Shown here piece by piece: positions 1 through 64,000 of a stretch of DNA of 64,000 nucleotides. The stretch lies in the NCBI GenBank assembly GCA_037481695.1, contig JBBFLE010000005.1:124001-188000 (forward strand), written 5' to 3'. The position numbers and the translations under genes were made by a program. The DNA comes from a bacterium. Lineage in GTDB: Bacteria; Desulfobacterota; Desulfocorpusculales; Desulfocorpusculum. The notes below the pieces were generated by a model, which was not told where the DNA came from, ran no database searches, and saw nothing but the letters and a program-made list of their open reading frames with translations. Positions within the stretch are counted from its first letter, which is position 1, and every line of letters begins with the position of its first letter.

Positions 1-524
1 TGCAAGAGGACCGTAGCATCGCTGAGAGCTATGTCTGGAAGCACCTGGAAGATCCTGGAAAATGATTTACTTCGACTCACTATGTCCTGAAAACGGTAAC
101 GGCCCGATATCTCCTCCTGGAGCTGATGGATGAGAGATAGGTCCCGAAAGGTCTCCACCGCGCCTATTACCCGTCCCTTTTGGTCTCTGATCTGGGCTGT
201 GGAAATGCTTATGGGAACCTCCCGGTTCTCCCGGTTGAGGATATTGACTTCCAGATTGACTATGCGCTCCTGGGTCTGGGCAGTTCGTCTGAGGGGGCAG
301 TCCTCGAAGCAGATGTTGGCCCGGAAGATCTCGTGGCAGAACTGGCCTATGGCCTCATGGCGGCTGAATCCTGTTATCTGCTCGGCCGCCCTGTTGAAGG
401 ATGTTATACGGCCATCCTGATCCACTGTGAAGACCCCATCGGCTATGCTGTCCAGTATGAGCTGGGTCCAGCCCGGATCTGCTGCTGGATTGAGCTTTTT
501 TTCTGGCGAGGTTCGCTCTGCCAT
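1..524 (-). CDS. PAS-domain sigma-54-dependent transcriptional activator (C-terminus beyond window)
   Basis: Enhancer-binding activator of sigma-54 RNA polymerase. The visible 174 residues hold an N-terminal PAS sensor (about residues 20-125, including an FNRAAEQITGF signature and a Cys-containing segment ICFEDCPLRR) and then the first part of an AAA+ domain, ending at SDATVLL just before the expected Walker A. The ATG at 524 has a good Shine-Dalgarno (AGGAGGG) 6-7 bases upstream. The PAS region closely resembles that of the complete activator at 16117-17532, so the two look like paralogues placed on either side of the Hdr electron-transfer operon. The target is not shown by sequence; control of redox genes is an inference. 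The C-terminal ATPase and HTH lie outside the window. Confidence 0.88.
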   Translation of the reverse strand, partial: MAERTSPEKKLNPAADPGWTQLILDSIADGVFTVDQDGRITSFNRAAEQITGFSRHEAIGQFCHEIFRANICFEDCPLRRTAQTQERIVNLEVNILNRENREVPISISTAQIRDQKGRVIGAVETFRDLSLIHQLQEEISGRYRFQDIVSRSKSFSRIFQVLPDIALSDATVLL

Positions 525-556
525 GCCAATCCCTCCTGAGTATTCAACATAAGCCA

Positions 557-578
557 CAGGTTGCTTTTATGCAACCTG
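557..578. other. Perfect 8-bp inverted repeat between activator and kinase genes
   Basis: CAGGTTGC and GCAACCTG are separated by 6 bases. The hairpin lies downstream of the histidine kinase stop and upstream of the activator start, both on the minus strand. No T-tract follows on the minus strand, so it is not a convincing terminator. It could be an operator for the activator gene or a weak terminator. Confidence 0.35.
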
Positions 579-661
579 GATGGATCCTGGATCAAGCGGA
601 TGGCAGGGCTTGCCAGTGAGGGCGCTTTTCGTGAGGTGCACTGCTCAGGGGTTATCAGGCT

Positions 662-2149
662 TCAGCCATTGGCTAAAGCGGAACTAACAGCAGGAAGGCT
701 TAGACAGAACCTGGATCCACTGCCCGGTTTGGACTCAACAGAGATGCTACCCCCATGCTCGTGCACCAGCTTATGGGTAAGCATCAGACCCAGACCTGTG
801 CCCTTTGTGCCCTTGGTGGAGAAAAACCTGTGGAAGAGCTTTTGACGGGTGGCCTGATCCATACCAATGCCATTGTCCATGACCTCAAAGAGAATCTCCC
901 CTGCTGGCCCGGTGCCGGTTCGGAGAGTCACCTTGTGGTAGCTCTTTTTCTTGTCTTCAGCACAAGCATCCAAGGCATTGGATAGAAGGTTCACCAGGCA
1001 CGTGTGAATAGCCTTTGTGTCCATGGGGATGGGCCCGAGAGAGGGATCCAGCTCCAGGACCAGCTCTATGCCCATCCTGCTAGCTGTCTCCAAGAAGAGC
1101 CCGGCAGCCTCCTCCGCCACTTCATTGGGATTGGCGGGCTGCATCTTCGTTATGCCTACCCTTGAGTACGCAAGAAGGTCCCGCACCAGGTGGGAAATTC
1201 GATCTATGTTTCGCTCCACCATGGCCCAGCCCTTCTGTAGCAAGACCTGATCCCCTTTGGTCATGGCGGTCTGGGTGACATAAACCCCTCCCTCCAGGCC
1301 GGTCAGGATGTTCTTTATTCCATGGGCCAGGGAGGCCACGGTTTCCCCAACCAATGCCAGGCGCTCGGCCTGGAGCTTCTCCTGCTCCAGGGCTTTCAGT
1401 GGCCTCAAATCCACAGACATCTCAATCACATGGTCAACCTGGCCCCATTCGTTCATCACCGGAGCCGTGTAAACCAGGTAAGGAATCTCCTCTCCTTCAC
1501 GGGTGACGCCTCTCTCTTCGCTCCTGTGGGGGGATCCATTCTGGAAGCTCTTCTCCACGAGGCAAGCCTCACATTTTTTATCTCTGTTTTTGTACACGTG
1601 GAAACAGTAATCCCCCAGAGCTCCTCCAAAAGTCTCCCGGAAATTTCGATTGGCCTCGGCTATTCGAAAGTCTCGATTCACCACGGCTATGTAAGACGGC
1701 ACGCTCTCGAAGATGGCCTGATATTCCTTGCGGCTCCTTTCCAATTGTCTCTCGCGCTCTCGAACCCGCTCTTCCATGAGCGGGATGGACTGCGCCAAGA
1801 GCCCCAGTTCACCCCTTCCCTCCATCAGCAGTGGCTCCCCATACTGGCCTTTAGCGATACGGGCCGTTGCATCGGCCAGTTTGCGAATGGGCTTTACTAC
1901 CATCAGGAACAGTAGCATGCAGATTGCGGCTGAGGTGAGAGAGGACAAAACTGCCCATGCAATTCCAAGGGACTTAATACCCTGGCCCTCAGGCCCCTGC
2001 AGAGCGCCCAGCCGAAATGCCACCCAAGCCATTATTGCCATAGACACAAAGCAGACCAAGGCCACCAAGACCCTGAGTTTCAACCCAAGGGAATACTCTA
2101 GGATGAGCGACCGAGTGCCTCGGGCTTTTGATCCTTGGAGCTCTTCCAT
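662..2149 (-). CDS. Membrane sensor histidine kinase (HAMP-PAS-HisKA-HATPase)
   Basis: Autophosphorylating sensor kinase. Two membrane segments (about residues 26-48 and 62-86) enclose a very short periplasmic loop. They are followed by HAMP (86-135), PAS (140-250, with a CEAC motif that might bind metal or a cluster), a HisKA domain with the phospho-acceptor His about residue 276 (SLAHGIKN), and an HATPase with N, G1 (DNGIGM) and G2 (GTGLGL) boxes. The ATG at 2149 is chosen; a TTG at 2155 is the alternative. The gene is last in the operon, directly after two single-domain response regulators that are its likely partners. With the loop so short, sensing is probably intramembrane or cytoplasmic through PAS. 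The signal is unknown. Confidence 0.9.
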   Translation of the reverse strand: MEELQGSKARGTRSLILEYSLGLKLRVLVALVCFVSMAIMAWVAFRLGALQGPEGQGIKSLGIAWAVLSSLTSAAICMLLFLMVVKPIRKLADATARIAKGQYGEPLLMEGRGELGLLAQSIPLMEERVRERERQLERSRKEYQAIFESVPSYIAVVNRDFRIAEANRNFRETFGGALGDYCFHVYKNRDKKCEACLVEKSFQNGSPHRSEERGVTREGEEIPYLVYTAPVMNEWGQVDHVIEMSVDLRPLKALEQEKLQAERLALVGETVASLAHGIKNILTGLEGGVYVTQTAMTKGDQVLLQKGWAMVERNIDRISHLVRDLLAYSRVGITKMQPANPNEVAEEAAGLFLETASRMGIELVLELDPSLGPIPMDTKAIHTCLVNLLSNALDACAEDKKKSYHKVTLRTGTGPAGEILFEVMDNGIGMDQATRQKLFHRFFSTKGTKGTGLGLMLTHKLVHEHGGSISVESKPGSGSRFCLSLPAVSSALANG

Positions 2150-2186
2150 CCTCAAGGGCCCTCCCCGCTCTGAGTGCCTCGAGGCC

Positions 2187-2600
2187 TCAGGATGCCCCCC
2201 GATTTCTTGCCTCCAGGGTCTCCCGGATGGCGCTCAAGAGGGCCTGGCGGTCTATGGGTTTTTCCATGAAACCCTCAGGGGGCGGAATGGAGCGGGCAGA
2301 GATGAACCGCTTGAAGTCTATGAGGGGATACTCGGGGGCGCTGAAACCAGTGATCATTATCACCGGGATATGGCTCAGTGCCGGATCCTTGCGTATCTCC
2401 CTGTAGAGCAAAATTCCTGTCTTCTCCGGCATAAGCAGGTCTAAGCAGATCAGGTCTGGCTTTTCTTTCCTGATCTTCTCCAACCCCTCCGAGCCGTCCA
2501 TGGCAAAGCAGGTCTCATACCCGCTTTCTTCGAGGAAGGTGGTCAGAAAGGTCACCACGTCCTCTTCATCATCTATGACCATTATCTTTCTGGATCCCAT
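2187..2600 (-). CDS. Single-domain response regulator (receiver only)
   Basis: A 137-residue CheY-like receiver with acidic pocket residues about 10-12 (DDE), phospho-acceptor Asp about 54 (LICLDLLMP), conserved Thr (MITG) and Lys (MEKP). It has no output domain, so it should act by protein contact or as a phosphate shuttle. It lies 3 bases downstream of a second receiver gene (2604-3038) and just upstream of the histidine kinase. An insertion between beta-4 and beta-5 (about residues 88-108) is shared with the other two receivers of this operon, which suggests they arose by duplication. Confidence 0.9.
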   Translation of the reverse strand: MGSRKIMVIDDEEDVVTFLTTFLEESGYETCFAMDGSEGLEKIRKEKPDLICLDLLMPEKTGILLYREIRKDPALSHIPVIMITGFSAPEYPLIDFKRFISARSIPPPEGFMEKPIDRQALLSAIRETLEARNRGAS

Positions 2601-2603
2601 GGC

Positions 2604-3038
2604 TTATCCTCCCTTCCCTGGGCCGCCGCCCCCCAAGGAGGCCTCAGCTTTTTCCAAGACCTCATGGACTGTCTTGAGCAAGAATTCCCGGTCGATGGGC
2701 TTTTCCACATAGCCTTCCGGGCCAGGCACAGATCGCTCGTACACGAACTTCTTGAAGTCCACTCCTGGAAACTCTTCTGCCCTGAAGCCCGTTACCATGA
2801 CCACAGGTATATCCTTGAAGCTGGGATTCTTCCTGAGTTCTCTGTACAGAGCTATCCCTGATTTTTCCGGCATCAATATGTCCAGGCAAATAAGATCTGG
2901 CCGCTGCTGAGCCAGGGCCGCCTCGCCGGCCTTGCCATTGGTTGCAGTGATTACCTCGTAGCCATTTTCCTCAAAAAGAGTAGCCAGGTAGGTAAGCACA
3001 TCTGGCTCGTCTTCCACTATGAGAATTCGCTTGGGCAT
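2604..3038 (-). CDS. Single-domain response regulator (receiver only)
   Basis: A 144-residue receiver with acidic pocket ED at 9-10, phospho-acceptor Asp about 53 (LICLDILMP), Thr (MVTG) and Lys (VEKP), ending in a short Gly-rich tail. It is strongly similar to the neighbour at 2187-2600 and to the receiver at 15371-15787, including a shared insertion before the EKP motif. It follows the selenoprotein gene by about 30 bases in the same operon. Putting three receivers and a kinase together with an Hdr complex suggests that the complex, or its expression, is under phosphorelay control. Confidence 0.9.
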   Translation of the reverse strand: MPKRILIVEDEPDVLTYLATLFEENGYEVITATNGKAGEAALAQQRPDLICLDILMPEKSGIALYRELRKNPSFKDIPVVMVTGFRAEEFPGVDFKKFVYERSVPGPEGYVEKPIDREFLLKTVHEVLEKAEASLGGGGPGKGG

Positions 3039-3069
3039 GGTCTTGGCCTCCTGCCTCCAGAAGAGCTAT

Positions 3070-4359
3070 CTAGCCGGGCAAATTGCACTCCTTCAGGTCT
3101 TCTCCCAGGTAGATTCTTTCGTTTTCATTGAGGATCCCCAGGGAAAGGCATATCAAGGTCCAAAGGTGCACTACCTTGAAACTCCTCCCATGATGGTGCG
3201 CGAGCTCCATGATCTGGGAATGGCAGTTGTGGCAGGGCGTGATCACATAGCTGGCCCCGGTCCGATCTATCTGCTCGAGCTTGAGCCTGCCGAACTTGAA
3301 TCGCTCTTCCACATATTGGTTCTGCAGAAAACCTCCTCCTCCCCCGCAGCAGTAGTTGTTGGACTTGTTGGGAACCATGTCTACAAAATTTTGTTCACCC
3401 ACCACGGCCTTCACTACGAACCTGAGTTCATCGGCGATCCAGTCTCCCAGGGACTGCCTCACTAGTTTGCAGGGATCCTGGACGGTGAACTTGATCCCAT
3501 TTTTGTTCCAGTCCGAGTTCACCTTGAGCTTGCCCTCCCTGATCCCCTTGGCATAGAACTCAATGACGCTGTGGAGTTCCCAGTTGTGCGGAATCCTGAA
3601 TTTCTGCAATCCAGCCTGGATTGCGTAGAATGCATGCCCTCATTCGGTCTCTATGAATGTGCGACAGCCCAGGTCATCAACAACCTTTGCCTGTGTTGCG
3701 ATGATCCTGGCCCAGGCATCGTCGTCGGCCAGGAACATGCAGTAGTTCTCTCCCCCCCACATCTCCGAGGAGTAGGTCCAGTCGATCCCGCACAGGTGCA
3801 GGATCTTCCAAAGAGGCACCATCTCTTCGGGCTCGGTCACAGGCTCCCTGGAGTTCTGGTTCAGGTAGTAAGGAGCTCCCTTCTTGTCAATGGGAGCTTG
3901 CAGATTTTCCCACCCGGGCTGTTCACTCCTGACCTGTTCCAAGACATCCTCTACCACGAAGATCCAGTCCTCCTTAGGGATCCCCATGGCTCCCCCGCGC
4001 TCCACGTGGAAGTCACAAGAACCCCTGATACCCTTGGGTCTCTCCTCCCTGGGCCAGGTGGCACGGGCCTCGTACACCAGCCTGGGGATGTCCACCTCCA
4101 TGGGGCAGGCGTAGATGCATCTCTGACACTGGGTGCACATCCATACCCATGGCGTTGTCACCACTTCTTCGTCCAGGCCAAGGAGAACCATGCGCACGAA
4201 TTTTCTGGGATCCATGTCCGCAAGCCCGGCGGCCGGGCAACCTGCCACACAGGTGCCACAAAGCATGCACATGTCCAGGTTCCCACCATTAGGAATGGCT
4301 CCCTGCGCCCTTTCCTTGAACCTGGCCACTCTTTCCTGCAGTTGAAGTGCATCACCCAT
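3070..4359 (-). CDS. Selenocysteine-containing 4Fe-4S / CCG-domain protein (HdrD/DsrK-like)
   Basis: An iron-sulfur oxidoreductase of about 429 residues. The N-terminal half has two 4Fe-4S motifs (CMLCGTCVAGCP and CTQCQRCIYACP) and the C-terminal half the CCG domain (NYCCGGGGG and CHNC). The frame is interrupted by one TGA at 3640-3642, after which the same frame continues with perfectly conserved family sequence (TE-U-GHAFYAIQ). Relatives such as DsrK/HmeD-type proteins have Cys here (ECGHA), a ligand of the catalytic cluster. A hairpin begins 15 bases after the TGA, where a bacterial SECIS belongs. It should therefore be one selenoprotein, not two ORFs (3640-4359 and 3070-3609). As the last electron-transfer gene of the operon it may hold the substrate disulfide-type or hydride site. 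The substrate is unknown. Confidence 0.86.
3606..3624 (-). promoter_or_regulatory. Candidate bacterial SECIS hairpin
   Basis: On the coding (minus) strand, GCAATCC and GGATTGC pair around a short G-containing apical loop, starting 15 bases downstream of the in-frame UGA (3642-3640). Distance and size fit the bacterial SECIS recognised by SelB. It lies inside the coding sequence, as expected for bacteria. Confidence 0.65.
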
Positions 4360-4437
4360 AAAGTTTCACCTCCTGATTGAGAGCTTCACTTCTCACCCCG
4401 GGCCGTGTCTCTCCCACGGCGGCTGCATCCTTTTGAC

Positions 4438-7400
4438 TCAGAGGTGTGCGAAAGCATCCTCCAGAGTTGCATCTATTACGGCCATGGTGGCCTTGTCCTC
4501 CAGTCCCCGGACAAATGCAGCCCCGCTGGGACATGCCACAGCGCAGGCCCCGCAGCCCTGGCAGGCCGCGGGGTCCACGACTATCACACCCTCTTCCACA
4601 TCCAGCTTCCTGGCCTGGTAAGGGCACAGGGCCACACAGGTCTCACACAATGTACAGATGCTCCTTTTCACATCCGCGATCATACGAGCCGATAAAATCT
4701 CTTGACGCCGCAGTATGGCCAGGGCTCTTTGAGCAGCGGCTTGCGCCTGCGCCATGCTCTCTGCAATGGAGCGGGGTGAATGGGCCGTGCCACAGAGGAA
4801 CACCCCTTCTTTGAGGAAGTCCACTGGCCTCCACTTGGCATCCGCCTCCAGGAGGAAACCGTCCTGGTTTGTCACCAATCCCAAGGCTGCGGCCAGCCCC
4901 TGGGTATCCTCGGGGGGCACTATCCCCGTGCTCAGCACCAAGGCCTCGGCCCTTATCTTGGCCTCGCGCTGAAGGATGGGGTCGTGGAATCTCACCACAG
5001 GCAGACCCTCCTCTATGGACACCTCTGGCTTCCTGTGCACCCTGTAGGGAATGAATCTAATGCCTGCGGCCCGGGCCCTCGTGTAATGCTCTTCCAGGAA
5101 ACCATATGTCATAAGGTCCCTGTAAAGAATGTAGATGCGCGCGTCCTTGTTCCACTGCAGGGTCTTGAAGGCGTTCTTCAATGCGGAGGAGCAACAGACC
5201 CTGCTGCAGTAAGGCCTGTTTTCGTCCCTGGATCCCACGCACTGGATCATGACCACTGTCTTGAGCCTTTCCTTGGGCAGCCTGAACTGGGCCAGGGCCT
5301 CCTCGAACTCCTCTTGGGTGAAGACCCTGTCGCTTTGGCCATAGCAGTAATCCGCAGGGCGGGCTGCCTGGGCACCGGTGGCCAAGATGGTGACCCCGTG
5401 CTCCACGTTGCTCTTGTTGCCTTGCCTGTCCCTAAGCACGGTTTGAAACGCACCCACACGGCCGTGGGACTCAACTATCTGTGTCTCGGTCAGGACCTCA
5501 ATGGAAGGGTTGTCTTCCACCTGTTTCACGATGTCCGCCAGCAGCCTGTGGGGGTCCGGGCCGTCTAGAGTGTGATAGATATGCCTCAGCCGGCCTCCCA
5601 GGCTCTTGTCCTTTTCCACCAGTGTGACCGGAAAGCCCATCCGGGATATGGTCAAGGCCGCAGTCATGCCGGCGATGCCCCCTCCCACCACGAGGGCCCT
5701 CTGGGTCACCGGGACCGGGACCACAGAGAGGGGATCCCTCCGTTTGAGGCGCTCCAGGACCGAGTGCAGCAATAGCTCTGCTTCCTTGGTGGCCCGCGCC
5801 TGGGACCCATTTCCGGAGAATCCAAGGCTCCTGAGATCCACCACTTCCACGAGAACGGGGTTGAGGCCGAGCCGGATGCCCAGATGGCGCAGTTTCCTCT
5901 TGTAAACATAAGGGAGGCAGGCCCCCATGAGGAGCCGATTGGTCTGCGTGGGCTGAAGTCTTCTTAGGACCTCATCCAGGACCTCATCCGAGCAGAGCTG
6001 ATCCACCTCCAGGACGGTCTCCACCCACCGATCCCCCTTGAGCCTGTCCACGAGGTGGACCCAGTCCAGGTTTCCCTCGGTGGAACCCATGCATCTGCAA
6101 AGCACGATGCCCACTCTGGGTGCAGCCCTTGCCAGGTCCTTTTCCTCCTGGGCGGGTACCTCCTTGGTGCCCACCATGCCCTTGGATGCAAGAAAAGTGG
6201 CTGTCTCGGCTGCCGCAGCCCCTGCCTGGACCAAGGTCTCAGATATGTCTTTGAGCCCTGTGACCGAGCCGCACACAAACACACCCGGATTCTCGGTGCG
6301 CACCAGCGAGAACCCCAGAGGAAGAGCAAACCCAAAGGCATTGGGGGAGACCCCCAGCTTCTCCATGAGCTCCCTGAGGCCGGACTGCGAGGTCTGTCCG
6401 GTGGAAAGCACCACAATGTCAAAGGCCTCTTCTTGGATAGACCCCTCCTCGTCCACGTAACGGATGCTCAGAGTGCCATCCTCCAACGGCACGGCAGTGT
6501 GCACCCTGGAGCGGATGAGGCGCACCCCCTTTTCTTCCTCGGCCCATCTCTGGTAACGATAGAAGTCCTTGCCGTAGGTCCTCATGTCCATGTAGAAGAT
6601 GGCTGTGTCCACCTGGCCGGAGCTGGCCTCCTTGGCCAGGACCGCCTCCTTCAAGGCGAACATGCAGCATATGGAGGAGCAGTAATCCCTCTGGAGATGA
6701 AGGTTTCTGGAGCCCACGCACTGGATCCAGGCAATGCTTCGGATAGGCTTGCCGTCCGAGGGTCTAAGGAGCCTTCCGCCCGTGGGCCCCACACCGCTCA
6801 TGAGGCGCTCGAACTGGAGGCTGGTCATGACACTGGGGTGGGTGCCGCAGCCGTAAAGGTCCCTCAGCGGGGCTGGGTCGAAGAACCCAGTGCCACCTGC
6901 CAGCACGATGGCCCCCACCTGGAGGGTCTTTTGGGTATCGATGAGGAAGAGGTCAATGGCCTGGGTAGGGCAATGAATCATACACTTGCCGCACTTGTTG
7001 CAGTGCTCACGGTCTATGATGTATGTGTTGGGGAGGTTCTGAGGGACCGGTCTATACACTGCCTTGCGTTGGCTGAGCCCCTGGTTGAACTCATCGGGGA
7101 CCACCACGGGGCACACCTCAACGCACTTGCCGCAGCCCATGCATCGATTCACGTCCACCTGTCGCGCCTTCTGGAGGAGCGTTACCTGGAAGGCCCCAGG
7201 CTCCCCTGAGACCTCCTTGACCTCTGTGAATGGCATGATCTGTATGTTGTCATGGAAAAGGGCCTTTCTCATGCAGAATTCCGAGGCCTTTTCCCTGTCC
7301 ACCATGGGGAGCATCTTGCACATGCCGCAGTGATTGTTAGGGAACTGGTAATCCAGTTGGGCCAGTATGCCGCCTATGGCCGGAGAGCTGTCCATGAGGT

Positions 7401-7494
7401 ATACCCCATAGCCCAGCTCGGCCAGATCGAGGGCTGATCTGATCCCGCCGATGCCTGCTCCCACGACCAGAACGTCTGCCTGTGTCATCTCCAT
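4438..7494 (-). CDS. hdrA: Tandem HdrA-like FAD/4Fe-4S electron-bifurcation protein
   Basis: A 1018-residue protein made of two HdrA-type flavin modules. Module 1 starts at the N-terminus with a Rossmann FAD motif (VVGAGIGGIRSA) and a Cys motif (HCGMCK), then two 4Fe-4S motifs (CMGCGKCVEVCP and CNKCGKCMIHCP). Module 2 begins about residue 600 (VVGGGIAGMTAA), with a Cys-rich CSRVCCSSALK segment. The C-terminus has two more clusters (CTLCETCVALCP and CQGCGACAVACP). A linker around residues 460-560 resembles the N-terminal domain of HdrA (LCRCMGS). Family members hold the bifurcating FAD. With MvhD and FdhB/FrhB-like subunits encoded next to it, it probably splits or merges electrons between a low-potential carrier and NAD(P)H or a thiol/disulfide. 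The partners cannot be read from sequence. Confidence 0.88.
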   Translation of the reverse strand: MEMTQADVLVVGAGIGGIRSALDLAELGYGVYLMDSSPAIGGILAQLDYQFPNNHCGMCKMLPMVDREKASEFCMRKALFHDNIQIMPFTEVKEVSGEPGAFQVTLLQKARQVDVNRCMGCGKCVEVCPVVVPDEFNQGLSQRKAVYRPVPQNLPNTYIIDREHCNKCGKCMIHCPTQAIDLFLIDTQKTLQVGAIVLAGGTGFFDPAPLRDLYGCGTHPSVMTSLQFERLMSGVGPTGGRLLRPSDGKPIRSIAWIQCVGSRNLHLQRDYCSSICCMFALKEAVLAKEASSGQVDTAIFYMDMRTYGKDFYRYQRWAEEEKGVRLIRSRVHTAVPLEDGTLSIRYVDEEGSIQEEAFDIVVLSTGQTSQSGLRELMEKLGVSPNAFGFALPLGFSLVRTENPGVFVCGSVTGLKDISETLVQAGAAAAETATFLASKGMVGTKEVPAQEEKDLARAAPRVGIVLCRCMGSTEGNLDWVHLVDRLKGDRWVETVLEVDQLCSDEVLDEVLRRLQPTQTNRLLMGACLPYVYKRKLRHLGIRLGLNPVLVEVVDLRSLGFSGNGSQARATKEAELLLHSVLERLKRRDPLSVVPVPVTQRALVVGGGIAGMTAALTISRMGFPVTLVEKDKSLGGRLRHIYHTLDGPDPHRLLADIVKQVEDNPSIEVLTETQIVESHGRVGAFQTVLRDRQGNKSNVEHGVTILATGAQAARPADYCYGQSDRVFTQEEFEEALAQFRLPKERLKTVVMIQCVGSRDENRPYCSRVCCSSALKNAFKTLQWNKDARIYILYRDLMTYGFLEEHYTRARAAGIRFIPYRVHRKPEVSIEEGLPVVRFHDPILQREAKIRAEALVLSTGIVPPEDTQGLAAALGLVTNQDGFLLEADAKWRPVDFLKEGVFLCGTAHSPRSIAESMAQAQAAAQRALAILRRQEILSARMIADVKRSICTLCETCVALCPYQARKLDVEEGVIVVDPAACQGCGACAVACPSGAAFVRGLEDKATMAVIDATLEDAFAHL

Positions 7495-7549
7495 AGTGGA
7501 ACCCCTTCATGCGAGTGCTTGCTGATGCAGATGCGAATTCCCATGGTCC

Positions 7550-8692
7550 TCACTTTCCTGCCGCTACCTCTTGGAACTCCTTTTCGTAGAACACACCCAG
7601 TGGAAGGGGCTCCTTGACGTCTCTTCCTGGTTCGTAATCGAAGAGCCTCTGGGTCCCCTCGGCCACGCTCCTGAACAACTGGGAAACCGGGATCTTGCTC
7701 GGACACACGCTGGTGCACTGACCGCACCCCACGCAAAGGGTGCTCATGTGCTGCATCCTGGTGAGGTGATAGAACAGTGTGTCCGTTGGCATCTTGAGCA
7801 TGCCCCTCTTCTGTGCCCAGCGGAAAAACTGCTCCGAGTCGTGCTGGAAGGTGTCCGTCACAAACACGCACTCCCGGCAGTAACACACAGGACAGGCCAC
7901 CCTGCAGTTGTAGCAGTTGATACAGTTCCCGAGGACGTTCATCAGGCCTTCCAGGTCACTGGTTTGCTCCCTCATGTCCTTGAGCCAAGAGTCCCGAAAC
8001 GAGATCCGCTCCTTCAACAGAGTCTCCAAGGCCTGCTCCCTGTGGGAAGGCCTCTGTGCCTCGCTCATGCCTGCCTTGGAGAGGGCCACCTTTCCCTTTT
8101 CTGTGACCCCTTCCAGGGTGATACCCCTGTCCAGGTCCTCGCCGATGAGCAACACACGGATATCCGCCCCGTCGGCCACCGGGTGCTCGCATGCCTTGCA
8201 GGCCTCGGCCAGATCGGCCCCATTGCGAACCGCACCCCTTGCGTCCCTGAGAGCCCGATAGAAATCCATGGTAAAGGACGGATCCCCCTTGTCTAGGCTC
8301 AGAAAGTCTCCATTCTCGTAACGCCCGAGGCAGTCCATCCCTATTATGAGGACCTGGTCGAGGCGCCCTTGTTTAAGCTTCACCAGCTCCACAAAGGGGC
8401 GTATCTCGCACGGCCGCATGACCAGGGCCAGGCGCCTGCCCGTCTCGTCGTGGGTCAGCTGTGCTGCAAATCTGGCCGCATTGGTCGGCACCACAGGGGC
8501 CAGCGGATCCACCCCGTGGAGCTTGGCCTGATCCTTTATGAGGGTCTGCATGATGACATTCTTGTAAGGGAGCCTGGTGGGCGCCATGACCGCCTCCACC
8601 ACCTGGCCCTCCATGAGGGATGCCAGGAAATCCCGCAATCCCTCCAGCACACTGGCCCCGTCCTTTCCCTCTATTCGCGCGTATTCGACCAT
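7550..8692 (-). CDS. FdhB/FrhB-like iron-sulfur flavoprotein subunit
   Basis: A 380-residue protein of the coenzyme F420 hydrogenase / formate dehydrogenase beta-subunit family. The N-terminal and central parts contain the FrhB flavin-binding region (for example RPCEIRPFVEL and IIGMDCLGRYENG). The C-terminus has Cys-rich cluster motifs (CINCYNCRVACPVCYC and CVGCGQCTSVCP). Family members oxidise or reduce F420 or NAD(P) through FAD and pass electrons to iron-sulfur clusters. Its place between mvhD and hdrA suggests it is the soluble electron entry or exit module of the Hdr complex. F420 use is doubtful in this kind of organism; NAD(P)H or ferredoxin is more likely. No catalytic formate dehydrogenase subunit is nearby. 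Confidence 0.85.
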   Translation of the reverse strand: MVEYARIEGKDGASVLEGLRDFLASLMEGQVVEAVMAPTRLPYKNVIMQTLIKDQAKLHGVDPLAPVVPTNAARFAAQLTHDETGRRLALVMRPCEIRPFVELVKLKQGRLDQVLIIGMDCLGRYENGDFLSLDKGDPSFTMDFYRALRDARGAVRNGADLAEACKACEHPVADGADIRVLLIGEDLDRGITLEGVTEKGKVALSKAGMSEAQRPSHREQALETLLKERISFRDSWLKDMREQTSDLEGLMNVLGNCINCYNCRVACPVCYCRECVFVTDTFQHDSEQFFRWAQKRGMLKMPTDTLFYHLTRMQHMSTLCVGCGQCTSVCPSKIPVSQLFRSVAEGTQRLFDYEPGRDVKEPLPLGVFYEKEFQEVAAGK

Positions 8693-8772
8693 TGTTGCCC
8701 TCTTGAGTGATCTCTAGTTCTTTCCTCCATGCAGGCAGATTTTCCACCCGCCTGTGCGACCGGCTTCAACCT

Positions 8773-9195
8773 CTATGCCACAAGCTTCCTTTTGACCTGA
8801 CTCGGTCCCAGGGCCTTTACCTTCTCCACCATCTCCTTGATGGTGTCTGCAAAGAGGTTACCTTCGCTGGCTGCGATCCACCTGAGCCAGAGACGATCCT
8901 CCTCGAACCCGAACCTCTTAAGGATATCCTTTAGGAGGGCCACCCTTCGGCGTGCCTTGAGGTTTCCGTTGATGTAGTGGCAATCGCCAGGCCAGCACCC
9001 CCCGATGAGGACCGCATCTGCCCCCTCCAACAAGGCCTTGATCACATACTTGGGGTCCACCATGCCGCTGCACATGACCCTGATGAGCCGGACATTGGCC
9101 GGGTAAGACAGCCGGGAGGTGCCGGCTAGGTCAGCGGCCGTGAAGGTGCACCAGTTGCACACAAAGGCCACGATGATGGGTTCGAAGTCTGCCAT
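8773..9195 (-). CDS. mvhD: MvhD-like 2Fe-2S electron-transfer subunit
   Basis: A 140-residue MvhD/FlpD-family protein, which in methanogens and bifurcating complexes wires a hydrogenase or dehydrogenase to HdrA. The family Cys pattern is visible: VCNWC near the N-terminus, MCSG, and GGCWPGDCHY. All key positions here are Cys; none is UGA. The ATG at 9195 is preferred because GGAGG lies just upstream and homologues start close to this point. An ATG at 9225 would add ten residues and also has a purine-rich stretch. It sits between the HdrA-GltD and FdhB-like genes, fitting a bridge between the NAD(P)H module and HdrA. Confidence 0.9.
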   Translation of the reverse strand: MADFEPIIVAFVCNWCTFTAADLAGTSRLSYPANVRLIRVMCSGMVDPKYVIKALLEGADAVLIGGCWPGDCHYINGNLKARRRVALLKDILKRFGFEEDRLWLRWIAASEGNLFADTIKEMVEKVKALGPSQVKRKLVA

Positions 9196-9320
9196 GTGGG
9201 TTCCTCCATCGCTTGAGTCAGTCATCCCAAAGATCCTTCCTAGATGACTCCTTGTCCTGCCAGTTGTGGAGCCTCATGTTGGGGAAAAAACAAACACGTG
9301 CATCCCATCTGGTGCAAGCT

Positions 9321-12300
9321 CTAAGCCACCTCCCCGAAGCGTATGGCGTCGAGCAAACCGTCTATCTCCGCAAAGATCTGCTTGTCGGAGAAGTGCTTGA
9401 CCTTGGCAGCTCCGCTAGGGCAATAGGCAGCGCAGCTTCCGCAACCCTTGCAGACGGCCTCATTGACCACCGAGACACCCCTTCTCTCGTCGAACTCGAT
9501 GGCCGAGTAAGGGCACAGCTCTCTGCACACCTGGCAGCCCACGCACACATAAGGGTCGATCTCCGAGATCATGGGGCTTACGGTGACACGGCCGAAGGCA
9601 CTCAAGGCCAGGGCCTCGCTGGCCGCCCCTTTGGCCTGGGCCACGGTGTCTGGGATGTCCTTGGGACCCTGGCAGGCCCCTGCTACGAAGACCCCAGAGG
9701 TGGCCGTGGAAACCGGCTCCAGCTTTGGATGCTCTTCGAGGAAGAAGCCGTCCCGGCCAGTGCTGATCCCGAAGATACGCGCCACCTGTTCCGCATCCTT
9801 GCGCCTCTCCATGGCCGCACACAGTATCACCATGTCCACAGGCACACGCATGAGCTTTCCGGCCAGGGTGTCCTCTGCCACGACCACCAGTTTGCCTTTC
9901 TCCGATTCGTCCAGGGCCTGGTCTGTGACGCGGGCTGCCTTGCCCCTGATCATCGTGACCCCCTCCTCCTGGACCCTTTTCAGGAACTCCTCGTACCCCT
10001 TGCCGAAACAGCGCATGTCTATGTAAAAGTTGTAGACCTGGGCATCGTGGCCCACCTTGTCCTTTATGAGATGGGCAAACTTAAGCGCGTACATGCAGCA
10101 GACCCTAGAGCAGTACTCGTGATAGTTGATGTCGCGGCTTCCTATGCAGTGGAGAATTGCCACGCTCTCAGGGGGTTTGGTGAAGGAGCCGCCTTGGTCC
10201 CGCATGAGGATCTTGCCACCTGTGGGGCCTGTGGCATTGTTTAGCCTCTCGAACTCCAGGCTGGTCAGGACATTGGGGTACGTGCCATATCCGAACTGTT
10301 TCATGGGTGTTGGATCCATGAGATCGTAGCCTGTGGCCACGATGATGGAGCCGACTTCCAAATCCACCAATTCATCTTTCATCTCATGATCTATGGCCTT
10401 GGCCTTGCAAACGCTCACACAGGCCATGCATTCGGAACAGGCCCCGCAAGCCACGCATCGATGGGCCTCCTGGATGGCGGCTTCGTCCGAGAGTCCTTTG
10501 CAGACCTCGGAAAAGCCTTTCCGATCCTCTGGGGGAATTGAGAAAGGCTTTGCCCTGGGCTTCTGCTCAAGCCCTTGGGGAAGCTCTGCCCAGTTCTGAC
10601 CGCTGGGCCTTTGCTCCCGTCCCTCCCGCATATCCAGTCCGCTAAGATATCTGTGGATGGAAATGGCTGCCTCCCTGCCTGATGCCACTGCCTCTACAGC
10701 TGTGGCAGGGCCGCTCACCAAGTCACCACCGGCGAAAACGCCTTGGCAAGTTGTCTCAAAGGTGACGGGGTCAACGACAATGGTGCCTGAGGGGCTCACT
10801 GAGATCCCCTGAGTACCTTCTAGGAAGCCCAGGTCCGGCACCTGGCCTATGGCCGAGATTATGGTCTCAAATTCCATCTGGAATTCTGATCCTGGAACAG
10901 GCAAAGGCCTTCTCCTTCCCTTGGAGTCAGGCTCTCCCAATTGCATGCGAATGCACCTAAGCCCTACGGCTCGGTCCCCTCTGGTGAGCACCTCCATGGG
11001 AGCCACCAAAAACTCTATTTTCACGCCTTCCTCCAGGGCCGCGTCCACCTCCTCGGGATAGGCTGGCATCTCTGCTCTGCTTCTTCTATAAAGGATGGCC
11101 ACATGTGTTGCGCCCAACCTCAAGGCGCTTCTGGCTGCATCTATGGCCACGTTGCCTCCTCCTATGACTGCCACTCTAGGAGAGATCTCAGGCCTTCCAC
11201 CCAGGTTTATCTCCTTTAGAAATTGGGTGGCCGGAATTACCCCCAGCACATCTTGGCCAGGGATCCCCAACTCCACGTTCCTGTGGGCTCCTGTTGCCAG
11301 ATACACAGCCCCGTAACCCTCCCGCAAGAGATCCTCCACTGTGTGGCCGGGGCCAATGGGGCTATTCAGGCGGATCTCCACGTTGAAACGTTTCAGGTAT
11401 TCTATTTCCCTGTCCAGAACTTGGGGGGGCAACCGGTAATCGGGAATCCCCACTCTTAGCATTCCTCCGGCAACGGGAAGTGCCTCGAAAACCGTGACCT
11501 GATATCCCCATTGGGCCAAGAAGTACGCAGCCGAAAGCCCTCCAGGGCCCGATCCTACAATGGCCACCCTGTGTTTTTTCTGAGGGAGGAGGGCAGTGGG
11601 CAGTTTGTCCCAGTCCACTTGGTCTGCGGCATATCGTTTTAGCTCCCTTATGGCCAGAGGTTCATCCAGTTCGCCCCTTCGGCACACTTTTTCGCAGGGG
11701 GCAGGGCATATGCGTCCCAGGGTTCCTGGAAGGGGAAGCCTCTCCATTATGAGCTTCAAGGCCTCCTGGAACTTTCCCTGACCGATCAGGGCCAGGTATC
11801 CTTGAACATTGGTCCCAGCAGGGCATTTCTGCACGCAAGGACCTCTGTCTTTTTTGTCGATTACGAAGGTAATGGGCACGGCCTGAGGGAAGGATCGATA
11901 AATGGCTTTTCGGCTTGCCAGGTTCTCATCCCACTCATTGGGTTTCTGTACAGGGCATACATTGGCGCAGTCGCCGCATCCCGTGCATTCCTGGCGAACG
12001 TATCGAGCCTTCTTTCGCACCGTTACCTTGTAGTTGCCTATGAAGCCAGAGACATTCTCCACCTCGCTGTAAGTGAAAAGCTCTATGTTGGGGTTTTGCC
12101 CCACAGAGACCATCTTTGGTGTGCCGATGCAGGAGGCGCAGTCCAGGGTAGGGAAGGTCTTGTCAAACTGGAGCATATGGCCGCCGATGGTGGGCTGTCT
12201 CTCCACCAGATACGCCTTGTAACCAGCCTTGGCAACGTCCAGGGCTGCCTGCATACCTGCTATCCCGCCTCCTACTATGAGCACATTGGGATTCACAGGA

Positions 12301-12716
12301 TACTCTACTGTCTGTAGCGGCCTGTGGAATCGGACCCTGTTGACAGCCCCGCGGATGAGTTCTTTGGCCTTCTGGGTTGCCTCATCCGCATCCTGGGTCA
12401 CCCAGGAGCAGTGCTCCCTTATGCAGATCATCTGGAAGGAGCGGAAAGGGTTCAAACCTCCTCTCTTTACTGCCCCGCGAAAGGTGATCTCGTGCATCCT
12501 TGGGGAGCAGGAGGCCACCACCACCCGGGTCAGTCCATGCTCCGGGATGTCCTTCTCGATGATTTCCTGGCCCGGATCCGAGCACATGAACAGGTAATCG
12601 CGTGCCACCACCACGTCCTTCAAGGTGGCCACGTAATCCCTGACCTCCTCCACCCGCACCTTGCCTGCTATGTTGGTCCCGCAATGACAGATGTAAACCC
12701 CTATGCGCTCTCTCAT
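9321..12716 (-). CDS. hdrA: HdrA with inserted GltD/NfnB-type NAD(P)H-flavin module
   Basis: An 1131-residue fusion. Residues 1-290 are the N-terminal half of a classical HdrA (CHCGTNIAGKV, the FAD motif VVGGGIAGMQAA read as IVGGGIAGMQ, and CTGCGDCANVCP). An unrelated glutamate-synthase-small-subunit-like module of about 410 residues follows (295-705). It has its own cluster region (CVQKCPAGTNVQGY, CPAPCEKVC), an FAD motif (IVGSGPGGLSAAY), an NAD(P) motif (VIGGGNVAIDAAR) and the terminal GDLVSGPATAVEA. HdrA then resumes (CVACGACSECMACVSVCK) and ends with two 4Fe-4S motifs (CVGCQVCRELCP, CKGCGSCAAYCP). The module is placed inside HdrA where a ferredoxin loop normally lies, giving a direct NAD(P)H site on the bifurcating subunit. 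This is the second HdrA of the operon. Confidence 0.9.
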   Translation of the reverse strand: MRERIGVYICHCGTNIAGKVRVEEVRDYVATLKDVVVARDYLFMCSDPGQEIIEKDIPEHGLTRVVVASCSPRMHEITFRGAVKRGGLNPFRSFQMICIREHCSWVTQDADEATQKAKELIRGAVNRVRFHRPLQTVEYPVNPNVLIVGGGIAGMQAALDVAKAGYKAYLVERQPTIGGHMLQFDKTFPTLDCASCIGTPKMVSVGQNPNIELFTYSEVENVSGFIGNYKVTVRKKARYVRQECTGCGDCANVCPVQKPNEWDENLASRKAIYRSFPQAVPITFVIDKKDRGPCVQKCPAGTNVQGYLALIGQGKFQEALKLIMERLPLPGTLGRICPAPCEKVCRRGELDEPLAIRELKRYAADQVDWDKLPTALLPQKKHRVAIVGSGPGGLSAAYFLAQWGYQVTVFEALPVAGGMLRVGIPDYRLPPQVLDREIEYLKRFNVEIRLNSPIGPGHTVEDLLREGYGAVYLATGAHRNVELGIPGQDVLGVIPATQFLKEINLGGRPEISPRVAVIGGGNVAIDAARSALRLGATHVAILYRRSRAEMPAYPEEVDAALEEGVKIEFLVAPMEVLTRGDRAVGLRCIRMQLGEPDSKGRRRPLPVPGSEFQMEFETIISAIGQVPDLGFLEGTQGISVSPSGTIVVDPVTFETTCQGVFAGGDLVSGPATAVEAVASGREAAISIHRYLSGLDMREGREQRPSGQNWAELPQGLEQKPRAKPFSIPPEDRKGFSEVCKGLSDEAAIQEAHRCVACGACSECMACVSVCKAKAIDHEMKDELVDLEVGSIIVATGYDLMDPTPMKQFGYGTYPNVLTSLEFERLNNATGPTGGKILMRDQGGSFTKPPESVAILHCIGSRDINYHEYCSRVCCMYALKFAHLIKDKVGHDAQVYNFYIDMRCFGKGYEEFLKRVQEEGVTMIRGKAARVTDQALDESEKGKLVVVAEDTLAGKLMRVPVDMVILCAAMERRKDAEQVARIFGISTGRDGFFLEEHPKLEPVSTATSGVFVAGACQGPKDIPDTVAQAKGAASEALALSAFGRVTVSPMISEIDPYVCVGCQVCRELCPYSAIEFDERRGVSVVNEAVCKGCGSCAAYCPSGAAKVKHFSDKQIFAEIDGLLDAIRFGEVA

Positions 12717-12812
12717 TTTCGTTCCCTGTCAATTCTCATTGTTCAATTGTTTTTCCCCTGCAGTGCCAGGCACTTCTCGCCACAATGGGTTTCAAGACCA
12801 CAATGGCGAGAC

Positions 12813-13961
12813 TCAATCCTCCAGCGACTCCAGTAAGAGCTCGGATAGCTCCATGACACGCATCTTCTCGGATCGCCCCGTTGTCTTCAGGGCGTCCTCG
12901 AACATGGAGACGCAGTAAGGGCAGGCCGCTACCATGACCTCTGCCCCAGTCTCCTCGGCCTCTTTTACCCTCAGTTCCGAGAAGCGCTCCCCAGAAGGCA
13001 CCTCCATCCAGATCCCGCCACCGCCTCCGCCGCAGCACAGGCTCTCATCCCTGTTGCGCTTCATCTCTTTGAGCTGGACCCCCGGTATAGACCGGATCAG
13101 CTCCCTGGGAGGCTCGTAGATCCCGTTGTGGCGGCCCAGGTAGCAAGGGTCGTGATAGGTCACCTTAAGGTGCAGATCCTTCTTGGGCTCCAGTTTTCCC
13201 TGTTTCAGGAGATTGGCCAAAAGCACCGAGTAATGGACCACATCCAGATTTCCACCTATCTGGCTGTAATCCTTATGAAACGCATTCATGCAGTGGGGGG
13301 AAGCCACCAGGAGCTTCTGGACTTCCTTCTGCTCGAAGAGTGCCAGGTTTCCCTCGGCCAGCCTTGAGAAGAGTTCTTCTCCTCCCAGCTTGCGGCAGGC
13401 ATCTCCGCAACAATTTTCCCTTTCGCCTATAACGCCGAAGTTCACCCCGCATGCCTGGAGGAGCTTCACCAGGGCGCGGGCTGCCTTCTGGTTGCGTGGG
13501 TCGTAGGCCTGGGTGCAGCAGGTGAAAAACAGGTACTCGGTGCCCTGGCCAAAGGGTTTCAATCCCAGGCCTTCTGCCCATTTCAAACGATCAGTGCGCT
13601 CCCCTCCCCAAGGATTACCCCTGCTGGAGAGGCTTCCCAGCGGACCCTTCAGGGATGGAGGGATGGTGCCGGTTTCGTTCATCAGGGCCCTCATGGACCT
13701 GACCACGTCTATGATCTCCACGCCCCGAGGGCATTTCTGGACGCAGGTATTGCATGTGACGCAGTTCCAAAGGGCCTCTGACTCGAATCCCTCCAGGCCA
13801 AGCTGGGCCAGGCGTATCATGCCCCTGGGGCTGAACTCCTTTACCAGGTTCCAGGGGCACAGGCCCGTGCAGGTTCCGCACTGGATACATATCTTAAGGG
13901 TCTGCCCTGCCACTTGCGCTATGGCTTCTGTTACCTCTGGAAACGGGGCAAGAGCCTCCAT
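12813..13961 (-). CDS. HdrD-like 4Fe-4S / double CCG-domain protein
   Basis: A 382-residue iron-sulfur protein. Two N-terminal 4Fe-4S motifs (CIQCGTCTGLCP and CVTCNTCVQKCP) are followed by two CCG domains (CCTQAY...ENCCGD...SPHCMN; and DPCYLGRH...SLCCGGGGGG...CPYC). The layout equals an HdrC-HdrB fusion such as HdrD or GlpC-type proteins. The noncubane-type clusters of CCG domains reduce disulfides in HdrB; the substrate here is unknown. The ATG at 13961 is chosen over the longer frame (14060) because GAGGAG lies just upstream and the longer start would overlap hdrB. The DHLT is followed 95 bases later by HdrA-GltD in the same operon. Confidence 0.87.
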   Translation of the reverse strand: MEALAPFPEVTEAIAQVAGQTLKICIQCGTCTGLCPWNLVKEFSPRGMIRLAQLGLEGFESEALWNCVTCNTCVQKCPRGVEIIDVVRSMRALMNETGTIPPSLKGPLGSLSSRGNPWGGERTDRLKWAEGLGLKPFGQGTEYLFFTCCTQAYDPRNQKAARALVKLLQACGVNFGVIGERENCCGDACRKLGGEELFSRLAEGNLALFEQKEVQKLLVASPHCMNAFHKDYSQIGGNLDVVHYSVLLANLLKQGKLEPKKDLHLKVTYHDPCYLGRHNGIYEPPRELIRSIPGVQLKEMKRNRDESLCCGGGGGGIWMEVPSGERFSELRVKEAEETGAEVMVAACPYCVSMFEDALKTTGRSEKMRVMELSELLLESLED

Positions 13962-13971
13962 GTTTCTCTCC

Positions 13972-14856
13972 TCAGAGGATCCCTGTCGCCCGCAAGGTGG
14001 GCTTGGGATCCAGAAGATGTTTATTGAGCCATTGATCTGTTCCGGGCAGCTCAGCCGCAAGGGCCAGAAGCTCTGTGAGGTAAAGCACCGGGAGGGCCCC
14101 TTGGGCTGGAGCCCTTAGTTCCAGGTTCATGTGACAAAGGGGGCAGAACACCAACAGACACTGTGCCCCGGCCTTTCTAGCATAGGCGTGGATGCGAGCC
14201 ACCAGCCTATTGGAGAGCTCAGGCTTGGTGACGGCCAGGCCAGCCCCACAGCACTGCTCTTCCAGACCCCACCTCAGGTCCTGGGCTTCCAGGCCCCTTA
14301 CCAGAGTCCCCAGAGATGCCCTTGGGGAGTGGCCGTCCAGGCCCGTGATCCACTTCTGGCGGCTCAAAAGGCAACCGTAATAAGGTGCTATTCTGAGCCC
14401 ATGGAGGCCACGGCGTGCCAAAGTGGACACATTCTCCAGGGCCATGGCCAGCAGGTGTTCCAAAAAGAAAACAGGCCGGGTGGAGCCCTGCAGAGCCGCT
14501 CCCCAGAAAGCCTCCAAGGTTTTGCCCTCTGCATTGTCCCTGAGGATCCTCTGCCTGGAGTCCCACAGTCTTACGAAACAACTCGGACACAGGGTCATCA
14601 GCTCATCTATGCCCCTTGACTCTGCCAGCAGAAGATTCCTGGCTGGAAGTGCAATTCCCCAATACTGGTGGATGCTGTGGGCGGGTGTTGAGCCGCAACA
14701 GCTCCAGTCCTCCAGGATCTGCACCTCCGAGCCCAGAAAGGAGGCCAAATCGCAATATGACTCCATCATCTCTCTGGCGCTGGAGGCGAGGGAGCAGCCA
14801 GGGTAGAGGTTTATGACCTGGTGTTTGTGAAGTGGTTTTGCGGTTTGCGAATTCAT
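13972..14856 (-). CDS. hdrB: HdrB-like heterodisulfide reductase subunit
   Basis: A 294-residue HdrB-family protein with both CCG-domain Cys motifs: first YPGCSL...WSCCGST...CPSC; second PYYGCLLSR...EQCCGAG...CPLCH. In methanogenic HdrB these ligate two noncubane 4Fe-4S clusters that carry out stepwise disulfide reduction. Its start overlaps the hdrC stop by 4 bases (ATGA-type coupling), so HdrB and HdrC are probably made in equal amounts. With no coenzyme M/coenzyme B pathway visible, its physiological substrate is not the methanogenic heterodisulfide. Confidence 0.9.
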   Translation of the reverse strand: MNSQTAKPLHKHQVINLYPGCSLASSAREMMESYCDLASFLGSEVQILEDWSCCGSTPAHSIHQYWGIALPARNLLLAESRGIDELMTLCPSCFVRLWDSRQRILRDNAEGKTLEAFWGAALQGSTRPVFFLEHLLAMALENVSTLARRGLHGLRIAPYYGCLLSRQKWITGLDGHSPRASLGTLVRGLEAQDLRWGLEEQCCGAGLAVTKPELSNRLVARIHAYARKAGAQCLLVFCPLCHMNLELRAPAQGALPVLYLTELLALAAELPGTDQWLNKHLLDPKPTLRATGIL

Positions 14857-15374
14857 GGAGAGCCTCCGAGCCTCTGTTGGAACTCCTGTGGTCTTCTGAC
14901 ACGGCTAGGAGATAGCTGAAGTCTTCCCTTGAGCATCATCTGAAGTCCCGGTCTCATGTCCTGGAATAGTTTCCCGGTGGCAAGCTTGTAACGCATCATG
15001 AAGCCCACTTCGAAGATCCGGCCCCTGTTTTTTACCTGTCTGAGGAACTCCTTGTGAAATGCCAGTATGCCTGGCTCTGCCACCATGAACCCTTGCTCCA
15101 GGGCCATCTGTCTGAGGGTGTCCATGAGGCATGGGATGTCCACTCGGTTGGGACACTGGTCCAAGCAGTTGAAGCAGCCTATGCAGATCCAGATGGTCCT
15201 GGACTCAAGCACCTGGTTTTTCATTCCCCTCTGGATCATCCGGATGATCTGGTTGGGTCTAAAGTCCATGATCTCCAAGGCAGGACAGCCAGCTGCACAG
15301 GAAAGGCAGTGGAAACAGGCGCCAAGTGAAACGCCGCTTCTGGAAGCAACTTCTTGGAGAAACGTTTGGCTCAT
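14853..15374 (-). CDS. hdrC: HdrC-like iron-sulfur subunit
   Basis: A 173-residue protein with two 4Fe-4S motifs (CFHCLSCAAGCP about residues 20-31 and CIGCFNCLDQCP about 63-74). The fold and length are those of HdrC, which passes electrons from HdrA to HdrB. The start overlaps the stop of the receiver gene and the stop overlaps hdrB, so translation is coupled. It is the first electron-transfer gene after the sigma-54 promoter. Confidence 0.92.
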   Translation of the reverse strand: MSQTFLQEVASRSGVSLGACFHCLSCAAGCPALEIMDFRPNQIIRMIQRGMKNQVLESRTIWICIGCFNCLDQCPNRVDIPCLMDTLRQMALEQGFMVAEPGILAFHKEFLRQVKNRGRIFEVGFMMRYKLATGKLFQDMRPGLQMMLKGRLQLSPSRVRRPQEFQQRLGGSP

Positions 15375-15787
15375 GGGAATCTTTCCTCCTGGCCGCAGCC
15401 TTCTACGGCCTGGCGCAAGGTTCTGAGCAGCAGGCCTGGATCCAAAGGCTTTTCGATGAAGGCTGTAGGCTTGCCAAGCTTCAAAGACTCGAAGAAGGAT
15501 CTGAAATCCTCTACAAATCTATCCCGCACACCTGTGAGGAGAATCACAGGAACTCCCTTGAGATCCTCCATCTTGCGAATCTTGTTAAACAGGGTCACAC
15601 CGCTTTTCCCAGGCATCACGATGTCCAGTATGATGGCATCCGGCCTGCTCTGGCTGAGTTGCTCCATGGCCTCCTGTGCGTCCGCTGCCTCCTGAACCCT
15701 GAAACCATTTTGAGACAGCAGCGTTCCAAGGTAGAGCCTCACATCCGGCTCATCATCCACAACCAGCACAGTTGGGGCCATGGACAT
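15371..15787 (-). CDS. Single-domain response regulator at operon head
   Basis: A 138-residue receiver: acidic pocket DDE about 11-13, phospho-acceptor Asp about 55 (AIILDIVMP), Thr (LLTG), Lys (IEKP). The ATG at 15787 follows an excellent ribosome site (AGGAGG, 7-base spacing), so the much longer frame up to 15928 is not used. It is the first gene after the -24/-12 promoter and shares an unusual insertion before EKP with the two receivers at the other end of the operon. Confidence 0.9.
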   Translation of the reverse strand: MSMAPTVLVVDDEPDVRLYLGTLLSQNGFRVQEAADAQEAMEQLSQSRPDAIILDIVMPGKSGVTLFNKIRKMEDLKGVPVILLTGVRDRFVEDFRSFFESLKLGKPTAFIEKPLDPGLLLRTLRQAVEGCGQEERFP

Positions 15788-15908
15788 GGATACACCTCCT
15801 GCTGCCAGCCTGCACTGAAGTTTGATCTGCCTTGGGGCCTTGGAATGATCTGCTTGAATCACGGCTCTCCTCGTCTGAGAAGACCTTTTTTCTCTGCCTT
15901 GAACAGAA

Positions 15909-15924
15909 GGCAAGAGTCGTGCCG
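15909..15924 (-). promoter_or_regulatory. Sigma-54 (-24/-12) promoter of the Hdr operon
   Basis: On the minus strand the sequence CGGCACGACTCTTGCC matches the TGGCACG-N4-TTGC consensus, with GG and GC exactly 10 bases apart. It lies about 120 bases upstream of the receiver start at 15787, and the gene on its other side encodes a sigma-54 activator. Expected transcription start is about 15898. Confidence 0.7.
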
Positions 15925-16092
15925 CCATGCTCTTAACATGGCTTCTGGATCACCAGAGCCTTGCGGGAAAAAGCCCTGCAGCTCATACCACCTGAGAGGA
16001 AAAAACCCCGAGGCCGAGTCCTCTTAATTCAGAATTGAAATGGAGAGCTGCCCAAAGGCTGGGGATTCAGGGTTTCAAAGCAGTGGAGGGGG

Positions 16093-16108
16093 ATTTCTCC
16101 TGAGAAAT
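16093..16108. promoter_or_regulatory. Palindrome, possible activator-binding site
   Basis: ATTTCTC-CT-GAGAAAT is a perfect 7-2-7 inverted repeat about 170 bases upstream of the -24/-12 promoter. That is a usual distance for an enhancer-like site bound by a sigma-54 activator. It also lies just past the stop of that activator gene, so a terminator role is possible, though no T-tract follows. Confidence 0.35.
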
Positions 16109-16116
16109 GGAATATT

Positions 16117-17532
16117 TCAGGATGGAAATGGAGTTATGCCATATTTCTTCATCTTACGCCAGAGTGTCACAGGGCTTATGCCCAGACGCTTGGCAGCCAA
16201 AGCGCGGCGCCAGCTGGCTTCCTTGAGGTGGCGCAGGATCAGGTCCCTTTCGAAAGATTCCACGGCTGTTTCTCGGTTTGTGGGGGTTGGGGCTCCCTGC
16301 TTTGTGGGCCCTTCCAGCACATGCTTGGGAAGATCCTCGAGCTGGATGATCACCCCCTTGCTGTGCACGAAGGCATGCTCTATGGCGTTTTCCAGTTCCC
16401 GGATGTTGCCCGGCCAGGAATAACTATACATGGCGTCCATGGCCTCTCCTGAGAGCCCGCGAACCCTCCGTCCCATCTGATGATTGAACTTCTCGATGAA
16501 GTGGTTGACCAGCATGGGCAGATCCTCTAGGCGGGCCCGCAGGGGAGGGAGCTCTATGGGGAAAACATGAAGCCTGTAGTAGAGGTCCTCGCGGAAAAGG
16601 CCGGCCTCCATCTGGGCTCTGAGGTTCTTGTTGGTGGCGGCTATGAGGCGGATGTCCACGCGCATGGTGCGTATGTCCCCAACTCTCTGGAACTCCCTCT
16701 CCTGGAGCACTCGAAGGAGCTTTATCTGGACCGAGGGGCTAAGCTCGCCCACTTCATCCAGAAACAGGGTGCCTCCGTTGGCCATCTCGAAGCGACCCAC
16801 CTTGTCGCGGATAGCGCCTGTGAAGGCGCCCCTGACATGGCCGAAGAGCTCGCTCTCCAGGATGGACTCGGGCAGGGCCGAGCAATTCACGGCGATGAAG
16901 GGGTGGTCCTTTCTTTCGCTGTTGTGGTGGATAGCCCTTGCCACAAGCTCTTTGCCTGTGCCGCTCTCTCCGAGAATGAGCACGGTGGTGTCGGTCCGGC
17001 TCACCTGTTCCATGCGGCGGTAGACCTGTTGCATGGCCTCGCTCTGGCCAACAATGTGGCTGTAGTCGTAATTGAGGGCCAGCTCCTGGCGCATCCACTC
17101 CAGGGCGCTTATGTCCCGCAGTGTCTCCAATCCTCCTATCACTCGCCCCTCGGCATCTCTCAGGGGTGTGGCGTTAACAAGAACAGTGACCCTGCGATGG
17201 TTACGGTTCAGGAAGGTGACTTCGCGGTCATAGACAGACACGGAGCAGGAAAGAGCTCTTTCTATAGGACAGTCTCTCTGGCACACGGGACTCTTGAAAA
17301 GCTCGTAGCAGCGCCAACCCAGGACCTCCTTAGCAGTGTAACCGGTGATCTCGGATGCAGCCCGATTGAAAGAGGTTATTCGCCAGTCCCTGTCCAGTGT
17401 GATCACTCCCACAGGCAGGCTCTCCAGGATGCTGCGAAGCCAGAAGATCTCCCTGTCCTGGAGCCCGGTAGTAGGCTTGTTGGACCTCTGGTGTGTGCTG
17501 CCGGGGCTTTTTTGCTGGCCTTGAGTTTCCAT
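16117..17532 (-). CDS. PAS-domain sigma-54-dependent transcriptional activator
   Basis: A complete enhancer-binding protein of 471 residues. It has PAS (about 28-150, FNRAASEITGY, with CQRDCP), an AAA+ domain with Walker A (GESGTGKE), the sigma-54-contacting GAFTGA loop, Walker B (GTLFLDEVGEL) and arginine-finger region, and a C-terminal Fis-type HTH (RRALAAKRLGISPVTLWRKM). The ATG at 17532 follows AAAGG; a GTG two codons upstream is possible. It is encoded just upstream of the predicted -24/-12 promoter of the Hdr operon and is its likely activator. The Cys pair in PAS might sense redox state, but this is only a possibility. Confidence 0.93.
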   Translation of the reverse strand: METQGQQKSPGSTHQRSNKPTTGLQDREIFWLRSILESLPVGVITLDRDWRITSFNRAASEITGYTAKEVLGWRCYELFKSPVCQRDCPIERALSCSVSVYDREVTFLNRNHRRVTVLVNATPLRDAEGRVIGGLETLRDISALEWMRQELALNYDYSHIVGQSEAMQQVYRRMEQVSRTDTTVLILGESGTGKELVARAIHHNSERKDHPFIAVNCSALPESILESELFGHVRGAFTGAIRDKVGRFEMANGGTLFLDEVGELSPSVQIKLLRVLQEREFQRVGDIRTMRVDIRLIAATNKNLRAQMEAGLFREDLYYRLHVFPIELPPLRARLEDLPMLVNHFIEKFNHQMGRRVRGLSGEAMDAMYSYSWPGNIRELENAIEHAFVHSKGVIIQLEDLPKHVLEGPTKQGAPTPTNRETAVESFERDLILRHLKEASWRRALAAKRLGISPVTLWRKMKKYGITPFPS

Positions 17533-17903
17533 GGTCACAACCTTTTGGGAGACAAGAAAGGGAAAACCACCAACTTCATTTTATGCAAAAAGCGAGCCAC
17601 GGGCCACAACCAAGGCACAAGGAAGACCTTTGAAAGCCTTTTTTCATGGCATCAACAATTCTGCTATTGGGTGGATGGGCCATGTCCTCTGGCAGGATGC
17701 ATGGGTGAGGGCATGGGGAACCAAGTGGTCCCATCTGGTGGCTCAGGCCGGCTGAGCCAGGCCCGAGAGGTCTTCCGAGGCCCTTGTGTCCTACATGTGA
17801 ACCTGGGACCCCAAGAGGATCTCTTCTAGCAGCTCTTTTGGGCCAGGCGCTTGAGGGATGGCCCGGAGAGTGAGAGCAGGTTGATCTGCTTTTCTGGAGG
17901 GGC
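17533..17903. other. Intergenic region, no gene seen
   Basis: 371 bases between the threonine-synthase-like gene and the activator gene. Open frames here look like chance and no family is recognised. It should hold the promoter of the activator and the end of the upstream transcript. No clear terminator or promoter was found. Confidence 0.5.
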
Positions 17904-19121
17904 TCATTTAACTGACCGGAGGGCTTGGGCTATGGCCTCTGGAGAGATCTCAACCGGATGCACCACGGGCTTGGGATAAGAGCTTGTCAGGCCTGTCTCT
18001 GTGACCATGCACACCATCTCCGCCTGAGGATCCAGGAGGCCCTCCCTGATTCCCTTGATGAGCCCTGCCATGGCAGAGGCCCCTGTGGGGCCGCTCCAGA
18101 TTCCCTCGGTTTCAACCAGAAGTTTTTGAGCCTCTATTATCTCTGCGTCCGAAACATCCAGGGCCAGGCCTTTGCATCCACGCAGAATGCCAAGCACCCA
18201 TTCTCCCTTCTTGCCCGGCCTTCCTGTGGCCAAGCCCTTGGCCACTGTGGGTCCTGTGGTCATGGGCTGGATGGAAGAGCCGCTTTGAAAAGCCTTCACC
18301 ACGGGGTTTGCTGCCTCTGACTGGCAAGCCACCATGCGAGGGATCTGGCCGATGATCCCCATTTCCATCATCTCTCTGAAGCCCCTGAAGCAGGCTGTGA
18401 AGATCTCGCAGCCTGAGACCTGGGTGATGAAGACCTCTGGCCCATGTCCCAACTGCTCCACTATTTCATAGGCTATTGTCTTTTTGCCCTCGTGCTTGAA
18501 GGGATTTCTTCTGGCTCCTCCGTCGAAAACCTCTTTTGTGTCCATGATTCTGTCGAAGTGCTCAATCACATGATCGTACTCACCTTCGTATGTGAAAACT
18601 CGAGTTGCCATAAGCGACATGTGGGCCATCTTGAGAGAGTCCCCCCTCTTGTAGCAGAAGATGGCCGAGGCGAGCCCTGCTCTTCGGGCGTAAGTGGCTA
18701 TGCTTACCCCGGCATTTCCGGTGCTCACAACAGAGATGGCTCTGAAGCCGAACTGGAGGGCCGAGGACACAGCCGTTGCGCTCGTTCTGTCCTTGACAGT
18801 GCCAGTGGGAAGGGTGCCCTCATACTTGATGAAAAGCCTGGGTGCACCCAGCCTCGTTCCCAGCTGCCTTGCCCAAAGCAAGGGGGTGTCACCCTCGCCC
18901 AAAGTGATCAGGTGCTCCTGGCTCCAAACCGGAAGTACCCTGTGGTAACTCCACAATCCTTTGAAGCGCTCGTCCCGGACCCCGCATTGGGAAAGGGACT
19001 CAAGATCGTATTGGGGATCCAGGAGTCCTCCACAAACAGGGCACTCCAGAAGATATGCGGGCTGGTGCTGGGCTCCACAGGCCACGCACTCGAGGCTTTC
19101 CAGAAATGAAAATCGGCTCAA
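17904..19121 (-). CDS. thrC: Threonine synthase family PLP enzyme
   Basis: A PLP-dependent fold-type II enzyme of about 405 residues. The N-terminus has a zinc-ribbon-like pair (CVACG...CPVCGG) as in many bacterial threonine synthases. The PLP Lys lies in TGTVKDR (usual form TGSFKDR), followed by the phosphate-binding loop STGNAGVSIA and a Gly-rich GPTGAS. Threonine synthase converts O-phosphohomoserine to threonine; the Thr-Val change beside Lys and the divergent sequence leave room for a related beta-replacement activity. A TTG at 19121 is chosen as start because GAGGAG lies 6 bases before it; a GTG at 19145 gives eight more residues but lacks a ribosome site. Confidence 0.82.
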   Translation of the reverse strand: MSRFSFLESLECVACGAQHQPAYLLECPVCGGLLDPQYDLESLSQCGVRDERFKGLWSYHRVLPVWSQEHLITLGEGDTPLLWARQLGTRLGAPRLFIKYEGTLPTGTVKDRTSATAVSSALQFGFRAISVVSTGNAGVSIATYARRAGLASAIFCYKRGDSLKMAHMSLMATRVFTYEGEYDHVIEHFDRIMDTKEVFDGGARRNPFKHEGKKTIAYEIVEQLGHGPEVFITQVSGCEIFTACFRGFREMMEMGIIGQIPRMVACQSEAANPVVKAFQSGSSIQPMTTGPTVAKGLATGRPGKKGEWVLGILRGCKGLALDVSDAEIIEAQKLLVETEGIWSGPTGASAMAGLIKGIREGLLDPQAEMVCMVTETGLTSSYPKPVVHPVEISPEAIAQALRSVK

Positions 19122-19475
19122 TTTTGTCTCCTCAGTGGCTCCCACAAGGCCACAGGCCTTATCCAGGCATAGGCCTGGAAAATGCCCCCCAAGCCTTTAT
19201 TTACCATCTCAGATCAGCCGCCTAGGGCTTTCCATCCCAATGGGCAAATTATCATGTCACAGGCTAAAACAACAACCTCAAATGGGGCATCTCATGCACC
19301 GGATCTAGGTGGGTGTTACTAACCCTCTTTGTCCAGGCCATCCCCAAAAACCTTCTTGCCTCTCTTAAGAAAAAGATTGACCAGGAGCGCTATCAAAAAA
19401 AACCGCCAAGCAAATAAAATCAATTGCATCATGCTCATTCCCTCTTGCGCCTCAATCCTAAGAATCCGAGCATTC

Positions 19476-19508
19476 TTACCCAAAACCGCTTTGAGCTGTT
19501 TTGGGTAA
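19476..19508. repeat. Palindromic repeat, family P, copy 1
   Basis: A TTACCCAAAA...TTTTGGGTAA palindrome with centre CCGCTTTGAGCTG. It is one of nine copies in the window (others start at 19531, 22561, 24406, 25886, 30491, 59171, 59227, 60294). All are intergenic. Confidence 0.8.
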
Positions 19509-19530
19509 AAAAGCCGCCTTTGTGCCAGAA

Positions 19531-19566
19531 TTTACCCAAAAGTGCTTTGAGCTGTTTTGGGTAAAA
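19531..19566. repeat. Palindromic repeat, family P, copy 2
   Basis: TTTTACCCAAAA-GTGCTTTGAGCTG-TTTTGGGTAAAA, in direct tandem with copy 1 about 22 bases away. The arms are fully complementary over 12 bases, so as RNA it would form a strong hairpin ending in A/T runs. It could act as a bidirectional terminator between the convergent or divergent genes. Confidence 0.8.
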
Positions 19567-19759
19567 AAGGTCACAACCCGGCATTAACCCGCATTACCAA
19601 TTTTTGGACTGCCCAGAGTAAATTTAGTATATTGTCGTAAGTCCTTAAGAGTTCTGGGTCATGGGGCTGGGCGGACCCGTGAAAGAATGAAATGACCCTC
19701 TGCCGCCATGGGGCAGGCAAGAGGCTGGGGTCAATCTCAATGAGAGGCAAGGTGGTGTC

Positions 19760-20239
19760 ATGCAAAGGCAGATTCATTTTACCCTGAATGGGAAAAGCGT
19801 TGGCCTTTCTGTGGATGATGAGCGGATGCTCCTTTGGGTGTTGCGCTCGGATCTGGGTCTGACCGGCACCAAGTACGGCTGTGGACAGTCCCTGTGCGGG
19901 GCGTGCACCGTGCTTTTGGATGATGAGGCGGTACGGGCCTGTGCCACGCCCATGAAGGAAATCCAAGGGAAAAAGGTTACAACCATAGAGGGACTGGCCA
20001 GAGACGGAAGGCTCCACCCTCTGCAGGAGGCATTTGTCCGCCACAATGCCTTTCAGTGCGGTTACTGCACACCTGGGATGATCCTGACTGCCTACGCGCT
20101 GCTCCTCAGGAACTCGAATCCCAGTGATGAAGATATCATCAGCCACATGGAGGATAACCTGTGCCGCTGCGGCTCCCACCAAAGGATCATTCGCGCCATA
20201 AAGGATGCGGCCAGGGAGATGAGAGGGGGCTTGAGATGA
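19760..20239 (+). CDS. iorA: 2Fe-2S subunit of molybdenum hydroxylase (IorA/CoxS type)
   Basis: A 159-residue small subunit of the xanthine oxidase family. The N-terminal plant-type 2Fe-2S domain has the pattern CGQSLCGACTVLL, and the C-terminal helical domain has CGYCTPGM and CRCGSH. It passes electrons from the molybdenum centre to an acceptor. It overlaps the next gene by 4 bases (ATGA). No FAD (CoxM-type) subunit is present, as in the isoquinoline 1-oxidoreductase group of two-subunit enzymes. The substrate, an aldehyde or N-heterocycle, is unknown. Confidence 0.92.
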   Translation: MQRQIHFTLNGKSVGLSVDDERMLLWVLRSDLGLTGTKYGCGQSLCGACTVLLDDEAVRACATPMKEIQGKKVTTIEGLARDGRLHPLQEAFVRHNAFQCGYCTPGMILTAYALLLRNSNPSDEDIISHMEDNLCRCGSHQRIIRAIKDAAREMRGGLR

Positions 20240-22356
20240 GTGAGCTTGACCGCCGAGAATTCCTTGAGATCGCTGGCTCTGGGATCTTCGTTTTCATATC
20301 TGCCATGTTTCTCCCCCAAACTGCCCCAGCCCAAGAGCCAACCAGGCTTCCCTTGCGACTCGAATACCCCAAGGACTGGAGTGCGTACCTGCGTGTTGGG
20401 GCCGACGGCAGGGTCACGTGCTTTGTGGGCAAGGTGGAGATGGGCCAGGGGGCAATGACCGCTTTGCCGCAACTGGTTGCAGAGGAGCTGGATGTGCCAC
20501 TTTCCTCGGTGGAGATCGTGATGGGCGACACTGAGCTTTGCCCCTGGGACATAGGCACCTTCGGATCCCTCACAATAAGACAGTTCGGCCCTGTGCTTAG
20601 GGCAGCGGCCGCTGAGGCCAGGGCCGTTTTGCTTGAGCTTGCCTCGGAAAGGCTCGAAGCACCGGCCGAGCGGCTTCAAGTGCAAGAAGGGGTGGTCTTT
20701 GACACTGCTCGGCCGCAAAACAAGGTGACCTATTCAGAGCTCGCAGGTGGAAGGCGCGTTGAAAGGAGCATCAAAGTAGCTCCGGAACCCAGGAAGGCAG
20801 GTTTCAAGGTCATAGGGACCTCTGCCCCCAGAAGAGATGCCCTGGCCAAGGTGACAGGGGCTGCCGAGTATGCAGGGGATATGAGGCTTCCCGGTATGAT
20901 GCACGCAAGGATCCTGAGGCCCCCTGCCCACGGCCTCAAACTCAAATCAGTTGAAACATCTGGGGCAGAGTCTATACCGGGGGTGAGAGTCGTGAGGGAA
21001 GGCGAGATGGTTGCCGTGCTTCACGAGCGGCCTGATTTGGCAGACAAGGCCCTGGGTCTTGTCAAGGCCAGGTTCCAAGGCCCGACCATGGCGGTAGATG
21101 ACACCACGATCTTTGATCATATTGAAACACATGCCCCCGAGGCCCGTCTCGTGGCTCAAAGCGGTGATCTGGAAGAGGGCAAGAGGAAGGCATCCCAGGT
21201 GTTCACTGAGAGATATCTTAACAGCTACGTGGCCCACGCACCCATAGAGACCCACTCGGCATTGGCAAAGATCCAAGACGGGCGGGTCACGGTGTGGGCA
21301 TCCACCCAGGCTCCCTTCATAGTACGAACACAGGTGGCCCAGGCACTCGGGCTTGAGCCGTCAAAGGTTAGGGTGATCACCCCATTTGTGGGAGGCGGCT
21401 TTGGGGGGAAAACAATGGCCCCTCAGGCCGTTGAGGCCGCCAGGCTGGCAAGAATAATAGGCAGGCCTGTGCAGGTGGTTTGGGACAGGGCCGAGGAGTT
21501 CTTTTTTGATACATTTCGGCCTGCCTCGGTGGTAAAGATACGATCCGGGCTGACCAAGGAGAATGAAATTGCCTTTTGGGACTACGAGGTCATATGCGCC
21601 GGGGATCGCGAGGCCAAGCAGTTCTACGATGTGGAGCACCAGCGCACAGTTGCCCGTGGCGGTTGGCAGGGAAGCCAGCCAGAAGGGCTCCATCCCTTTG
21701 GTGTGGGGCCGTGGCGGGCGCCCTCTGTAAACACCAACACCTTTGCCCGCGAATCGCACATAGACATTATGGCATCAAAGGCAGGAATTGACCCTTTGGA
21801 GTTTCGCCTGTCGCATCTAAGCGACAGGCGTATGGTGAGGGTCCTTAAGGCAGCAGCCCAGGCCTTCGGTTGGGTGCCTGGATCTGCACCAAGCGGCCGT
21901 GGGGTGGGAGTTGCCTGTGCCCTTTACCTTGGCACCTATGTTGCGACCATGGCCGAGCTCCAGGTGGAAAAACCAAGTGGCAGGGTAAAGGTCAAGAGGG
22001 TTGTTTGCGCCCAGGACATGGGGCTTGTGGTAAACCCCGAGGGCGCACGCCAGCAGATGGAAGGCTGCATCACCATGGGGCTGGGCTATGCGCTGAGCGA
22101 GGAGGTGAAGTTCAAAGGGGGTCAGGTGCTGACCAAGAATTTTGATAGCTATGAGATCCCGCGCTTCTCTTGGCTTCCCAAGATAGAGACAGTCATCGTG
22201 GAAGCACCGGAAGAGCCTGCCCAGGGCTGCGGTGAGCCGCCCATTGTGTGCATGGGCGCGGTCCTGGCAAATGCCATCTTTGATCAGACAGGGGCCAGGG
22301 TAAAACAGCTTCCCATGACTCCAGAGAGGATAAAAAGGGCCATGGCAAAGACATAG
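20236..22356 (+). CDS. iorB: Molybdopterin subunit of aldehyde/isoquinoline oxidoreductase family
   Basis: A 706-residue large subunit. The N-terminus has a twin-arginine-like start (LDRREFLEIAGSG followed by a hydrophobic segment), so the complex may be exported folded. Family signatures include GKVEMGQG near the start, the GGGFGGK loop that binds molybdopterin, RPVQVVWDRAEEF, and the C-terminal catalytic-Glu region GEPP. A tandem of two related domains, as in IorB, is suggested by the order of motifs. The ATG at 20236 overlaps the iorA stop, giving translational coupling; a longer frame from 20161 would run inside iorA. A MoeA gene begins at the far right of the window, but the two are not linked. 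Confidence 0.9.
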   Translation: MSELDRREFLEIAGSGIFVFISAMFLPQTAPAQEPTRLPLRLEYPKDWSAYLRVGADGRVTCFVGKVEMGQGAMTALPQLVAEELDVPLSSVEIVMGDTELCPWDIGTFGSLTIRQFGPVLRAAAAEARAVLLELASERLEAPAERLQVQEGVVFDTARPQNKVTYSELAGGRRVERSIKVAPEPRKAGFKVIGTSAPRRDALAKVTGAAEYAGDMRLPGMMHARILRPPAHGLKLKSVETSGAESIPGVRVVREGEMVAVLHERPDLADKALGLVKARFQGPTMAVDDTTIFDHIETHAPEARLVAQSGDLEEGKRKASQVFTERYLNSYVAHAPIETHSALAKIQDGRVTVWASTQAPFIVRTQVAQALGLEPSKVRVITPFVGGGFGGKTMAPQAVEAARLARIIGRPVQVVWDRAEEFFFDTFRPASVVKIRSGLTKENEIAFWDYEVICAGDREAKQFYDVEHQRTVARGGWQGSQPEGLHPFGVGPWRAPSVNTNTFARESHIDIMASKAGIDPLEFRLSHLSDRRMVRVLKAAAQAFGWVPGSAPSGRGVGVACALYLGTYVATMAELQVEKPSGRVKVKRVVCAQDMGLVVNPEGARQQMEGCITMGLGYALSEEVKFKGGQVLTKNFDSYEIPRFSWLPKIETVIVEAPEEPAQGCGEPPIVCMGAVLANAIFDQTGARVKQLPMTPERIKRAMAKT

Positions 22357-22938
22357 CCAGGCAAGAAAATGACCTGTTTCTTTAAGGCTGAATCGTGTGG
22401 GCCGAGCCTTGGTTAGGCCTGAAACAAGAGGAAAGCACAAGCGAGACCCCAGGTAAACAAAATGGCCTCCCGGACCCATAATATGCTGTTATAAACTGCT
22501 TCATGTACAAGCCTGTCTGGCCTTGCCCATTGGCAGCCAGAGCCTGGCCTCCAAATGTTTTTTTACCCAAAAGTGCTTTGAGCTGAAATGGGCAGATCCA
22601 ACAGCATTGATCTTTCTTGTTGTATGGATTATGAATTGACAGATTTGTCCATGACATGCAAAAGAGATTGGGAGCGTTATTCAGATTGTGGGGTTGCTAT
22701 GACCGCTAAAAAAGGGCTTGTCCGAGAACACACAATGACCGTTGGGTTTAATGCCATTTCAAAGTAGGGGCGAGACGTGCCTCCCCCTTCAACCCTAAAA
22801 CTGGATTTCTTCCTGGGAGCGGGGTTCTCCAGTCAGCTGATTGTGCGGGCGGGGAGCCCGCACTCCCAACGAAAAATCGTTTTCGGGCAAGCTCCTAGCC
22901 TGATCGCCGTTCCATCAGAAAAGGATGGAGGTTTAGAC
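22357..22938. other. Intergenic region with one palindromic repeat
   Basis: 582 bases. It contains the family P copy at 22561-22595 preceded by the flank TTGGCAGCCAGAGCCTGGCC, also seen at 24374 and 25856. Otherwise no gene is recognised. The putative ORF extension 22777-22938 before the sensor gene lacks a ribosome site and looks non-coding. Confidence 0.5.
22561..22595. repeat. Palindromic repeat, family P, copy 3
   Basis: TTTTACCCAAAAGTGC...GAGCTGAAATGGGCAG. The right arm is degenerate compared with copies 1 and 2. A shared 40-base left flank links it to copies 4, 5 and 6, so the mobile or duplicated unit is longer than the palindrome. Confidence 0.75.
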
Positions 22939-23988
22939 ATGAGTTCTTCGGATCTCCCCTCGGGCCGTGTCTTGGATATACGGATTGCCCAAATCGCCGT
23001 CAGCCTACCGGTGATTGCCTTTTTGTGCGCTCTCAGCTTCTTCAATTACCTCCTGTTTCATTCCCTCGTGGAGATGTTCAGCGTGGTGGTGGGTGCTCTC
23101 ATTTTCGTATTGGCTTGGACTACAAAATCTTACATGAGCAACCATTACCTGCTCTTCATAGGGATCAGCTATCTGTTTGTAGGACTGATCGACCTCTTTC
23201 ACACCCTCGCTTACAAGGGAATGGGGGTGTTCACCGCCATCACGGCCAACGAACCCACTCAGCTGTGGATCCTGGCCCGCTATATGGAAAGTCTTTCCCT
23301 TGTCATCGCTCCCACCTATGCACGCAAAAGGGTCCCCTTCATCCCTTGGGTTATTGTCTACGGAGCACTCACATTAAGTGGGCTGTTGCTAATCTTTCAA
23401 TGGAAGATATTCCCCGACTGTTATGTGGAGGGAAAGGGGCTCACACCTTTCAAGATCGTCAGTGAGTACGTGATCTGTGGCCTAGTCTTCATGGCTGGTT
23501 TACGCCTCCTTCGTATTCAGGCCATCTTAGACTTGAAAGTTTTCCGACTGCTTTTGGCCGCCATGGCTGCCACGGTAATCGCCGAACTGGCCTTTACTTT
23601 CTATGTCAGCGTTTACGGACTTTCTAATATGGTAGGACACCTTTTTAAGCTCCTATCATTCCTCTTGGTTTTCGAGGGCTTGGTGCGCACCGGCATTCGG
23701 GATCCTTTCGCCCTCCTCTTTCGCCAACTCAAGCAGGAAAAGAAAGAGCTGGAAGTGGCTCTGAGGGAAATAAAAACTCTGAAGGGACTTCTCCCCCTGT
23801 GTGCTTTCTGCAAGAAGATCCGGGACGATGAAGGCTATTGGCACAATCTTGAAACTTATATTCCATCAAAAACCGATGCTCAATTTTCACACGGCGTCTG
23901 CCCAGATTGTTTGCAAAAGCATTATCCGGACCTTGCCCACGATATCCTAAAGGATCTCGAAGCAAAAAAAACCGTTTCGGATGGATGA
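22939..23988 (+). CDS. MASE3-like membrane sensor protein with C-terminal Cys motif
   Basis: A 349-residue protein. Residues about 18-255 form seven or so hydrophobic membrane segments typical of a MASE3-type integral membrane sensor domain (for example HTLAYKGMGVF). A short coiled segment (QLKQEKKELEVALREIKTL) links to a cytosolic tail with LLPLCAFCKKIRDDEGYW and HGVCPDCLQKHYP. This CxxC-CxxC tail is common at the end of sensor proteins in deltaproteobacteria and probably binds a metal. There is no kinase, GGDEF or other output domain, so the protein may signal by contact. The ATG at 22939 follows GGAGG. Confidence 0.82.
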   Translation: MSSSDLPSGRVLDIRIAQIAVSLPVIAFLCALSFFNYLLFHSLVEMFSVVVGALIFVLAWTTKSYMSNHYLLFIGISYLFVGLIDLFHTLAYKGMGVFTAITANEPTQLWILARYMESLSLVIAPTYARKRVPFIPWVIVYGALTLSGLLLIFQWKIFPDCYVEGKGLTPFKIVSEYVICGLVFMAGLRLLRIQAILDLKVFRLLLAAMAATVIAELAFTFYVSVYGLSNMVGHLFKLLSFLLVFEGLVRTGIRDPFALLFRQLKQEKKELEVALREIKTLKGLLPLCAFCKKIRDDEGYWHNLETYIPSKTDAQFSHGVCPDCLQKHYPDLAHDILKDLEAKKTVSDG

Positions 23989-24059
23989 GACAGGCGTGGA
24001 CCAGTTGGGGGGGATAGAGTCAATCATTTTGCATAAAATTCTCCGGCCTCGAGCCCATG

Positions 24060-24250
24060 CCACATGGGCAGGTTCTTGGGCAATTTAGCCAGAGGGTTTG
24101 AATCCTAGTGCAGTCTTCTTGAACTTCTTTGGGATCTTGGCCAATACATTCCTTGCAACGTGAACCTGGCAACACTGCCCCCTGGCCTGAAGACCTCCTC
24201 GAGTCCAGCTGGCCAATCCATGAGCTCCAAATCACCTTCAGGGAGGTGAT
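24060..24250 (-). pseudogene. IS256-type transposase remnant
   Basis: Frame-shifted fragments on the minus strand read GLEEVFRPGG and, in another frame, CQVHVARNVLAKIPKKF. The second matches the conserved RCQVH-RNVL-K-PK region of IS256 (Mutator-type) transposases. No complete ORF or terminal repeats were found. It marks an old insertion at the left edge of the accessory region. Confidence 0.55.
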
Positions 24251-24370
24251 CATTTTCTCAAAAACTAGATGTTGCCCACACGATGGAGGCTGTTTAGAAT
24301 TCCAGTCCGGGCACCCCCGAGGGGTCAATATCTATGAAAAACCTCTGTCATATTCGTGAAAAGTGACACC

Positions 24371-24531
24371 CATTGGCAGCCAGAGCCTGGCCTCCAAAGC
24401 TTTTTTTACCCAAAAGTGCTTTGAGCTGAAATGGGTAAAAATCTATGACAATCCCAGTCCAGGACCAAAGGCAGGATTGGGAAAGTTGAAAACATATGAA
24501 TGCTTCACAAAGACAGTGCGGCCAACAAGTG
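24371..24531. repeat. Direct repeat B, copy 1 (contains family P copy 4)
   Basis: 161 bases nearly identical to 30457-30617. It includes the palindrome at 24406-24440 and the following segment ending in GCGGCCAACAAGTG. Together with repeat A (25672-25935) it reconstitutes the longer sequence at 30277-30617. Confidence 0.8.
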
Positions 24532-24697
24532 GCAAGGTTGGTGGCACATACATCTCGCTTTTTCCAGTCGAACACGAACGAGGTTGCAAATCGACCCGAG
24601 CATGTGGCGACCGGGTCGTCCTTTTCACAATGGCTCCTGCTCTCCTCTTAGCCATGCGCGGCCCTGATGAGTGATTTCTCAGATTCCGCGGAATGAA

Positions 24698-24910
24698 TCA
24701 CTTTTCATGAGTCCTTCCTTGAACAAGGAATTGGGCGCCCACTGCGCCGCATTGCGGAAGAACTCCTCGGGGTCGAGGTACACTTTCGGGGGCCGTGCCC
24801 TGCACGACCGTCCATAAGTCAGCGGCTAAGACGGCCTCGGCGAGGCGTCCTTCGCTAATGTCCTTGGGAGGGATGGCAATAGCGTACCAGGGTTTGAGAG
24901 TCATGCTCAT
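24698..24910 (-). pseudogene. Truncated, frameshifted N-terminus of DUF499 ATPase
   Basis: The first 40 or so residues (TLKPWYAIAIPPKDI...EGRLAEAVLAADLWTVVQGTAP) match the start of the complete DUF499 ATPase at 31943-34867. After that the frame shifts: another frame continues with VYLDPEEFFRNAAQWAP. The rest of the gene is missing. Its start overlaps the stop of the DUF2283 gene, the same way DUF499 follows small TA-type genes at 34.86 kb. It is one of three copies of this 5' end in the window. Confidence 0.85.
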
Positions 24911-25116
24911 CTGTCCGTCCCCGTGGCCTGAAACTCGATTTTGCCGACTTCCGTGACACGTTTGGAAGCGTCCAACACCTCCAGGGAGATCAGGTTCCCG
25001 GCCGCGTCATAGTCCAGAATTACACCCGGCTTATCCTCGTCGCTTTCCGCCACGGGCGTGTCGCTTTTGAGGATCACTGTCAGCGTGTCTGTCTTCTGAT
25101 CGTATGTGACTTTCAT
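24907..25116 (-). CDS. DUF2283-family small protein (putative antitoxin)
   Basis: 69 residues (YDQKTDTLTVIL at the start, then GVILDYDAAGNLISLEVLDAS), the standard DUF2283 pattern. DUF2283 proteins are commonly encoded right after DUF4258 proteins and the pair is thought to be a toxin-antitoxin system. Here its start overlaps the DUF4258 stop by 4 bases, which fits. The biochemical role is not established. Confidence 0.85.
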   Translation of the reverse strand: MKVTYDQKTDTLTVILKSDTPVAESDEDKPGVILDYDAAGNLISLEVLDASKRVTEVGKIEFQATGTDR

Positions 25117-25394
25117 GATTCTTCCCTCCAGTACTTTTCGATCTTACTCGTCCGATAGACGGTCACAACTTCTGCAGGCGATCGGTCCACGTCCACAAAG
25201 ACATGGACAAGATACGTCTTGCCGCCCATCTGGACCTGCGACTGCAAAATGTCCCGGCCCGTTCGTATAGGTAATCGTTGATCGGGCCGCTCCAGCACGC
25301 TCCGAACGATGTGCTCCTCGATTCCCCGACGTGCCATCTCCAAGAGGGCATGGGACGTCAGTAGGTATGAGCGAACCGGCTCAGCTTCTGTCAT
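25113..25394 (-). CDS. DUF4258-family protein (putative toxin)
   Basis: 93 residues: an N-terminal SHALLEMARRGIEEHIVRSVLERP segment and a C-terminal YLVHVFVDVD...VVTVYRTSKIEKYW, the usual DUF4258 layout. This family has a RelE/BrnT-like small fold and pairs with DUF2283. It is complete and in frame. It is the only apparently intact TA pair on this side of repeat A. Confidence 0.82.
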   Translation of the reverse strand: MTEAEPVRSYLLTSHALLEMARRGIEEHIVRSVLERPDQRLPIRTGRDILQSQVQMGGKTYLVHVFVDVDRSPAEVVTVYRTSKIEKYWREES

Positions 25395-25464
25395 AGTTCA
25401 CGTTCCTGGCCAAAAATCAAGTGTGGCTTGACTGTCCCTGTACGTTGCAATGATCTCATCCACG

Positions 25465-25629
25465 TCAGTGCTCGTCTTGCGTCCACAAAGTGGCATCATA
25501 CTCGCGTGCAGCGGCCAGGATCAGGCTGTCGGCCATGGGCAAGCCCTGCTGCACGGAAAGCAAAGCGGCACTCAACGCCACGGACGCTGTGAGTTCCACA
25601 CCCTTCTCCTTTCGAACCAGATTCGTCAT
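25465..25629 (-). pseudogene. PIN-domain (VapC-type) toxin remnant
   Basis: A 54-residue C-terminal piece reads SVALSAALLSVQQGLPMADSLILAAAREYDATLWTQD, broken here into its two recognisable parts: the LPMADSLIL helix with the acidic residue, and the ATLWTQDEH end with the final acidic residues. The N-terminal catalytic Asp half is absent; the frame closes at a TAA 27 bases upstream, beside the GEYRTRRLVLEA tail of repeat A. The reading frame stops at DEH and seems to run on in another frame (VDEIIATY). Confidence 0.7.
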
Positions 25630-25671
25630 GCCGATTATATCACCCCTGACGGTTTACTCCATTCTCCCAAT

Positions 25672-25935
25672 GCCTCCAGCACCAGCCGCCGGGTGCGGTA
25701 TTCGCCGCACTGGCTGATTTCCTTCTCTTTTACCATCTCCCAATTGAAGGGATTGGTACTTTCTTGATGCGATCCCCCCTGGCCAATGGAAGGAGGGATG
25801 ACGATGGAAAAGAGGTTGACAGTAGTGGTTCTAGGAGGAGCTGGCCTTGCCCGTTGGCAGCCAGAGCCCGGCCTCCAAAGCTTTTTTTACCCAAAAGTGC
25901 TTTGAGCTAAAATGGGTAAAAATCTGTCACAGTCC
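25672..25935. repeat. Direct repeat A, copy 1 (contains family P copy 5 at 25886-25920)
   Basis: 264 bases, near-identical and of equal length to 30277-30540. On the minus strand it encodes a gene tail, NPFNWEMVKEKEISQ then CGEYRTRRLVLEA. The 36-base core at 25672-25707 is shared with 28219-28254. The two full copies lie in the same orientation, 4.6 kb apart, around the DUF262 and AbiE genes. Confidence 0.88.
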
Positions 25936-25955
25936 TTACTGATATATGATTACGA

Positions 25956-26243
25956 CTAAAACAAATAAGACTTCGCAGTGAAGCTGAAGGGCCCGGCTGC
26001 AATTAAGAGTTGGACTGAGCCGTTTCGGGGTGCAGGTGGCCGCGCCCGGCCAAATCGTCCACGCTGAGGCCGCGGCCTATACGAGGGACTGACCTGGAGC
26101 AGGATATTTGGCCAGAGATTCGCTTCTTGGCCCAGAGCGCGATCAATGAACTCGCGAATACGCGGGTCTGCGATGAGGATAAAGGAGCGCACGAAATCGC
26201 GGTATTCGTTCAGGACGGCCGCATGCAGGTCAAAGATGGTCAT
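25956..26243 (-). pseudogene. N-terminal fragment of a large helicase-like protein
   Basis: An ATG at 26243 behind AAAGGAG opens a frame reading MTIFDLHAAVLNEYRDFV, RIREFIDRALGQEANLWP and LLQVSPSY. After this the frame shifts, and a second frame continues SVDDLAGRGHLHPETA before a stop. This looks like the first 90 residues or so of a DEAD/DEAH helicase with a C-terminal Cys cluster (COG1205-like, recalled from memory and not certain). The rest of the gene is gone, cut at repeat A. Confidence 0.6.
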
Positions 26244-26322
26244 CGGATCAACTCCTTTGTGGGCAAAAGGTTGAAGATAGTTTGACTTTTTGCACACATG
26301 GTCGCGGTGACGGGCGAGCATG

Positions 26323-28185
26323 TCAACGGGATGGTTCGGCTTCCTGAGCAATCGCGGATAACCTTTGGATGCTCCAGGTTTGTTCTGCCAGTTGTATATA
26401 GAGTTGCTGACGCTCATCCAGGTCAGCCTTTCTGAAATGGTCATAAGGCTTGAAGGGCAAGCCGCTTCGCTGGATGAATTTCAAAAAGCCGGGGTTGTGT
26501 TCGTAACACTTGGGGTGCAGCGACTGCGCCAAGAGGTTCTGCTTGAGGTAGTGTTCCCGCTTTTCTTCGTAGGGCAGGTCGCTGTAACTGGCATTGAATG
26601 ATTTCGGAAGAAGCAGCAAGCCACCGATGCGATTGCGGTAATCGACAAAGTCAGCGGAATGTGCGAATTCGTCCTGGTGCTGCTCAAAGTGGTCAGCCCA
26701 GATATGTTCGACCTCATAGCGAACCTTACCATTGCCTACATACTCAGCGTAGCGGGAAGGCAGTCCGGACTGTCGCTCCAGAAAGTCGGTCATGCGCGCC
26801 AGCAGGCGGTGGATCATGTAGCGGTTCATCTTGTGCATGCTGAAACGCTCGTTGGCGCTGAAACTTTCTTCTTCGCGTAGACGTTCGGCGAGTAGATGGG
26901 CCAATTCTTCCGGTGACTTGCCGCGCACTTGCTTCATCACAGAGAACATTCCGTACTGCATGGTATTGTACGAGATGCTTTTCCAGTTCCACAGGCGACG
27001 CGCTAGCAGGATTTCGATGAAGGTGGCGAGGATGCGAATTTTCTTGAACGCCGTCACCTCGTCATCTTGGGGCCGGATGGCAGCCAGCAGGACGGGGTAT
27101 TGGAGCGTGAAACCCAGTTGGGCGATGTGGAACAGGTCTTCCAGTCCGGTGGTATATTCCTGGGCGGCCTGTCGCAGACGCCTGTAGCAGCGGGCGTAGA
27201 AGCGCATGTCGCCTTCGATGAAGTGGTAAAAGTCATTGCTCTTTTTCAGACCCATCGCTTCCCGATGGTCGCGCACCCAGCGGTGGAATTCTGTGCCCAG
27301 GCGGTCGAAATCTTGCGGTTTGGCGTGCTTCTTACGCTCGCGGATGGACTCGGCATACTGACTGCGCAGCCAGGCTTTGAAGAAATCGGCCATCTCGTCG
27401 GCTTCAGGTTCGGTCAGGATTTGCTGGACCTGTTTCCAGGCCTGGGCAGCGGCGGTGCGTTTGGACTCATCAGTGATGTTCGCCAGCAGGTAGCCTTTGA
27501 GCATGTCGGTCGGCGAGAGGGAAAGACCGCGATCGTTCATGGTCTCGAAGATGGTGTAGGCGTCCTCGTCATTGTAGGCAGTGATTTCGACCAGGTGGAC
27601 GTTTTCGATGAGCCAGTCCACGAAGTAGGGCAGCGTTTCGTCCTTGATCTCTTCGGGGAAGTGAGCTTCGATATCGCGGTAGCGGGCGTGGATGTTGCGT
27701 ACCGATTCAATCTGCCCGTTGGGGTCAAACTCCGCGCCGCTGAATAGCGCATCCATGACCGACTGGCGCTCAGGCACATCCAGGTTGAAGGATTTCTTGC
27801 CGTATTTGACGGAGAAGATCATATCGGCCACGTCCACTCGGTCTTCGCGGTCACGCTGCAGGTTGTGCAGGTAAATCAACAGCAGGGTGAGTGTGGTCAG
27901 GCGCTGCTGGCCGTCAATCAGGAATTTCTGGCCGCCCTTGTTGCTGACGACGATAGGACCCAGGAAGTAATGCCGGTAGGAGGCGACCGCTTCCCGGGGA
28001 TTGGCCTCGTCATGGTCTTCCAGGAAGCAAGCGGTCAGGTCATCCAGCAGTTCTTCCACCTGCTTGGACTGCCATTTGTACTCGCGCTGGTAGTAGTCAA
28101 TCGAGTACTTCATGCCTTTGAGCAGTTCTCGTACCGTTTTGGAAATGCCGTGAATTTCCCGTTGTTCATGACTCGATGTGGTCAT
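26323..28185 (-). CDS. DUF262/DUF1524 protein (GmrSD-like, defence nuclease)
   Basis: A 620-residue protein. The N-terminal DUF262 region has the ParB/Srx-like motif IDGQQRLTTLTLL and the preceding YYQREYKW. The C-terminal DUF1524 HNH-type region reads YEVEHIWADHF...RNRIGGLLLLP, with H in EHI and the N/R pair. This architecture is that of GmrSD-type, modification-dependent restriction enzymes. The ATG at 28185 follows GGGAGG. Upstream is the 36-base core repeat, not a methylase, so it probably acts alone as a type IV-like restriction or anti-phage protein. Confidence 0.88.
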   Translation of the reverse strand: MTTSSHEQREIHGISKTVRELLKGMKYSIDYYQREYKWQSKQVEELLDDLTACFLEDHDEANPREAVASYRHYFLGPIVVSNKGGQKFLIDGQQRLTTLTLLLIYLHNLQRDREDRVDVADMIFSVKYGKKSFNLDVPERQSVMDALFSGAEFDPNGQIESVRNIHARYRDIEAHFPEEIKDETLPYFVDWLIENVHLVEITAYNDEDAYTIFETMNDRGLSLSPTDMLKGYLLANITDESKRTAAAQAWKQVQQILTEPEADEMADFFKAWLRSQYAESIRERKKHAKPQDFDRLGTEFHRWVRDHREAMGLKKSNDFYHFIEGDMRFYARCYRRLRQAAQEYTTGLEDLFHIAQLGFTLQYPVLLAAIRPQDDEVTAFKKIRILATFIEILLARRLWNWKSISYNTMQYGMFSVMKQVRGKSPEELAHLLAERLREEESFSANERFSMHKMNRYMIHRLLARMTDFLERQSGLPSRYAEYVGNGKVRYEVEHIWADHFEQHQDEFAHSADFVDYRNRIGGLLLLPKSFNASYSDLPYEEKREHYLKQNLLAQSLHPKCYEHNPGFLKFIQRSGLPFKPYDHFRKADLDERQQLYIQLAEQTWSIQRLSAIAQEAEPSR

Positions 28186-28218
28186 TGCGGCCTCCCGATT
28201 ATCTGCGGCCGCGCCCAG

Positions 28219-28254
28219 GCCTCCAGCACCAGCCGCCGGGTGCGGTATTCGCCG
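28219..28254. repeat. 36-base core of repeat A, copy 2
   Basis: GCCTCCAGCACCAGCCGCC then GGGTGCGGTATTCGCCG, identical to 25672-25707 and with two mismatches to 30277-30312. It ends about 34 bases before the DUF262 start. Outside the 36 bases, similarity stops on both sides. Confidence 0.85.
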
Positions 28255-28290
28255 TGTCGGCAACAATACCCGAATGAAGGTGAAGAATGC

Positions 28291-29142
28291 TCATAGTTCA
28301 CACTCGTCCAACAGTTGGCGGACAAAACCGACGGCATCCGCCTGCGTTGCAGCATCAGGCCGCCCATAAAGAAACTGTGAGACGCGCCATGGACCGATGG
28401 AATGAGAGTCCTGGAAATCCATACGCAAGTATTCCATCGCCCTCATGGCTGTCGAATCCGTCAGCAATGGACGCAAATCCGCCGCCACGTCCGCGACGCC
28501 ACGACCGTAATTTCGCAGCACGTAGAACAGATCATAAGCATCCTTGTTTTCGCCGCGAATATGGAAGGCCAGCGCCTTGAGCACCACGAACGCCCCAGCC
28601 CCGCAGACTCGCATGTCCCGTCCGAGTTCGACCGTTTCGCCAACGATTGTCCGACCACTCAGTGCAACGATTTGGTTGTTCCGAAACGCAAGGTGCAACC
28701 CTGGCGCGATGATCGCGGCCCAGTCTTGGGTAAGCGGAAAGAGCCGCCCTGCTTGCGCCTCGGCGTTTTCTTCCGGCTCGATCAAAAAATCCACCGCCAC
28801 CGGAGGATCGCTGATCCGCCAACGCTGCCGCGTCAGTTGCCCCGCTTCGTTCTTGTCGGGCGCAAATCCAGCACGCCGCAAGCGCTCAGCCACTTCCTGG
28901 TATCGTTGTTCTCCCACCAGCGCAAACGCCAGCGCCAGGTCCAAATCCATGGTGCCCACGTATGGCGTGACATGGAGAGGCAACCGCTCCTGGTCAATCA
29001 AGAGCGACGGCACCAACCCGCCCACAACCACCAGTTCCGGCATCAAATCCCCAAGCTTCGTAGCCAGATACAGGCAGGTGGCTTTCACCCGCGCCACCTG
29101 TTCGGGCGGGTAACCGGCAGCGGTGGTCGGTTTCTCAGGCAT
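28291..29142 (-). CDS. AbiEii/AbiGii-like nucleotidyltransferase toxin
   Basis: A 283-residue DUF1814-type nucleotidyltransferase. An N-terminal VVGGLVPSLL followed by TMDLDLALAFAL supplies the acidic pair of the polymerase-beta fold. Further on, LKALAFHIRGENKDAYDLFYVLR matches the family's conserved K/D motif. Such toxins transfer nucleotides to tRNA or other targets and cause growth arrest upon phage infection. It overlaps the AbiEi-like gene by 8 bases, as usual for AbiE operons. Confidence 0.87.
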   Translation of the reverse strand: MPEKPTTAAGYPPEQVARVKATCLYLATKLGDLMPELVVVGGLVPSLLIDQERLPLHVTPYVGTMDLDLALAFALVGEQRYQEVAERLRRAGFAPDKNEAGQLTRQRWRISDPPVAVDFLIEPEENAEAQAGRLFPLTQDWAAIIAPGLHLAFRNNQIVALSGRTIVGETVELGRDMRVCGAGAFVVLKALAFHIRGENKDAYDLFYVLRNYGRGVADVAADLRPLLTDSTAMRAMEYLRMDFQDSHSIGPWRVSQFLYGRPDAATQADAVGFVRQLLDECEL

Positions 29143-30202
29143 GGTTTCCCTTGCTCAAGAATTTCCGGCGTATTTGTTCCGCGGCCTCTGCGGAGCGTTC
29201 AGGATGATTCTTCAAGTCCAAATAAACCTGCACCGGATGGGCGCAGCGAATGCCGGCCAGTTCAGCCGCTCCGTGAAAAACACCGATATCGTTGGGCAGC
29301 ACGAGCCACACATTTTCGCCGCTTGACTCCTCGCGTAATCCCACCGCCTGCAGAAGCGCAGCCGACGGCATTTGCTCCACATAAACAACCACCAACCGGA
29401 ACCCTGCAAACTGCACGAGCAGCCATGCTGCAGCGAGACCGGTCACCGCACACGCAAGTTTAGCTCTCGCAAACTCCTGGCTTAGCTTCTGCACAATTTC
29501 ATCGCTCGACCGGGCGGGGATATGCCCCCGCATGATTTGGTGCTTGGAAAAATCGTAAGCCGCGCGCCAGGCTTCCAACATCGCCCCAAAGTCGGCCAAT
29601 TTCACAGCGCCCTTCTTATCGCGCACCACCAGGCGCTGTTCCTCCAATTTGCGAACCACCCGGCTGGTTAACCCCTTATCCAAACCGGTGGCGTCCGCCA
29701 ACTGCTTCTGGCTGAAGCGTTCTTCTGGATGCATCAACAACCAGCGCGCAATCCGCGCGCTCTTGGGCGCGAACGGGCTCGAAGGCCGGCCGGGCCGGGT
29801 GAATTGATTCGGTTTACCTTCGATGTGCACGCGCAAACCGGGCGCTTCCACATGCGCGTTACCGGACAAATCCAGCCAACTGACCCCTGCTTCGGCGCAC
29901 AATCGCCGCCCGACTTCCCCCATGTACGGCACCACAAGCAAAGGGATCACCTTCTTCCCCATTGCCGAGGCACAACCACGCAACTGTTGAATCGCCGCCA
30001 ATATATCGGCAGCGTTCGCCCGGCTCTTGTATTCCACCACGAACGTGTCCTCGGCAGCGGTCACCACCAAATCAGCGAACGCCCTTTCCCCGGCCGATCG
30101 CGCAGGCGCTCGAGCCCAGACCTCTTCTCCTTTCAGCCCGAGGATCGCTGCGAGCCTTTGCGCAATCTCCTGAACTGCCAGTCTGTCCGACAAAGACTTC
30201 AT
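29135..30202 (-). CDS. AbiEi-like antitoxin/transcriptional repressor with nuclease-like N-domain
   Basis: About 355 residues. The N-terminal part contains a restriction-endonuclease-like segment (LVVTAAEDTFVVEYKSRANAADI). A winged HTH follows (SQKQLADATGLDKGLTSRVVRKL) and a C-terminal domain similar to AbiEi. It should bind its own promoter and counter AbiEii. Two starts are possible. ATG 30202 gives a leaderless transcript from a strong -35/-10 pair just upstream; ATG 30244 has GGGGAG but would lie upstream of that promoter. The operator-like palindrome over the promoter favours 30202. Confidence 0.83.
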   Translation of the reverse strand: MKSLSDRLAVQEIAQRLAAILGLKGEEVWARAPARSAGERAFADLVVTAAEDTFVVEYKSRANAADILAAIQQLRGCASAMGKKVIPLLVVPYMGEVGRRLCAEAGVSWLDLSGNAHVEAPGLRVHIEGKPNQFTRPGRPSSPFAPKSARIARWLLMHPEERFSQKQLADATGLDKGLTSRVVRKLEEQRLVVRDKKGAVKLADFGAMLEAWRAAYDFSKHQIMRGHIPARSSDEIVQKLSQEFARAKLACAVTGLAAAWLLVQFAGFRLVVVYVEQMPSAALLQAVGLREESSGENVWLVLPNDIGVFHGAAELAGIRCAHPVQVYLDLKNHPERSAEAAEQIRRKFLSKGNHA

Positions 30203-30208
30203 GTTGAC

Positions 30209-30238
30209 TTTATACCTAAAGTTGATCACGTGGTCAAC
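30209..30238 (-). promoter_or_regulatory. Promoter with overlapping operator palindrome for the AbiE-type pair
   Basis: On the minus strand, TTGACC (30237-30232), a 17-base spacer and TATAAA (30214-30209) form a good sigma-70 promoter. The predicted start falls on the ATG at 30202. GTTGATCAC-GTGGTCAAC (30221-30238) is an almost perfect palindrome covering -35 and the spacer, the expected place for autorepression by the antitoxin. Confidence 0.55.
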
Positions 30239-30276
30239 TGTCATGATTCACTCAACTCCCCTCGTTTCTCATCCAC

Positions 30277-30617
30277 GCCTGCAGCACCAGCCGCCGCGTG
30301 CGGTATTCGCCGCACTGGCTGATTTCCTTCTCTTTTACCATGTCCCAATTGAAGGGATTGGTACTTTCTTGATGCGATCCCCCCTGGCCAATGGAAGCAG
30401 GGATGACGATGGAAAAGAGGTTGACAGTAGTGGTTCTAGGAGGAGCTGGCCTTGCCCGTTGACAGCCAGAGCCCGGCCTCCAAAGCTTTTTTTACCCAAA
30501 AGTGCTTTGAGCTGAAATGGGTAAGAATCTATGACAATCCCACTCCAGGACCAAAGGCAGGATTGGGAAAGTTGAAAACATATGAATGCTTCACAAAGAC
30601 AGTGCGGCCAACAAGTG
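30277..30617. repeat. Repeat A+B composite (contains family P copy 6 at 30491-30524)
   Basis: The first 264 bases match 25672-25935 and the last 161 match 24371-24531, overlapping at the palindrome. It is therefore the uninterrupted form of a sequence found split elsewhere. On the minus strand it encodes the gene tail ending GEYRTRRLVLQAWM, directly before the AbiEi gene. Confidence 0.88.
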
Positions 30618-30660
30618 CATAGTACAGACTGAGTTGATGCGCCTGTTAGCCGTCATGAAC

Positions 30661-30883
30661 TCATGACTCGAATTCACCACGAGGCAGTCCTGACTGGCGG
30701 ATGATGGACTGAAGCGTCCCGATTCTTATTTCGTCATGGTTTGGGACAGGAACCGTTATCGTGCCCTGGGAGAGCTTCCTTTGCATTACGATTTTGGCCA
30801 CCTCGTCGACGCACCTCTATAAAGCCATGCTTTGAGAGAATGGAGCACACCTCTTTGCCAGAAAGAGTCCGAAGCCTACCCAA
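30661..30883 (-). pseudogene. hicA: HicA-type mRNA interferase, frameshifted
   Basis: From a TTG at 30883 the frame reads GRLRTLSGKEVCSILSKHGF then IEVRRRGG. The next part of the HicA fold, KIVMQRKLSQGTITVPVPNH and the C-terminal RIGTLQSIIRQSGL, is in another frame. The break falls at the catalytic GSH site, leaving GGQ or a missing His. It overlaps the hicB stop. The toxin should be inactive. Confidence 0.8.
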
Positions 30884-31091
30884 CTGCCACCTCAACTTGG
30901 GTTACGAAAATCTCCCCATGAAGACGTCGGCCGATTTCTTCGGGTGATGCTGTTTCAAAGAAAAGTTCCAATGCTTCCCGAAGATTGTCTCTAGCCTCTT
31001 CAACGCTAGAGCCTTGGCTCGCGATGTCTAACTCCGGGCACAAAGAAACGTAACCGTCACCCTCTCGCCCAATTATTGCCGTGAGTTTCAT
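30876..31091 (-). CDS. hicB: HicB-type antitoxin
   Basis: 71 residues with the HicB partial RNase-H-like fold: LTAIIGREGDGYVSLCPELD, ASQGSSVEEARDNLREALELF. The ATG at 31091 follows GGGAGG. There is no added HTH, so it is the short form. It is intact although its HicA partner is frameshifted, consistent with loss of the toxin first. Confidence 0.88.
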   Translation of the reverse strand: MKLTAIIGREGDGYVSLCPELDIASQGSSVEEARDNLREALELFFETASPEEIGRRLHGEIFVTQVEVAVG

Positions 31092-31942
31092 TTGTTGCCT
31101 CCCTTTTGACCACGGATTTCCCTCTCCCCAATCCATGTCTTTTTCCCTCGTGTCTCAACTGGCTATCTCAAGGACAATGCCAACAAGGTGAAACTGGAGA
31201 GCTTTGAGCTTGGCCCTTTCTTTTCATCCACAGGCTATTTTATTTCGTGGGAAATTCATTTCCAGGGGGCCTCATGGCCTTTTCCCCGAGCCTTGCACCC
31301 TCGAAATCCTCATCGGCCGGCACTGACACTGGGCTTGTCTCCTCTGCCGCATACCCAACGCCCAGGGTCACCAGGCGCCATCGAGCATTAACGGGACCCC
31401 CGTCCGGTGTAGGACCTGGTTGCACTGAGCCCACCCGCAAAGGTCCTGGGTACTGGAGTTGAGATCGAGGCGAAGCATGCTAGACCCCTTTTGTCATGCT
31501 GGTACAGAAACCAAACACCTCGATGGGGTCTCCCACGGGCTCTGTGGGCCAAAGCCCGATCCAAGACATGCTCCCTCGGGGCTTCCCTCTAAGCACTCGG
31601 CAACGTTGGACCAGGGCCGTGCGCAAGCTGGCCGAATATTACCACACATCCCTCGATCCCGTCACCGAGGAGGAACTGCGCATCACTTCCTCTGCCCCAC
31701 AAGTTCAAGCTGCTTCTTCCCCCCCCCGTGGCTGGCGCAGGCGTTGCGGGATCGGGTTTTTCTGCGAAGAGATTCTTCCCGGCCCCTTGAGGGTCTATGG
31801 AGTACGAGGGATTCTGGGCGCTTTTCAGATGCTTTGCCATCTCCTCTTTTCCCACCTCGTCTTTTCCTTATCCCAAGGAGCAGTTCCATCAAAGCTGCAC
31901 TCGTAGTTCCTCAGGCCTACCCCCCATGTGCCTTGAGAAGTC
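31092..31942. other. Gene-poor gap beside the defence operon
   Basis: 851 bases. Apart from a decayed integrase piece at about 31568-31800 on the plus strand, no gene is recognised. It follows the last gene of the minus-strand defence operon, so it should contain that operon's terminator, but none was clear. Confidence 0.5.
31568..31800 (+). pseudogene. Tyrosine-recombinase (integrase) N-terminal remnant
   Basis: The plus frame reads STRQRWTRAVRKLAEYYHTS then LDPVTEEELR, which resembles the SAM-like core-binding domain of phage/IS-associated tyrosine recombinases. The following strand-exchange part seems shifted (GIGFFCEEILPGP resembles the usual GIRFFYEKTL-RPW). No catalytic domain remains. 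Confidence 0.5.
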
Positions 31943-34867
31943 TTATCCGCTTGCTCCCTCCTGTGCGCCACCGGCTCTTTCGAGAATCTCGAAGCTCAGG
32001 TTCAACTGCCGTGCGGCCTCCTGCATTGCCTTGAGCGTGGGATCCTCCTCGCTCATCTCCTGCCCATCGCGGAAGATGATCTCGAAGCGCACGCCGAGCC
32101 CGAGCTTCTCCAGGTTCATGCGCGCGGCGGGTCCGACAAAGCAACGAAAAAGCTCGGCCCACTGCTCGACCGGTACGTTACCGCGGACCACAAACCGGCG
32201 GACCGTGCTCTGAGCCTTAGGAGTGGTTACAGTTGCGCCTCCTCCGGGCTCGCTGACGAGGGTGCCGGCACCCGGTCCTCCCACGACAACTGGTTTATCC
32301 GTGTCCACGCAGACTCCAGCTACTTCCTCGCCCCCGTGAGCCTTCGGTGTCTCCTGGGTGAACGGCGGGATGATCCATACGCCGTCCTCGCTGGGATCCA
32401 GGGACACCGACTGCTTGCAGTATCGAGTCTGGAGCGTAGAAAGACTTGATCCATGACCGATTCCCACCAATCCGTCAGCACACGCCTGGGCGAGCCCTGC
32501 GGTCACCGCTTCCTTGGTGGCGACCATGGGTTTGTCTGTGAAGCGCAGGAAAGCCTCGACAGCGTCTTTGAGGCGCAGTCCGCCTTCCTTCGGGATCAGA
32601 CCAGTGTCCTCCAGCGTCACCGTTCCCACGCGCCGAAGAATCCACTCCTCGTCTTCGACGAGCGTGGGCCATACATAGCCTAGGTGTTCCTGAAAGGTCC
32701 GGCGCGCATCCGAGAGCACGCACGACTCCACTTCCTGCCCGTGCACCCGAAGGACGACGGTGTAGGCGGGGCCCAGCGCCTCCAGCGCAGCCTTGCGCGC
32801 CGCGTCCAGGCGTTTCTTGAGGTCTTCGCGCTGCTCTTCGTCAAGCTGGTCCCAGTAGTCCGCGCGCACGCCCTCCAAGGCCGCCCGCTCCCGGTGTGCC
32901 TGCCGCAGTTTGCTTAAGCCCCGAGCGGTTCCCACCAGGAACAGAAGCGTGTTACGGTACAGACGGTCCTTCCCACCGCACCGGCTGCTGATCGCCTTCA
33001 CGCGTTGGAGGACAGTATTGCCTGTCTCTTCTTGTGACAGGCTGGAAGCCTGTCCTCCTTCGTCCCAGGCGAGCGACGGCGGCAGGACCAGCAAGGTGAG
33101 CGACTTCTGCTCCGGCAGGTCCTCCGCGGGGTTGACGATTACGCGCCAGGTCGCGCCGGCGACAGCTCCTTTCTGCGACTCGGTCCTGAGATCCTCGAGG
33201 ATCGCTTCCTCGAACGTTTCCTTTGCGCTTTGCTGTCGGTACTGGACGACCAGCTTGTTCAGTGTCGGCTTGGTGCCGAACCAGTAGCGCTTGCCCAGGC
33301 TCCCCGCCGTCGTTGTGTGCAGGTAGAAGCAGCGATTCTCCAGTTCGAGCAAGGCCCCGTCGGTATAGTTCCAGTTCAGGCCCTGCTTCGAGCAGGCGAG
33401 CTTTAGGTCCTTCGAGCTGAATCCGCTTCGACCGCCCTGGCCGCCGAAGGATCCGAGGAGGATTGCGGAAGCCAGACCCTGCCCGATGGACTCTCTTCGG
33501 TAATCGCCTCCGCGCTCCTCGTCGAAGATGCCCCCATTGGACCGTTCACCGGTCACATCGGCCGCTGCAACGGACTGATAGGCAGGTCCCCAGAATCTCG
33601 TCAGAGCCGCTTGCAGAGCATCTACGGACCAGCGGATGTGGCATGGCTGGATCAGGTGCTGGGTCTCGGTGTTGCCCTGCTTTCGACTCCAGAGATCACC
33701 CACGATGCTCGCGAGAAGACGCAGCACACCCCGCGTCCGCTGGAAGTCCGGGTGGCTGCCCCAGCGGGTGTAAAGCGCATCAATGAGAAGCGGATGGAAG
33801 GGATAGGCGCGCTCGATCTGCTCGCGGTAGGTGTTTTTCGCAGCCTCCGAGGGAACCTCCCCCGAGTGGTCCGCGTACATGGCCTGATAGACCTGGGCGA
33901 CCTTCGCCGGATACCAAGAGTCGGGAGATGGACTGCCAGCCTGCACACCATCCATGGACTCGAACAGGCGGGCACGCACAACCTCGTAGATCTCCTCGTC
34001 CGCAACCGGCTTGACGTCAGCCCCGAGGCGCTGGAAGCGCTTCTCCAGCGTCACGAAGGCTTCTTGCCCTTTTTCGCTCTGGGCGACCTCGTACTTACTC
34101 GCAGGCAGCGTCGCCACCACGACAGCCCCTGGAACCTGTTGCACGGCTTCGGTCAACTGCTGGATGAAGGAGACGGTCTGATCCGCGAGGCTCGTGTCAC
34201 CCACGGCAACCGCGGCTGCGCCCACGCAGTAGTCGGCCAGCTCGTCCAGCAGGATCAGGCAGGGGGATGCGGCGCGCAGAATCTCGGCGAAAAGTCCCTG
34301 CGGCACGCGCTGACTCTCGTCATTCGCCCGCACGCGCTCGTAGAGAGCCTTTCCGCCTAACTGGTACGCCAACTCGCCCCAAAGCGTGCGAAGGTGAACG
34401 CCGTCTTCCACCCGGCGGCCCTGGGTCGCGTCGCAGGTCTGGTTCGTGAAGACAGCGACGCCTTTCACCTTCTTCGGCAGTTGCCCGCCGATGGCCTTTC
34501 GCAGTCCCTCCGCGTGAGGTGATTCCTTCAACCGATCCGCGTGTTTCGCCAGGTGCCACAAGGCCACGAGGGTGTGAGTCTTGCCGCCGCCGAAGGCGGT
34601 CTGGAGGCTCATGACCCGGTCTCCCGATGACAGGCTGGATGCCTGTGCTCCACCAAGCGCCGCAGCGACCCGCCTCAACACGGTGCATAGCCCGCTCGTC
34701 AGGTAGGTCTTGCGGAAGAATTCCTCGGGGTCGAGATACACCTCAGGGGCGGTGCCCTGCACAACCGCCCACAGGTCAGCTGCGAAGACGGCCTCGGCGA
34801 GGCGTCCTTCGCGAATGTCCTTGTGAGGGATGGCAATCGCGTACCAGGGTTTTAGCGTTTCGTTCAT
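31943..34867 (-). CDS. DUF499 AAA+ ATPase of defence system
   Basis: A 974-residue COG1483/DUF499 protein. Walker A FGGGKTHTLVALWHLA lies near residue 90; Walker B is CLILLDELADY, with a DEL acid. The N-terminus PWYAIAIPHKDIREGRLAEA is the family start. Such ATPases are typically encoded with DUF1156 Zn-ribbon adenine methylases in defence islands, as here, although the methylase sits 8 kb upstream with a type III RAMP module in between. The C-terminal part contains Gly-rich low-complexity sequence and a helical end. Two short in-frame palindromic insertions (33010-33060 and 34628-34655) encode GGQASSL-like peptides. The ATG at 34867 overlaps the HEPN stop, so translation is coupled. Confidence 0.88.
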   Translation of the reverse strand: MNETLKPWYAIAIPHKDIREGRLAEAVFAADLWAVVQGTAPEVYLDPEEFFRKTYLTSGLCTVLRRVAAALGGAQASSLSSGDRVMSLQTAFGGGKTHTLVALWHLAKHADRLKESPHAEGLRKAIGGQLPKKVKGVAVFTNQTCDATQGRRVEDGVHLRTLWGELAYQLGGKALYERVRANDESQRVPQGLFAEILRAASPCLILLDELADYCVGAAAVAVGDTSLADQTVSFIQQLTEAVQQVPGAVVVATLPASKYEVAQSEKGQEAFVTLEKRFQRLGADVKPVADEEIYEVVRARLFESMDGVQAGSPSPDSWYPAKVAQVYQAMYADHSGEVPSEAAKNTYREQIERAYPFHPLLIDALYTRWGSHPDFQRTRGVLRLLASIVGDLWSRKQGNTETQHLIQPCHIRWSVDALQAALTRFWGPAYQSVAAADVTGERSNGGIFDEERGGDYRRESIGQGLASAILLGSFGGQGGRSGFSSKDLKLACSKQGLNWNYTDGALLELENRCFYLHTTTAGSLGKRYWFGTKPTLNKLVVQYRQQSAKETFEEAILEDLRTESQKGAVAGATWRVIVNPAEDLPEQKSLTLLVLPPSLAWDEGGQASSLSQEETGNTVLQRVKAISSRCGGKDRLYRNTLLFLVGTARGLSKLRQAHRERAALEGVRADYWDQLDEEQREDLKKRLDAARKAALEALGPAYTVVLRVHGQEVESCVLSDARRTFQEHLGYVWPTLVEDEEWILRRVGTVTLEDTGLIPKEGGLRLKDAVEAFLRFTDKPMVATKEAVTAGLAQACADGLVGIGHGSSLSTLQTRYCKQSVSLDPSEDGVWIIPPFTQETPKAHGGEEVAGVCVDTDKPVVVGGPGAGTLVSEPGGGATVTTPKAQSTVRRFVVRGNVPVEQWAELFRCFVGPAARMNLEKLGLGVRFEIIFRDGQEMSEEDPTLKAMQEAARQLNLSFEILERAGGAQEGASG
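33010..33060. repeat. In-frame REP-like insertion in DUF499 gene
   Basis: GACAGGCTGGAAGCCTGTCC, a hairpin, preceded by a second smaller stem GACAGTATTGCCTGTC. It translates as GGQASSLSQEETGN within an otherwise family-like region. Same family as inserts in the methylase and helicase genes. Confidence 0.75.
34628..34655. repeat. In-frame REP-like insertion in DUF499 gene
   Basis: GACAGGCTGGATGCCTGTGC hairpin followed by TCCACC. It encodes GGAQASSLSSG shortly before the Walker A motif. It keeps the reading frame. Confidence 0.7.
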
Positions 34868-35217
34868 GAGGGCTCTCCCATGTCCATCTGGATGTCGGAG
34901 ATTTTCTTTTTCACCATGGGCAATTCCCGTTGAAGGATTTCCCAAATGATCTCCAGATCCAAACCAAAATAATCGTGCACGATGCGATTGCGCAAACCAA
35001 TGATCCGGCGCCATTCGATTTCAGGGTGCTGTGCCGTAAAGGACTCGGGAAGCCGGTTGGCGGCTTCCCCGATAACTTGCAGGTTTCGCGCAACGGAATC
35101 TATTGTCTTCTCATCGGAAACGAAGGTGTCATGGTCCAACCCCGCAATGTACCGCTCTATCTTCTCGATGCACTCGAGGATGTCGGCAATCAACAGATGA
35201 ACCGGCCTATGGGACAT
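34864..35217 (-). CDS. hepT: HEPN-domain (DUF86/HepT) RNase toxin
   Basis: 117 residues of the DUF86 HEPN group. The Rx4H ribonuclease motif is RNRIVHDYF about residues 81-89, preceded by the usual VARNLQVIGEAANRLP helix. HepT proteins are RNA-cleaving toxins, or are silenced by the paired MNT nucleotidyltransferase. The start overlaps the end of the MNT gene and its stop overlaps the DUF499 start, so it is embedded in the operon. Confidence 0.9.
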   Translation of the reverse strand: MSHRPVHLLIADILECIEKIERYIAGLDHDTFVSDEKTIDSVARNLQVIGEAANRLPESFTAQHPEIEWRRIIGLRNRIVHDYFGLDLEIIWEILQRELPMVKKKISDIQMDMGEPS

Positions 35218-35500
35218 CAATGAGTTCCCTTTCAATGATGTTCCAATTTCTCGGTTTGATCGCCCTGCGGGAGACCAATTCGGTCCGAACGCCGAGCATG
35301 GCTTCAATCTCCTCAGCCAGATCCACGAACCGCCAACCGATGGAGGGGTCAACTTCCACGAGGATATCCACATCGCTGTCCTCTCTCTGGTCCCCTCTGG
35401 CATACGAACCAAAAACGGCCAGTCGTCGAACGCCGAATCGGCGGGCAAGGTCCGGCTTTGCTGCCTTGAGCAACTCGATGATCTCATCCACGTTCTTCAT
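35207..35500 (-). CDS. mntA: MNT nucleotidyltransferase (MntA-type antitoxin)
   Basis: 97 residues with the minimal nucleotidyltransferase motif GSYARGDQREDSDVDILV (GSxxRG...DxD) about residues 31-48. In MntA/HepT pairs this enzyme adds AMP groups to the HEPN toxin to silence it. The HepT gene follows with an 11-base overlap. The ATG at 35500 lies inside the end of the DUF499/DUF1156 chimera. Confidence 0.9.
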   Translation of the reverse strand: MKNVDEIIELLKAAKPDLARRFGVRRLAVFGSYARGDQREDSDVDILVEVDPSIGWRFVDLAEEIEAMLGVRTELVSRRAIKPRNWNIIERELIDVP

Positions 35501-35780
35501 GATCCTGGCTCCCCCCGTGCCCATAAAATAACCTTAGCTGGCTGTCTTTGAAAGCCGAACCTTTGCCTTCGGCACGCAGGGTGGGGCGTTCGCCGAGCAG
35601 GGCGTTGATCAACTTCCAGTCCTCGAGATCGCGGGGCAAAACCTCGAAGAGCGCCTGCGGGGTCATGCCCTGGACGACGGCCCACAGGTTCGCCGCGAAG
35701 ACGGCTTCGGCGAGACGCCCTTCGCGGATGTCTTCGTGAGGTGTCGCGATGGCATACCAGGGTTTGAGTGTTTCGCTCAT
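35484..35780 (-). pseudogene. Chimera of DUF499 N-terminus and DUF1156 methylase C-terminus
   Basis: 98 residues. Positions 1-40 (TLKPWYAIATPHEDIREGRL...LWAVVQG) equal the start of the DUF499 ATPase at 34867. Positions 43-80 (QALFEVLPRDLEDWKLINAL, GER...LR) equal the end of the DUF1156 methylase at 43184-46741. The joint falls at TPQALF. Its ATG overlaps the stop of the Cas5-like gene, so it may still be translated, but it has no domain of its own. It looks like a deletion scar between tandem copies of these two genes. Confidence 0.85.
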
Positions 35781-36715
35781 GTTTCCGTGCCTCCGTTGGC
35801 CGGCGACTTAGAGGTGTCTTCGTCCTTCATATGCCAGATTCCATCTCTGTCCATCCGGAAGCGGGCTGCACCGTCTCGCGCGACGGAACCTGGAACCCAC
35901 AACGGCTCTCCGTCTGTGCCGGCGGTCTCCTGCTTTCCGTCATCCCATCCTCTCAACGCCTCACGCGAGCCCCGCATGCCACTGGGTGCGTCAGAGGCGT
36001 GAGCGAGCACGCGGGCTGAGCGTACGACCGGTTCCTCTCCCCTCAGCTCCACGAGCTGGCCAAATATGTTCGAAGCAACGTCCAGCTTCCCTACGCGCCT
36101 CAGCTTGCCGAGGCCATATCGGGTATCGCCGCCGACGAAAAGGGTATGGAGGGATTGGAGGTCGTCCGGTAATTTTAGGTCCGCGCTCGAAGATGAATCC
36201 GTCTTCTTCAGGAATACATATCCAACAAGCCCCACGGGTGAAGAAGCGCGGCCATCCATTTCGCGCCAAAATGTGTTCATGCACTCGGTCTCCCGCAGAG
36301 ACCCTTCCTCGGCCGTGGCTGACAAAGGGTCGATCGCCGTACCCGGCCTAGTGTGCAGCAGGCGCATGCGAAAATCCCAATCCGGAAGACACTCCTGCTG
36401 GGAATCGTCTTCCCGCCTCCACACCAATCCCGAGCCGCATTCATATTGCGGGAGCCAGGCATGCCAGAGGTCACCACTTTTTTCCGCCGGATACAGGTAG
36501 GTGAAGCGCACACAGTTCTTGATCTCGTTACCAATTTGCTGATAGTCGGGAAACTGCGCCGCAGCCTTCTGACGGGCGAGTTCCGCCGTGATTGCGCCCC
36601 AGAACACACGGGCGGGCACGTAGAGGCGGCATCGGTTGATACTGCCCGCCGGCGCCATACCAACATGGACAGGCGACTCGAGCTGCCAGATCCAGCGATA
36701 AAGTGACCAGCTCAC
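35777..36715 (-). CDS. Cas5-group RAMP protein (Cmr3/Csx10-like)
   Basis: A 312-residue RAMP. The N-terminus has LESPVHVGMAPAGSINRCRL, and the Gly-rich RAMP loop is GGDTRYGLGKLRRV about residues 195-208. This group caps the 5' handle of crRNA in type III complexes. Divergence prevents a firm choice between Cmr3 and Csx10. The start overlaps the cmr5 stop by 4 bases. The last 60 residues are acidic and low in family similarity. No Cas6 is present to make crRNA. Confidence 0.7.
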   Translation of the reverse strand: MSWSLYRWIWQLESPVHVGMAPAGSINRCRLYVPARVFWGAITAELARQKAAAQFPDYQQIGNEIKNCVRFTYLYPAEKSGDLWHAWLPQYECGSGLVWRREDDSQQECLPDWDFRMRLLHTRPGTAIDPLSATAEEGSLRETECMNTFWREMDGRASSPVGLVGYVFLKKTDSSSSADLKLPDDLQSLHTLFVGGDTRYGLGKLRRVGKLDVASNIFGQLVELRGEEPVVRSARVLAHASDAPSGMRGSREALRGWDDGKQETAGTDGEPLWVPGSVARDGAARFRMDRDGIWHMKDEDTSKSPANGGTET

Positions 36716-37071
36716 TGTTCGTCTCCGGTGCTTGCCCGCGCTTTGGCGTGGTAGCGGGCGTAAACGAAAGCCTGGCGGAGCAAATCCCGCGCGAAAAGCA
36801 ATTGGTCGAGATCGTCTGCGAGACCCTTCACGAACGCCAGAGCGTCGTTCCCCTGGTTTTGGTCCGAAAAAACTTTGGACAGGAATTCCGCGGCCTTGCG
36901 GCCGATCCGTTCGCCCGCCTCACCCTGCCGTGCCTTCAAATAAAGGAAACAAGCATAAGGACCTTGCTCTTCCAGGACGGCCAATGCGGCGGTGAACACC
37001 TTTTCGTCGATGCCGTTGTCTTCTGCGAGATTCCGTCCCAGTTCGGCGCAATCGAGGTCGAGATTTTTCAT
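36712..37071 (-). CDS. cmr5: Cmr5/Cas11 small subunit of type III complex
   Basis: A 119-residue, mostly helical protein (LAVLEEQGPYACFLYLKARQ and AFVKGLADDLDQLLFARDLL). Size, all-alpha nature and place between cmr4 and the Cas5-group gene fit Cas11/Cmr5, which lines the target-RNA groove of type III effector complexes. It is translationally coupled to the next gene. Confidence 0.8.
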   Translation of the reverse strand: MKNLDLDCAELGRNLAEDNGIDEKVFTAALAVLEEQGPYACFLYLKARQGEAGERIGRKAAEFLSKVFSDQNQGNDALAFVKGLADDLDQLLFARDLLRQAFVYARYHAKARASTGDEQ

Positions 37072-37094
37072 ATTTTATCTCCCTTGGATAGGAC

Positions 37095-38117
37095 CTACGT
37101 GCCGCCATGGGAGCCGGTACTGTCCCCCGGGGCAGGCTGGGAGGCCTCAACTGAAGCTGCGGTGCTTGCCTGTGAGCTGCTGGCCGACGATGAGTGGATC
37201 ACCCATAGGCGCCCCATGCCACGTGTGCCCATGCCACCTATACCCAGGTGCTCAAGGTAGTCATGAGCCTTCTTGACGACCTCGAAAACTTCTGCCGGCG
37301 CGCTCATCGGCTTCGAATTGACCTGGGCACACACCTCTTGCCCGCCGATCCTGAAGTGCTGGGGATTTTTGCAGACCACCTCCCACATCAGCACCGTGGC
37401 TCGGGGCAGTGCCTCGTAGCTGAAAAGCGCACCTTCCTCGGCGGCTCCGGTCTCGGGATTGATCGAAACCGAGGTGCGCACCTCCAAATTGCTGTTAACG
37501 ACGTGGGTGAATAAGTCATCGCGGAGCAATCCGAGGTTCTGCCCGACGTATTCTCGCAGGTCCTTATCGCAAAAAAGCTGTTTCACTTTCTCTTGCCAGC
37601 CGTTGTGTTGCTTCACTTCAAGAAGCAACCAACCGAGATTCAGCGGTTGTCCGCCTTCCTTTTGATAGAGGGCGCTTTCTAGTGAATCGTTGATCTGGCA
37701 CCCAATGAGCCGCAGCACGCTCGGAGATGTCACCCAGAGTGGGCCCTTGCGGGTGGCTACAGGGAAAAGCAGGACGTGTGCGTCGCTGAAGGCTGCAAGG
37801 CCCGCGAATCCTCCACCAGTTCCACGCGCGAAGCCAAACACAGTGCAGATGGGGCAATCCCGCCCTCCGCAATGGCCACCATGGCCCGTTTGTTCCGGCT
37901 GCCCTTGCCCCGCGCACATCGGGTATCTGTTCAGCGCCATTGCCGCATAGGTGCGGCACACACCGGCCAGGCTTGAACCCGGGATTTTGGGCACGCGCGT
38001 GACCGGATCGCGCACAATGGAAAGGTCCACGCGGCCAAGACGCTGCCCGCCTGTGCCAACATGGATGGGATCAATGCCTAGACCGATAACCCTGAACTGT
38101 TCGTAGCTCTTGCCCAT
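37095..38117 (-). CDS. cmr4: Cmr4/Cas7 backbone RAMP, RNase subunit
   Basis: A 340-residue Cas7 homologue. The start IDPIHVGTGGQRLGRVDLSI contains the Asp (about residue 31) that in Cmr4/Csm3 cuts target RNA every 6 bases, followed by the family segment RVPKIPGSSLAGVCR. A Cys-rich insert (CGGRDCPICTVFG) and a terminal Gly-rich loop (GIGGMGTRGMGR) are also typical. With Asp retained, periodic target-RNA cleavage is expected even though the Cas10-like subunit looks inactive. Confidence 0.88.
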   Translation of the reverse strand: MGKSYEQFRVIGLGIDPIHVGTGGQRLGRVDLSIVRDPVTRVPKIPGSSLAGVCRTYAAMALNRYPMCAGQGQPEQTGHGGHCGGRDCPICTVFGFARGTGGGFAGLAAFSDAHVLLFPVATRKGPLWVTSPSVLRLIGCQINDSLESALYQKEGGQPLNLGWLLLEVKQHNGWQEKVKQLFCDKDLREYVGQNLGLLRDDLFTHVVNSNLEVRTSVSINPETGAAEEGALFSYEALPRATVLMWEVVCKNPQHFRIGGQEVCAQVNSKPMSAPAEVFEVVKKAHDYLEHLGIGGMGTRGMGRLWVIHSSSASSSQASTAASVEASQPAPGDSTGSHGGT

Positions 38118-38121
38118 GGGG

Positions 38122-41100
38122 TTACCCTCCTATATGTACTTTTAGCCAGGTTAGGTGCCACTCCAGCACCCAGGCAAGAATTCCGGTGCCCGCCGCATCC
38201 ACAAGCGCCTCTAGTGCCGCTCCTTGTAACTCCAGCCGGTCGCTAAGAATTGCCCTTGCAAGGCGTAACCATTCCTCTTTGCTTCCGGCTGACCATGAGC
38301 CGGTGTTATCACACCAGTTTCGCGCCTTTTCTTCGATCTGGGACCAGGCACCGCGGAGCGCCGTCAGGCTCGGGCTGTTGCGCACCAGCAGGTCCCAGGT
38401 GGCCTGCATACGTTCAAAGTCTGCAAGCGGCCAAACCCGTGGCGTTTCAAACCGCCGCGAGGTCGTGTCCAGAAACACGCCAGCAATGCGGCTTGCCTCA
38501 ACCCTGATCCCATCGCCGGGGCGCAAATCCGCCATGTGGCGATAGACCTGACCGTTGGGGTGCTGAAAATCCCGCGGGAAGCGCAGCGCGCGATCTTCCA
38601 GGCGAACGTATGAATAGAACACGTCCTCCCGCCCATCAGGCAGGCTTACTGGCACCAGAATCGCCTCGGTGGCGCCGTCTTTCCGCTTTAGCGACAGCGC
38701 GGTGATCCCTTCCCGCGTGCGGCACTCCAGGACCCGCCAGGTCTCGCCACCGTCCCGGTCCAGCGCGTCCTCCAGATTCCGCGCGGCCTCGATCACCGCC
38801 TGAAACGGGGTCAGCCGCGGGAAAGCCACGACTCCGATGCGTAACGGCATGCGATCCCAAACTCGTGCGAACTCCTCACGCCACTTCGCGATTGCCGCCT
38901 CGATACAAGGTGTAACACGATCCAATGGAACGAGAACCCGGAATCGGCGGGGAGTGCGCTCCAGCAGGGTCACCGGTGCGTAGATGCCGAGGCGCTCAGG
39001 TTCTCGTGTGGATTGAATTTTGAGCTTTCTTACCTGGCCGTCGTCCCCTTTGAGCTCAAGCTCCTGCTCTTGGAGCACCGTTGCCGTGTCTGTAGCCTCC
39101 AGACACCGGGACAGGTTGCCAATGCTCAAAAACTCGTTGTGGTCAGTCCGATAGAGGACCTCAAAGGGACCTTCGTTCCACCGGCCCGCGTAGGTCTCGC
39201 GGTCTTCCCATTCTTGTGCTGTCTGCGTATCCGGAGCAAGACGCAACCGGCGTCTCCGCCAGGGGTTCGGATGGCTGGCGGCGATTTCACGAAACTGTTT
39301 GAACAGCTCATCGAAGAAGGCTTCCGTGGTTCGCCAGAAGCGGTACACACGGCCGGGGGACGGAAGTTTGCGGAAAAGCTGATGAGCCAGCCAGTTGGCT
39401 CGCCCATCGTCCGTTAGATTGGCAAATTGAGGGGCATTCGCCCGGTCCTCGACAATCTTGGCAAAGAAGGTGTCCCAGCTTCTCTCGTGCCTGTACCCTT
39501 CCTGAAGGTTCGCAAGAACGAGGTCGTCTTTCTCGAACGATGCAAGCCTGGTTTTTACGTAGTCCATAACCGACGCGAAAGGGCGTTCAGGATCAAGGGG
39601 ATTGTCGATACGTCGTCTCTGATTGGGGTCCCTCTTCCAATATTCCTCGAGTACTGGATTGAACCGCTGCCAAGACGCAATGTTCTGTGCTCTCAGTGAG
39701 TCGACGTGCTCGCCTTCCAGCCAAGGATCTATGTCGAAGCTCACCGTGAGCAAAGCCACGCGATCGTTCTCGTCAGCGACCTCAGAAATCCAGATCGTGT
39801 CGTCCTCGCCTGAGAGCCATGCGTCCAGGCGTCCTCTGCGACGTTCGCGGCAGACGCCACACAAATAACTTTTGCGCGCGTTGTCGGTCTGCGCCGAGCG
39901 AGGCGGCTCGTTGAGGCGCGTTAGGCAAACGGGACAGACGTGACGGGTCCCTGACGCCTCGGACTCATTGTAGGTCTTGATTTCCCATGGCCGGTGGATT
40001 GGGACCGCCAGTGCTTTCCGCACTTCGCGCTGTTCGTGGACCATCGGCACAACGGAACGGGTGGATTGGGAAAGACGGCAAAGCGGCGGCGTTTCGAACT
40101 TGAGTTCTTGTGCGAACTGGTCCAGCTCTTCCGCGATGCTTTTACGCAGCTCCTCAGCCGCGTTATCGTCGAGGCTGCCTTTGCCGTCCTCGCGTTGGCC
40201 AGGGAACGTAAAGACCACCGTTTCGTCATCGCGATAGACGAGCGATCCGATGGCCAGGTCTACTTCGATGAATTTCCGCACCCGCTCAAAGAATCCTTCG
40301 ATGTCACGCTGAGCGCCCACCCAGTCGCCGATTTTCACTGCCCGCGCTTCGTAATGGCGCGTGCCAAACCCAACGGTCAGCACCCTCCAGCGAGTCTGTT
40401 GCTTTGAATTGTTGCCCCACTCAAAGGTATTTCCAACCAAAACAGCCCCGGCGACGGCCGATTTGAAGAGCGCCGCCGCCACGTAAGATTGGTCCCAGAG
40501 TGTGACATCGTTGTTTGGCACCCGAGTCTCGGCCACGGTTGAAAGGAAAGCTTGCCTCAGCCAGCCGCTTGGGCCGATGGCGTCTTCGCGCCAACGCCAC
40601 CAGTGATTTGGGTCTCCGCATGGAATGGAGCCAAGTTCCTTGAGTTTTTCCAAAAGAGCTGCAACCCGCTCGACGAGTTCATCCCAACCGTCTGATGCAA
40701 GAAGCCGCGGCGGATTGACCAGCAGATTGCGAACCGGGTGACCGAACGGCGAGGAGAGCCACATGTGCGTGGCATCTTGCTTCAGATACTCGGACGTCGA
40801 GGTCGGAACGTTTTTCTCGATCCCAGAAGCAATTCCATGCCCGGCCTGAAGAAGACCCAACATTCCATCATCTGAAGCGCGGTGTTTGATCAAAAAGTCC
40901 GTCAAAGAAGACGGCCACTTATCCTGCGGAATATTCCACGAACCGCTTTTGAGCCAGGCAGCGTACTCGCTCCACGGGAAGGGGGGCTTTTCTTGCTCAT
41001 GCCAGCGCAGGTCGTCGTATCCGACGCCGACCCCGCCTTGTTTTCGGAGGAAATCGGCGTGCGCCTTGCCGGTCATATGCAGCCAGCCGATGGCCTCGCA

Positions 41101-41160
41101 GCCGAGCAGCAAAGGCCGATGCTGGCGTAGAGTGGCGAGCATGGAAGTCCCGTTGTTCAT
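38122..41160 (-). CDS. Divergent Cas10 (Csx11-like) large subunit, active sites degenerate
   Basis: A 1012-residue protein that fills the Cas10/Cmr2 position. The N-terminus LLLGCEAIGWLHMTGKAHA corresponds to the HD-nuclease motif (usual form LHDxGK), but HM replaces HD at residues 28-29. A Cys4 zinc motif (CPVCL...CGVC) lies about residue 405-440. The palm-like part reads RVALLTVSFDIDPW; no GGDD/GGDEF cyclase motif is visible anywhere. The late part IGVVAFPRLTPFQAVIEAAR resembles the end of the Cas10 palm. Loss of the cyclase motif fits the Csx11/type III-C group; loss of HD as well would leave no catalytic site. The start overlaps the Cmr6-like stop. Confidence 0.78.
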   Translation of the reverse strand: MNNGTSMLATLRQHRPLLLGCEAIGWLHMTGKAHADFLRKQGGVGVGYDDLRWHEQEKPPFPWSEYAAWLKSGSWNIPQDKWPSSLTDFLIKHRASDDGMLGLLQAGHGIASGIEKNVPTSTSEYLKQDATHMWLSSPFGHPVRNLLVNPPRLLASDGWDELVERVAALLEKLKELGSIPCGDPNHWWRWREDAIGPSGWLRQAFLSTVAETRVPNNDVTLWDQSYVAAALFKSAVAGAVLVGNTFEWGNNSKQQTRWRVLTVGFGTRHYEARAVKIGDWVGAQRDIEGFFERVRKFIEVDLAIGSLVYRDDETVVFTFPGQREDGKGSLDDNAAEELRKSIAEELDQFAQELKFETPPLCRLSQSTRSVVPMVHEQREVRKALAVPIHRPWEIKTYNESEASGTRHVCPVCLTRLNEPPRSAQTDNARKSYLCGVCRERRRGRLDAWLSGEDDTIWISEVADENDRVALLTVSFDIDPWLEGEHVDSLRAQNIASWQRFNPVLEEYWKRDPNQRRRIDNPLDPERPFASVMDYVKTRLASFEKDDLVLANLQEGYRHERSWDTFFAKIVEDRANAPQFANLTDDGRANWLAHQLFRKLPSPGRVYRFWRTTEAFFDELFKQFREIAASHPNPWRRRRLRLAPDTQTAQEWEDRETYAGRWNEGPFEVLYRTDHNEFLSIGNLSRCLEATDTATVLQEQELELKGDDGQVRKLKIQSTREPERLGIYAPVTLLERTPRRFRVLVPLDRVTPCIEAAIAKWREEFARVWDRMPLRIGVVAFPRLTPFQAVIEAARNLEDALDRDGGETWRVLECRTREGITALSLKRKDGATEAILVPVSLPDGREDVFYSYVRLEDRALRFPRDFQHPNGQVYRHMADLRPGDGIRVEASRIAGVFLDTTSRRFETPRVWPLADFERMQATWDLLVRNSPSLTALRGAWSQIEEKARNWCDNTGSWSAGSKEEWLRLARAILSDRLELQGAALEALVDAAGTGILAWVLEWHLTWLKVHIGG

Positions 41161-42131
41161 CGCGCCCCCTCCGCCTGCAGCCGCTCTTCGAGCTGCTTCT
41201 GAAATTCTTCTCGAGAAGTTGCTTCAATCGGCTCTTGTTCCTTCAGCCATCCCCGCCACGTCGTGATCTCCGCCGTGCCCCACCCCACGGTGCGCTTGGC
41301 CGATATGCCGTATTTCGTAAGCAGTTGCTCGATCGCCTCAAGCAGCCGCGGGAGAAAGTCAGCCCGCTGGGCTGTTTGTTTCGCGCCTGGCAATGGGGCG
41401 TACAGCAACCTGAGACTACCTTTCCCTCCGTCTTCCAATTCCTGCGGATTGTCCGCCTTCGGCCTCCTGCCAGGGACTACCTCATAAAGAATCGGTTGCG
41501 TGCCCGCGGGCCGGCGCCGATCGTGTGGATTGATTACCTCGAACCCGATCTTGTCGAACCAGGTAGGATAGAAGACCGACGCACCCTGGTGGAAATCCTG
41601 GCCTTTCCTTTTCTCGTTCCCAAACAGGTGCAAAATCCACCCGGGATCGTTCCAATCCTCGAACCGCTTCCCGTTGCTAAGATGCTCCCGAAGTCCCGCC
41701 TGCATCCGGCACGCCCACCGCAGCACGCCCTTCCAGCTCGCCGCGGACATGTACGGAACACCGAACACGGGATCCTTGCGCACAGGATTGTCGAGCACGT
41801 GAAAAAGCCGGTCGTCCTTCGAGTACCAGGGCGTCTGAAGCGTGAAGGAGACCTCGATGGCGAGCCAGCCGAGCTGAGGGATGCGGACCCGCATATCGAT
41901 CAGCTTCGCAACCTCGTCGGGTAGTAGGCGTGCTGTGACCGCCTGCTTGATGTAGCAGTTCCGGGCGTCGTTCTTCTTCTGGGTGCCCGCCTTCTTGTCC
42001 GCCTCCAGCTCGCCCCGCGCAAACCACGTCGTGCACCCATCGACAAAGCCGCTGGCGAGGCCCGCGGGAAGCTCAGCAGAGTCCGGACATTTTGATTGAC
42101 CGGCGAGGTCAGCGTAGAGGTCGAAACTCAT
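41157..42131 (-). CDS. cmr6: Cmr6-like RAMP protein
   Basis: A 324-residue Cas7-superfamily RAMP. Signature segments: VSFTLQTPWYSKDDRLF, FGVPYMSAASWKGVLRWACR, HLFGNEKRKG, and a Gly-rich loop SAKRTVGWGTAEI. Cmr6 binds the 3' end of crRNA and target. Its start overlaps cmr1 and its stop overlaps the Cas10-like gene. The C-terminal tail (about 30 residues) is a charged helix. Confidence 0.83.
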   Translation of the reverse strand: MSFDLYADLAGQSKCPDSAELPAGLASGFVDGCTTWFARGELEADKKAGTQKKNDARNCYIKQAVTARLLPDEVAKLIDMRVRIPQLGWLAIEVSFTLQTPWYSKDDRLFHVLDNPVRKDPVFGVPYMSAASWKGVLRWACRMQAGLREHLSNGKRFEDWNDPGWILHLFGNEKRKGQDFHQGASVFYPTWFDKIGFEVINPHDRRRPAGTQPILYEVVPGRRPKADNPQELEDGGKGSLRLLYAPLPGAKQTAQRADFLPRLLEAIEQLLTKYGISAKRTVGWGTAEITTWRGWLKEQEPIEATSREEFQKQLEERLQAEGAR

Positions 42132-43165
42132 CTGTTACCTCCTTCGCCGAGGAGCCTGCGCAGAATATCGCCGCCCGTCACGAACTCGTTGTCGCCCAAA
42201 TTGTCCCATGCGTTCTTCTTCAAACGCTGCCGCATCTCGTCGAGCTTGTCCGTGGACTGCACGAAGCCGAAGGTCCGTCTCGCGGATTCGGGGTTCTTGA
42301 AGCTGAATACTTTCTTGCTCTCCGCCCGTCCGCCCGCGAGCCATTTCTCGAGATTGCCAGTGGGGTTTTGTTCGCTCCGGCGCCGCGGAAGTCTGTTTGT
42401 CTTCCCGCACCTCTGCGGCGGATCGTGAACCTGCCCGCAATCGAGACAGCTTTTGCTCTCCTCGCGCCCGAGCACACGGTTGAAGGAGCTGTGATCGGCA
42501 TCTTCCCGCGAAAGGTGCCTTCCTGATACGCACCAGAAGTTCTGAGCCGATGCCCAACCGAACGAGCCGTGATTCAAGCTGCGCCACTGCTGCTGCGATA
42601 CGAACGTCCGTAACTCGTGGTCTGTGCACGCATACAGTCTTTGATGAGGAACGAGCTTCACCAGACCGAAGTCCTGATGGCGCTGCACTGATTGACGGTG
42701 GCTTTCCTCGGTAGGCTTATAGACCGTCTTCCCTCCGATGGCTCCGTACTCTGTGATCAGCCGGAGCGTCAGGTCGAGGAGCGCCCATTCCTTCTCCGAG
42801 ATCGCACGCAAGGGGGTGAACCGAAGCTGGAAGCACTGGTTTGCCTTGATCTGGTTCTGTTGCGGCTTGCCGTTCTCGTCCAGTACTTCGAAGCGAAACT
42901 TCCTCGCCCAGCCAGTGCAGCCAAAGAGCTCGCACACGACACAGTGATGCCCGGGCTTGGTGGGGTCGGCCACCCGGTGGTCAGGGCACCGAATGCCATC
43001 TCTGGTCGGATCGCACGCTGACCCGCCCAAGCCACGCACGAGCACTTCGAACCACCAGCGGATCGAGCCGAGCAGGCCGATCGTAATGAGGCGGTGCGGC
43101 TTTCCGTCGGCATCGCCTGTCCAGATGTCGGTGAGCGCCTTCACCGTATAGGTTCGCTCTTCCAT
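42128..43165 (-). CDS. cmr1: Cmr1 RAMP protein
   Basis: A 345-residue Cmr1. The N-terminus IWTGDADGKPHRLITIGLLG, then SIRWWFEVLVRGLGG, is the classic Cmr1 motif. HCVVCELFGCTGWARKFRFE follows, with a Cys pair also found in the family. Cmr1 caps the 3' end of the type III-B/C complex. Both an ATG (43165) and a GTG (43168) follow GGAGG. The gene begins 18 bases after the methylase, making it the first of the six RAMP-module genes. Confidence 0.87.
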   Translation of the reverse strand: MEERTYTVKALTDIWTGDADGKPHRLITIGLLGSIRWWFEVLVRGLGGSACDPTRDGIRCPDHRVADPTKPGHHCVVCELFGCTGWARKFRFEVLDENGKPQQNQIKANQCFQLRFTPLRAISEKEWALLDLTLRLITEYGAIGGKTVYKPTEESHRQSVQRHQDFGLVKLVPHQRLYACTDHELRTFVSQQQWRSLNHGSFGWASAQNFWCVSGRHLSREDADHSSFNRVLGREESKSCLDCGQVHDPPQRCGKTNRLPRRRSEQNPTGNLEKWLAGGRAESKKVFSFKNPESARRTFGFVQSTDKLDEMRQRLKKNAWDNLGDNEFVTGGDILRRLLGEGGNR

Positions 43166-43183
43166 CACGATTCACCTCCCGCC

Positions 43184-46100
43184 TCAAAAAAGCCCGGGCT
43201 GCGCATCCCTGTACGCTGCACGCTTGCCCTCCGTGCGGAGCGTCTCCCGCTCGCCGAGCAGGGCGTTGATCAACTTCCAGTCCTCGAGATCGCGGGGCAA
43301 AACCTCGAAGAGTGCCTGCGCCAGCTTCCAGAAGGGGCCGTCTTCAAGCAAATCCCGGTCCGCAAGATAGGCGACCAGGTCCTTGCGCTTTTCTTGCTTC
43401 CACAGAAGCAGGCTTCGGTGCAGTGCGTCAATTAGCGGAGGGTTGGGATCGGTTCCCAGCCCTCGGCGGCTCGCGCGGTCACCCAGGAGCGCAAGGCGGC
43501 ACTTGGAACCGTCCACTACGAAGATACCGTGCCCACGGGCGACCTCCATGGCATCAGTTGGGGGACATGCATGTTGCCTGTCTTCTTCTTCCTGCAGCCT
43601 GGAAGGCTGCCCCCCAACTATCTGCACAACGAGGCGCGCGTCGTCCCAGGCCTGCTCGGAGGTCCCGTAGAGGTTCGCCCAGACGTAGTAGAGCGTCGAA
43701 AGGCTGTCCCCGCGGAACTCGCCGGCAATGGCGTCGCGGGCCGCCTGCCTGGCCAGCTCCAGAAGCTCGGGGATACCCACCGGCGTTCCGTCCGCCTTCT
43801 CCACCCGTTCGTACTTGCCGAAGACACCCACGGCCGGGCCGTAGCATGCGACGATGAGGTCCGCGCCACGGAATCCGTAGGCCCAGAAGCGCTTGACGGC
43901 ATCGTGCACGACCTTCTCGATCTCCTTACGGACCTGCTTGAAGGAAGCGGCACTCCCAACGACACGGGGGCGGCAGATGACGGTGACCGAGGAGGCCAGC
44001 GCTGACATGCTTCCCTTCAATGCCGTGGTCAATTCCGTATCAATGGGCCATGTGGCATCCACAGTCAGGCCGGCCTCGAAGATCGCGTCAACGAGGGCGG
44101 TCCACGCTTTCGTTGACTGATGCGCGAACATAATGGAAATGACACCGCCGCGTTTCACTGTCCGATGCGCTTCCGAAAGAGCTTGCGCCAGCTTAGTTCT
44201 GAAATGATTGTCAGCCCTTTCGCCATTGCCCGCGTGCCGGTGCTTAAGCGCCGTTGCCTCATCGGTCTTTGGCGTCAACGGGGTTAGCAACGCTTCGTGG
44301 ACCAGATTTCCGAGTCCTCGCTTCAGCCAGACGTAGAAGTAGTCCGAAAGGTCACCGTACGCGATGGCGTCAAAGTATGGCGGGTCGGTGACGACCATAT
44401 CAGTTGAGCCGTTCCCCATCGCAAGGTGCGACGCATCGCCGAGAAACACCTTGCCTGGTATGCCGGAGGACTCCCTCGAAATAACGCGAAGCATCCAGTC
44501 AACGCCGCCTTCTGCCCCACCAGTAGATTCTGAGAACGGGTTTGCTTCCGGATAGTCCCACGTCATCGGGATTGCTTGGCGCCCGAAGGGGTGTTGAAGC
44601 GTTTCGCGGGTTGTGTCCCACAGCCCCACGTTTGAACTCCGCTGGGCGATCCGGCTTAACCACAATCCCAGATACACCCCCACCGCCTTCCTGTACTCCT
44701 CGTCTTCGATCTCATGTTTCATCGCCTCCAGTGCCTCGTGGAGGCAGGTCACGAAGGTCTGCATGGCCACGAGCTGCCGGGGGTTGAAGAGCGAGCCCCA
44801 GGTCTTCATGCCGTACATGTATGTCGTGAATTGGCCGCGGTGGGACACGTGCCCGTCCGAGCCCGAAACCTCGGGCAGGATCAGCTCTCCCGGCCGCTCG
44901 ACATCGATCGTGCAAGCTGTGCGGAACGCGGCGAGATCGCTCTCCTCGGCAGGTCGGTAGTCCTTGCCGTCCTTTCCTTCGACGATCACGGCGACCATGC
45001 GCTCGGCCATCTGACCCGCCTTGCCCGCACGGCGTAAGTCGTCCTCGGACGTCGGCTGTTCACAGTATGGACAGACGGCCGGCCCACGCTCCTGTTTGGT
45101 GCCTTCGGTCCGCTGGATCGCCTTCCCTTTCGTGATTCCGAAGCGAAGGGTTTTCCGCTGCTTGTCCACGTCCATCGTCAGGGCGACCTTCTTGTCCTTC
45201 TTGTTGCAGACGAGGAGGCTGCGCAGCAGGGGAATCTCGCCGCGGCAGGAAGGATTTGAGCACGGCGCGGTTCGCGCCCACAGGTAGCCAACCACTGGCT
45301 TACCGTCTTTGCCCGGGGGGTAGAGGTGGCCGATCCTTTGACGCGCCCGCTCCAAGATCCAGGTCGCCCATTTCTCGAAGTCGTGGACTAAGACATTGGG
45401 GACCCAAGTTGGGGGGCAGCCTTCCAGGCTGCACTGCTTCATCACATCATCTTCATAGAGCCAAGGGTAGTCTTCGTGCTTTTTGCAAATCCCTGCCTTG
45501 ACGGGGTTATCCCGAATGTATTCCCATTTTTGTAGATAATCCTCCCGGTCGCGAATAATCCGGTCGAAGCTTTCCGGCTGCCAGAGATGTTGGGAGGGAG
45601 GGCAGGCTTCCAGCCTGCAAGAACCAGGCATCTTGCCTGCACGAAGTGCCTTGCTTACCTCATTGGCCGTAAAACTCTTTATGGAATGCAGCACCTTGGA
45701 CAGCTCATGACTGCCGATGGGTTCAATCAACGCATGGACATGATCCGGCATGACCACGGCCTGATGAAGCCGAACCTTCTTACCGTTCCAATGTAGCAGC
45801 GCGTTTAGCACAACCGACCGTTGGAATTCAGGGACCTCAAAACGGTCCCATGTCGAAAACGTGACGTAATAGATGCGACCTTCCAATTCCCAGTGCGGGA
45901 AGTTGCGGCGGGTGGCTTTCAGGCCAGGATGATTGAACAGAGAGAGGGTATCTGTAGGCTCTAGGCTATGCAGGCTGGAAGCACTTGTTTCATGCAGGCT
46001 GGAAGCCTGCCCCCCAACTATTTTTCTCCAGCCAGGCTTGCCGTATTTCTGCGGGAACTCGCAGGTGGCGCGCAGGATGAGGTAGGCCACCGGGTTGTAG

Positions 46101-46741
46101 TCGTTGGCGATGGCCTGGCAGCCCAGCCGCCCCGCTTCCAGCGGGATTGCGCCGCCGCCCGCGAAGGGGTCCAACACGACGGGCGTTTGGCCGCCATACG
46201 CGGCCTGCACCAACTCACGGGCGATGCGCAACACCTCGCGCCCCTGGGGGTTCTCGGGGTCAGAAGTCTCCCACTTCACGAGAGACCGGTCGTCGAGGAG
46301 ATACTTTGGCTCCGGCTCTTTCTCGGCTTTGCCCGCCTCGAAGGCCAGGTACTCCGGCGACCACTTGGCGATGAACATCAGGAGCCTGTTCCGCAGCGTA
46401 TCGGGCATGCCCTCGTAAGGACGGTATGGGTCATTGTCGCGGTGAATGTCACGACCGCGACGGTAGTACGTGAGTTCCGCCGGCACATGTGTCTTCAGAT
46501 GGCGCTCAACCTCTGTCCGGAACTCCTCGGGACAGCGCGGATCGTCGGGATCGGGCACAAGCGACGCGAACACCACCGCCCGCGACGCCGCCAAAGGCCG
46601 CCTGGCCCACCAGAGGTGCAGTGTGGAAATGTGCCCGTGCCGTAGCGATTTATCCCGCACGCTTTCTGCCGAGATCTCACGGATGGGCAGCGCCACTTCG
46701 ATGAGGCGTGGGCAGGAACCATTTACGTTCCGGTTATCCAT
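43184..46741 (-). CDS. DUF1156 Zn-ribbon adenine DNA methyltransferase with inserted transposase
   Basis: A 1185-residue COG1743 methylase. It begins with the DUF1156 segment IEVALPIREISAESVRDKSL, HGHISTLHLWWARRP. SAM-binding motif I is VLDPFAGGGAIPLEA, the catalytic motif is TDPPYFDAIAYGD, and Zn-ribbon Cys pairs (CSNPSC, CPYC) sit between. An insertion (45408-46018) adds about 200 residues carrying a complete REP-associated tyrosine transposase domain without breaking the frame. A second palindromic insertion is at 43556-43619. The ATG at 46741 overlaps the OLD-gene stop. It probably modifies host DNA so that the associated helicase/ATPase system spares it. Whether it folds with the insertion is uncertain. 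Confidence 0.88.
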   Translation of the reverse strand: MDNRNVNGSCPRLIEVALPIREISAESVRDKSLRHGHISTLHLWWARRPLAASRAVVFASLVPDPDDPRCPEEFRTEVERHLKTHVPAELTYYRRGRDIHRDNDPYRPYEGMPDTLRNRLLMFIAKWSPEYLAFEAGKAEKEPEPKYLLDDRSLVKWETSDPENPQGREVLRIARELVQAAYGGQTPVVLDPFAGGGAIPLEAGRLGCQAIANDYNPVAYLILRATCEFPQKYGKPGWRKIVGGQASSLHETSASSLHSLEPTDTLSLFNHPGLKATRRNFPHWELEGRIYYVTFSTWDRFEVPEFQRSVVLNALLHWNGKKVRLHQAVVMPDHVHALIEPIGSHELSKVLHSIKSFTANEVSKALRAGKMPGSCRLEACPPSQHLWQPESFDRIIRDREDYLQKWEYIRDNPVKAGICKKHEDYPWLYEDDVMKQCSLEGCPPTWVPNVLVHDFEKWATWILERARQRIGHLYPPGKDGKPVVGYLWARTAPCSNPSCRGEIPLLRSLLVCNKKDKKVALTMDVDKQRKTLRFGITKGKAIQRTEGTKQERGPAVCPYCEQPTSEDDLRRAGKAGQMAERMVAVIVEGKDGKDYRPAEESDLAAFRTACTIDVERPGELILPEVSGSDGHVSHRGQFTTYMYGMKTWGSLFNPRQLVAMQTFVTCLHEALEAMKHEIEDEEYRKAVGVYLGLWLSRIAQRSSNVGLWDTTRETLQHPFGRQAIPMTWDYPEANPFSESTGGAEGGVDWMLRVISRESSGIPGKVFLGDASHLAMGNGSTDMVVTDPPYFDAIAYGDLSDYFYVWLKRGLGNLVHEALLTPLTPKTDEATALKHRHAGNGERADNHFRTKLAQALSEAHRTVKRGGVISIMFAHQSTKAWTALVDAIFEAGLTVDATWPIDTELTTALKGSMSALASSVTVICRPRVVGSAASFKQVRKEIEKVVHDAVKRFWAYGFRGADLIVACYGPAVGVFGKYERVEKADGTPVGIPELLELARQAARDAIAGEFRGDSLSTLYYVWANLYGTSEQAWDDARLVVQIVGGQPSRLQEEEDRQHACPPTDAMEVARGHGIFVVDGSKCRLALLGDRASRRGLGTDPNPPLIDALHRSLLLWKQEKRKDLVAYLADRDLLEDGPFWKLAQALFEVLPRDLEDWKLINALLGERETLRTEGKRAAYRDAQPGLF
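43556..43619. repeat. In-frame REP-like insertion in methylase gene
   Basis: Begins AGTTGGGGGACATGC and ends GCTGCCCCCCAACT, i.e. inverted ends like those of the transposase element at 45408-46018. It encodes GGQPSRLQEEEDRQHACPPT within a region otherwise like the family. About 64 bases long and frame-preserving. Confidence 0.75.
45408..46018 (-). mobile_element. REP-associated tyrosine transposase (RAYT) element inside the methylase
   Basis: About 610 bases. The ends are imperfect inverted repeats: AGTTGGGGGGCAGCCTTCC on one side and AGTTGGGGGGCAGGCTTCC read inward from the other. Inside, in frame with the methylase, is a Y1/HUH transposase domain: YYVTFSTWDRFEV, the HUH motif MPDHVHALIEP, and the C-terminal tyrosine region WEYIRDNPVKAG. 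Two more hairpins (about 45602 and 45967) lie within. It has no start or stop of its own, so the transposase would be made only as part of the methylase polypeptide or from an internal ATG. Confidence 0.85.
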
Positions 46742-48656
46742 TCTTAGCAAACTCCATGATCTTTTCGCAGAGCTTCTTCAGAGAATCCGATTCTTTCCCA
46801 GCTTCCCACGCTATCTGCAAGCTCGATGCAACGTGAAGCGTGTTCTTACGCAGATTTCCCGCGTGTCCGTATTTCGTATCAGCCTCTGCTCGATAATTAT
46901 CCCAGTCCTCTTTGCCGATCTCCTGCTCAACCACCTGCCCGATGTCAGAGGGCCACATGACCACGGTTTCTCCCCAAAACGTATCAGCCGGGAACGGTTC
47001 GGGATCGGGTACACCGCATAACTTCAGGATCGCGCTGTTGTCTCTGCGGTGCTTTTCCTTGCTCCCGTTCTTATCGGGCTTATCGCCATCTGCATCGATT
47101 AGAACAAAAGCTGGTATCTCAAGACTCTTGGCAACGGCCAGAGGCTGCAGCATTTCGCTTTTTCCATCGGTTGGGATGAGATGGCACCCGAGCCTCCTAT
47201 ACTCATCCCACGACCCCAGGAGGTGCAGGTACGTTGTCAGATAGGCGGTATCCTCAAGTCCCTCAACGAAGACGAGCCTAGAAGCAAAGAACATCTCACT
47301 GAGTGCGGGCTGAAGCGCCTGATGAATCTTGGCCAATTGACCGCCGGCCTTTACTGGCTCTTCTCCTCTAGCTTGTGCGATCCGCTTTGCTACCTCATCG
47401 TGTGTCGTCCTTTTGATCGCTGACGTGCCGTTAATCTTGCGGACCATTCGTACACTCTCGAAGCCTTCACCGGACACGAAATATGGACTGTGAGTGGTGA
47501 TCAAGATCTGGGAGTTTTGTTCGCTCAACCTCATAAACAGGTTGTAAAGATGCCTCGCTTGCGGGGGATGCTGGTAAAGCTCGGGCTCCTCGCAGGCAAG
47601 AATGAGCCGCGGACCTGCCTCAAGGTTGCTACCAGCCAGCTCCTGGAGGAGCGCCAGAAGAAAGGCGCGTTGAAGTCCATGACCGAACCGAGTAGGCTCT
47701 CCTTCAAATCCTGCCTCGCACAGAATAGCTTGAGCGATCGGCTCCTCCACGCGTACCGCCCTCTCGGGATCCTGGTGCCATCTCAACTGCAGAGATGCGT
47801 CGGGGTGTGCCCACTGTACGAGGCGATTTCTCAGTGATTCGGATATTTCTGCCAGCAGTTCTTGCTTTTCGGCGAGGAACTCACTGTATTTCTCCTGCGT
47901 TTCTTTGCGAATAGCATCGATCCGATCCTTGAAGTTGACCTTGGAACGTACTGTTCGGGCCAGAAGCTTTCCAAGCGCCGTCGCCCTTGTCTCGACCTGT
48001 TCACTTGATGCATCTTTGACGGCTGGCACGTAAACCCACTGAATGTACTTCTCCAGAAGGTCCTTTCCTCTGGTTAATCCATAAAACTCGTCGCTGCTCG
48101 GAAGCTCTTCACACATCCCCTGGTGTTTTTCCTCGTAAGTGCGAAGAGCTTCGACCATAGAATCCTTCGTACCCGGAGCCGGGAGATCAGGATATTTCTG
48201 TCGCGCTTTGTTGTATATTTCCTTGAGCTCTGCGACTTTCTTGCCTGCCTTTTCAGCTTCGAAGAAAGGCGCAAACTCTTTGATCACCAGCCTGCGTCCA
48301 TATTGCTTGACTTCGGCCCTGCCGGTGGCGGGGTCAAATCGCGCTTCGGTCGAAACGACTAGCTGATCTTGGCGCACGTAGTGTTTGAGTTCCTCTTTTG
48401 CCTCGGGGGAAAGGTCAGAGAAGGTAACGGTTATCTCGACAGGCTCTGCTGTGTTCTTGCCGTGAAAATCTTCGTCTCCAAGTGAGCGCGTGTTGAGGCC
48501 AGGTATGCCCGTCTCTCCAAAGAAGACATTAAGAGCATGAAGTACGTTGGATTTTCCGGAACCGTTTGGTCCAACGAAGCATGTGTAGTCGTCAAGCTCA
48601 ACGGTTTCCTCTTTTATCGACCGAAAGTTTCGAATTCGAAATGACTTTATCTTCAT
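46734..48656 (-). CDS. OLD-family ATPase/TOPRIM nuclease
   Basis: 640 residues. An SMC/ABC-type ATPase with Walker A GPNGSGKSN about residues 29-37, coiled middle part, signature-like RFGHGLQRAFLLAL, Walker B LILACEEPELYQHP and H-loop ITTHSPYF. It is followed by a TOPRIM nuclease domain (VFVEGLEDTAYL; LIDADGDKPDK). This is the OLD/GajA layout, used in Gabija and other anti-phage systems. No UvrD-type GajB partner is next to it; the neighbours are a methylase and DarTG. The ATG at 48656 follows AGGAGG. Its stop overlaps the methylase start. Confidence 0.9.
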   Translation of the reverse strand: MKIKSFRIRNFRSIKEETVELDDYTCFVGPNGSGKSNVLHALNVFFGETGIPGLNTRSLGDEDFHGKNTAEPVEITVTFSDLSPEAKEELKHYVRQDQLVVSTEARFDPATGRAEVKQYGRRLVIKEFAPFFEAEKAGKKVAELKEIYNKARQKYPDLPAPGTKDSMVEALRTYEEKHQGMCEELPSSDEFYGLTRGKDLLEKYIQWVYVPAVKDASSEQVETRATALGKLLARTVRSKVNFKDRIDAIRKETQEKYSEFLAEKQELLAEISESLRNRLVQWAHPDASLQLRWHQDPERAVRVEEPIAQAILCEAGFEGEPTRFGHGLQRAFLLALLQELAGSNLEAGPRLILACEEPELYQHPPQARHLYNLFMRLSEQNSQILITTHSPYFVSGEGFESVRMVRKINGTSAIKRTTHDEVAKRIAQARGEEPVKAGGQLAKIHQALQPALSEMFFASRLVFVEGLEDTAYLTTYLHLLGSWDEYRRLGCHLIPTDGKSEMLQPLAVAKSLEIPAFVLIDADGDKPDKNGSKEKHRRDNSAILKLCGVPDPEPFPADTFWGETVVMWPSDIGQVVEQEIGKEDWDNYRAEADTKYGHAGNLRKNTLHVASSLQIAWEAGKESDSLKKLCEKIMEFAKNG

Positions 48657-48949
48657 GAGAGCTGACCTCCTACTGATATTTCCTCGCCCTGCGCGTTCCA
48701 TTCCCCTTCGTGGACAACGTACTGGATCTGCCTGTACAGCATCTCCGGGTTGAGCCTTGAGATGGGGTCCTGGATGATGCGAAGCCGGGGATATTCAGTC
48801 TGCCGCCTCGCTTCATTATGCGACGCAGACTTGTTACCTTTGCGAGACGAGATCTGAAGTAACTCTGAAGACCTTCCTGTCAGAGCTCGTTTCAGACTAT
48901 GCCTGGTTGTGCGCCGCAAGGTGGCTCGCACTTTGGTTTGATCAGACAT
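48653..48949 (-). CDS. Small chimeric protein with duplicated helicase C-terminus
   Basis: 98 residues. The first 55 are basic and unrecognised (RATLRRTTRHSLKRALTG). The rest, RLRIIQDPISRLNPEMLYRQ and IQYVVHEG-WNAQGEE, is almost identical to the end of the SNF2 helicase at 50669-54403. The ATG at 48949 follows GAGGAG and lies in the end of darG; the stop overlaps the OLD start. So it has the spacing of a real operon member, but it was probably created by duplication of a 111-base segment. Confidence 0.6.
   Translation of the reverse strand: MSDQTKVRATLRRTTRHSLKRALTGRSSELLQISSRKGNKSASHNEARRQTEYPRLRIIQDPISRLNPEMLYRQIQYVVHEGEWNAQGEEISVGGQLS
48680..48790. repeat. 111-base direct repeat of helicase 3' end
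   Basis: Nearly identical to 50750-50860, the last coding part of the helicase gene. In this copy the following palindromic insertion of the helicase gene is absent, so the copy was probably made before that insertion or the insertion was lost. Confidence 0.85.
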
Positions 48950-50069
48950 CGGCGAACTCCTCTTCCGGTACAGGCAGGTCCACACTTGCCGTTACGTTCA
49001 GCCAGCCCAGCGCAGCCAGATTTCGGATGGTTCCAGCAACTTCAACAGGTTTCACTGGAGGACGGCGACGGATCTTCCATTTCAGCACTGCCTTGAAGAT
49101 GTCGGATTCGCTCGGCCTCTCCATCCCTTGATCCTGCAAGTCTCTGGCGGTGTACATCACAGTCGCGATCATCTCCGCCTGCACCGTGTTGACTCTCAAG
49201 AAGAGATCCGTCGTCCTCTCAATGATTTCTTCAAACGATATGAGCTTGTCTTCGTAAGCCCGCCGGGCGTCTGGGAAAGTACGGCCTGGCTTCACCTCCA
49301 ACATGCGGCCGAGTTCGCGTTCTTCTATCAAGCCGTTGTTAATGAGACGGCTCAACATCGGTTTGACGTCAGGAGAATACGGACCATAGCTGCCGCGCCT
49401 GTACTTCAGACCCGTGTCGAGTCCTTGTTCGGTGGCGACATACGCGATCTTCTGGAAAGTGGTCCGTCCTACGGGCCAGTGATACGGTTCGGATTCGATG
49501 CGATGAACAATATCGACCAAGGCAATCCACTCTGGTTTGACGAATTGCGGCTCGGGCATCAAACCAGGATCAGGCTTAGGTCCGTTGTCTGGGCCGAGGA
49601 ACGAAGGTTGAAGTTCCGCATGAGGAGTTCCATAAGGAGCATAAAGTTCCACTGGAATATCAAGCTCGCGCAAGTAACGATAAAGTGTTGGGCCCACCAC
49701 CCGCCATTCGAGTTGGCCATGACCGCATCCCAATGGCGGAACCGCTAGAGATTCGATGCCCCATTCCCGATAATGGTTTTTTAGGTATTCCAATCCGCGA
49801 ACGATGTCGTCCAGATTGGTGACCGCGCGCCAGTGACTCTTGGTCGGGAAATTAAGAATCCAGGGCGGCAGGAGACGCTTGAAGAGATAGGGGCGCCCGA
49901 GTTTCACTTCCTTGCGACGGCAACGTTCCTGGTAATCCTGGAACATATCGGGGAAGCGTTTTTTGAATTCAAGTGCCACGCCCTTCCCCATGACCCCGAC
50001 GCAGTTCACTGTATTGACCCAGGTTTGGCATTTGGAGTTGAACATGTCACCCATCAAAACCCTGATCAT
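48942..50069 (-). CDS. darG: DarG-like macrodomain antitoxin
   Basis: 375 residues. The N-terminal macrodomain has NTVNCVGVMGKGVALEFKKRFP (residues about 19-40) and PPLGCGHGQLEW, the ADP-ribose-binding loops of DarG, which removes ADP-ribose from thymidine in DNA. The C-terminal domain contains YRRGSYGPYSPDVKPMLSRL, the DUF4065-like region that in DarG binds and blocks DarT. It is encoded 12 bases after darT. Together they form a DarTG system. Confidence 0.92.
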   Translation of the reverse strand: MIRVLMGDMFNSKCQTWVNTVNCVGVMGKGVALEFKKRFPDMFQDYQERCRRKEVKLGRPYLFKRLLPPWILNFPTKSHWRAVTNLDDIVRGLEYLKNHYREWGIESLAVPPLGCGHGQLEWRVVGPTLYRYLRELDIPVELYAPYGTPHAELQPSFLGPDNGPKPDPGLMPEPQFVKPEWIALVDIVHRIESEPYHWPVGRTTFQKIAYVATEQGLDTGLKYRRGSYGPYSPDVKPMLSRLINNGLIEERELGRMLEVKPGRTFPDARRAYEDKLISFEEIIERTTDLFLRVNTVQAEMIATVMYTARDLQDQGMERPSESDIFKAVLKWKIRRRPPVKPVEVAGTIRNLAALGWLNVTASVDLPVPEEEFADV

Positions 50070-50081
50070 GATTACGCTCCT

Positions 50082-50672
50082 TCAAATCGTGAAAATATCA
50101 TGTTCGACCGATACCGGCAGCTTTCCGGCAATGCTTCTTAGCTTCCGCGCTGCCTCTTCCGAACAAACGTAAGCGCCCGTAATAAAACCAGGATCAACAA
50201 ATTTCGGTACCAGCACCTCAGCACACCTGACCCGCTTTCTGAACCAATATTGTATCTGGTCCGGTGCCCGCCAGTCGCGAGCAAAGACAAGTTGCTTATC
50301 CAAGGCGCTTAACCCACCTGGAGCAGGAAGGAAACGCGTGTAATCGCTTGCAGCATTGCCATCTGCAATGATAACGCCTTTCAGACGGAGCACGGCCTTG
50401 TCGATGCGGAGAACCGCCAACTCTTCTCGCCTAGACTGGATCGCGCACATCATTGGGTTGCGTGCGTGAAAATAGAGGTTCGCATAATCGTGCAAACGTC
50501 CGGCGTTCGGTATGACCTTATTCGCCCGACGCGCCTGCACCAGTGGGTTGGATATCGTTTGCACTTTCAGCTGTTTGGCCTTGTTGTGGCTCAGGATGCC
50601 GTGATTCATGATCGATGGTATTATCTCCATGAGCGTGATGAAATGGAGTTCGTCAAGATCGTCCAGGGTCAT
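50082..50672 (-). CDS. darT: DarT ADP-ribosyltransferase toxin (DUF4433)
   Basis: 196 residues. DarT attaches ADP-ribose to thymidine in single-stranded DNA. Visible features: LHFITLMEIIPSIMNHGILS at the N-terminus, LHDYANLYFHARNPMMCAIQ, DGNAASDYTRFL, and a probable catalytic Glu in CAEVLVP. The start overlaps the helicase stop (ATGA). Its presence in the middle of the methylase/helicase operon, not as a separate cassette, suggests co-regulation as an abortive back-up. Confidence 0.92.
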   Translation of the reverse strand: MTLDDLDELHFITLMEIIPSIMNHGILSHNKAKQLKVQTISNPLVQARRANKVIPNAGRLHDYANLYFHARNPMMCAIQSRREELAVLRIDKAVLRLKGVIIADGNAASDYTRFLPAPGGLSALDKQLVFARDWRAPDQIQYWFRKRVRCAEVLVPKFVDPGFITGAYVCSEEAARKLRSIAGKLPVSVEHDIFTI

Positions 50673-53600
50673 CTTAGCTCCTCACTCTTGTTGCGGAACT
50701 CGGAAGAGGATCGAAAGTCGCTGTTTTTCGAGTGTATGTGGGTTTCGACTTCCTCGCCCTGCGCGTTCCAGTCCCCTTCGTGGACAACGTACTGGATCTG
50801 CCTGTACAGCATCTCCGGGTTGAGCCTTGAGATGGGGTCCTGGATGATGCGAAGTCGGGGGGCAGGTATCTTGGGAGAGGCAGACATCTTGTCTGTCTCT
50901 GCAGGCTGGAAGCCTTCCTCCCAACCTTTGCAAAAAGTCACCACGTAGAGCCATGCCCGCTCCCCGAGCTGGCGAAGCTTGTCCACCTCCGGGCCGGTCA
51001 GGATGATGGCGCCGGAGCTGGCGCGGCCCTTGACCTCGATGAAACGCTTCTCGCCGTTCGGCCCCTCGGAGCGGATGTCGTAGTGTTCGCCATCCATGCT
51101 CACGTCAACGGGATTCCAGCCGCGGGCACGCTCGTAGCGCATCGCCACCTCCATGGCTATAGCCTCCACCTCATCGTCGCGGCGCATCGGGAGACCCTTG
51201 GCTGGCACGTGCTCTTCGGTTTCCACGTTCGCCACGCCTTTCTGGTGAAGCAAAGACTCAGGCAGGGGAGCAGGAACGACCGCCGCCTGGGTCAGTATCT
51301 CCGGGAGGTTGGCGGTAAGCTTCATCATGAGCTCCAGCTCATGCAACCGCTCCGCCTTCCGGGCCTTCAGGTCTTCGATCCGCCGGTGGAGATGCTCGAT
51401 CTCCTCTGTGTTCTCCTCGCCGAAGAGTTGTGCTTCCTGGAGGTCATTCAGTTTGTCCTGCAGTTCGAGGATGAGGTCCGTGAAGGCCGTGTTCAGGTAC
51501 TCACGGCGAAGGTTGCACTCTTCAGCACGAGCGGCCTTCACCTGGTCGAGCTGCCGTTCGGTGATCTGCTCGTAGACCCATGCCTGAATCTCGTCGGCGG
51601 AGCAGGAGGGCTGGCTTCCAGCCTGCTCACAGGCAGGATGCCTGTCCCCCGTCTCTGGGGCAATGCAGTTGAGCAGGTATGACGGCGAGGTGGCGCGAAG
51701 GCCCATGTGGTCTTGAACGACCACGGCGAGGCGCTCGTGGGCTATTCTCCTCTTAGCCTGTGCAGGCTGGAAACCCACTCCCCGACCATCCTCGATGGTT
51801 GAGCGAACGAGCCAAACCCACTGAGGCCTGGCAATGTTCGGGTCCATGAGGAGGGCTCCCTTGGCGAAGGCGTGTCGTGCCTCCCGAATCACCCACGCGA
51901 TGAGGGTGTCGAACAGCGGGTGCCCAGGGCCCATGAGCTTGGTGCGCTCAGGGACACGCACCTTGCTCGCCACGCTGACGAGCTGTTTGTCGAAGACAAA
52001 GGGCGTGTCGTAGTTCTCAGAAAGAGGCTGCCGCCGCTCCCTCGCGAGTTCGACAAGGGAGTTCGGCGTCGATCCAATGTGCCATACCGGGAAGTGATCG
52101 TCCTTGCGGAGCGTTCCGCCGCAGGCCGTCCAGGCGCGCTCGAAGAACCGCTGGATGAAAAGCGGCTGAAGCCGGTGCTCGTCCGATGCATCCCGCAGTT
52201 CACGTGCGGACCTCAAATCGAGCCTTGAGGCCAGGGAGGTCTTCTTCTGGAGGGCGATGAGCCGTGCAGCCCTCTCATTCGATGCTGTTGCCAGGGCCAC
52301 GTCGGTCTCCCGGGCGCTGGTGGACTCATCGTCGCTGTCGATAGCGCTTTCGATCAACCGCACCAGCGGGACATCCTCCAGCCATTCATCGATAACATCG
52401 TATACGCGGTCTGACCCCATTTGTTCGCGCATAACATCCAATTTTGAGAGGACCTTCAAGAGGACCAATCCTTCCCTCGTGTTCTGGGCAACGAGGTTGT
52501 ACACCCACACGTCCCCTGTTTGACCGTACCGGTGGATACGCCCCATCCGCTGCTCCAGCCGGTTCGGGTTCCAAGGGATGTCCCAGTTGATGAGGTAGCG
52601 GCAGAACTGGAGGTTAATGCCTTCACCTGCCGCGTCAGTTGCGACCATGATCTTGGCGCGCATCCTGAACTGTCGCTGGGCCTGCTTGCGCGAGTCCACG
52701 TCCATGCCTCCATGGATCGTGGCGACCGTGTACCCCTTCTCCTCGAGCCGGTTGGCAAGACTCTCGAGCGTGTCGCGATGCTCGGTGAAGATAAGGAGCT
52801 TCTCATCCTCCGCGCGGATCACGTCGGAGGAATCGAGGACAGCGAGGAGTTCCACGAACTTGGCTTCCTTGTGGTGTTTGAGGCTATTGGCCAGACGGAA
52901 GAGCCGTTCCACCTCGTCGCGTTCTTCCTCGACTCTGTCCGGGTCATCCGTCAGCACCTGACGGAAGATCCGCTGGTCGATCCGTTCCCGTTCCTCCTCG
53001 GTCAGGTCCTCGTATTCCGTTATGTCGCCCGGATCGCCGGGGTCGGGAGTTACACGGAACAGGCGCTTCTTGTCCGCCTCGGACCGGCTTGGATCTCGCA
53101 GTATGGAGAGGACCTCGTTGAGAGCGCGCAGCCTGTTCTCCAAAGTACGCGTGATAGCGTAAATACTGCTGGCCAGGCGGCGCTGCATGACCATAAGGGT
53201 CAGCTCTACGTTCCTGTTCTTTTTCGCCTTGGCTTCTTTGCGTTTCGAGCGGATGTAGCTCGTCACCCTATCGTAGAGGATCTTCTCCTCCGGGGTAAGA
53301 TCGTAGCCCACAGTCTTCGTGTGGCGAGCCTTGAAAAGGGGCTGGCTGTCCCAATCGACCATCTCCTCTTTCAGGCGACGGAGGAAGAACCGGTTCCGCG
53401 CCCTGCTTATGGGGCGCTCGTCTTCGAAGTTGTCTTCACCGGAGGTGGTGCCTGCCTGCGCCGAAACTTCGGCAGGCAAGTAGGGCGCTGCCTGCTCGCG
53501 AACGCGGTCGGCGACATGCTCATCCTTCTGGAAGAGGTCCTCGTCCAGAAGCAGGAGTAAGCGGCGGAAAGTGTCCTTTCGCCCTCGGTGCGGAGTCGCC

Positions 53601-54403
53601 GTCAAAAAAAGCAGGTGGTCGGTCTTACGGGCGAGGGCCTTCACCGCTTTGTACCGCTCACTCTCCTCGAGCTTGGTGCCGTACTCATAGGCCGAGAGCT
53701 TGTGGGCCTCGTCCACCACCACGAGGTCCCACTGGGTCTCGGAAGCAGCCTTGAGACAGCCTTCATTTCGGGCGAGGAAGTCAATGGATGTGACGAAGAT
53801 GCCCTCCTCGTTGCGGGAGAACTGGCCTGGTTCGGCCTCGAATGAGGCGCGATTCACGAGACGGGTGTGGAGGCCAAACTTCTCCTGGAGTTCCTCCTCC
53901 GCCCATTGTTTGGTCAGCCCGCCTGGCGTGATGATGAGGACCTTCTGGAGCACTCCTCGAAAGAGCAACTCCTTGATCAGAAGCCCGGTCATGATCGTCT
54001 TGCCCGCTCCAGTGTCGTCTGCGAGCAGAAACCGGATTCTCGGCAAGGGAAGGAGGTAACGATAGACCGCCTCGACCTGGTGGGGGAGCGGGTCAACGAT
54101 GCTGGAGTTGACCGCGAAGAGGGGGTCGAACCGGTACGCGATGCGAATACGCTCGGCCTCGGCACCCAGAAGGAATAGCTCGGCATCCCCATCGAAGGTA
54201 TGCTGCTGGCCACGAACCTTGATCAAGGACGCGAGATCTTTGGCACTCAGAGGTCGCCTCACCATCCGGCGGGACTCCAGCCCGACGCCCTCGATCAGCG
54301 TCTTTGCGCCGAACGGGGTGATGCGATGGATCTCGACGAGCTCGGAGGGCTCCAAGCCCGAGACCACGTCACCTGGAGCTAGGTTGCTGTCGCTCTCCTT
54401 CAC
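50669..54403 (-). CDS. SNF2-family helicase with C-terminal DUF3883-like nuclease domain
   Basis: 1244 residues from a GTG at 54403 (preceded by AAGGAATGGAG). SNF2/SWI2 ATPase: Walker A DDTGAGKTIMTGLLIKEL, DEAHKL, LTATPHRGRKD, and motif VI RLEQRMGRIHRYGQ. The middle-to-end coiled part leads to a DUF3883-like PD-(D/E)xK region (YDIRSEG...RFIEVKGRAS). Such proteins occur with DUF1156/DUF499 and DISARM-like systems as the DNA-translocating arm. Three palindromic insertions (50853-50926, 51601-51651, 51756-51790) are in frame in its C-terminal third. Its last 111 bases are repeated at 48680-48790. Confidence 0.9.
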   Translation of the reverse strand: MKESDSNLAPGDVVSGLEPSELVEIHRITPFGAKTLIEGVGLESRRMVRRPLSAKDLASLIKVRGQQHTFDGDAELFLLGAEAERIRIAYRFDPLFAVNSSIVDPLPHQVEAVYRYLLPLPRIRFLLADDTGAGKTIMTGLLIKELLFRGVLQKVLIITPGGLTKQWAEEELQEKFGLHTRLVNRASFEAEPGQFSRNEEGIFVTSIDFLARNEGCLKAASETQWDLVVVDEAHKLSAYEYGTKLEESERYKAVKALARKTDHLLFLTATPHRGRKDTFRRLLLLLDEDLFQKDEHVADRVREQAAPYLPAEVSAQAGTTSGEDNFEDERPISRARNRFFLRRLKEEMVDWDSQPLFKARHTKTVGYDLTPEEKILYDRVTSYIRSKRKEAKAKKNRNVELTLMVMQRRLASSIYAITRTLENRLRALNEVLSILRDPSRSEADKKRLFRVTPDPGDPGDITEYEDLTEEERERIDQRIFRQVLTDDPDRVEEERDEVERLFRLANSLKHHKEAKFVELLAVLDSSDVIRAEDEKLLIFTEHRDTLESLANRLEEKGYTVATIHGGMDVDSRKQAQRQFRMRAKIMVATDAAGEGINLQFCRYLINWDIPWNPNRLEQRMGRIHRYGQTGDVWVYNLVAQNTREGLVLLKVLSKLDVMREQMGSDRVYDVIDEWLEDVPLVRLIESAIDSDDESTSARETDVALATASNERAARLIALQKKTSLASRLDLRSARELRDASDEHRLQPLFIQRFFERAWTACGGTLRKDDHFPVWHIGSTPNSLVELARERRQPLSENYDTPFVFDKQLVSVASKVRVPERTKLMGPGHPLFDTLIAWVIREARHAFAKGALLMDPNIARPQWVWLVRSTIEDGRGVGFQPAQAKRRIAHERLAVVVQDHMGLRATSPSYLLNCIAPETGDRHPACEQAGSQPSCSADEIQAWVYEQITERQLDQVKAARAEECNLRREYLNTAFTDLILELQDKLNDLQEAQLFGEENTEEIEHLHRRIEDLKARKAERLHELELMMKLTANLPEILTQAAVVPAPLPESLLHQKGVANVETEEHVPAKGLPMRRDDEVEAIAMEVAMRYERARGWNPVDVSMDGEHYDIRSEGPNGEKRFIEVKGRASSGAIILTGPEVDKLRQLGERAWLYVVTFCKGWEEGFQPAETDKMSASPKIPAPRLRIIQDPISRLNPEMLYRQIQYVVHEGDWNAQGEEVETHIHSKNSDFRSSSEFRNKSEELR
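50853..50926. repeat. In-frame REP-like insertion in helicase gene
   Basis: Starts CGGGGGGCAGG and ends AGCCTTCCTCCCAACC, with the hairpin GCAGACATCTTGTCTGTC inside. It encodes WEEGFQPAETDKMSASPKIP near the C-terminus. Absent from the duplicated copy of the flanking segment at 48680-48790. Confidence 0.75.
51601..51651. repeat. In-frame REP-like insertion in helicase gene
   Basis: Two adjacent hairpins, GGCTGGCTTCCAGCC and ACAGGCAGGATGCCTGT, encoding GDRHPACEQAGSQPSCS. Same family as the inserts in the methylase and DUF499 genes. Confidence 0.7.
51756..51790. repeat. In-frame REP-like insertion in helicase gene, partial
   Basis: GCCTGTGCAGGCTGGAAACCC followed by ACTCCCCGACC; the right stem is degenerate. 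It encodes GRGVGFQPAQAKR. It looks like an older member of the same family. Confidence 0.55.
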
Positions 54404-54584
54404 GTTGACTCCATTCCTTGCCCATTCCTTTGAGGGCCTTCTCTGCGGCCTGTTGGGCATGGAAACATAGATCCTCGTAAACGGCTCCGGGCGGAAGCGG
54501 TGCCTTGGCCAAGGCCAGGTCCGCACGCGCCAGCATGAGCCACTCGGCCGGGGAACCGGGGATTCGTTTATTCGTCAGCGACAT
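54369..54584 (-). pseudogene. Truncated HEPN-domain protein
   Basis: 71 residues. The first 50 (SPAEWLMLARADLALAKA, then CFHAQQAAEKALKG) are the start of a HEPN protein of the MNT-associated type. The expected second half with the RxxxxH site is replaced by MGKEWSQREGERQQPSSR, which is simply the helicase ribosome site and start read in another frame. It lacks the RNase motif, so it is probably inactive. Confidence 0.75.
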
Positions 54585-54858
54585 AGAGGTCCCTTCCTTC
54601 TCGTAGGGCCGGATAAAGAACCAGTGAGGGGTCATCGCCGTACTGTCGAACGTCGCTTTCGGTCACCACGATGATGTCCTTGCCGACTCCCATGGCAGGC
54701 AAGTGGCGGTAAATCGCCTGGGCCGTGCGGCGACGGTGGATGCCATCTGGCATGACCACAAGGAGATCCAGGTCGCTCTCTGGCCTCATCTGGTCGCGTG
54801 CTGCTGAGCCGAACAAGACAATCCTCCCTGGCCTAACGGCCTCCACGATGTGGCGCAC
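54568..54858 (-). CDS. MNT nucleotidyltransferase
   Basis: 96 residues from a GTG at 54858. The motif FGSAARDQMRPESDLDLLVV (GSxxR...DxD) is about residues 16-35. It overlaps the HEPN remnant by 17 bases. It is the first gene of the long minus-strand operon. With its HEPN partner broken, it may be an orphan or could act on the second HepT at 34864-35217. Confidence 0.87.
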   Translation of the reverse strand: MRHIVEAVRPGRIVLFGSAARDQMRPESDLDLLVVMPDGIHRRRTAQAIYRHLPAMGVGKDIIVVTESDVRQYGDDPSLVLYPALREGRDLYVADE

Positions 54859-55069
54859 CAGTACCTCAATCGTGGCTTCCGAGACGCAACTTCTGGTTTC
54901 CGTTTGATTTCCTCCATGCGGCGGCTATACAGCTTTCCTGCGCCCCACACACCTTGTCATGGGTCCTCTTCCAGCCAATAGTATGCCACCCTGGCAACTT
55001 CGCCCCAAGAAAGGCCATGGGGGAAGCGGTTTGCAAAGCACATGTCGCTTGTTGGCACCTCAGTTCTGT

Positions 55070-56485
55070 TCATGTCTGTCCATTTTCTCTGGCCTCAGGG
55101 GCGCTAAGCGCTCGCGGTGATGTCTCTACAGGCGACAGGGTGGGTATCTCGCCTCCGGTAGCAGCCCCCAAATCCCTGAACCTTCTGGCTGCGGGCAGGA
55201 CCCTGGCTTCCATGGAACCCACAGCGCTGTTATAGGCCCCGATGGCCTTTTCCAGGCCCTTGCCTATGTCTCCGATGCGCTCGGCCATGGTCCTCATGCG
55301 CTCGTAGAGCTGCTTTCCCAGCTCACTTATTTCCTGGGCGTTTTTGGCTATCTGTTCCTGCCGCCATCCGTAGGCCACGGCGCGAAGAAGCGCTATGAGG
55401 GTCGTGGGAGTGGCTAGGACCACGCGCTGCTTGAGCCCGTCCTCGATGAGGTCGTGGTCTGCATCCACTGCAGCTCCAAAGAAAGACTCTCCTGGTATGA
55501 ACATCACCACAAACTCGGGTGCCTTGGAGAACTGGCTCCAGTAGGCCTTGGATGCCAGGGTGTTCATGTGAGCCCTTACCTGGGCTGCATGTCTTGTCAT
55601 GGCCGAGCTTCTCGCATCTTCTGTCTCGGCGGCAACTGCATCAAGGTATGCCTCCAGGGAGACCTTGGCATCCACTACTATTTCCCTGTCTGCGGGGAGT
55701 CGCACGATGAGGTCAGGCCGCCTTCGGCCTTCCTCTGCTTCTGCTGTGACCTGCTCGGCAAAGTCACAGTGCTCTGACATTCCGGCCAGCTCCACCACGC
55801 GGCGCAATGTCATCTCGCCCCAGCGGCCTCGCACCTGCGGTTTGCGAAGGGCTGTGACCAGATTGGCGGTCTCTCTTTGCAACTGTTGCTGGCTCGTGGA
55901 GAGGAGTTTCAGGTGCTCGGTGAGGCCTGAATATGCCTCCTGACGGTGCTTTTCAATGGTGCGCACATGTTCTTCGAACCTTGTGAGGGACTCGGCGAGG
56001 GGTTTTACCATGCCCTGGATGGCCTCCTGGCGCTTGCCCAGGTCACCCTTGGCATCCATCAATACCTTCTCGAGTGTCTCCTTGGCCAGGTTCAAAAATG
56101 CGGTGGTGCTGGCATTGAGGGTGTCGCCGGCCAGGGCCTTGAAGGTGTCGGTGAGTTTTTCTTTGGCCTGCTCCAGTAGATTCTTTTCTTCCTGAAGCCG
56201 CTGTACGGTCTCCGCCAGTTGGGTCTCTGCCTTCACCCTGGCACTGTTTTCGCTGGCCAGTTGGTCCCTGAGTCTATCGAGCTCCTCCAGGGCCTTCTGG
56301 TTCTGGGAGCGAAGTTCCCCAATGGTCCCATCCAGTGCTGCGGCACGACCCTCGGCAGCACTTGCCCTTCGCTCTGCTTCCTCTATCCTCGAAGCAAGGG
56401 ATCGGCTGACGCGAACCGTTGCAAGAAGCCAGGCCAAAAGGCCACCTATGAGCATGCCTCCCAAGACACAAAGCACGTATTCCAT
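55070..56485 (-). CDS. rmuC: DNA recombination protein RmuC
   Basis: 471 residues. An N-terminal membrane anchor ([20 protein letters not shown]) is followed by a long coiled coil (about residues 30-200) and the RmuC nuclease-like core ([48 protein letters not shown]). RmuC limits inversions at short repeats, and a PD-(D/E)xK-type fold is predicted for the family. A GTG one codon earlier is also close to the AGGAGG. It marks the return to ordinary chromosome to the right of the defence island. Confidence 0.93.
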
Positions 56486-56863
56486 CACTATGTAGCCTCC
56501 TTGGGCCATGTTTCATGGACCCCTGAATCTGCTTGTACTTGCATGGGCCGGATGACATAATCCAGCTCCAGGCAAAGGTGTGCCTCCCGGTTGATCCCCT
56601 GCCTGGAAAACTGGGGCATTCTGGATAGGTTCCCGCACCTTGGGCTCTGTTGAGCTTGCCTTGGCTCGGCCCTGAGGCCAGGCGGGCACTTGGAGGCCAG
56701 GAAAAGCCTGGCCGTGTGGCAGCTGTCTTGGGCCAGGCTGGGCCGGGCCACCTGAGGTGTCAACGAGATTAGATGTGGGTACATCTGGAGGCGTATCTCG
56801 TGATGCCAGAGCCGCAGCTCTTTCCCATTGGGCCCTTTGACCAAGAGAGTTCCTTCCACACGA
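56486..56863. other. Intergenic region, possible small unassigned frame
   Basis: 378 bases between the WYL regulator and rmuC. A minus-strand frame from a GTG near 56860 (VEGTLLVKGPNGKELRLWHH) runs to rmuC without a stop, but it has no recognised domain and its later part is low in complexity. It is left unannotated. Confidence 0.4.
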
Positions 56864-57916
56864 TCATTCCTTGAAGCCCCTTCTGCCATAGCCGGCAGCC
56901 TCAACCCGTGCGTCTGCAATATCTGCCACAGAAGTGATGTTCGAGCCATAGAGGGATGCAGTCCTGCAGGCGTCCTCCAGGAGCATCTGACGAAGGGCCT
57001 GAGGCTCCAGGGCCTCGGCCTCGGGCCCCAGGCTGAGCACCCACCTCTTGATCTCTTCCAGGCCTGCCACCCGGAAGCTGAGGATGAGACTCCCGTCCGG
57101 CTGCTTTTCTGCACGCTGGCTCTCGTGCCATATCCTCTCCCCCACCCACCTTGACCACTCAGGGGAAATGCGCACCTTCACCCTGTAGAGATCATCATGC
57201 ATGACCCCGAAGCTGTGTTTCATGAACTCGTGCAGGTCGAAATCCTGGGGAGGCTCGAAACGCTCATCGGTCAGCCTGAGCATCTTGATCCGGTCCAGGA
57301 CGAACATGCGCACCTGGCCCCTTAAGTGGCAGTGGCCTATGAGATACATGGTGCCCTCGAAGAACCAGAGCTTGTAGGGATCCACCCTGCGATGGACAGG
57401 TTCCCTCCTCCTGAGGGAGTGGTAGGACATCTCCAGGCGCCGATGCTCCAGGGCCGCCCGGCTCACCTGGTTTAGGATCTCCCTTTTTTGGCCGTATTCC
57501 CTGTAGGGCCTGATCCCCACAGAAAACACAGATTGGACCATGTCCAGGTAGCCCAGGGCACTGGGGGGAATGGTGGATTGCACCTTCTTGAAGAGGGACT
57601 CCAGGTCGTCGTAAAAGGATGTGCCCTGGAAGACCTTGACCAGGTCCCTGTAAAGGTGAAGGGACATGAGCTCCGTGAGGGTGAATGGGGGAGGGACCTT
57701 GAATTTGTAAGTGTCCACAAAGGCCCAGCGTTGGGCCCGGTCCACCCGCTCGCTGTAAAGGGGAAAGCCTGCCTCCTGCAAGGCCACAAGGTCCCTATAA
57801 ATGGTTCGAAGCCCTATATTCTCCCTCTTGGCCAGCTCGGCCACGGTGAGCCCGGTGCCACTGGCCTCTATGGATCTTATGATCCTCCACTGACGTGCAA
57901 GCTGGTCTCCCCGCAT
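56864..57916 (-). CDS. WYL-domain transcriptional regulator
   Basis: 350 residues. A DeoR-like winged HTH at the N-terminus (LTVAELAKRENIGLRTIYRDL about residues 20-40) is followed by a WYL ligand-binding domain (VDPYKLWFFEGTMYLIGHCH) and the WCX C-terminal part. WYL regulators often bind nucleic acid or nucleotides and control DNA-damage or phage-defence genes. Its closeness to rmuC and the defence island fits, but control of the island is only inferred. The start at 57916 is preferred; the longer frame to 58000 has no ribosome site. Confidence 0.9.
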   Translation of the reverse strand: MRGDQLARQWRIIRSIEASGTGLTVAELAKRENIGLRTIYRDLVALQEAGFPLYSERVDRAQRWAFVDTYKFKVPPPFTLTELMSLHLYRDLVKVFQGTSFYDDLESLFKKVQSTIPPSALGYLDMVQSVFSVGIRPYREYGQKREILNQVSRAALEHRRLEMSYHSLRRREPVHRRVDPYKLWFFEGTMYLIGHCHLRGQVRMFVLDRIKMLRLTDERFEPPQDFDLHEFMKHSFGVMHDDLYRVKVRISPEWSRWVGERIWHESQRAEKQPDGSLILSFRVAGLEEIKRWVLSLGPEAEALEPQALRQMLLEDACRTASLYGSNITSVADIADARVEAAGYGRRGFKE

Positions 57917-58006
57917 GAGCCCCCCCCGCGCGGAAAGAGGAAAGCAGGCAACCCATGGACGCCCGGATCTTAGCATCGGCGCCCGGTTTTGGTCAATCAT
58001 TTCGCC

Positions 58007-59002
58007 TCACTGACCCATCCGAGTGCGCCTTTGGCTGAAGCGGCTGTAACCAAGCCTTGGGCCAGCCTCCTCCTCTTGGGAATCGCGACAAAAGGCAAAG
58101 AGGTGAATGAGGCGGCCCTCCAGGGTCAAGGCCGCACCCGAGGCCACCTCTCCCTCAAGCCCCTGGGTCTCGCCGAGACCCACCGTGGGAAGGCTCTGGA
58201 ACTTCCCCCTGCCCAGGTCCTCCATGAAGGCCCACACCTCCTTGGGCCGCACATGGGGAAATTCCCCTTCCTGCAGCCAGTCCAGTGCATCCAGGGCGTA
58301 ACTGGCCACCAGTTTCTCGAAAAACCGCTGGAAGGTTGCCTGGTACCCGAAACACTCAATCCCCAGGAGCTGGCCGTTGATGGCAAAGACTGCGCCGAGC
58401 TGGCACTCCACCGGCCTGAAGGCCCTGAGGTAATCCCCAAGCCTGTCCCGCTGCCCCTGGAAAAGGTCTGCCATGGCTTCAGTGGGGCTGCTTACCCCCA
58501 TGCGGGCGCTCTTCAGGGCCAGGGCTTCCCAGATCATGCCCTGATCAGAGCATGCCACTGCAGTGTCCTCAAGATTCTTCGCAACTGCCCGATGGTGATC
58601 CCTCCTGAGGCTGGCATGCATCATCTTCCCTCCTGACTCGAACTGCCGGCTCCTATAAGCCCATCGGCCATGCTCCACACAGCTCACCGGGATGAGCATC
58701 TCGCACTTGCCGGCCACCATGATGCTCACATTGACGATGCGATTCTGCTTGGCTCCCACCAGCTCCTCTCCGGCTACTATGAGCACGGGCTTGGGGGAGC
58801 TGTTGGAGAGCTTGAGCTGCGGGACTTGGCCCTCTTCGCTCACCTCTGTTATGAGCACCAATCCGCTGCCCATGGCCTCTTCCAGGGTAAAATAGTCCGG
58901 CACGCCTTGCACAGAGGCCACGAGGGGAAAAATGGTGAGGTTCTTGTGACTTTGCTTACGTGCAAGTTTGAGACCTTCCAAGAAAGCCTTGACAGTCTCC
59001 AT
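58007..59002 (-). CDS. ARPP-1 / DUF6569-like protein
   Basis: 331 residues. The conserved GEELVGAKQNRIVNVSIMVA and PVSCVEHGRWAYRSRQF identify the ARG- and rhodanese/phosphatase-associated protein group. Its function is not known; members accompany stress and ubiquitin-like or secretion genes. The ATG at 59002 follows GGAGG. It lies 90 bases upstream of the WYL gene on the same strand and may be cotranscribed with it. Confidence 0.82.
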   Translation of the reverse strand: METVKAFLEGLKLARKQSHKNLTIFPLVASVQGVPDYFTLEEAMGSGLVLITEVSEEGQVPQLKLSNSSPKPVLIVAGEELVGAKQNRIVNVSIMVAGKCEMLIPVSCVEHGRWAYRSRQFESGGKMMHASLRRDHHRAVAKNLEDTAVACSDQGMIWEALALKSARMGVSSPTEAMADLFQGQRDRLGDYLRAFRPVECQLGAVFAINGQLLGIECFGYQATFQRFFEKLVASYALDALDWLQEGEFPHVRPKEVWAFMEDLGRGKFQSLPTVGLGETQGLEGEVASGAALTLEGRLIHLFAFCRDSQEEEAGPRLGYSRFSQRRTRMGQ

Positions 59003-59073
59003 TTTCCACCTCCTGTGAGTTTGCCCCACAGCATACAATCGCAGATTGTCAGATCAGGACAAAATGAGAGCTA

Positions 59074-59205
59074 GCCCCGTACCCCTTCCATGAAACCAAC
59101 TAGGAAAAAGGGCAAAGCCTGAAGGGAAAGATCAAGGAATTGCAATAAGCCAGATTCACAACATGCGATTTTTACCCAAAACAGCTCAAAGCACTTTTGG
59201 GTAAA
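59074..59205. repeat. Direct repeat D, copy 1 (includes family P copy 7)
   Basis: About 130 bases beginning AGCCCCGTACCCCTTCC and ending in the palindrome TTTACCCAAAACAG...TTTTGGGTAAA. Nearly the same sequence is at 60193-60330. The two copies flank the YefM/YoeB-like pair. Here the palindrome lies in the opposite orientation to copies 1-6. Confidence 0.85.
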
Positions 59206-59226
59206 TTTTGGAGAAGGGGGCGCCAT

Positions 59227-59262
59227 TTTTACCCAAAACAGCTCAAAGCGGTTTTGGGTAAA
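59227..59262. repeat. Palindromic repeat, family P, copy 8
   Basis: TTTTTACCCAAAACAGCTC then AAAGCGGTTTTGGGTAAAA, 22 bases after copy 7, giving the same tandem arrangement as copies 1 and 2 but inverted. Confidence 0.8.
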
Positions 59263-59587
59263 AGGGTTTGGCATCCCAGATCTGAGTGGCAATGGCGGAA
59301 TCAAGCTGCGTTTGCATAGAAATCAGTCTATGAGGCATATCATGATATTGACTGCCTAGGTTCACCCGTGGTGAGTGATGCGGGATCAGCTATCCTTGGA
59401 GAAAGGTTGGGGAGAGGAGGTGGCTATCAACAATGAATATCCCGGAGCTGGATCAGGATCTCAACTCTGGGGGGGGAAGCCGGGAAGTCCGAAGGGGCTT
59501 GGGGCCTTTTCTCGGCCGACGCCGGAAGGAAAAGCTAACCGGTGCGCGCGGCTTTTTGGCGCCTCCTCTGGAGTGAAGGGTTCTTGC

Positions 59588-59854
59588 CTATTCGTAATGC
59601 GTCCACATTCGAATGACCTTTACGGTGTGGATGTCATCCAGGATCTGGTAGACCAGCCGATGTTGGATATTGATCCTCCGCGAGCAGGCGCCAGTGAGGT
59701 CTCCTACCAATTTCTCGTATGTCGGAGGGGATCGATAGGGGTCTTCTCTGAGAACCTTGAGCAGTCTTTCCGCCTGGGGCTTAAGGCCGGCTTGGGCGAG
59801 CTTCCTTGCATCTTTCTGGGCCTGCTTGGTAAACACCAGTCGCCAGCTCACCAC
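59588..59854 (-). CDS. yoeB: YoeB/Txe-family mRNA interferase toxin
   Basis: 88 residues. Start WRLVFTKQAQKDARKLAQAG and end RRINIQHRLVYQILDDIHTV then IRMWTHYE match the YoeB/Txe layout, including RRI, HRLVY and the C-terminal H-Y. YoeB cleaves mRNA on the ribosome. The start overlaps the antitoxin stop by 7 bases. Confidence 0.93.
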   Translation of the reverse strand: MVSWRLVFTKQAQKDARKLAQAGLKPQAERLLKVLREDPYRSPPTYEKLVGDLTGACSRRINIQHRLVYQILDDIHTVKVIRMWTHYE

Positions 59855-60090
59855 TCAAGCTCCGCATCGCATTGCTCCACGGGCGTCTCAAGTCCCTTGC
59901 GAATGGACTCCCGCATACCAGGCAGGGATGCGAGATATAGGGTCTCTTGAATGGCACGCCAGTCCTCCTCGGAGACTAGAACGGCAGAGTTGCGCTTGCC
60001 CACTATCTGAATGGGTTCATGGGACTCAGCTACAGTGTCTACCAGAGTATACAGGCGTTTCCTTGCCTCGCTGGCCGTGATCGTTGCCAT
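59848..60090 (-). CDS. yefM: YefM/Phd-family antitoxin
   Basis: 80 residues. TITASEARKRLYTLVDTVAE and NSAVLVSEEDWRAIQETLYL are the YefM DNA-binding and linker regions. The ATG at 60090 follows AAGGAG; the longer frame to 60144 lies upstream of the operator and is rejected. It neutralises the YoeB-like toxin and represses its own promoter. Confidence 0.93.
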   Translation of the reverse strand: MATITASEARKRLYTLVDTVAESHEPIQIVGKRNSAVLVSEEDWRAIQETLYLASLPGMRESIRKGLETPVEQCDAELEW

Positions 60091-60102
60091 CGCAAAGCTC
60101 CT

Positions 60103-60144
60103 TATCGTACAATAAAGCGTACGATATGAATGGCTTTCAGTCAA
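60103..60144 (-). promoter_or_regulatory. Promoter and operator of the YefM/YoeB pair
   Basis: TATCGTAC (60103-60110) and GTACGATA (60119-60126) form a perfect inverted repeat with an 8-base centre, just upstream of the AAGGAG. A TTGACT at 60144-60139 (minus strand) is a plausible -35 element with the -10 inside the operator. Confidence 0.55.
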
Positions 60145-60192
60145 GTCTTTGGGGAAGAACTCACCGGCGTCCTTTTACCATCGGGCCAGGGG

Positions 60193-60330
60193 GTAGCCCC
60201 GTACCCCTTCCATGAAACCAACTAGGAAAAAGGGCAAATCCTGGAGGGAAAGATGTAGGAATTGCCAAGGGGGCCAGATTCACAACATGCGATTTTTACC
60301 CAAAACAGCTCAAAGCACTTTTGGGTAAAT
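60193..60330. repeat. Direct repeat D, copy 2 (includes family P copy 9 at 60294-60330)
   Basis: GTAGCCCCGTACCCCTTCCA... to the palindrome, matching 59074-59205 with a few differences and a short indel around GGAATTGC. It closes the YefM/YoeB segment on the right. Confidence 0.85.
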
Positions 60331-60761
60331 TCTTCGGTTGGTGGACCCGTTTTTACCCATTTTCTGCACTATATTCCTCTTGTCGAGGCAGTTTTCGCGA
60401 TGGGAGGCCCCTCTTTGCTGAATCGGGCTCCAGGCTCCCACTTTGAGGCCCAGGTTGTTGGCCCTTCTCCAGGGCGGCTTGTGCTTGCTAAAGCTATTAT
60501 GGTTGCGGGGGCATCCCCAAGACCTCGCATATCTGAAAGCCCCAGGCCTCTTGGGACAGTAGCTCCAAAGTGGCACTGTTTGGCTTGCCCATGCTACTCA
60601 CCCCAGGATCGGCGTGGCGGGCCCCAGCCCACAGTGCGGGCAGGGAGTACTTTTTCGGCCAGGATGAGGAATAGGAGATCCACCTTTCCGGGTACATGAA
60701 CCAGGCCTGCAAGATGGCGGCGCTGCTTTCCGAAAAGTGGTCATGGTCAAGGGAATCCGCC

Positions 60762-60800
60762 AAAAAAAAGGGCGGGGCCTGGTTGGTTAGAGCCCCGCCC
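60762..60800 (-). terminator. Rho-independent terminator of the beta-helix gene
   Basis: On the minus strand GGGCGGGGC and GCCCCGCCC form a 9-bp GC-rich stem with an 11-13-base loop, followed by eight T. It starts 28 bases after the stop at 60828. Confidence 0.9.
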
Positions 60801-60827
60801 GTGTTACAAGATTTGTTTTGTACAGGA

Positions 60828-61595
60828 TCAGTCCCCCGTCAGTGCGGGCACGTTGTTCACGAAGTTGCACTCGGACGGTGATGAGAGTTCGTACGCTGTG
60901 GAATTGAAGCTGGCCGTATTTCCCATGATGTTACTCGGACAAACCACTTGAAAGCCGGCCTGGGGGTGAGAGCTGGAGGTGTTGGAGAAGACATTGGAGC
61001 CGTTACTCACCTGGAAACCATGAGTTCCGTTCTCCTGGGCGATGTTCTCTGTGAGCGTGCAGTTGTACCCCGCTTGGATTCCGATCCCCGTGTTGAAGGT
61101 GGCCACGTTGCGGGTCAGCACCGTGCTGGCCCCCGAGGAGATCCCGGTACCGTTTCCCTGGGCCAGGCAGTCCCTCACCTGGGCCCAGGCTCCCACCGAC
61201 AAGCCCGTGTTGCTGTTCTCTGACACGGTCAATCGCTCCGCCATGGCCAGGACCACATTGCTCAGGTCCACGCCAATGGCGAAGTTGCGCACCATCCCGT
61301 TTCGCACTGTGATGGCCTTACGATCCGGCTGGAGATCATCGATCAGGGCCACGATCCCGCGACCCGTGGAGTTGCCCCTGATGGTGAAACCGGCCAAATC
61401 CAATGTCACATAGTCCGTGGTGATCACCAGACAGTCCCCGACAGCATCCAGGTTGCGGCCTAGTTCATAGGAGCCGGACTTGCTGATGGTTGTGCACCGG
61501 CGAATCTGTTGAGGCGCTGCCCAGATCTGTGCGGCTGTCCCCAAAGCAATAACACCAAGTAAGCACAAAGCGACTGCTATTCTCGGCATCTTCAT
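60828..61595 (-). CDS. Secreted right-handed beta-helix repeat protein
   Basis: 255 residues. A Sec signal peptide (residues 1-26, hydrophobic core VALCLLGVIALGTAAQI, cleavage after AQIWA-A region) precedes a chain of PbH1-type repeats (VTLDLAGFTIRG, ITVRNGMVRNF, NTGLSVGAW, GTGISSGAST, GIGIQAGYN). Such proteins often bind or cut polysaccharides, but no catalytic residues can be assigned. It is a single gene, with a ribosome site GGAGG before 61595 and its own terminator. Confidence 0.83.
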   Translation of the reverse strand: MKMPRIAVALCLLGVIALGTAAQIWAAPQQIRRCTTISKSGSYELGRNLDAVGDCLVITTDYVTLDLAGFTIRGNSTGRGIVALIDDLQPDRKAITVRNGMVRNFAIGVDLSNVVLAMAERLTVSENSNTGLSVGAWAQVRDCLAQGNGTGISSGASTVLTRNVATFNTGIGIQAGYNCTLTENIAQENGTHGFQVSNGSNVFSNTSSSHPQAGFQVVCPSNIMGNTASFNSTAYELSSPSECNFVNNVPALTGD

Positions 61596-62137
61596 GGGTT
61601 CTTCCCTCCTTCCTTGGATATGAGCCTTTCTTCCCTTGGTTGACTCACGAGAAATTCTTTTTCATCCACTTCAGAAGATGGGTCAGGGTCCGCTTCACAG
61701 TGGTCTCCACGCCCAGGGTGGCTGGAGCGAAGAGGGCTCCGGCCTTTTGCAGACCGTGGTCTGGGTGACCGGAGACTTGAAGAACACGAGAACCAAATCG
61801 GATGGCCCCACATCCCTCGCGGCCATCGTGGGCTTGAGAGGCCTCGCGTCCGGTTCCCGTACATACCGATGAAAAGAACTCTCTTTTTCGGGCAACGTAT
61901 ATAGAAAGCAGGCCTGAGTGTCAAGGAAAAAGTGCTACCAGGATGTTGTGGTCGGGACCTAGCCATACAATTAGGGTGCCTAAGTCCTGGGCAGACTTTC
62001 ATGAGTTGGGCGTCACATGTTCTTTTGTGATGCCGGGAAGGGGGGAAATCCTGTGGGTGCTTCAAAGTTGACAGAGTCCCCCTTTACATGGTATCCAGAA
62101 GACTCACCCTTTCCGGGCCTTAGACCTGGATATAAAC
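61596..62137. other. Intergenic region, divergent promoters expected
   Basis: 542 bases between the minus-strand beta-helix gene and the plus-strand lytic transglycosylase gene. Frames seen here on both strands look accidental. No promoter could be fixed. Confidence 0.45.
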
Positions 62138-63655
62138 ATGATGGAGAGGATAGGACCAAGACTCAGGCCACGGGCACTGTTGAAGCTGGTTTGTTTATGG
62201 CTGGTTGCCTGTGCCTGGACCGGATGCGCGGCCAAAGGCGGTGCCAAGCCGTGGGAGGGGATTTTTTCATCCAGAGCTCTGAAGGGACATGATGCCGGGG
62301 GCCAAGGCGCTTCAGAGGAAACAACCCAACAAACTGAAGGACCTTGGGAGACCGACAGCCAGTGGGATGCGCTCCAGCAAGAGTTGTGGCAGGAGGAGCC
62401 CCTGGAAGGTTCATGGCCTGAGGCGGAGCTGGACCAGCCCTGGCGCAGAGCTCTCAGGAAAAGGCAAATACTGGAACTGGAGGGCCTGTATCATCCCTTG
62501 GTCCAGAGCATGGCCCGAGACTACAGGTTCACTGGTGGTTCCTCAGGCAGGCGACCCATAAGTCAATCCAGCCAATACATTCCCCGCATGAAGGAGATCT
62601 TCAGGGAAGAGGGGCTTCCAGAGGAACTTGTTTATCTGGCTTTCGTGGAAAGCGGCTTCAATCCATGGGCTTCTTCCTCGGGCAGATGTGTGGGCATGTG
62701 GCAGTTCACGGAAGCCACGGGCCGCAGATACGGACTTCGCATAGATAACTGGGTGGATGAGCGAAGGGACCCTGAAAAATCCACCAGGGCAGCAGCCAGA
62801 CACCTCAGGGATCTTTATCAGACCTTCCGTTCCTGGGACCTGGCCATCGCGGCTTACAACGCAGGGGAAAAGGCCATTCTGGACTCCCTGGCCAAGAAGG
62901 AGGAGGCCAGCAGTTTCTGGGACCTCTATCCATCAGGCAGGCTCAGTAAGGCAACCAGAGAGTTCGTGCCCAAGGTCATGGCAGCCATCCTGGTGGCAAA
63001 CGAGGAGCAGGCCAGTTCCCAGCAACCTGATCAGGAGGATCAGCTTTGGCGCTTCGACAAGTTGAGGATCCAGGAGCACCTGGATCTCTCAACAGTTGCC
63101 AGGCTGGCCGGTTGCAGCGAAAAGGAACTGAGGGCACTCAATCCTCAGCTCAAGGGTTCTGTGTTGCATCCCGGAGCATCTGGTTTGGACATCAGGGTAC
63201 CGGAAGGAAAAGGTGAGGAACTAAGCAGCCTTCTATCAGAAAGAGGCCGCATGGTCAGAGCTCCCAAGGCTGATCAGGGAGACCCCACTGGGTTTCGGAC
63301 TCATAAGGTTAGGCCCGGAGACACCCTCGGGCTGATTGCAAGACAGTATGGGACCTCGGAAGAGGAACTGAGAAGCTGGAACAGACTGAGATCAGGCAGC
63401 ATGCTGAGGCCAGGAATAGATTTACTCGTGCCAGAAGGCAAATCCAATTCTGTCTCATGGAAAAGCACTCACAAAGGAGCAGTCCCAGGCAAATCAGCAG
63501 AGTCCGACTCCGTCCAGTACCATCAGGTCAGAAAAGGGGAAACCCTTTGGAGCATTGCACGCCATTACGGGGTCTCGGTGGAAGCCCTCATGAGATGGAA
63601 TGATCTCAGTGGCCCCCTGCTGAAGCCCGGCATTACACTTCGCTTGAATCCGTAA
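62138..63655 (+). CDS. mltD: LysM lytic transglycosylase lipoprotein (MltD type)
   Basis: 505 residues. A lipoprotein signal with lipobox AWTGC (Cys about residue 30) is followed by a Slt/GEWL domain (about 155-290: LVYLAFVESGFNPWASSSGR with the catalytic Glu, GMWQFTEATGRRYGL, AIAAYNAGE), a region like the MltD linker and three LysM-type repeats, the last two clear (HKVRPGDTLGLIARQYGTSE and HQVRKGETLWSIARHYGVS). It cleaves peptidoglycan glycan strands at the outer membrane. ATG 62138 or 62141. Confidence 0.92.
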   Translation: MMERIGPRLRPRALLKLVCLWLVACAWTGCAAKGGAKPWEGIFSSRALKGHDAGGQGASEETTQQTEGPWETDSQWDALQQELWQEEPLEGSWPEAELDQPWRRALRKRQILELEGLYHPLVQSMARDYRFTGGSSGRRPISQSSQYIPRMKEIFREEGLPEELVYLAFVESGFNPWASSSGRCVGMWQFTEATGRRYGLRIDNWVDERRDPEKSTRAAARHLRDLYQTFRSWDLAIAAYNAGEKAILDSLAKKEEASSFWDLYPSGRLSKATREFVPKVMAAILVANEEQASSQQPDQEDQLWRFDKLRIQEHLDLSTVARLAGCSEKELRALNPQLKGSVLHPGASGLDIRVPEGKGEELSSLLSERGRMVRAPKADQGDPTGFRTHKVRPGDTLGLIARQYGTSEEELRSWNRLRSGSMLRPGIDLLVPEGKSNSVSWKSTHKGAVPGKSAESDSVQYHQVRKGETLWSIARHYGVSVEALMRWNDLSGPLLKPGITLRLNP

Positions 63656-63814
63656 GGCACCCTTACCAAAACTCCAGGAGTCTCTCCAGAGCTTTGCCCG
63701 CGATCCAGCTTCTGGTATTATCTCTAGTGGTATGCTAGTGGAAGGAGCTCTTTTGTCTTGCATCTTGAAAGTAGGCAAAGGAACCTTGCTCCAAGGCCCT
63801 GAGAGGCCCTGATC

Positions 63815-64000
63815 ATGGATCTGGTGGATCCTCTGAAGGCCTGGGAGAAACTGGGCCAATTCATTCATCCCCTGGGAAGCCATAGGGTTTCTTCGGACAA
63901 GGCCCTCGGCAGGGTCCTGGCAGAAGAGATAGTTTGCCCTGGGGAGATTCCAGCCGAAGACCGTGCCCTCAGAGACGGATATGCCATTGCCACTCCTGGA
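63815..64000 (+). CDS. moeA: Molybdopterin molybdenumtransferase MoeA (N-terminus only)
   Basis: The first 62 residues: SSDKALGRVLAEEIVCPGEI then PAEDRALRDGYAIATPG, the MoeA domain start with the conserved DGYA motif (usual form P.FD.SAMDGYA; here P.EDRALRDGYA). MoeA inserts molybdate into the cofactor. The gene runs out of the window. A molybdenum hydroxylase is encoded at 19.8-22.4 kb. Confidence 0.85.
   Translation, partial: MDLVDPLKAWEKLGQFIHPLGSHRVSSDKALGRVLAEEIVCPGEIPAEDRALRDGYAIATPG

Follow-up and report, generated by a model that had tools for sequence, protein, structure and literature searches.

A clade of subtype III-C CRISPR complexes whose Cas10 subunit, Csx11, lacks both the HD and the GGDD motif and whose Cmr4 keeps its RNase site

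Accounts of type III CRISPR immunity usually rest on two activities of Cas10, as a DNase and as a source of second messengers, and the locus described here raises the question of what such a complex could still do when its large subunit carries the motif of neither. The gene concerned lies at positions 38122..41160 (minus strand) of a 64,000-nucleotide stretch of contig JBBFLE010000005.1 (GCA_037481695.1, Desulfocorpusculum), referred to here as the window. A first-pass annotation made from the DNA alone had described its product as a Cas10-like subunit with both catalytic centres apparently lost, and had concluded that its output must pass through neighbouring enzymes.

The Csx11 subunit and its III-C operon

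The Cas10-like identity was borne out and can be named more precisely. The 1012-residue protein scores 291.1 bits against TIGR02682 (Csx11; cut-off 248.95 bits) and 409 bits against the PADLOC Cas10c profile, and by these matches the large subunit is Csx11, the Cas10 of the rare subtype III-C. It is encoded within a single minus-strand operon that holds the full III-C set by TIGR and PADLOC profiles, in the order cmr1-cmr6-csx11-cmr4-cmr5-cmr3: a cmr1-like RAMP gene (42128..43168; TIGR01894, 51 bits, above cut-off), a cmr6-like RAMP gene (41157..42131; PADLOC Cmr6, E 3e-61), csx11 itself, the Cas7 backbone gene cmr4 (37095..38117; TIGR02580, 119 bits, above cut-off), the small-subunit gene cmr5 of III-C type (36712..37071; PADLOC Cmr5 CAS-III-C, E 1.9e-30) and the Cas5-group gene cmr3 (35777..36715; PADLOC Cmr3, E 5e-76). 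The identical order is present in relatives. Four zinc-finger cysteines of Csx11 (Cys409, 412, 434 and 437; 39850..39936, minus strand) are invariant in the family alignment. Motif assignments within the protein are based on sequence profiles: a PDB search with Csx11 alone as query gave zero matches, the family profile gave weak matches only, to Cas3-HD, Csm1 and Cmr2, and a structure prediction from two sequences (the window protein and L002) reached a mean pLDDT of 33. Viral contigs searched with the single Csx11 protein yielded no relatives.

At the position of the HD nuclease motif (residues 27-32; 41065..41082, minus strand) both the ORF translation and the alignments read LHMTGK, with Met in place of the Asp at residue 29, just as the first-pass annotation had read it, and no shifted HD motif was found elsewhere in the protein. 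The second His motif of the HD superfamily is not conserved in the alignment. The last Asp of the domain, which several HD-intact members carry within aD..dS, is replaced in this group of sequences by a His (His108 in the window protein; 40837..40839, minus strand), in an alignment register that is moderately certain across a variable domain; some members with an intact LHD (L033, L034, L044, L051 and L052) also carry His at the equivalent position, so that this residue alone is not decisive.

The cyclase site is likewise missing. The strings GGDD and GGDEF are absent from the 1012 residues, and when the Csx11 profile was aligned by HHalign with ten Cmr2 proteins, including the one encoded by this genome, VYAGGDDVLALLP fell opposite LERTPRRFRVLVP, from which it follows that GGDD corresponds to T736-P737-R738-R739 in Palm2 (38944..38955, minus strand). 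A sub-profile run at this site gave a probability of 92% (E 7e-7). GGDD was found in no sampled Csx11 row covering the position, nor in a shifted place in the window protein. In published accounts (PMC12669027, PMC3150331, PMC11229360) the III-C cyclase domain is either lacking or inactivated; a missing GGDD was thus already known for the subtype, and the loss of the HD motif is the part specific to the clade described below.

The sole acidic palm hairpin seen in the window protein is Y309-R310-D311-D312 (40225..40236, minus strand; 18-row family alignment), which lies in Palm1. We judged it unlikely to substitute catalytically for GGDD, since the Asp of the first Palm1 strand, carried by most other Csx11 proteins, is Gly or Asn in the rows of the clade, and since the Palm1 hairpin shows no significant likeness to the one that bears GGDD in Cmr2 (probability 2%). 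Csx11 proteins outside the clade mostly have both the first-strand Asp and an acidic Palm1 hairpin of YRDENG type (window residues 259-320). In those proteins the Palm2 hairpin is Palm1-like and the acidic hairpin is mostly in Palm1, the reverse of Cmr2.

A clade with a fixed HM motif

Csx11 relatives were drawn from 395 genomes belonging to the phylum of the window, a class-level search, one Terriglobia genome and three plasmids, a sampling mostly of one phylum in which L002 and the plasmid records represent the outside. Twelve clade sequences, one of them from the window, extend over the site, and all of them carry LHM[T/A/L]GK, even at as little as 38% identity to the window protein; HM occurs in none of the 14 other sampled Csx11 sequences covering the site, which read LHD (13) or LHN (one, L042). 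The relatives in the clade are 38-63% identical to the window Csx11 and include an acidobacterial genome and a Thermus thermophilus plasmid, whose copy reads LHMAGK. On the tree the six full-length clade members are separated from the remaining sequences by a branch supported at 100/100, making the clade monophyletic, and the HM motif has one origin. Because 12 sequences of independent genomic or plasmid origin share HM, a recent mutation or a sequencing error is ruled out, the former being one of the two findings that, according to the first-pass annotation, would overturn its reading; the other, an intact motif in a shifted position, was answered by the searches described above.

Within the clade the motif is strongly conserved at H28, M29, G31 and K32, with H28 and K32 invariant in the whole 18-row family alignment and M29 invariant in the clade, which suggests that the HD-like domain of these proteins still has some role. 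Selection on the protein can be read from clade pairs with measurable divergence. The best-measured pair (L037 and L038), in which synonymous change is unsaturated (dS 0.46), gives a dN/dS of 0.19, and the other measurable pairs, at high dS, give 0.13 to 0.19. Judged from the tree and these ratios, the HD motif was lost long ago and purifying selection acts on the protein. On the evidence of the alignments both Cas10 centres are thus lost throughout the clade, in relatives from at least two phyla. In the Thermus plasmid locus (L050, 9560-18272) csx11 and cmr1 are broken by insertion sequences, and this copy is therefore probably inactive.

The premise that no known type III Cas10 has lost both centres, with which the first-pass annotation had framed the case, does not hold. 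Hoikkala et al. reported III-C Cas10s without a cyclase site and with a recognizable HD in only half of them, so that doubly inactive Cas10s are already implied in their survey. In the open-access literature we found no description of the clade, of its fixed HM motif or of the retained Cmr4 site to which we now turn.

The Cmr4 RNase site, guide supply and known systems

The window cmr4 encodes a catalytic Asp, D31, in the motif GRVDL (codon 38025-38027, minus strand), which is invariant in the aligned Csx11 loci: the Asp of GRVD[L/N] is kept in every locus covering the region, with GSVDN in one row. It aligns with the Asp of the III-B Cmr4 of the same genome and with that of the VD in Cmr4 chains of known structure, and is the conserved Cas7-backbone residue that marks complexes cleaving target RNA. 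Target RNA cutting by the Pyrococcus furiosus complex depends on the Cmr4 Asp D26, and the construct numbering is consistent with D26 being the residue aligned to D31. We infer that target RNA is the only substrate that the window complex should cut.

No CRISPR array was found in the window or in stretches 1-120000 and 188001-266043 of the contig (all but ~4 kb of 266 kb), and no cas1 or cas6 was found near the locus, their matches lying on other contigs only. Arrays lie on two other contigs, and elsewhere in the genome there are two Cas1 and three Cas6 matches, a III-B system whose Cmr2 carries LLHD and GGDD, and a III-A system whose Csm1 carries LLHD and GGDD. Because array, cas1 and cas6 are all missing near the locus, the III-C module probably borrows crRNAs in trans from the arrays elsewhere in the genome.

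The explanation that we favour, and hold to be reasonably probable, is that the complex is a crRNA-guided RNA-cleaving effector with guides supplied in trans, in which the Cas10 has no DNase or cyclic oligoadenylate (cOA) output of its own. Csx11, devoid of the canonical HD single-stranded DNase site and of the GGDD cyclase site, would serve as a structural cap; together with Cmr1, Cmr3, Cmr4, Cmr5, Cmr6 and a crRNA from a distant array it would bind complementary transcripts, these would be cut by the Cmr4 Asp, and the biological effect would be the silencing of transcripts. A P. furiosus complex with both the HD and the Palm site of Cmr2 mutated still cleaved target RNA in vitro and gave no anti-plasmid immunity (PMC7192623). 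Because of this result, RNA cleavage alone may be too weak for defence, which would favour a partner or a non-defence role. The predicted biochemistry of the clade, RNA cutting without DNase or cOA, equals that of the double mutant, which was engineered, whereas the clade represents a natural, selected state. With both centres lost and the Cmr4 RNase site kept, it lends itself readily to testing how much the cleavage of target RNA can by itself achieve in vivo, and would be a source of RNA-targeting complexes for which no collateral output is expected.

Compared with subtype III-C at large, the window locus is alike in its Csx11 score above the TIGR02682 cut-off, its cmr1, cmr3, cmr4, cmr5 and cmr6 genes and its inactive Palm2, and differs in that the HD motif retained by nearly all other sampled members is lost too. 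With III-F, III-G and III-H it shares the missing cyclase, which is absent or inactivated in these subtypes (PMC11229360 for III-F; PMC12669027 for the others), and with III-G also the absence of arrays, III-G loci having none and being predicted to use crRNAs in trans (PMC12669027). III-F generally retains the HD (PMC11229360), and III-G and III-H have an apparently active HD and no conserved Cas7 Asp and are predicted to be DNA cutters (PMC12669027); relative to III-G and III-H the clade is the opposite, with the HD lost and the Cas7 (Cmr4) Asp kept. The output predicted for the clade, in which Cas7 units cleave RNA and Cas10 contributes no catalysis, is shared with III-E and III-I (for III-I as a prediction, PMC12669027), but those systems use a fused Cas7-11 derived from III-D, with Cas10 lacking or reduced, whereas the clade has a full-length Csx11 and separate Cmr subunits.

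Genomic neighbours and alternative explanations

The window module sits between hmaB, a DUF1156 DNA-adenine methylase gene (43184..46750; PADLOC HmaB, E 1.1e-136, and Pfam DUF1156), and hmaC, a DUF499 ATPase gene (31943..35014; PADLOC HmaC, E 7e-131, and Pfam DUF499), with the SNF2-type helicase gene hmaA (50669..54526; PADLOC HmaA, E 2.6e-194), darTG and an OLD-family ATPase gene upstream. All three hma genes are on the minus strand and outside the complex; they belong to Hma, a separate, restriction-like system among the DUF499-centred, BREX-related ones (PMC12839542), and DUF1156 and DUF499 are not III-C parts. Linkage to Hma was seen in the window and in one relative only (L037), in which hmaA, a DarG-like gene, hmaB and hmaC adjoin the module in a different order. 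Elsewhere in the clade the module lies within or adjoins type I genes, of I-C (L036; L040/L041), I-G (L038) and I-A (L032); the module of L102 lies within an I-A-like operon with an array, the Thermus plasmid copy adjoins cas3'', cas4, cas6, a TM1802-family gene and arrays, and L002 and L099 have no type I or Hma partner in the available flank. Between the window and L037, best local alignments give identities of 31% for HmaB and 30% for HmaC, and 53% for Csx11. Faster evolution of Hma could also produce identities of about 30%, and we saw no sign of joint inheritance of the Hma genes and Csx11. Given the variable context and the stronger divergence, the link of DUF1156 to the III-C module is occasional and not diagnostic, and DUF1156/DUF499 as a defining partner was ruled out.

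There is thus no support for the claim that neighbouring enzymes must deliver the output, the Cmr4 Asp being invariant and the neighbours variable and, for Hma, more divergent. The association nevertheless deserves a proper test: among loci with enough flank, 8/10 in the clade lie within or beside type I or Hma genes, against 3/11 other Csx11 loci (Fisher p 0.03, in hand-set classes and uncorrected for relatedness). It is on this excess that a partner model would rest, in which the complex senses a transcript and the dead Cas10 recruits or licenses the adjacent type I Cascade/Cas3 or Hma for DNA cleavage. We consider this quite unlikely: defence genes form islands anyway, two loci have no such partner in the available flank, the partners (I-A, I-C, I-G and Hma) are mutually unrelated, and the identities given above make the pairs look independently assembled. 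A degenerating or decoy complex, without interference of its own and retained in a dominant-negative or crRNA-buffering role alongside the III-A and III-B systems, whose motifs are intact, would account for the loss of both centres in a genome whose other Cas10s have HD and GGDD, and for the broken Thermus member. It is improbable, in our estimate more so than the partner model, because the protein is under purifying selection, unrelated hosts carry complete operons and Cmr4 retains its Asp. Least probable of all is that Csx11 is still an enzyme, with HMxGK and other His residues binding a different metal or with the acidic Palm1 hairpin replacing the GGDD of Palm2. The invariance of H28, K32, Y309 and D311 across the family alignment, and of M29 in the clade, would fit such a role, but the lost first-strand Asp and the insignificant match to the Cmr2 hairpin speak against it, as does the fact that no cOA effectors have been reported for III-C (PMC11229360).

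A broader proposal, to which we give a low but somewhat higher probability than to any of these alternatives, is that throughout this cross-phylum clade Cas10 has become a non-catalytic RNA-recognition module, the complex being either a pure programmable transcript silencer or a device that hands its targets to an adjacent type I Cascade/Cas3 or Hma. We did not find this defence logic described for type III in the literature.

Several further features of the neighbourhood were observed. DarG and DarT form a complete DarTG toxin-antitoxin pair (48942-50672, minus strand) between hmaA and the OLD-family ATPase gene, and the DarG-like gene of L037 adjoins hmaB as well. Between cmr3 and hmaC, a HepT-like HEPN gene and a nucleotidyltransferase (MNT) gene (34864-35524, minus strand) constitute a probable HEPN/MNT toxin-antitoxin pair. 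HmaB contains, in frame, a RAYT (REP-associated tyrosine transposase) domain at residues 286-430, within a stretch of about residues 238-453; REP-like repeats lie near this RAYT-bearing hmaB, and the HmaB of L037 is without the RAYT stretch. HmaC has short in-frame stretches resembling translated repeat sequence, and a 41-nt palindrome-like repeat, TTTACCCAAAA...TTTTGGGTAAA, is dispersed in nine copies over positions 19469-60329 of the window.
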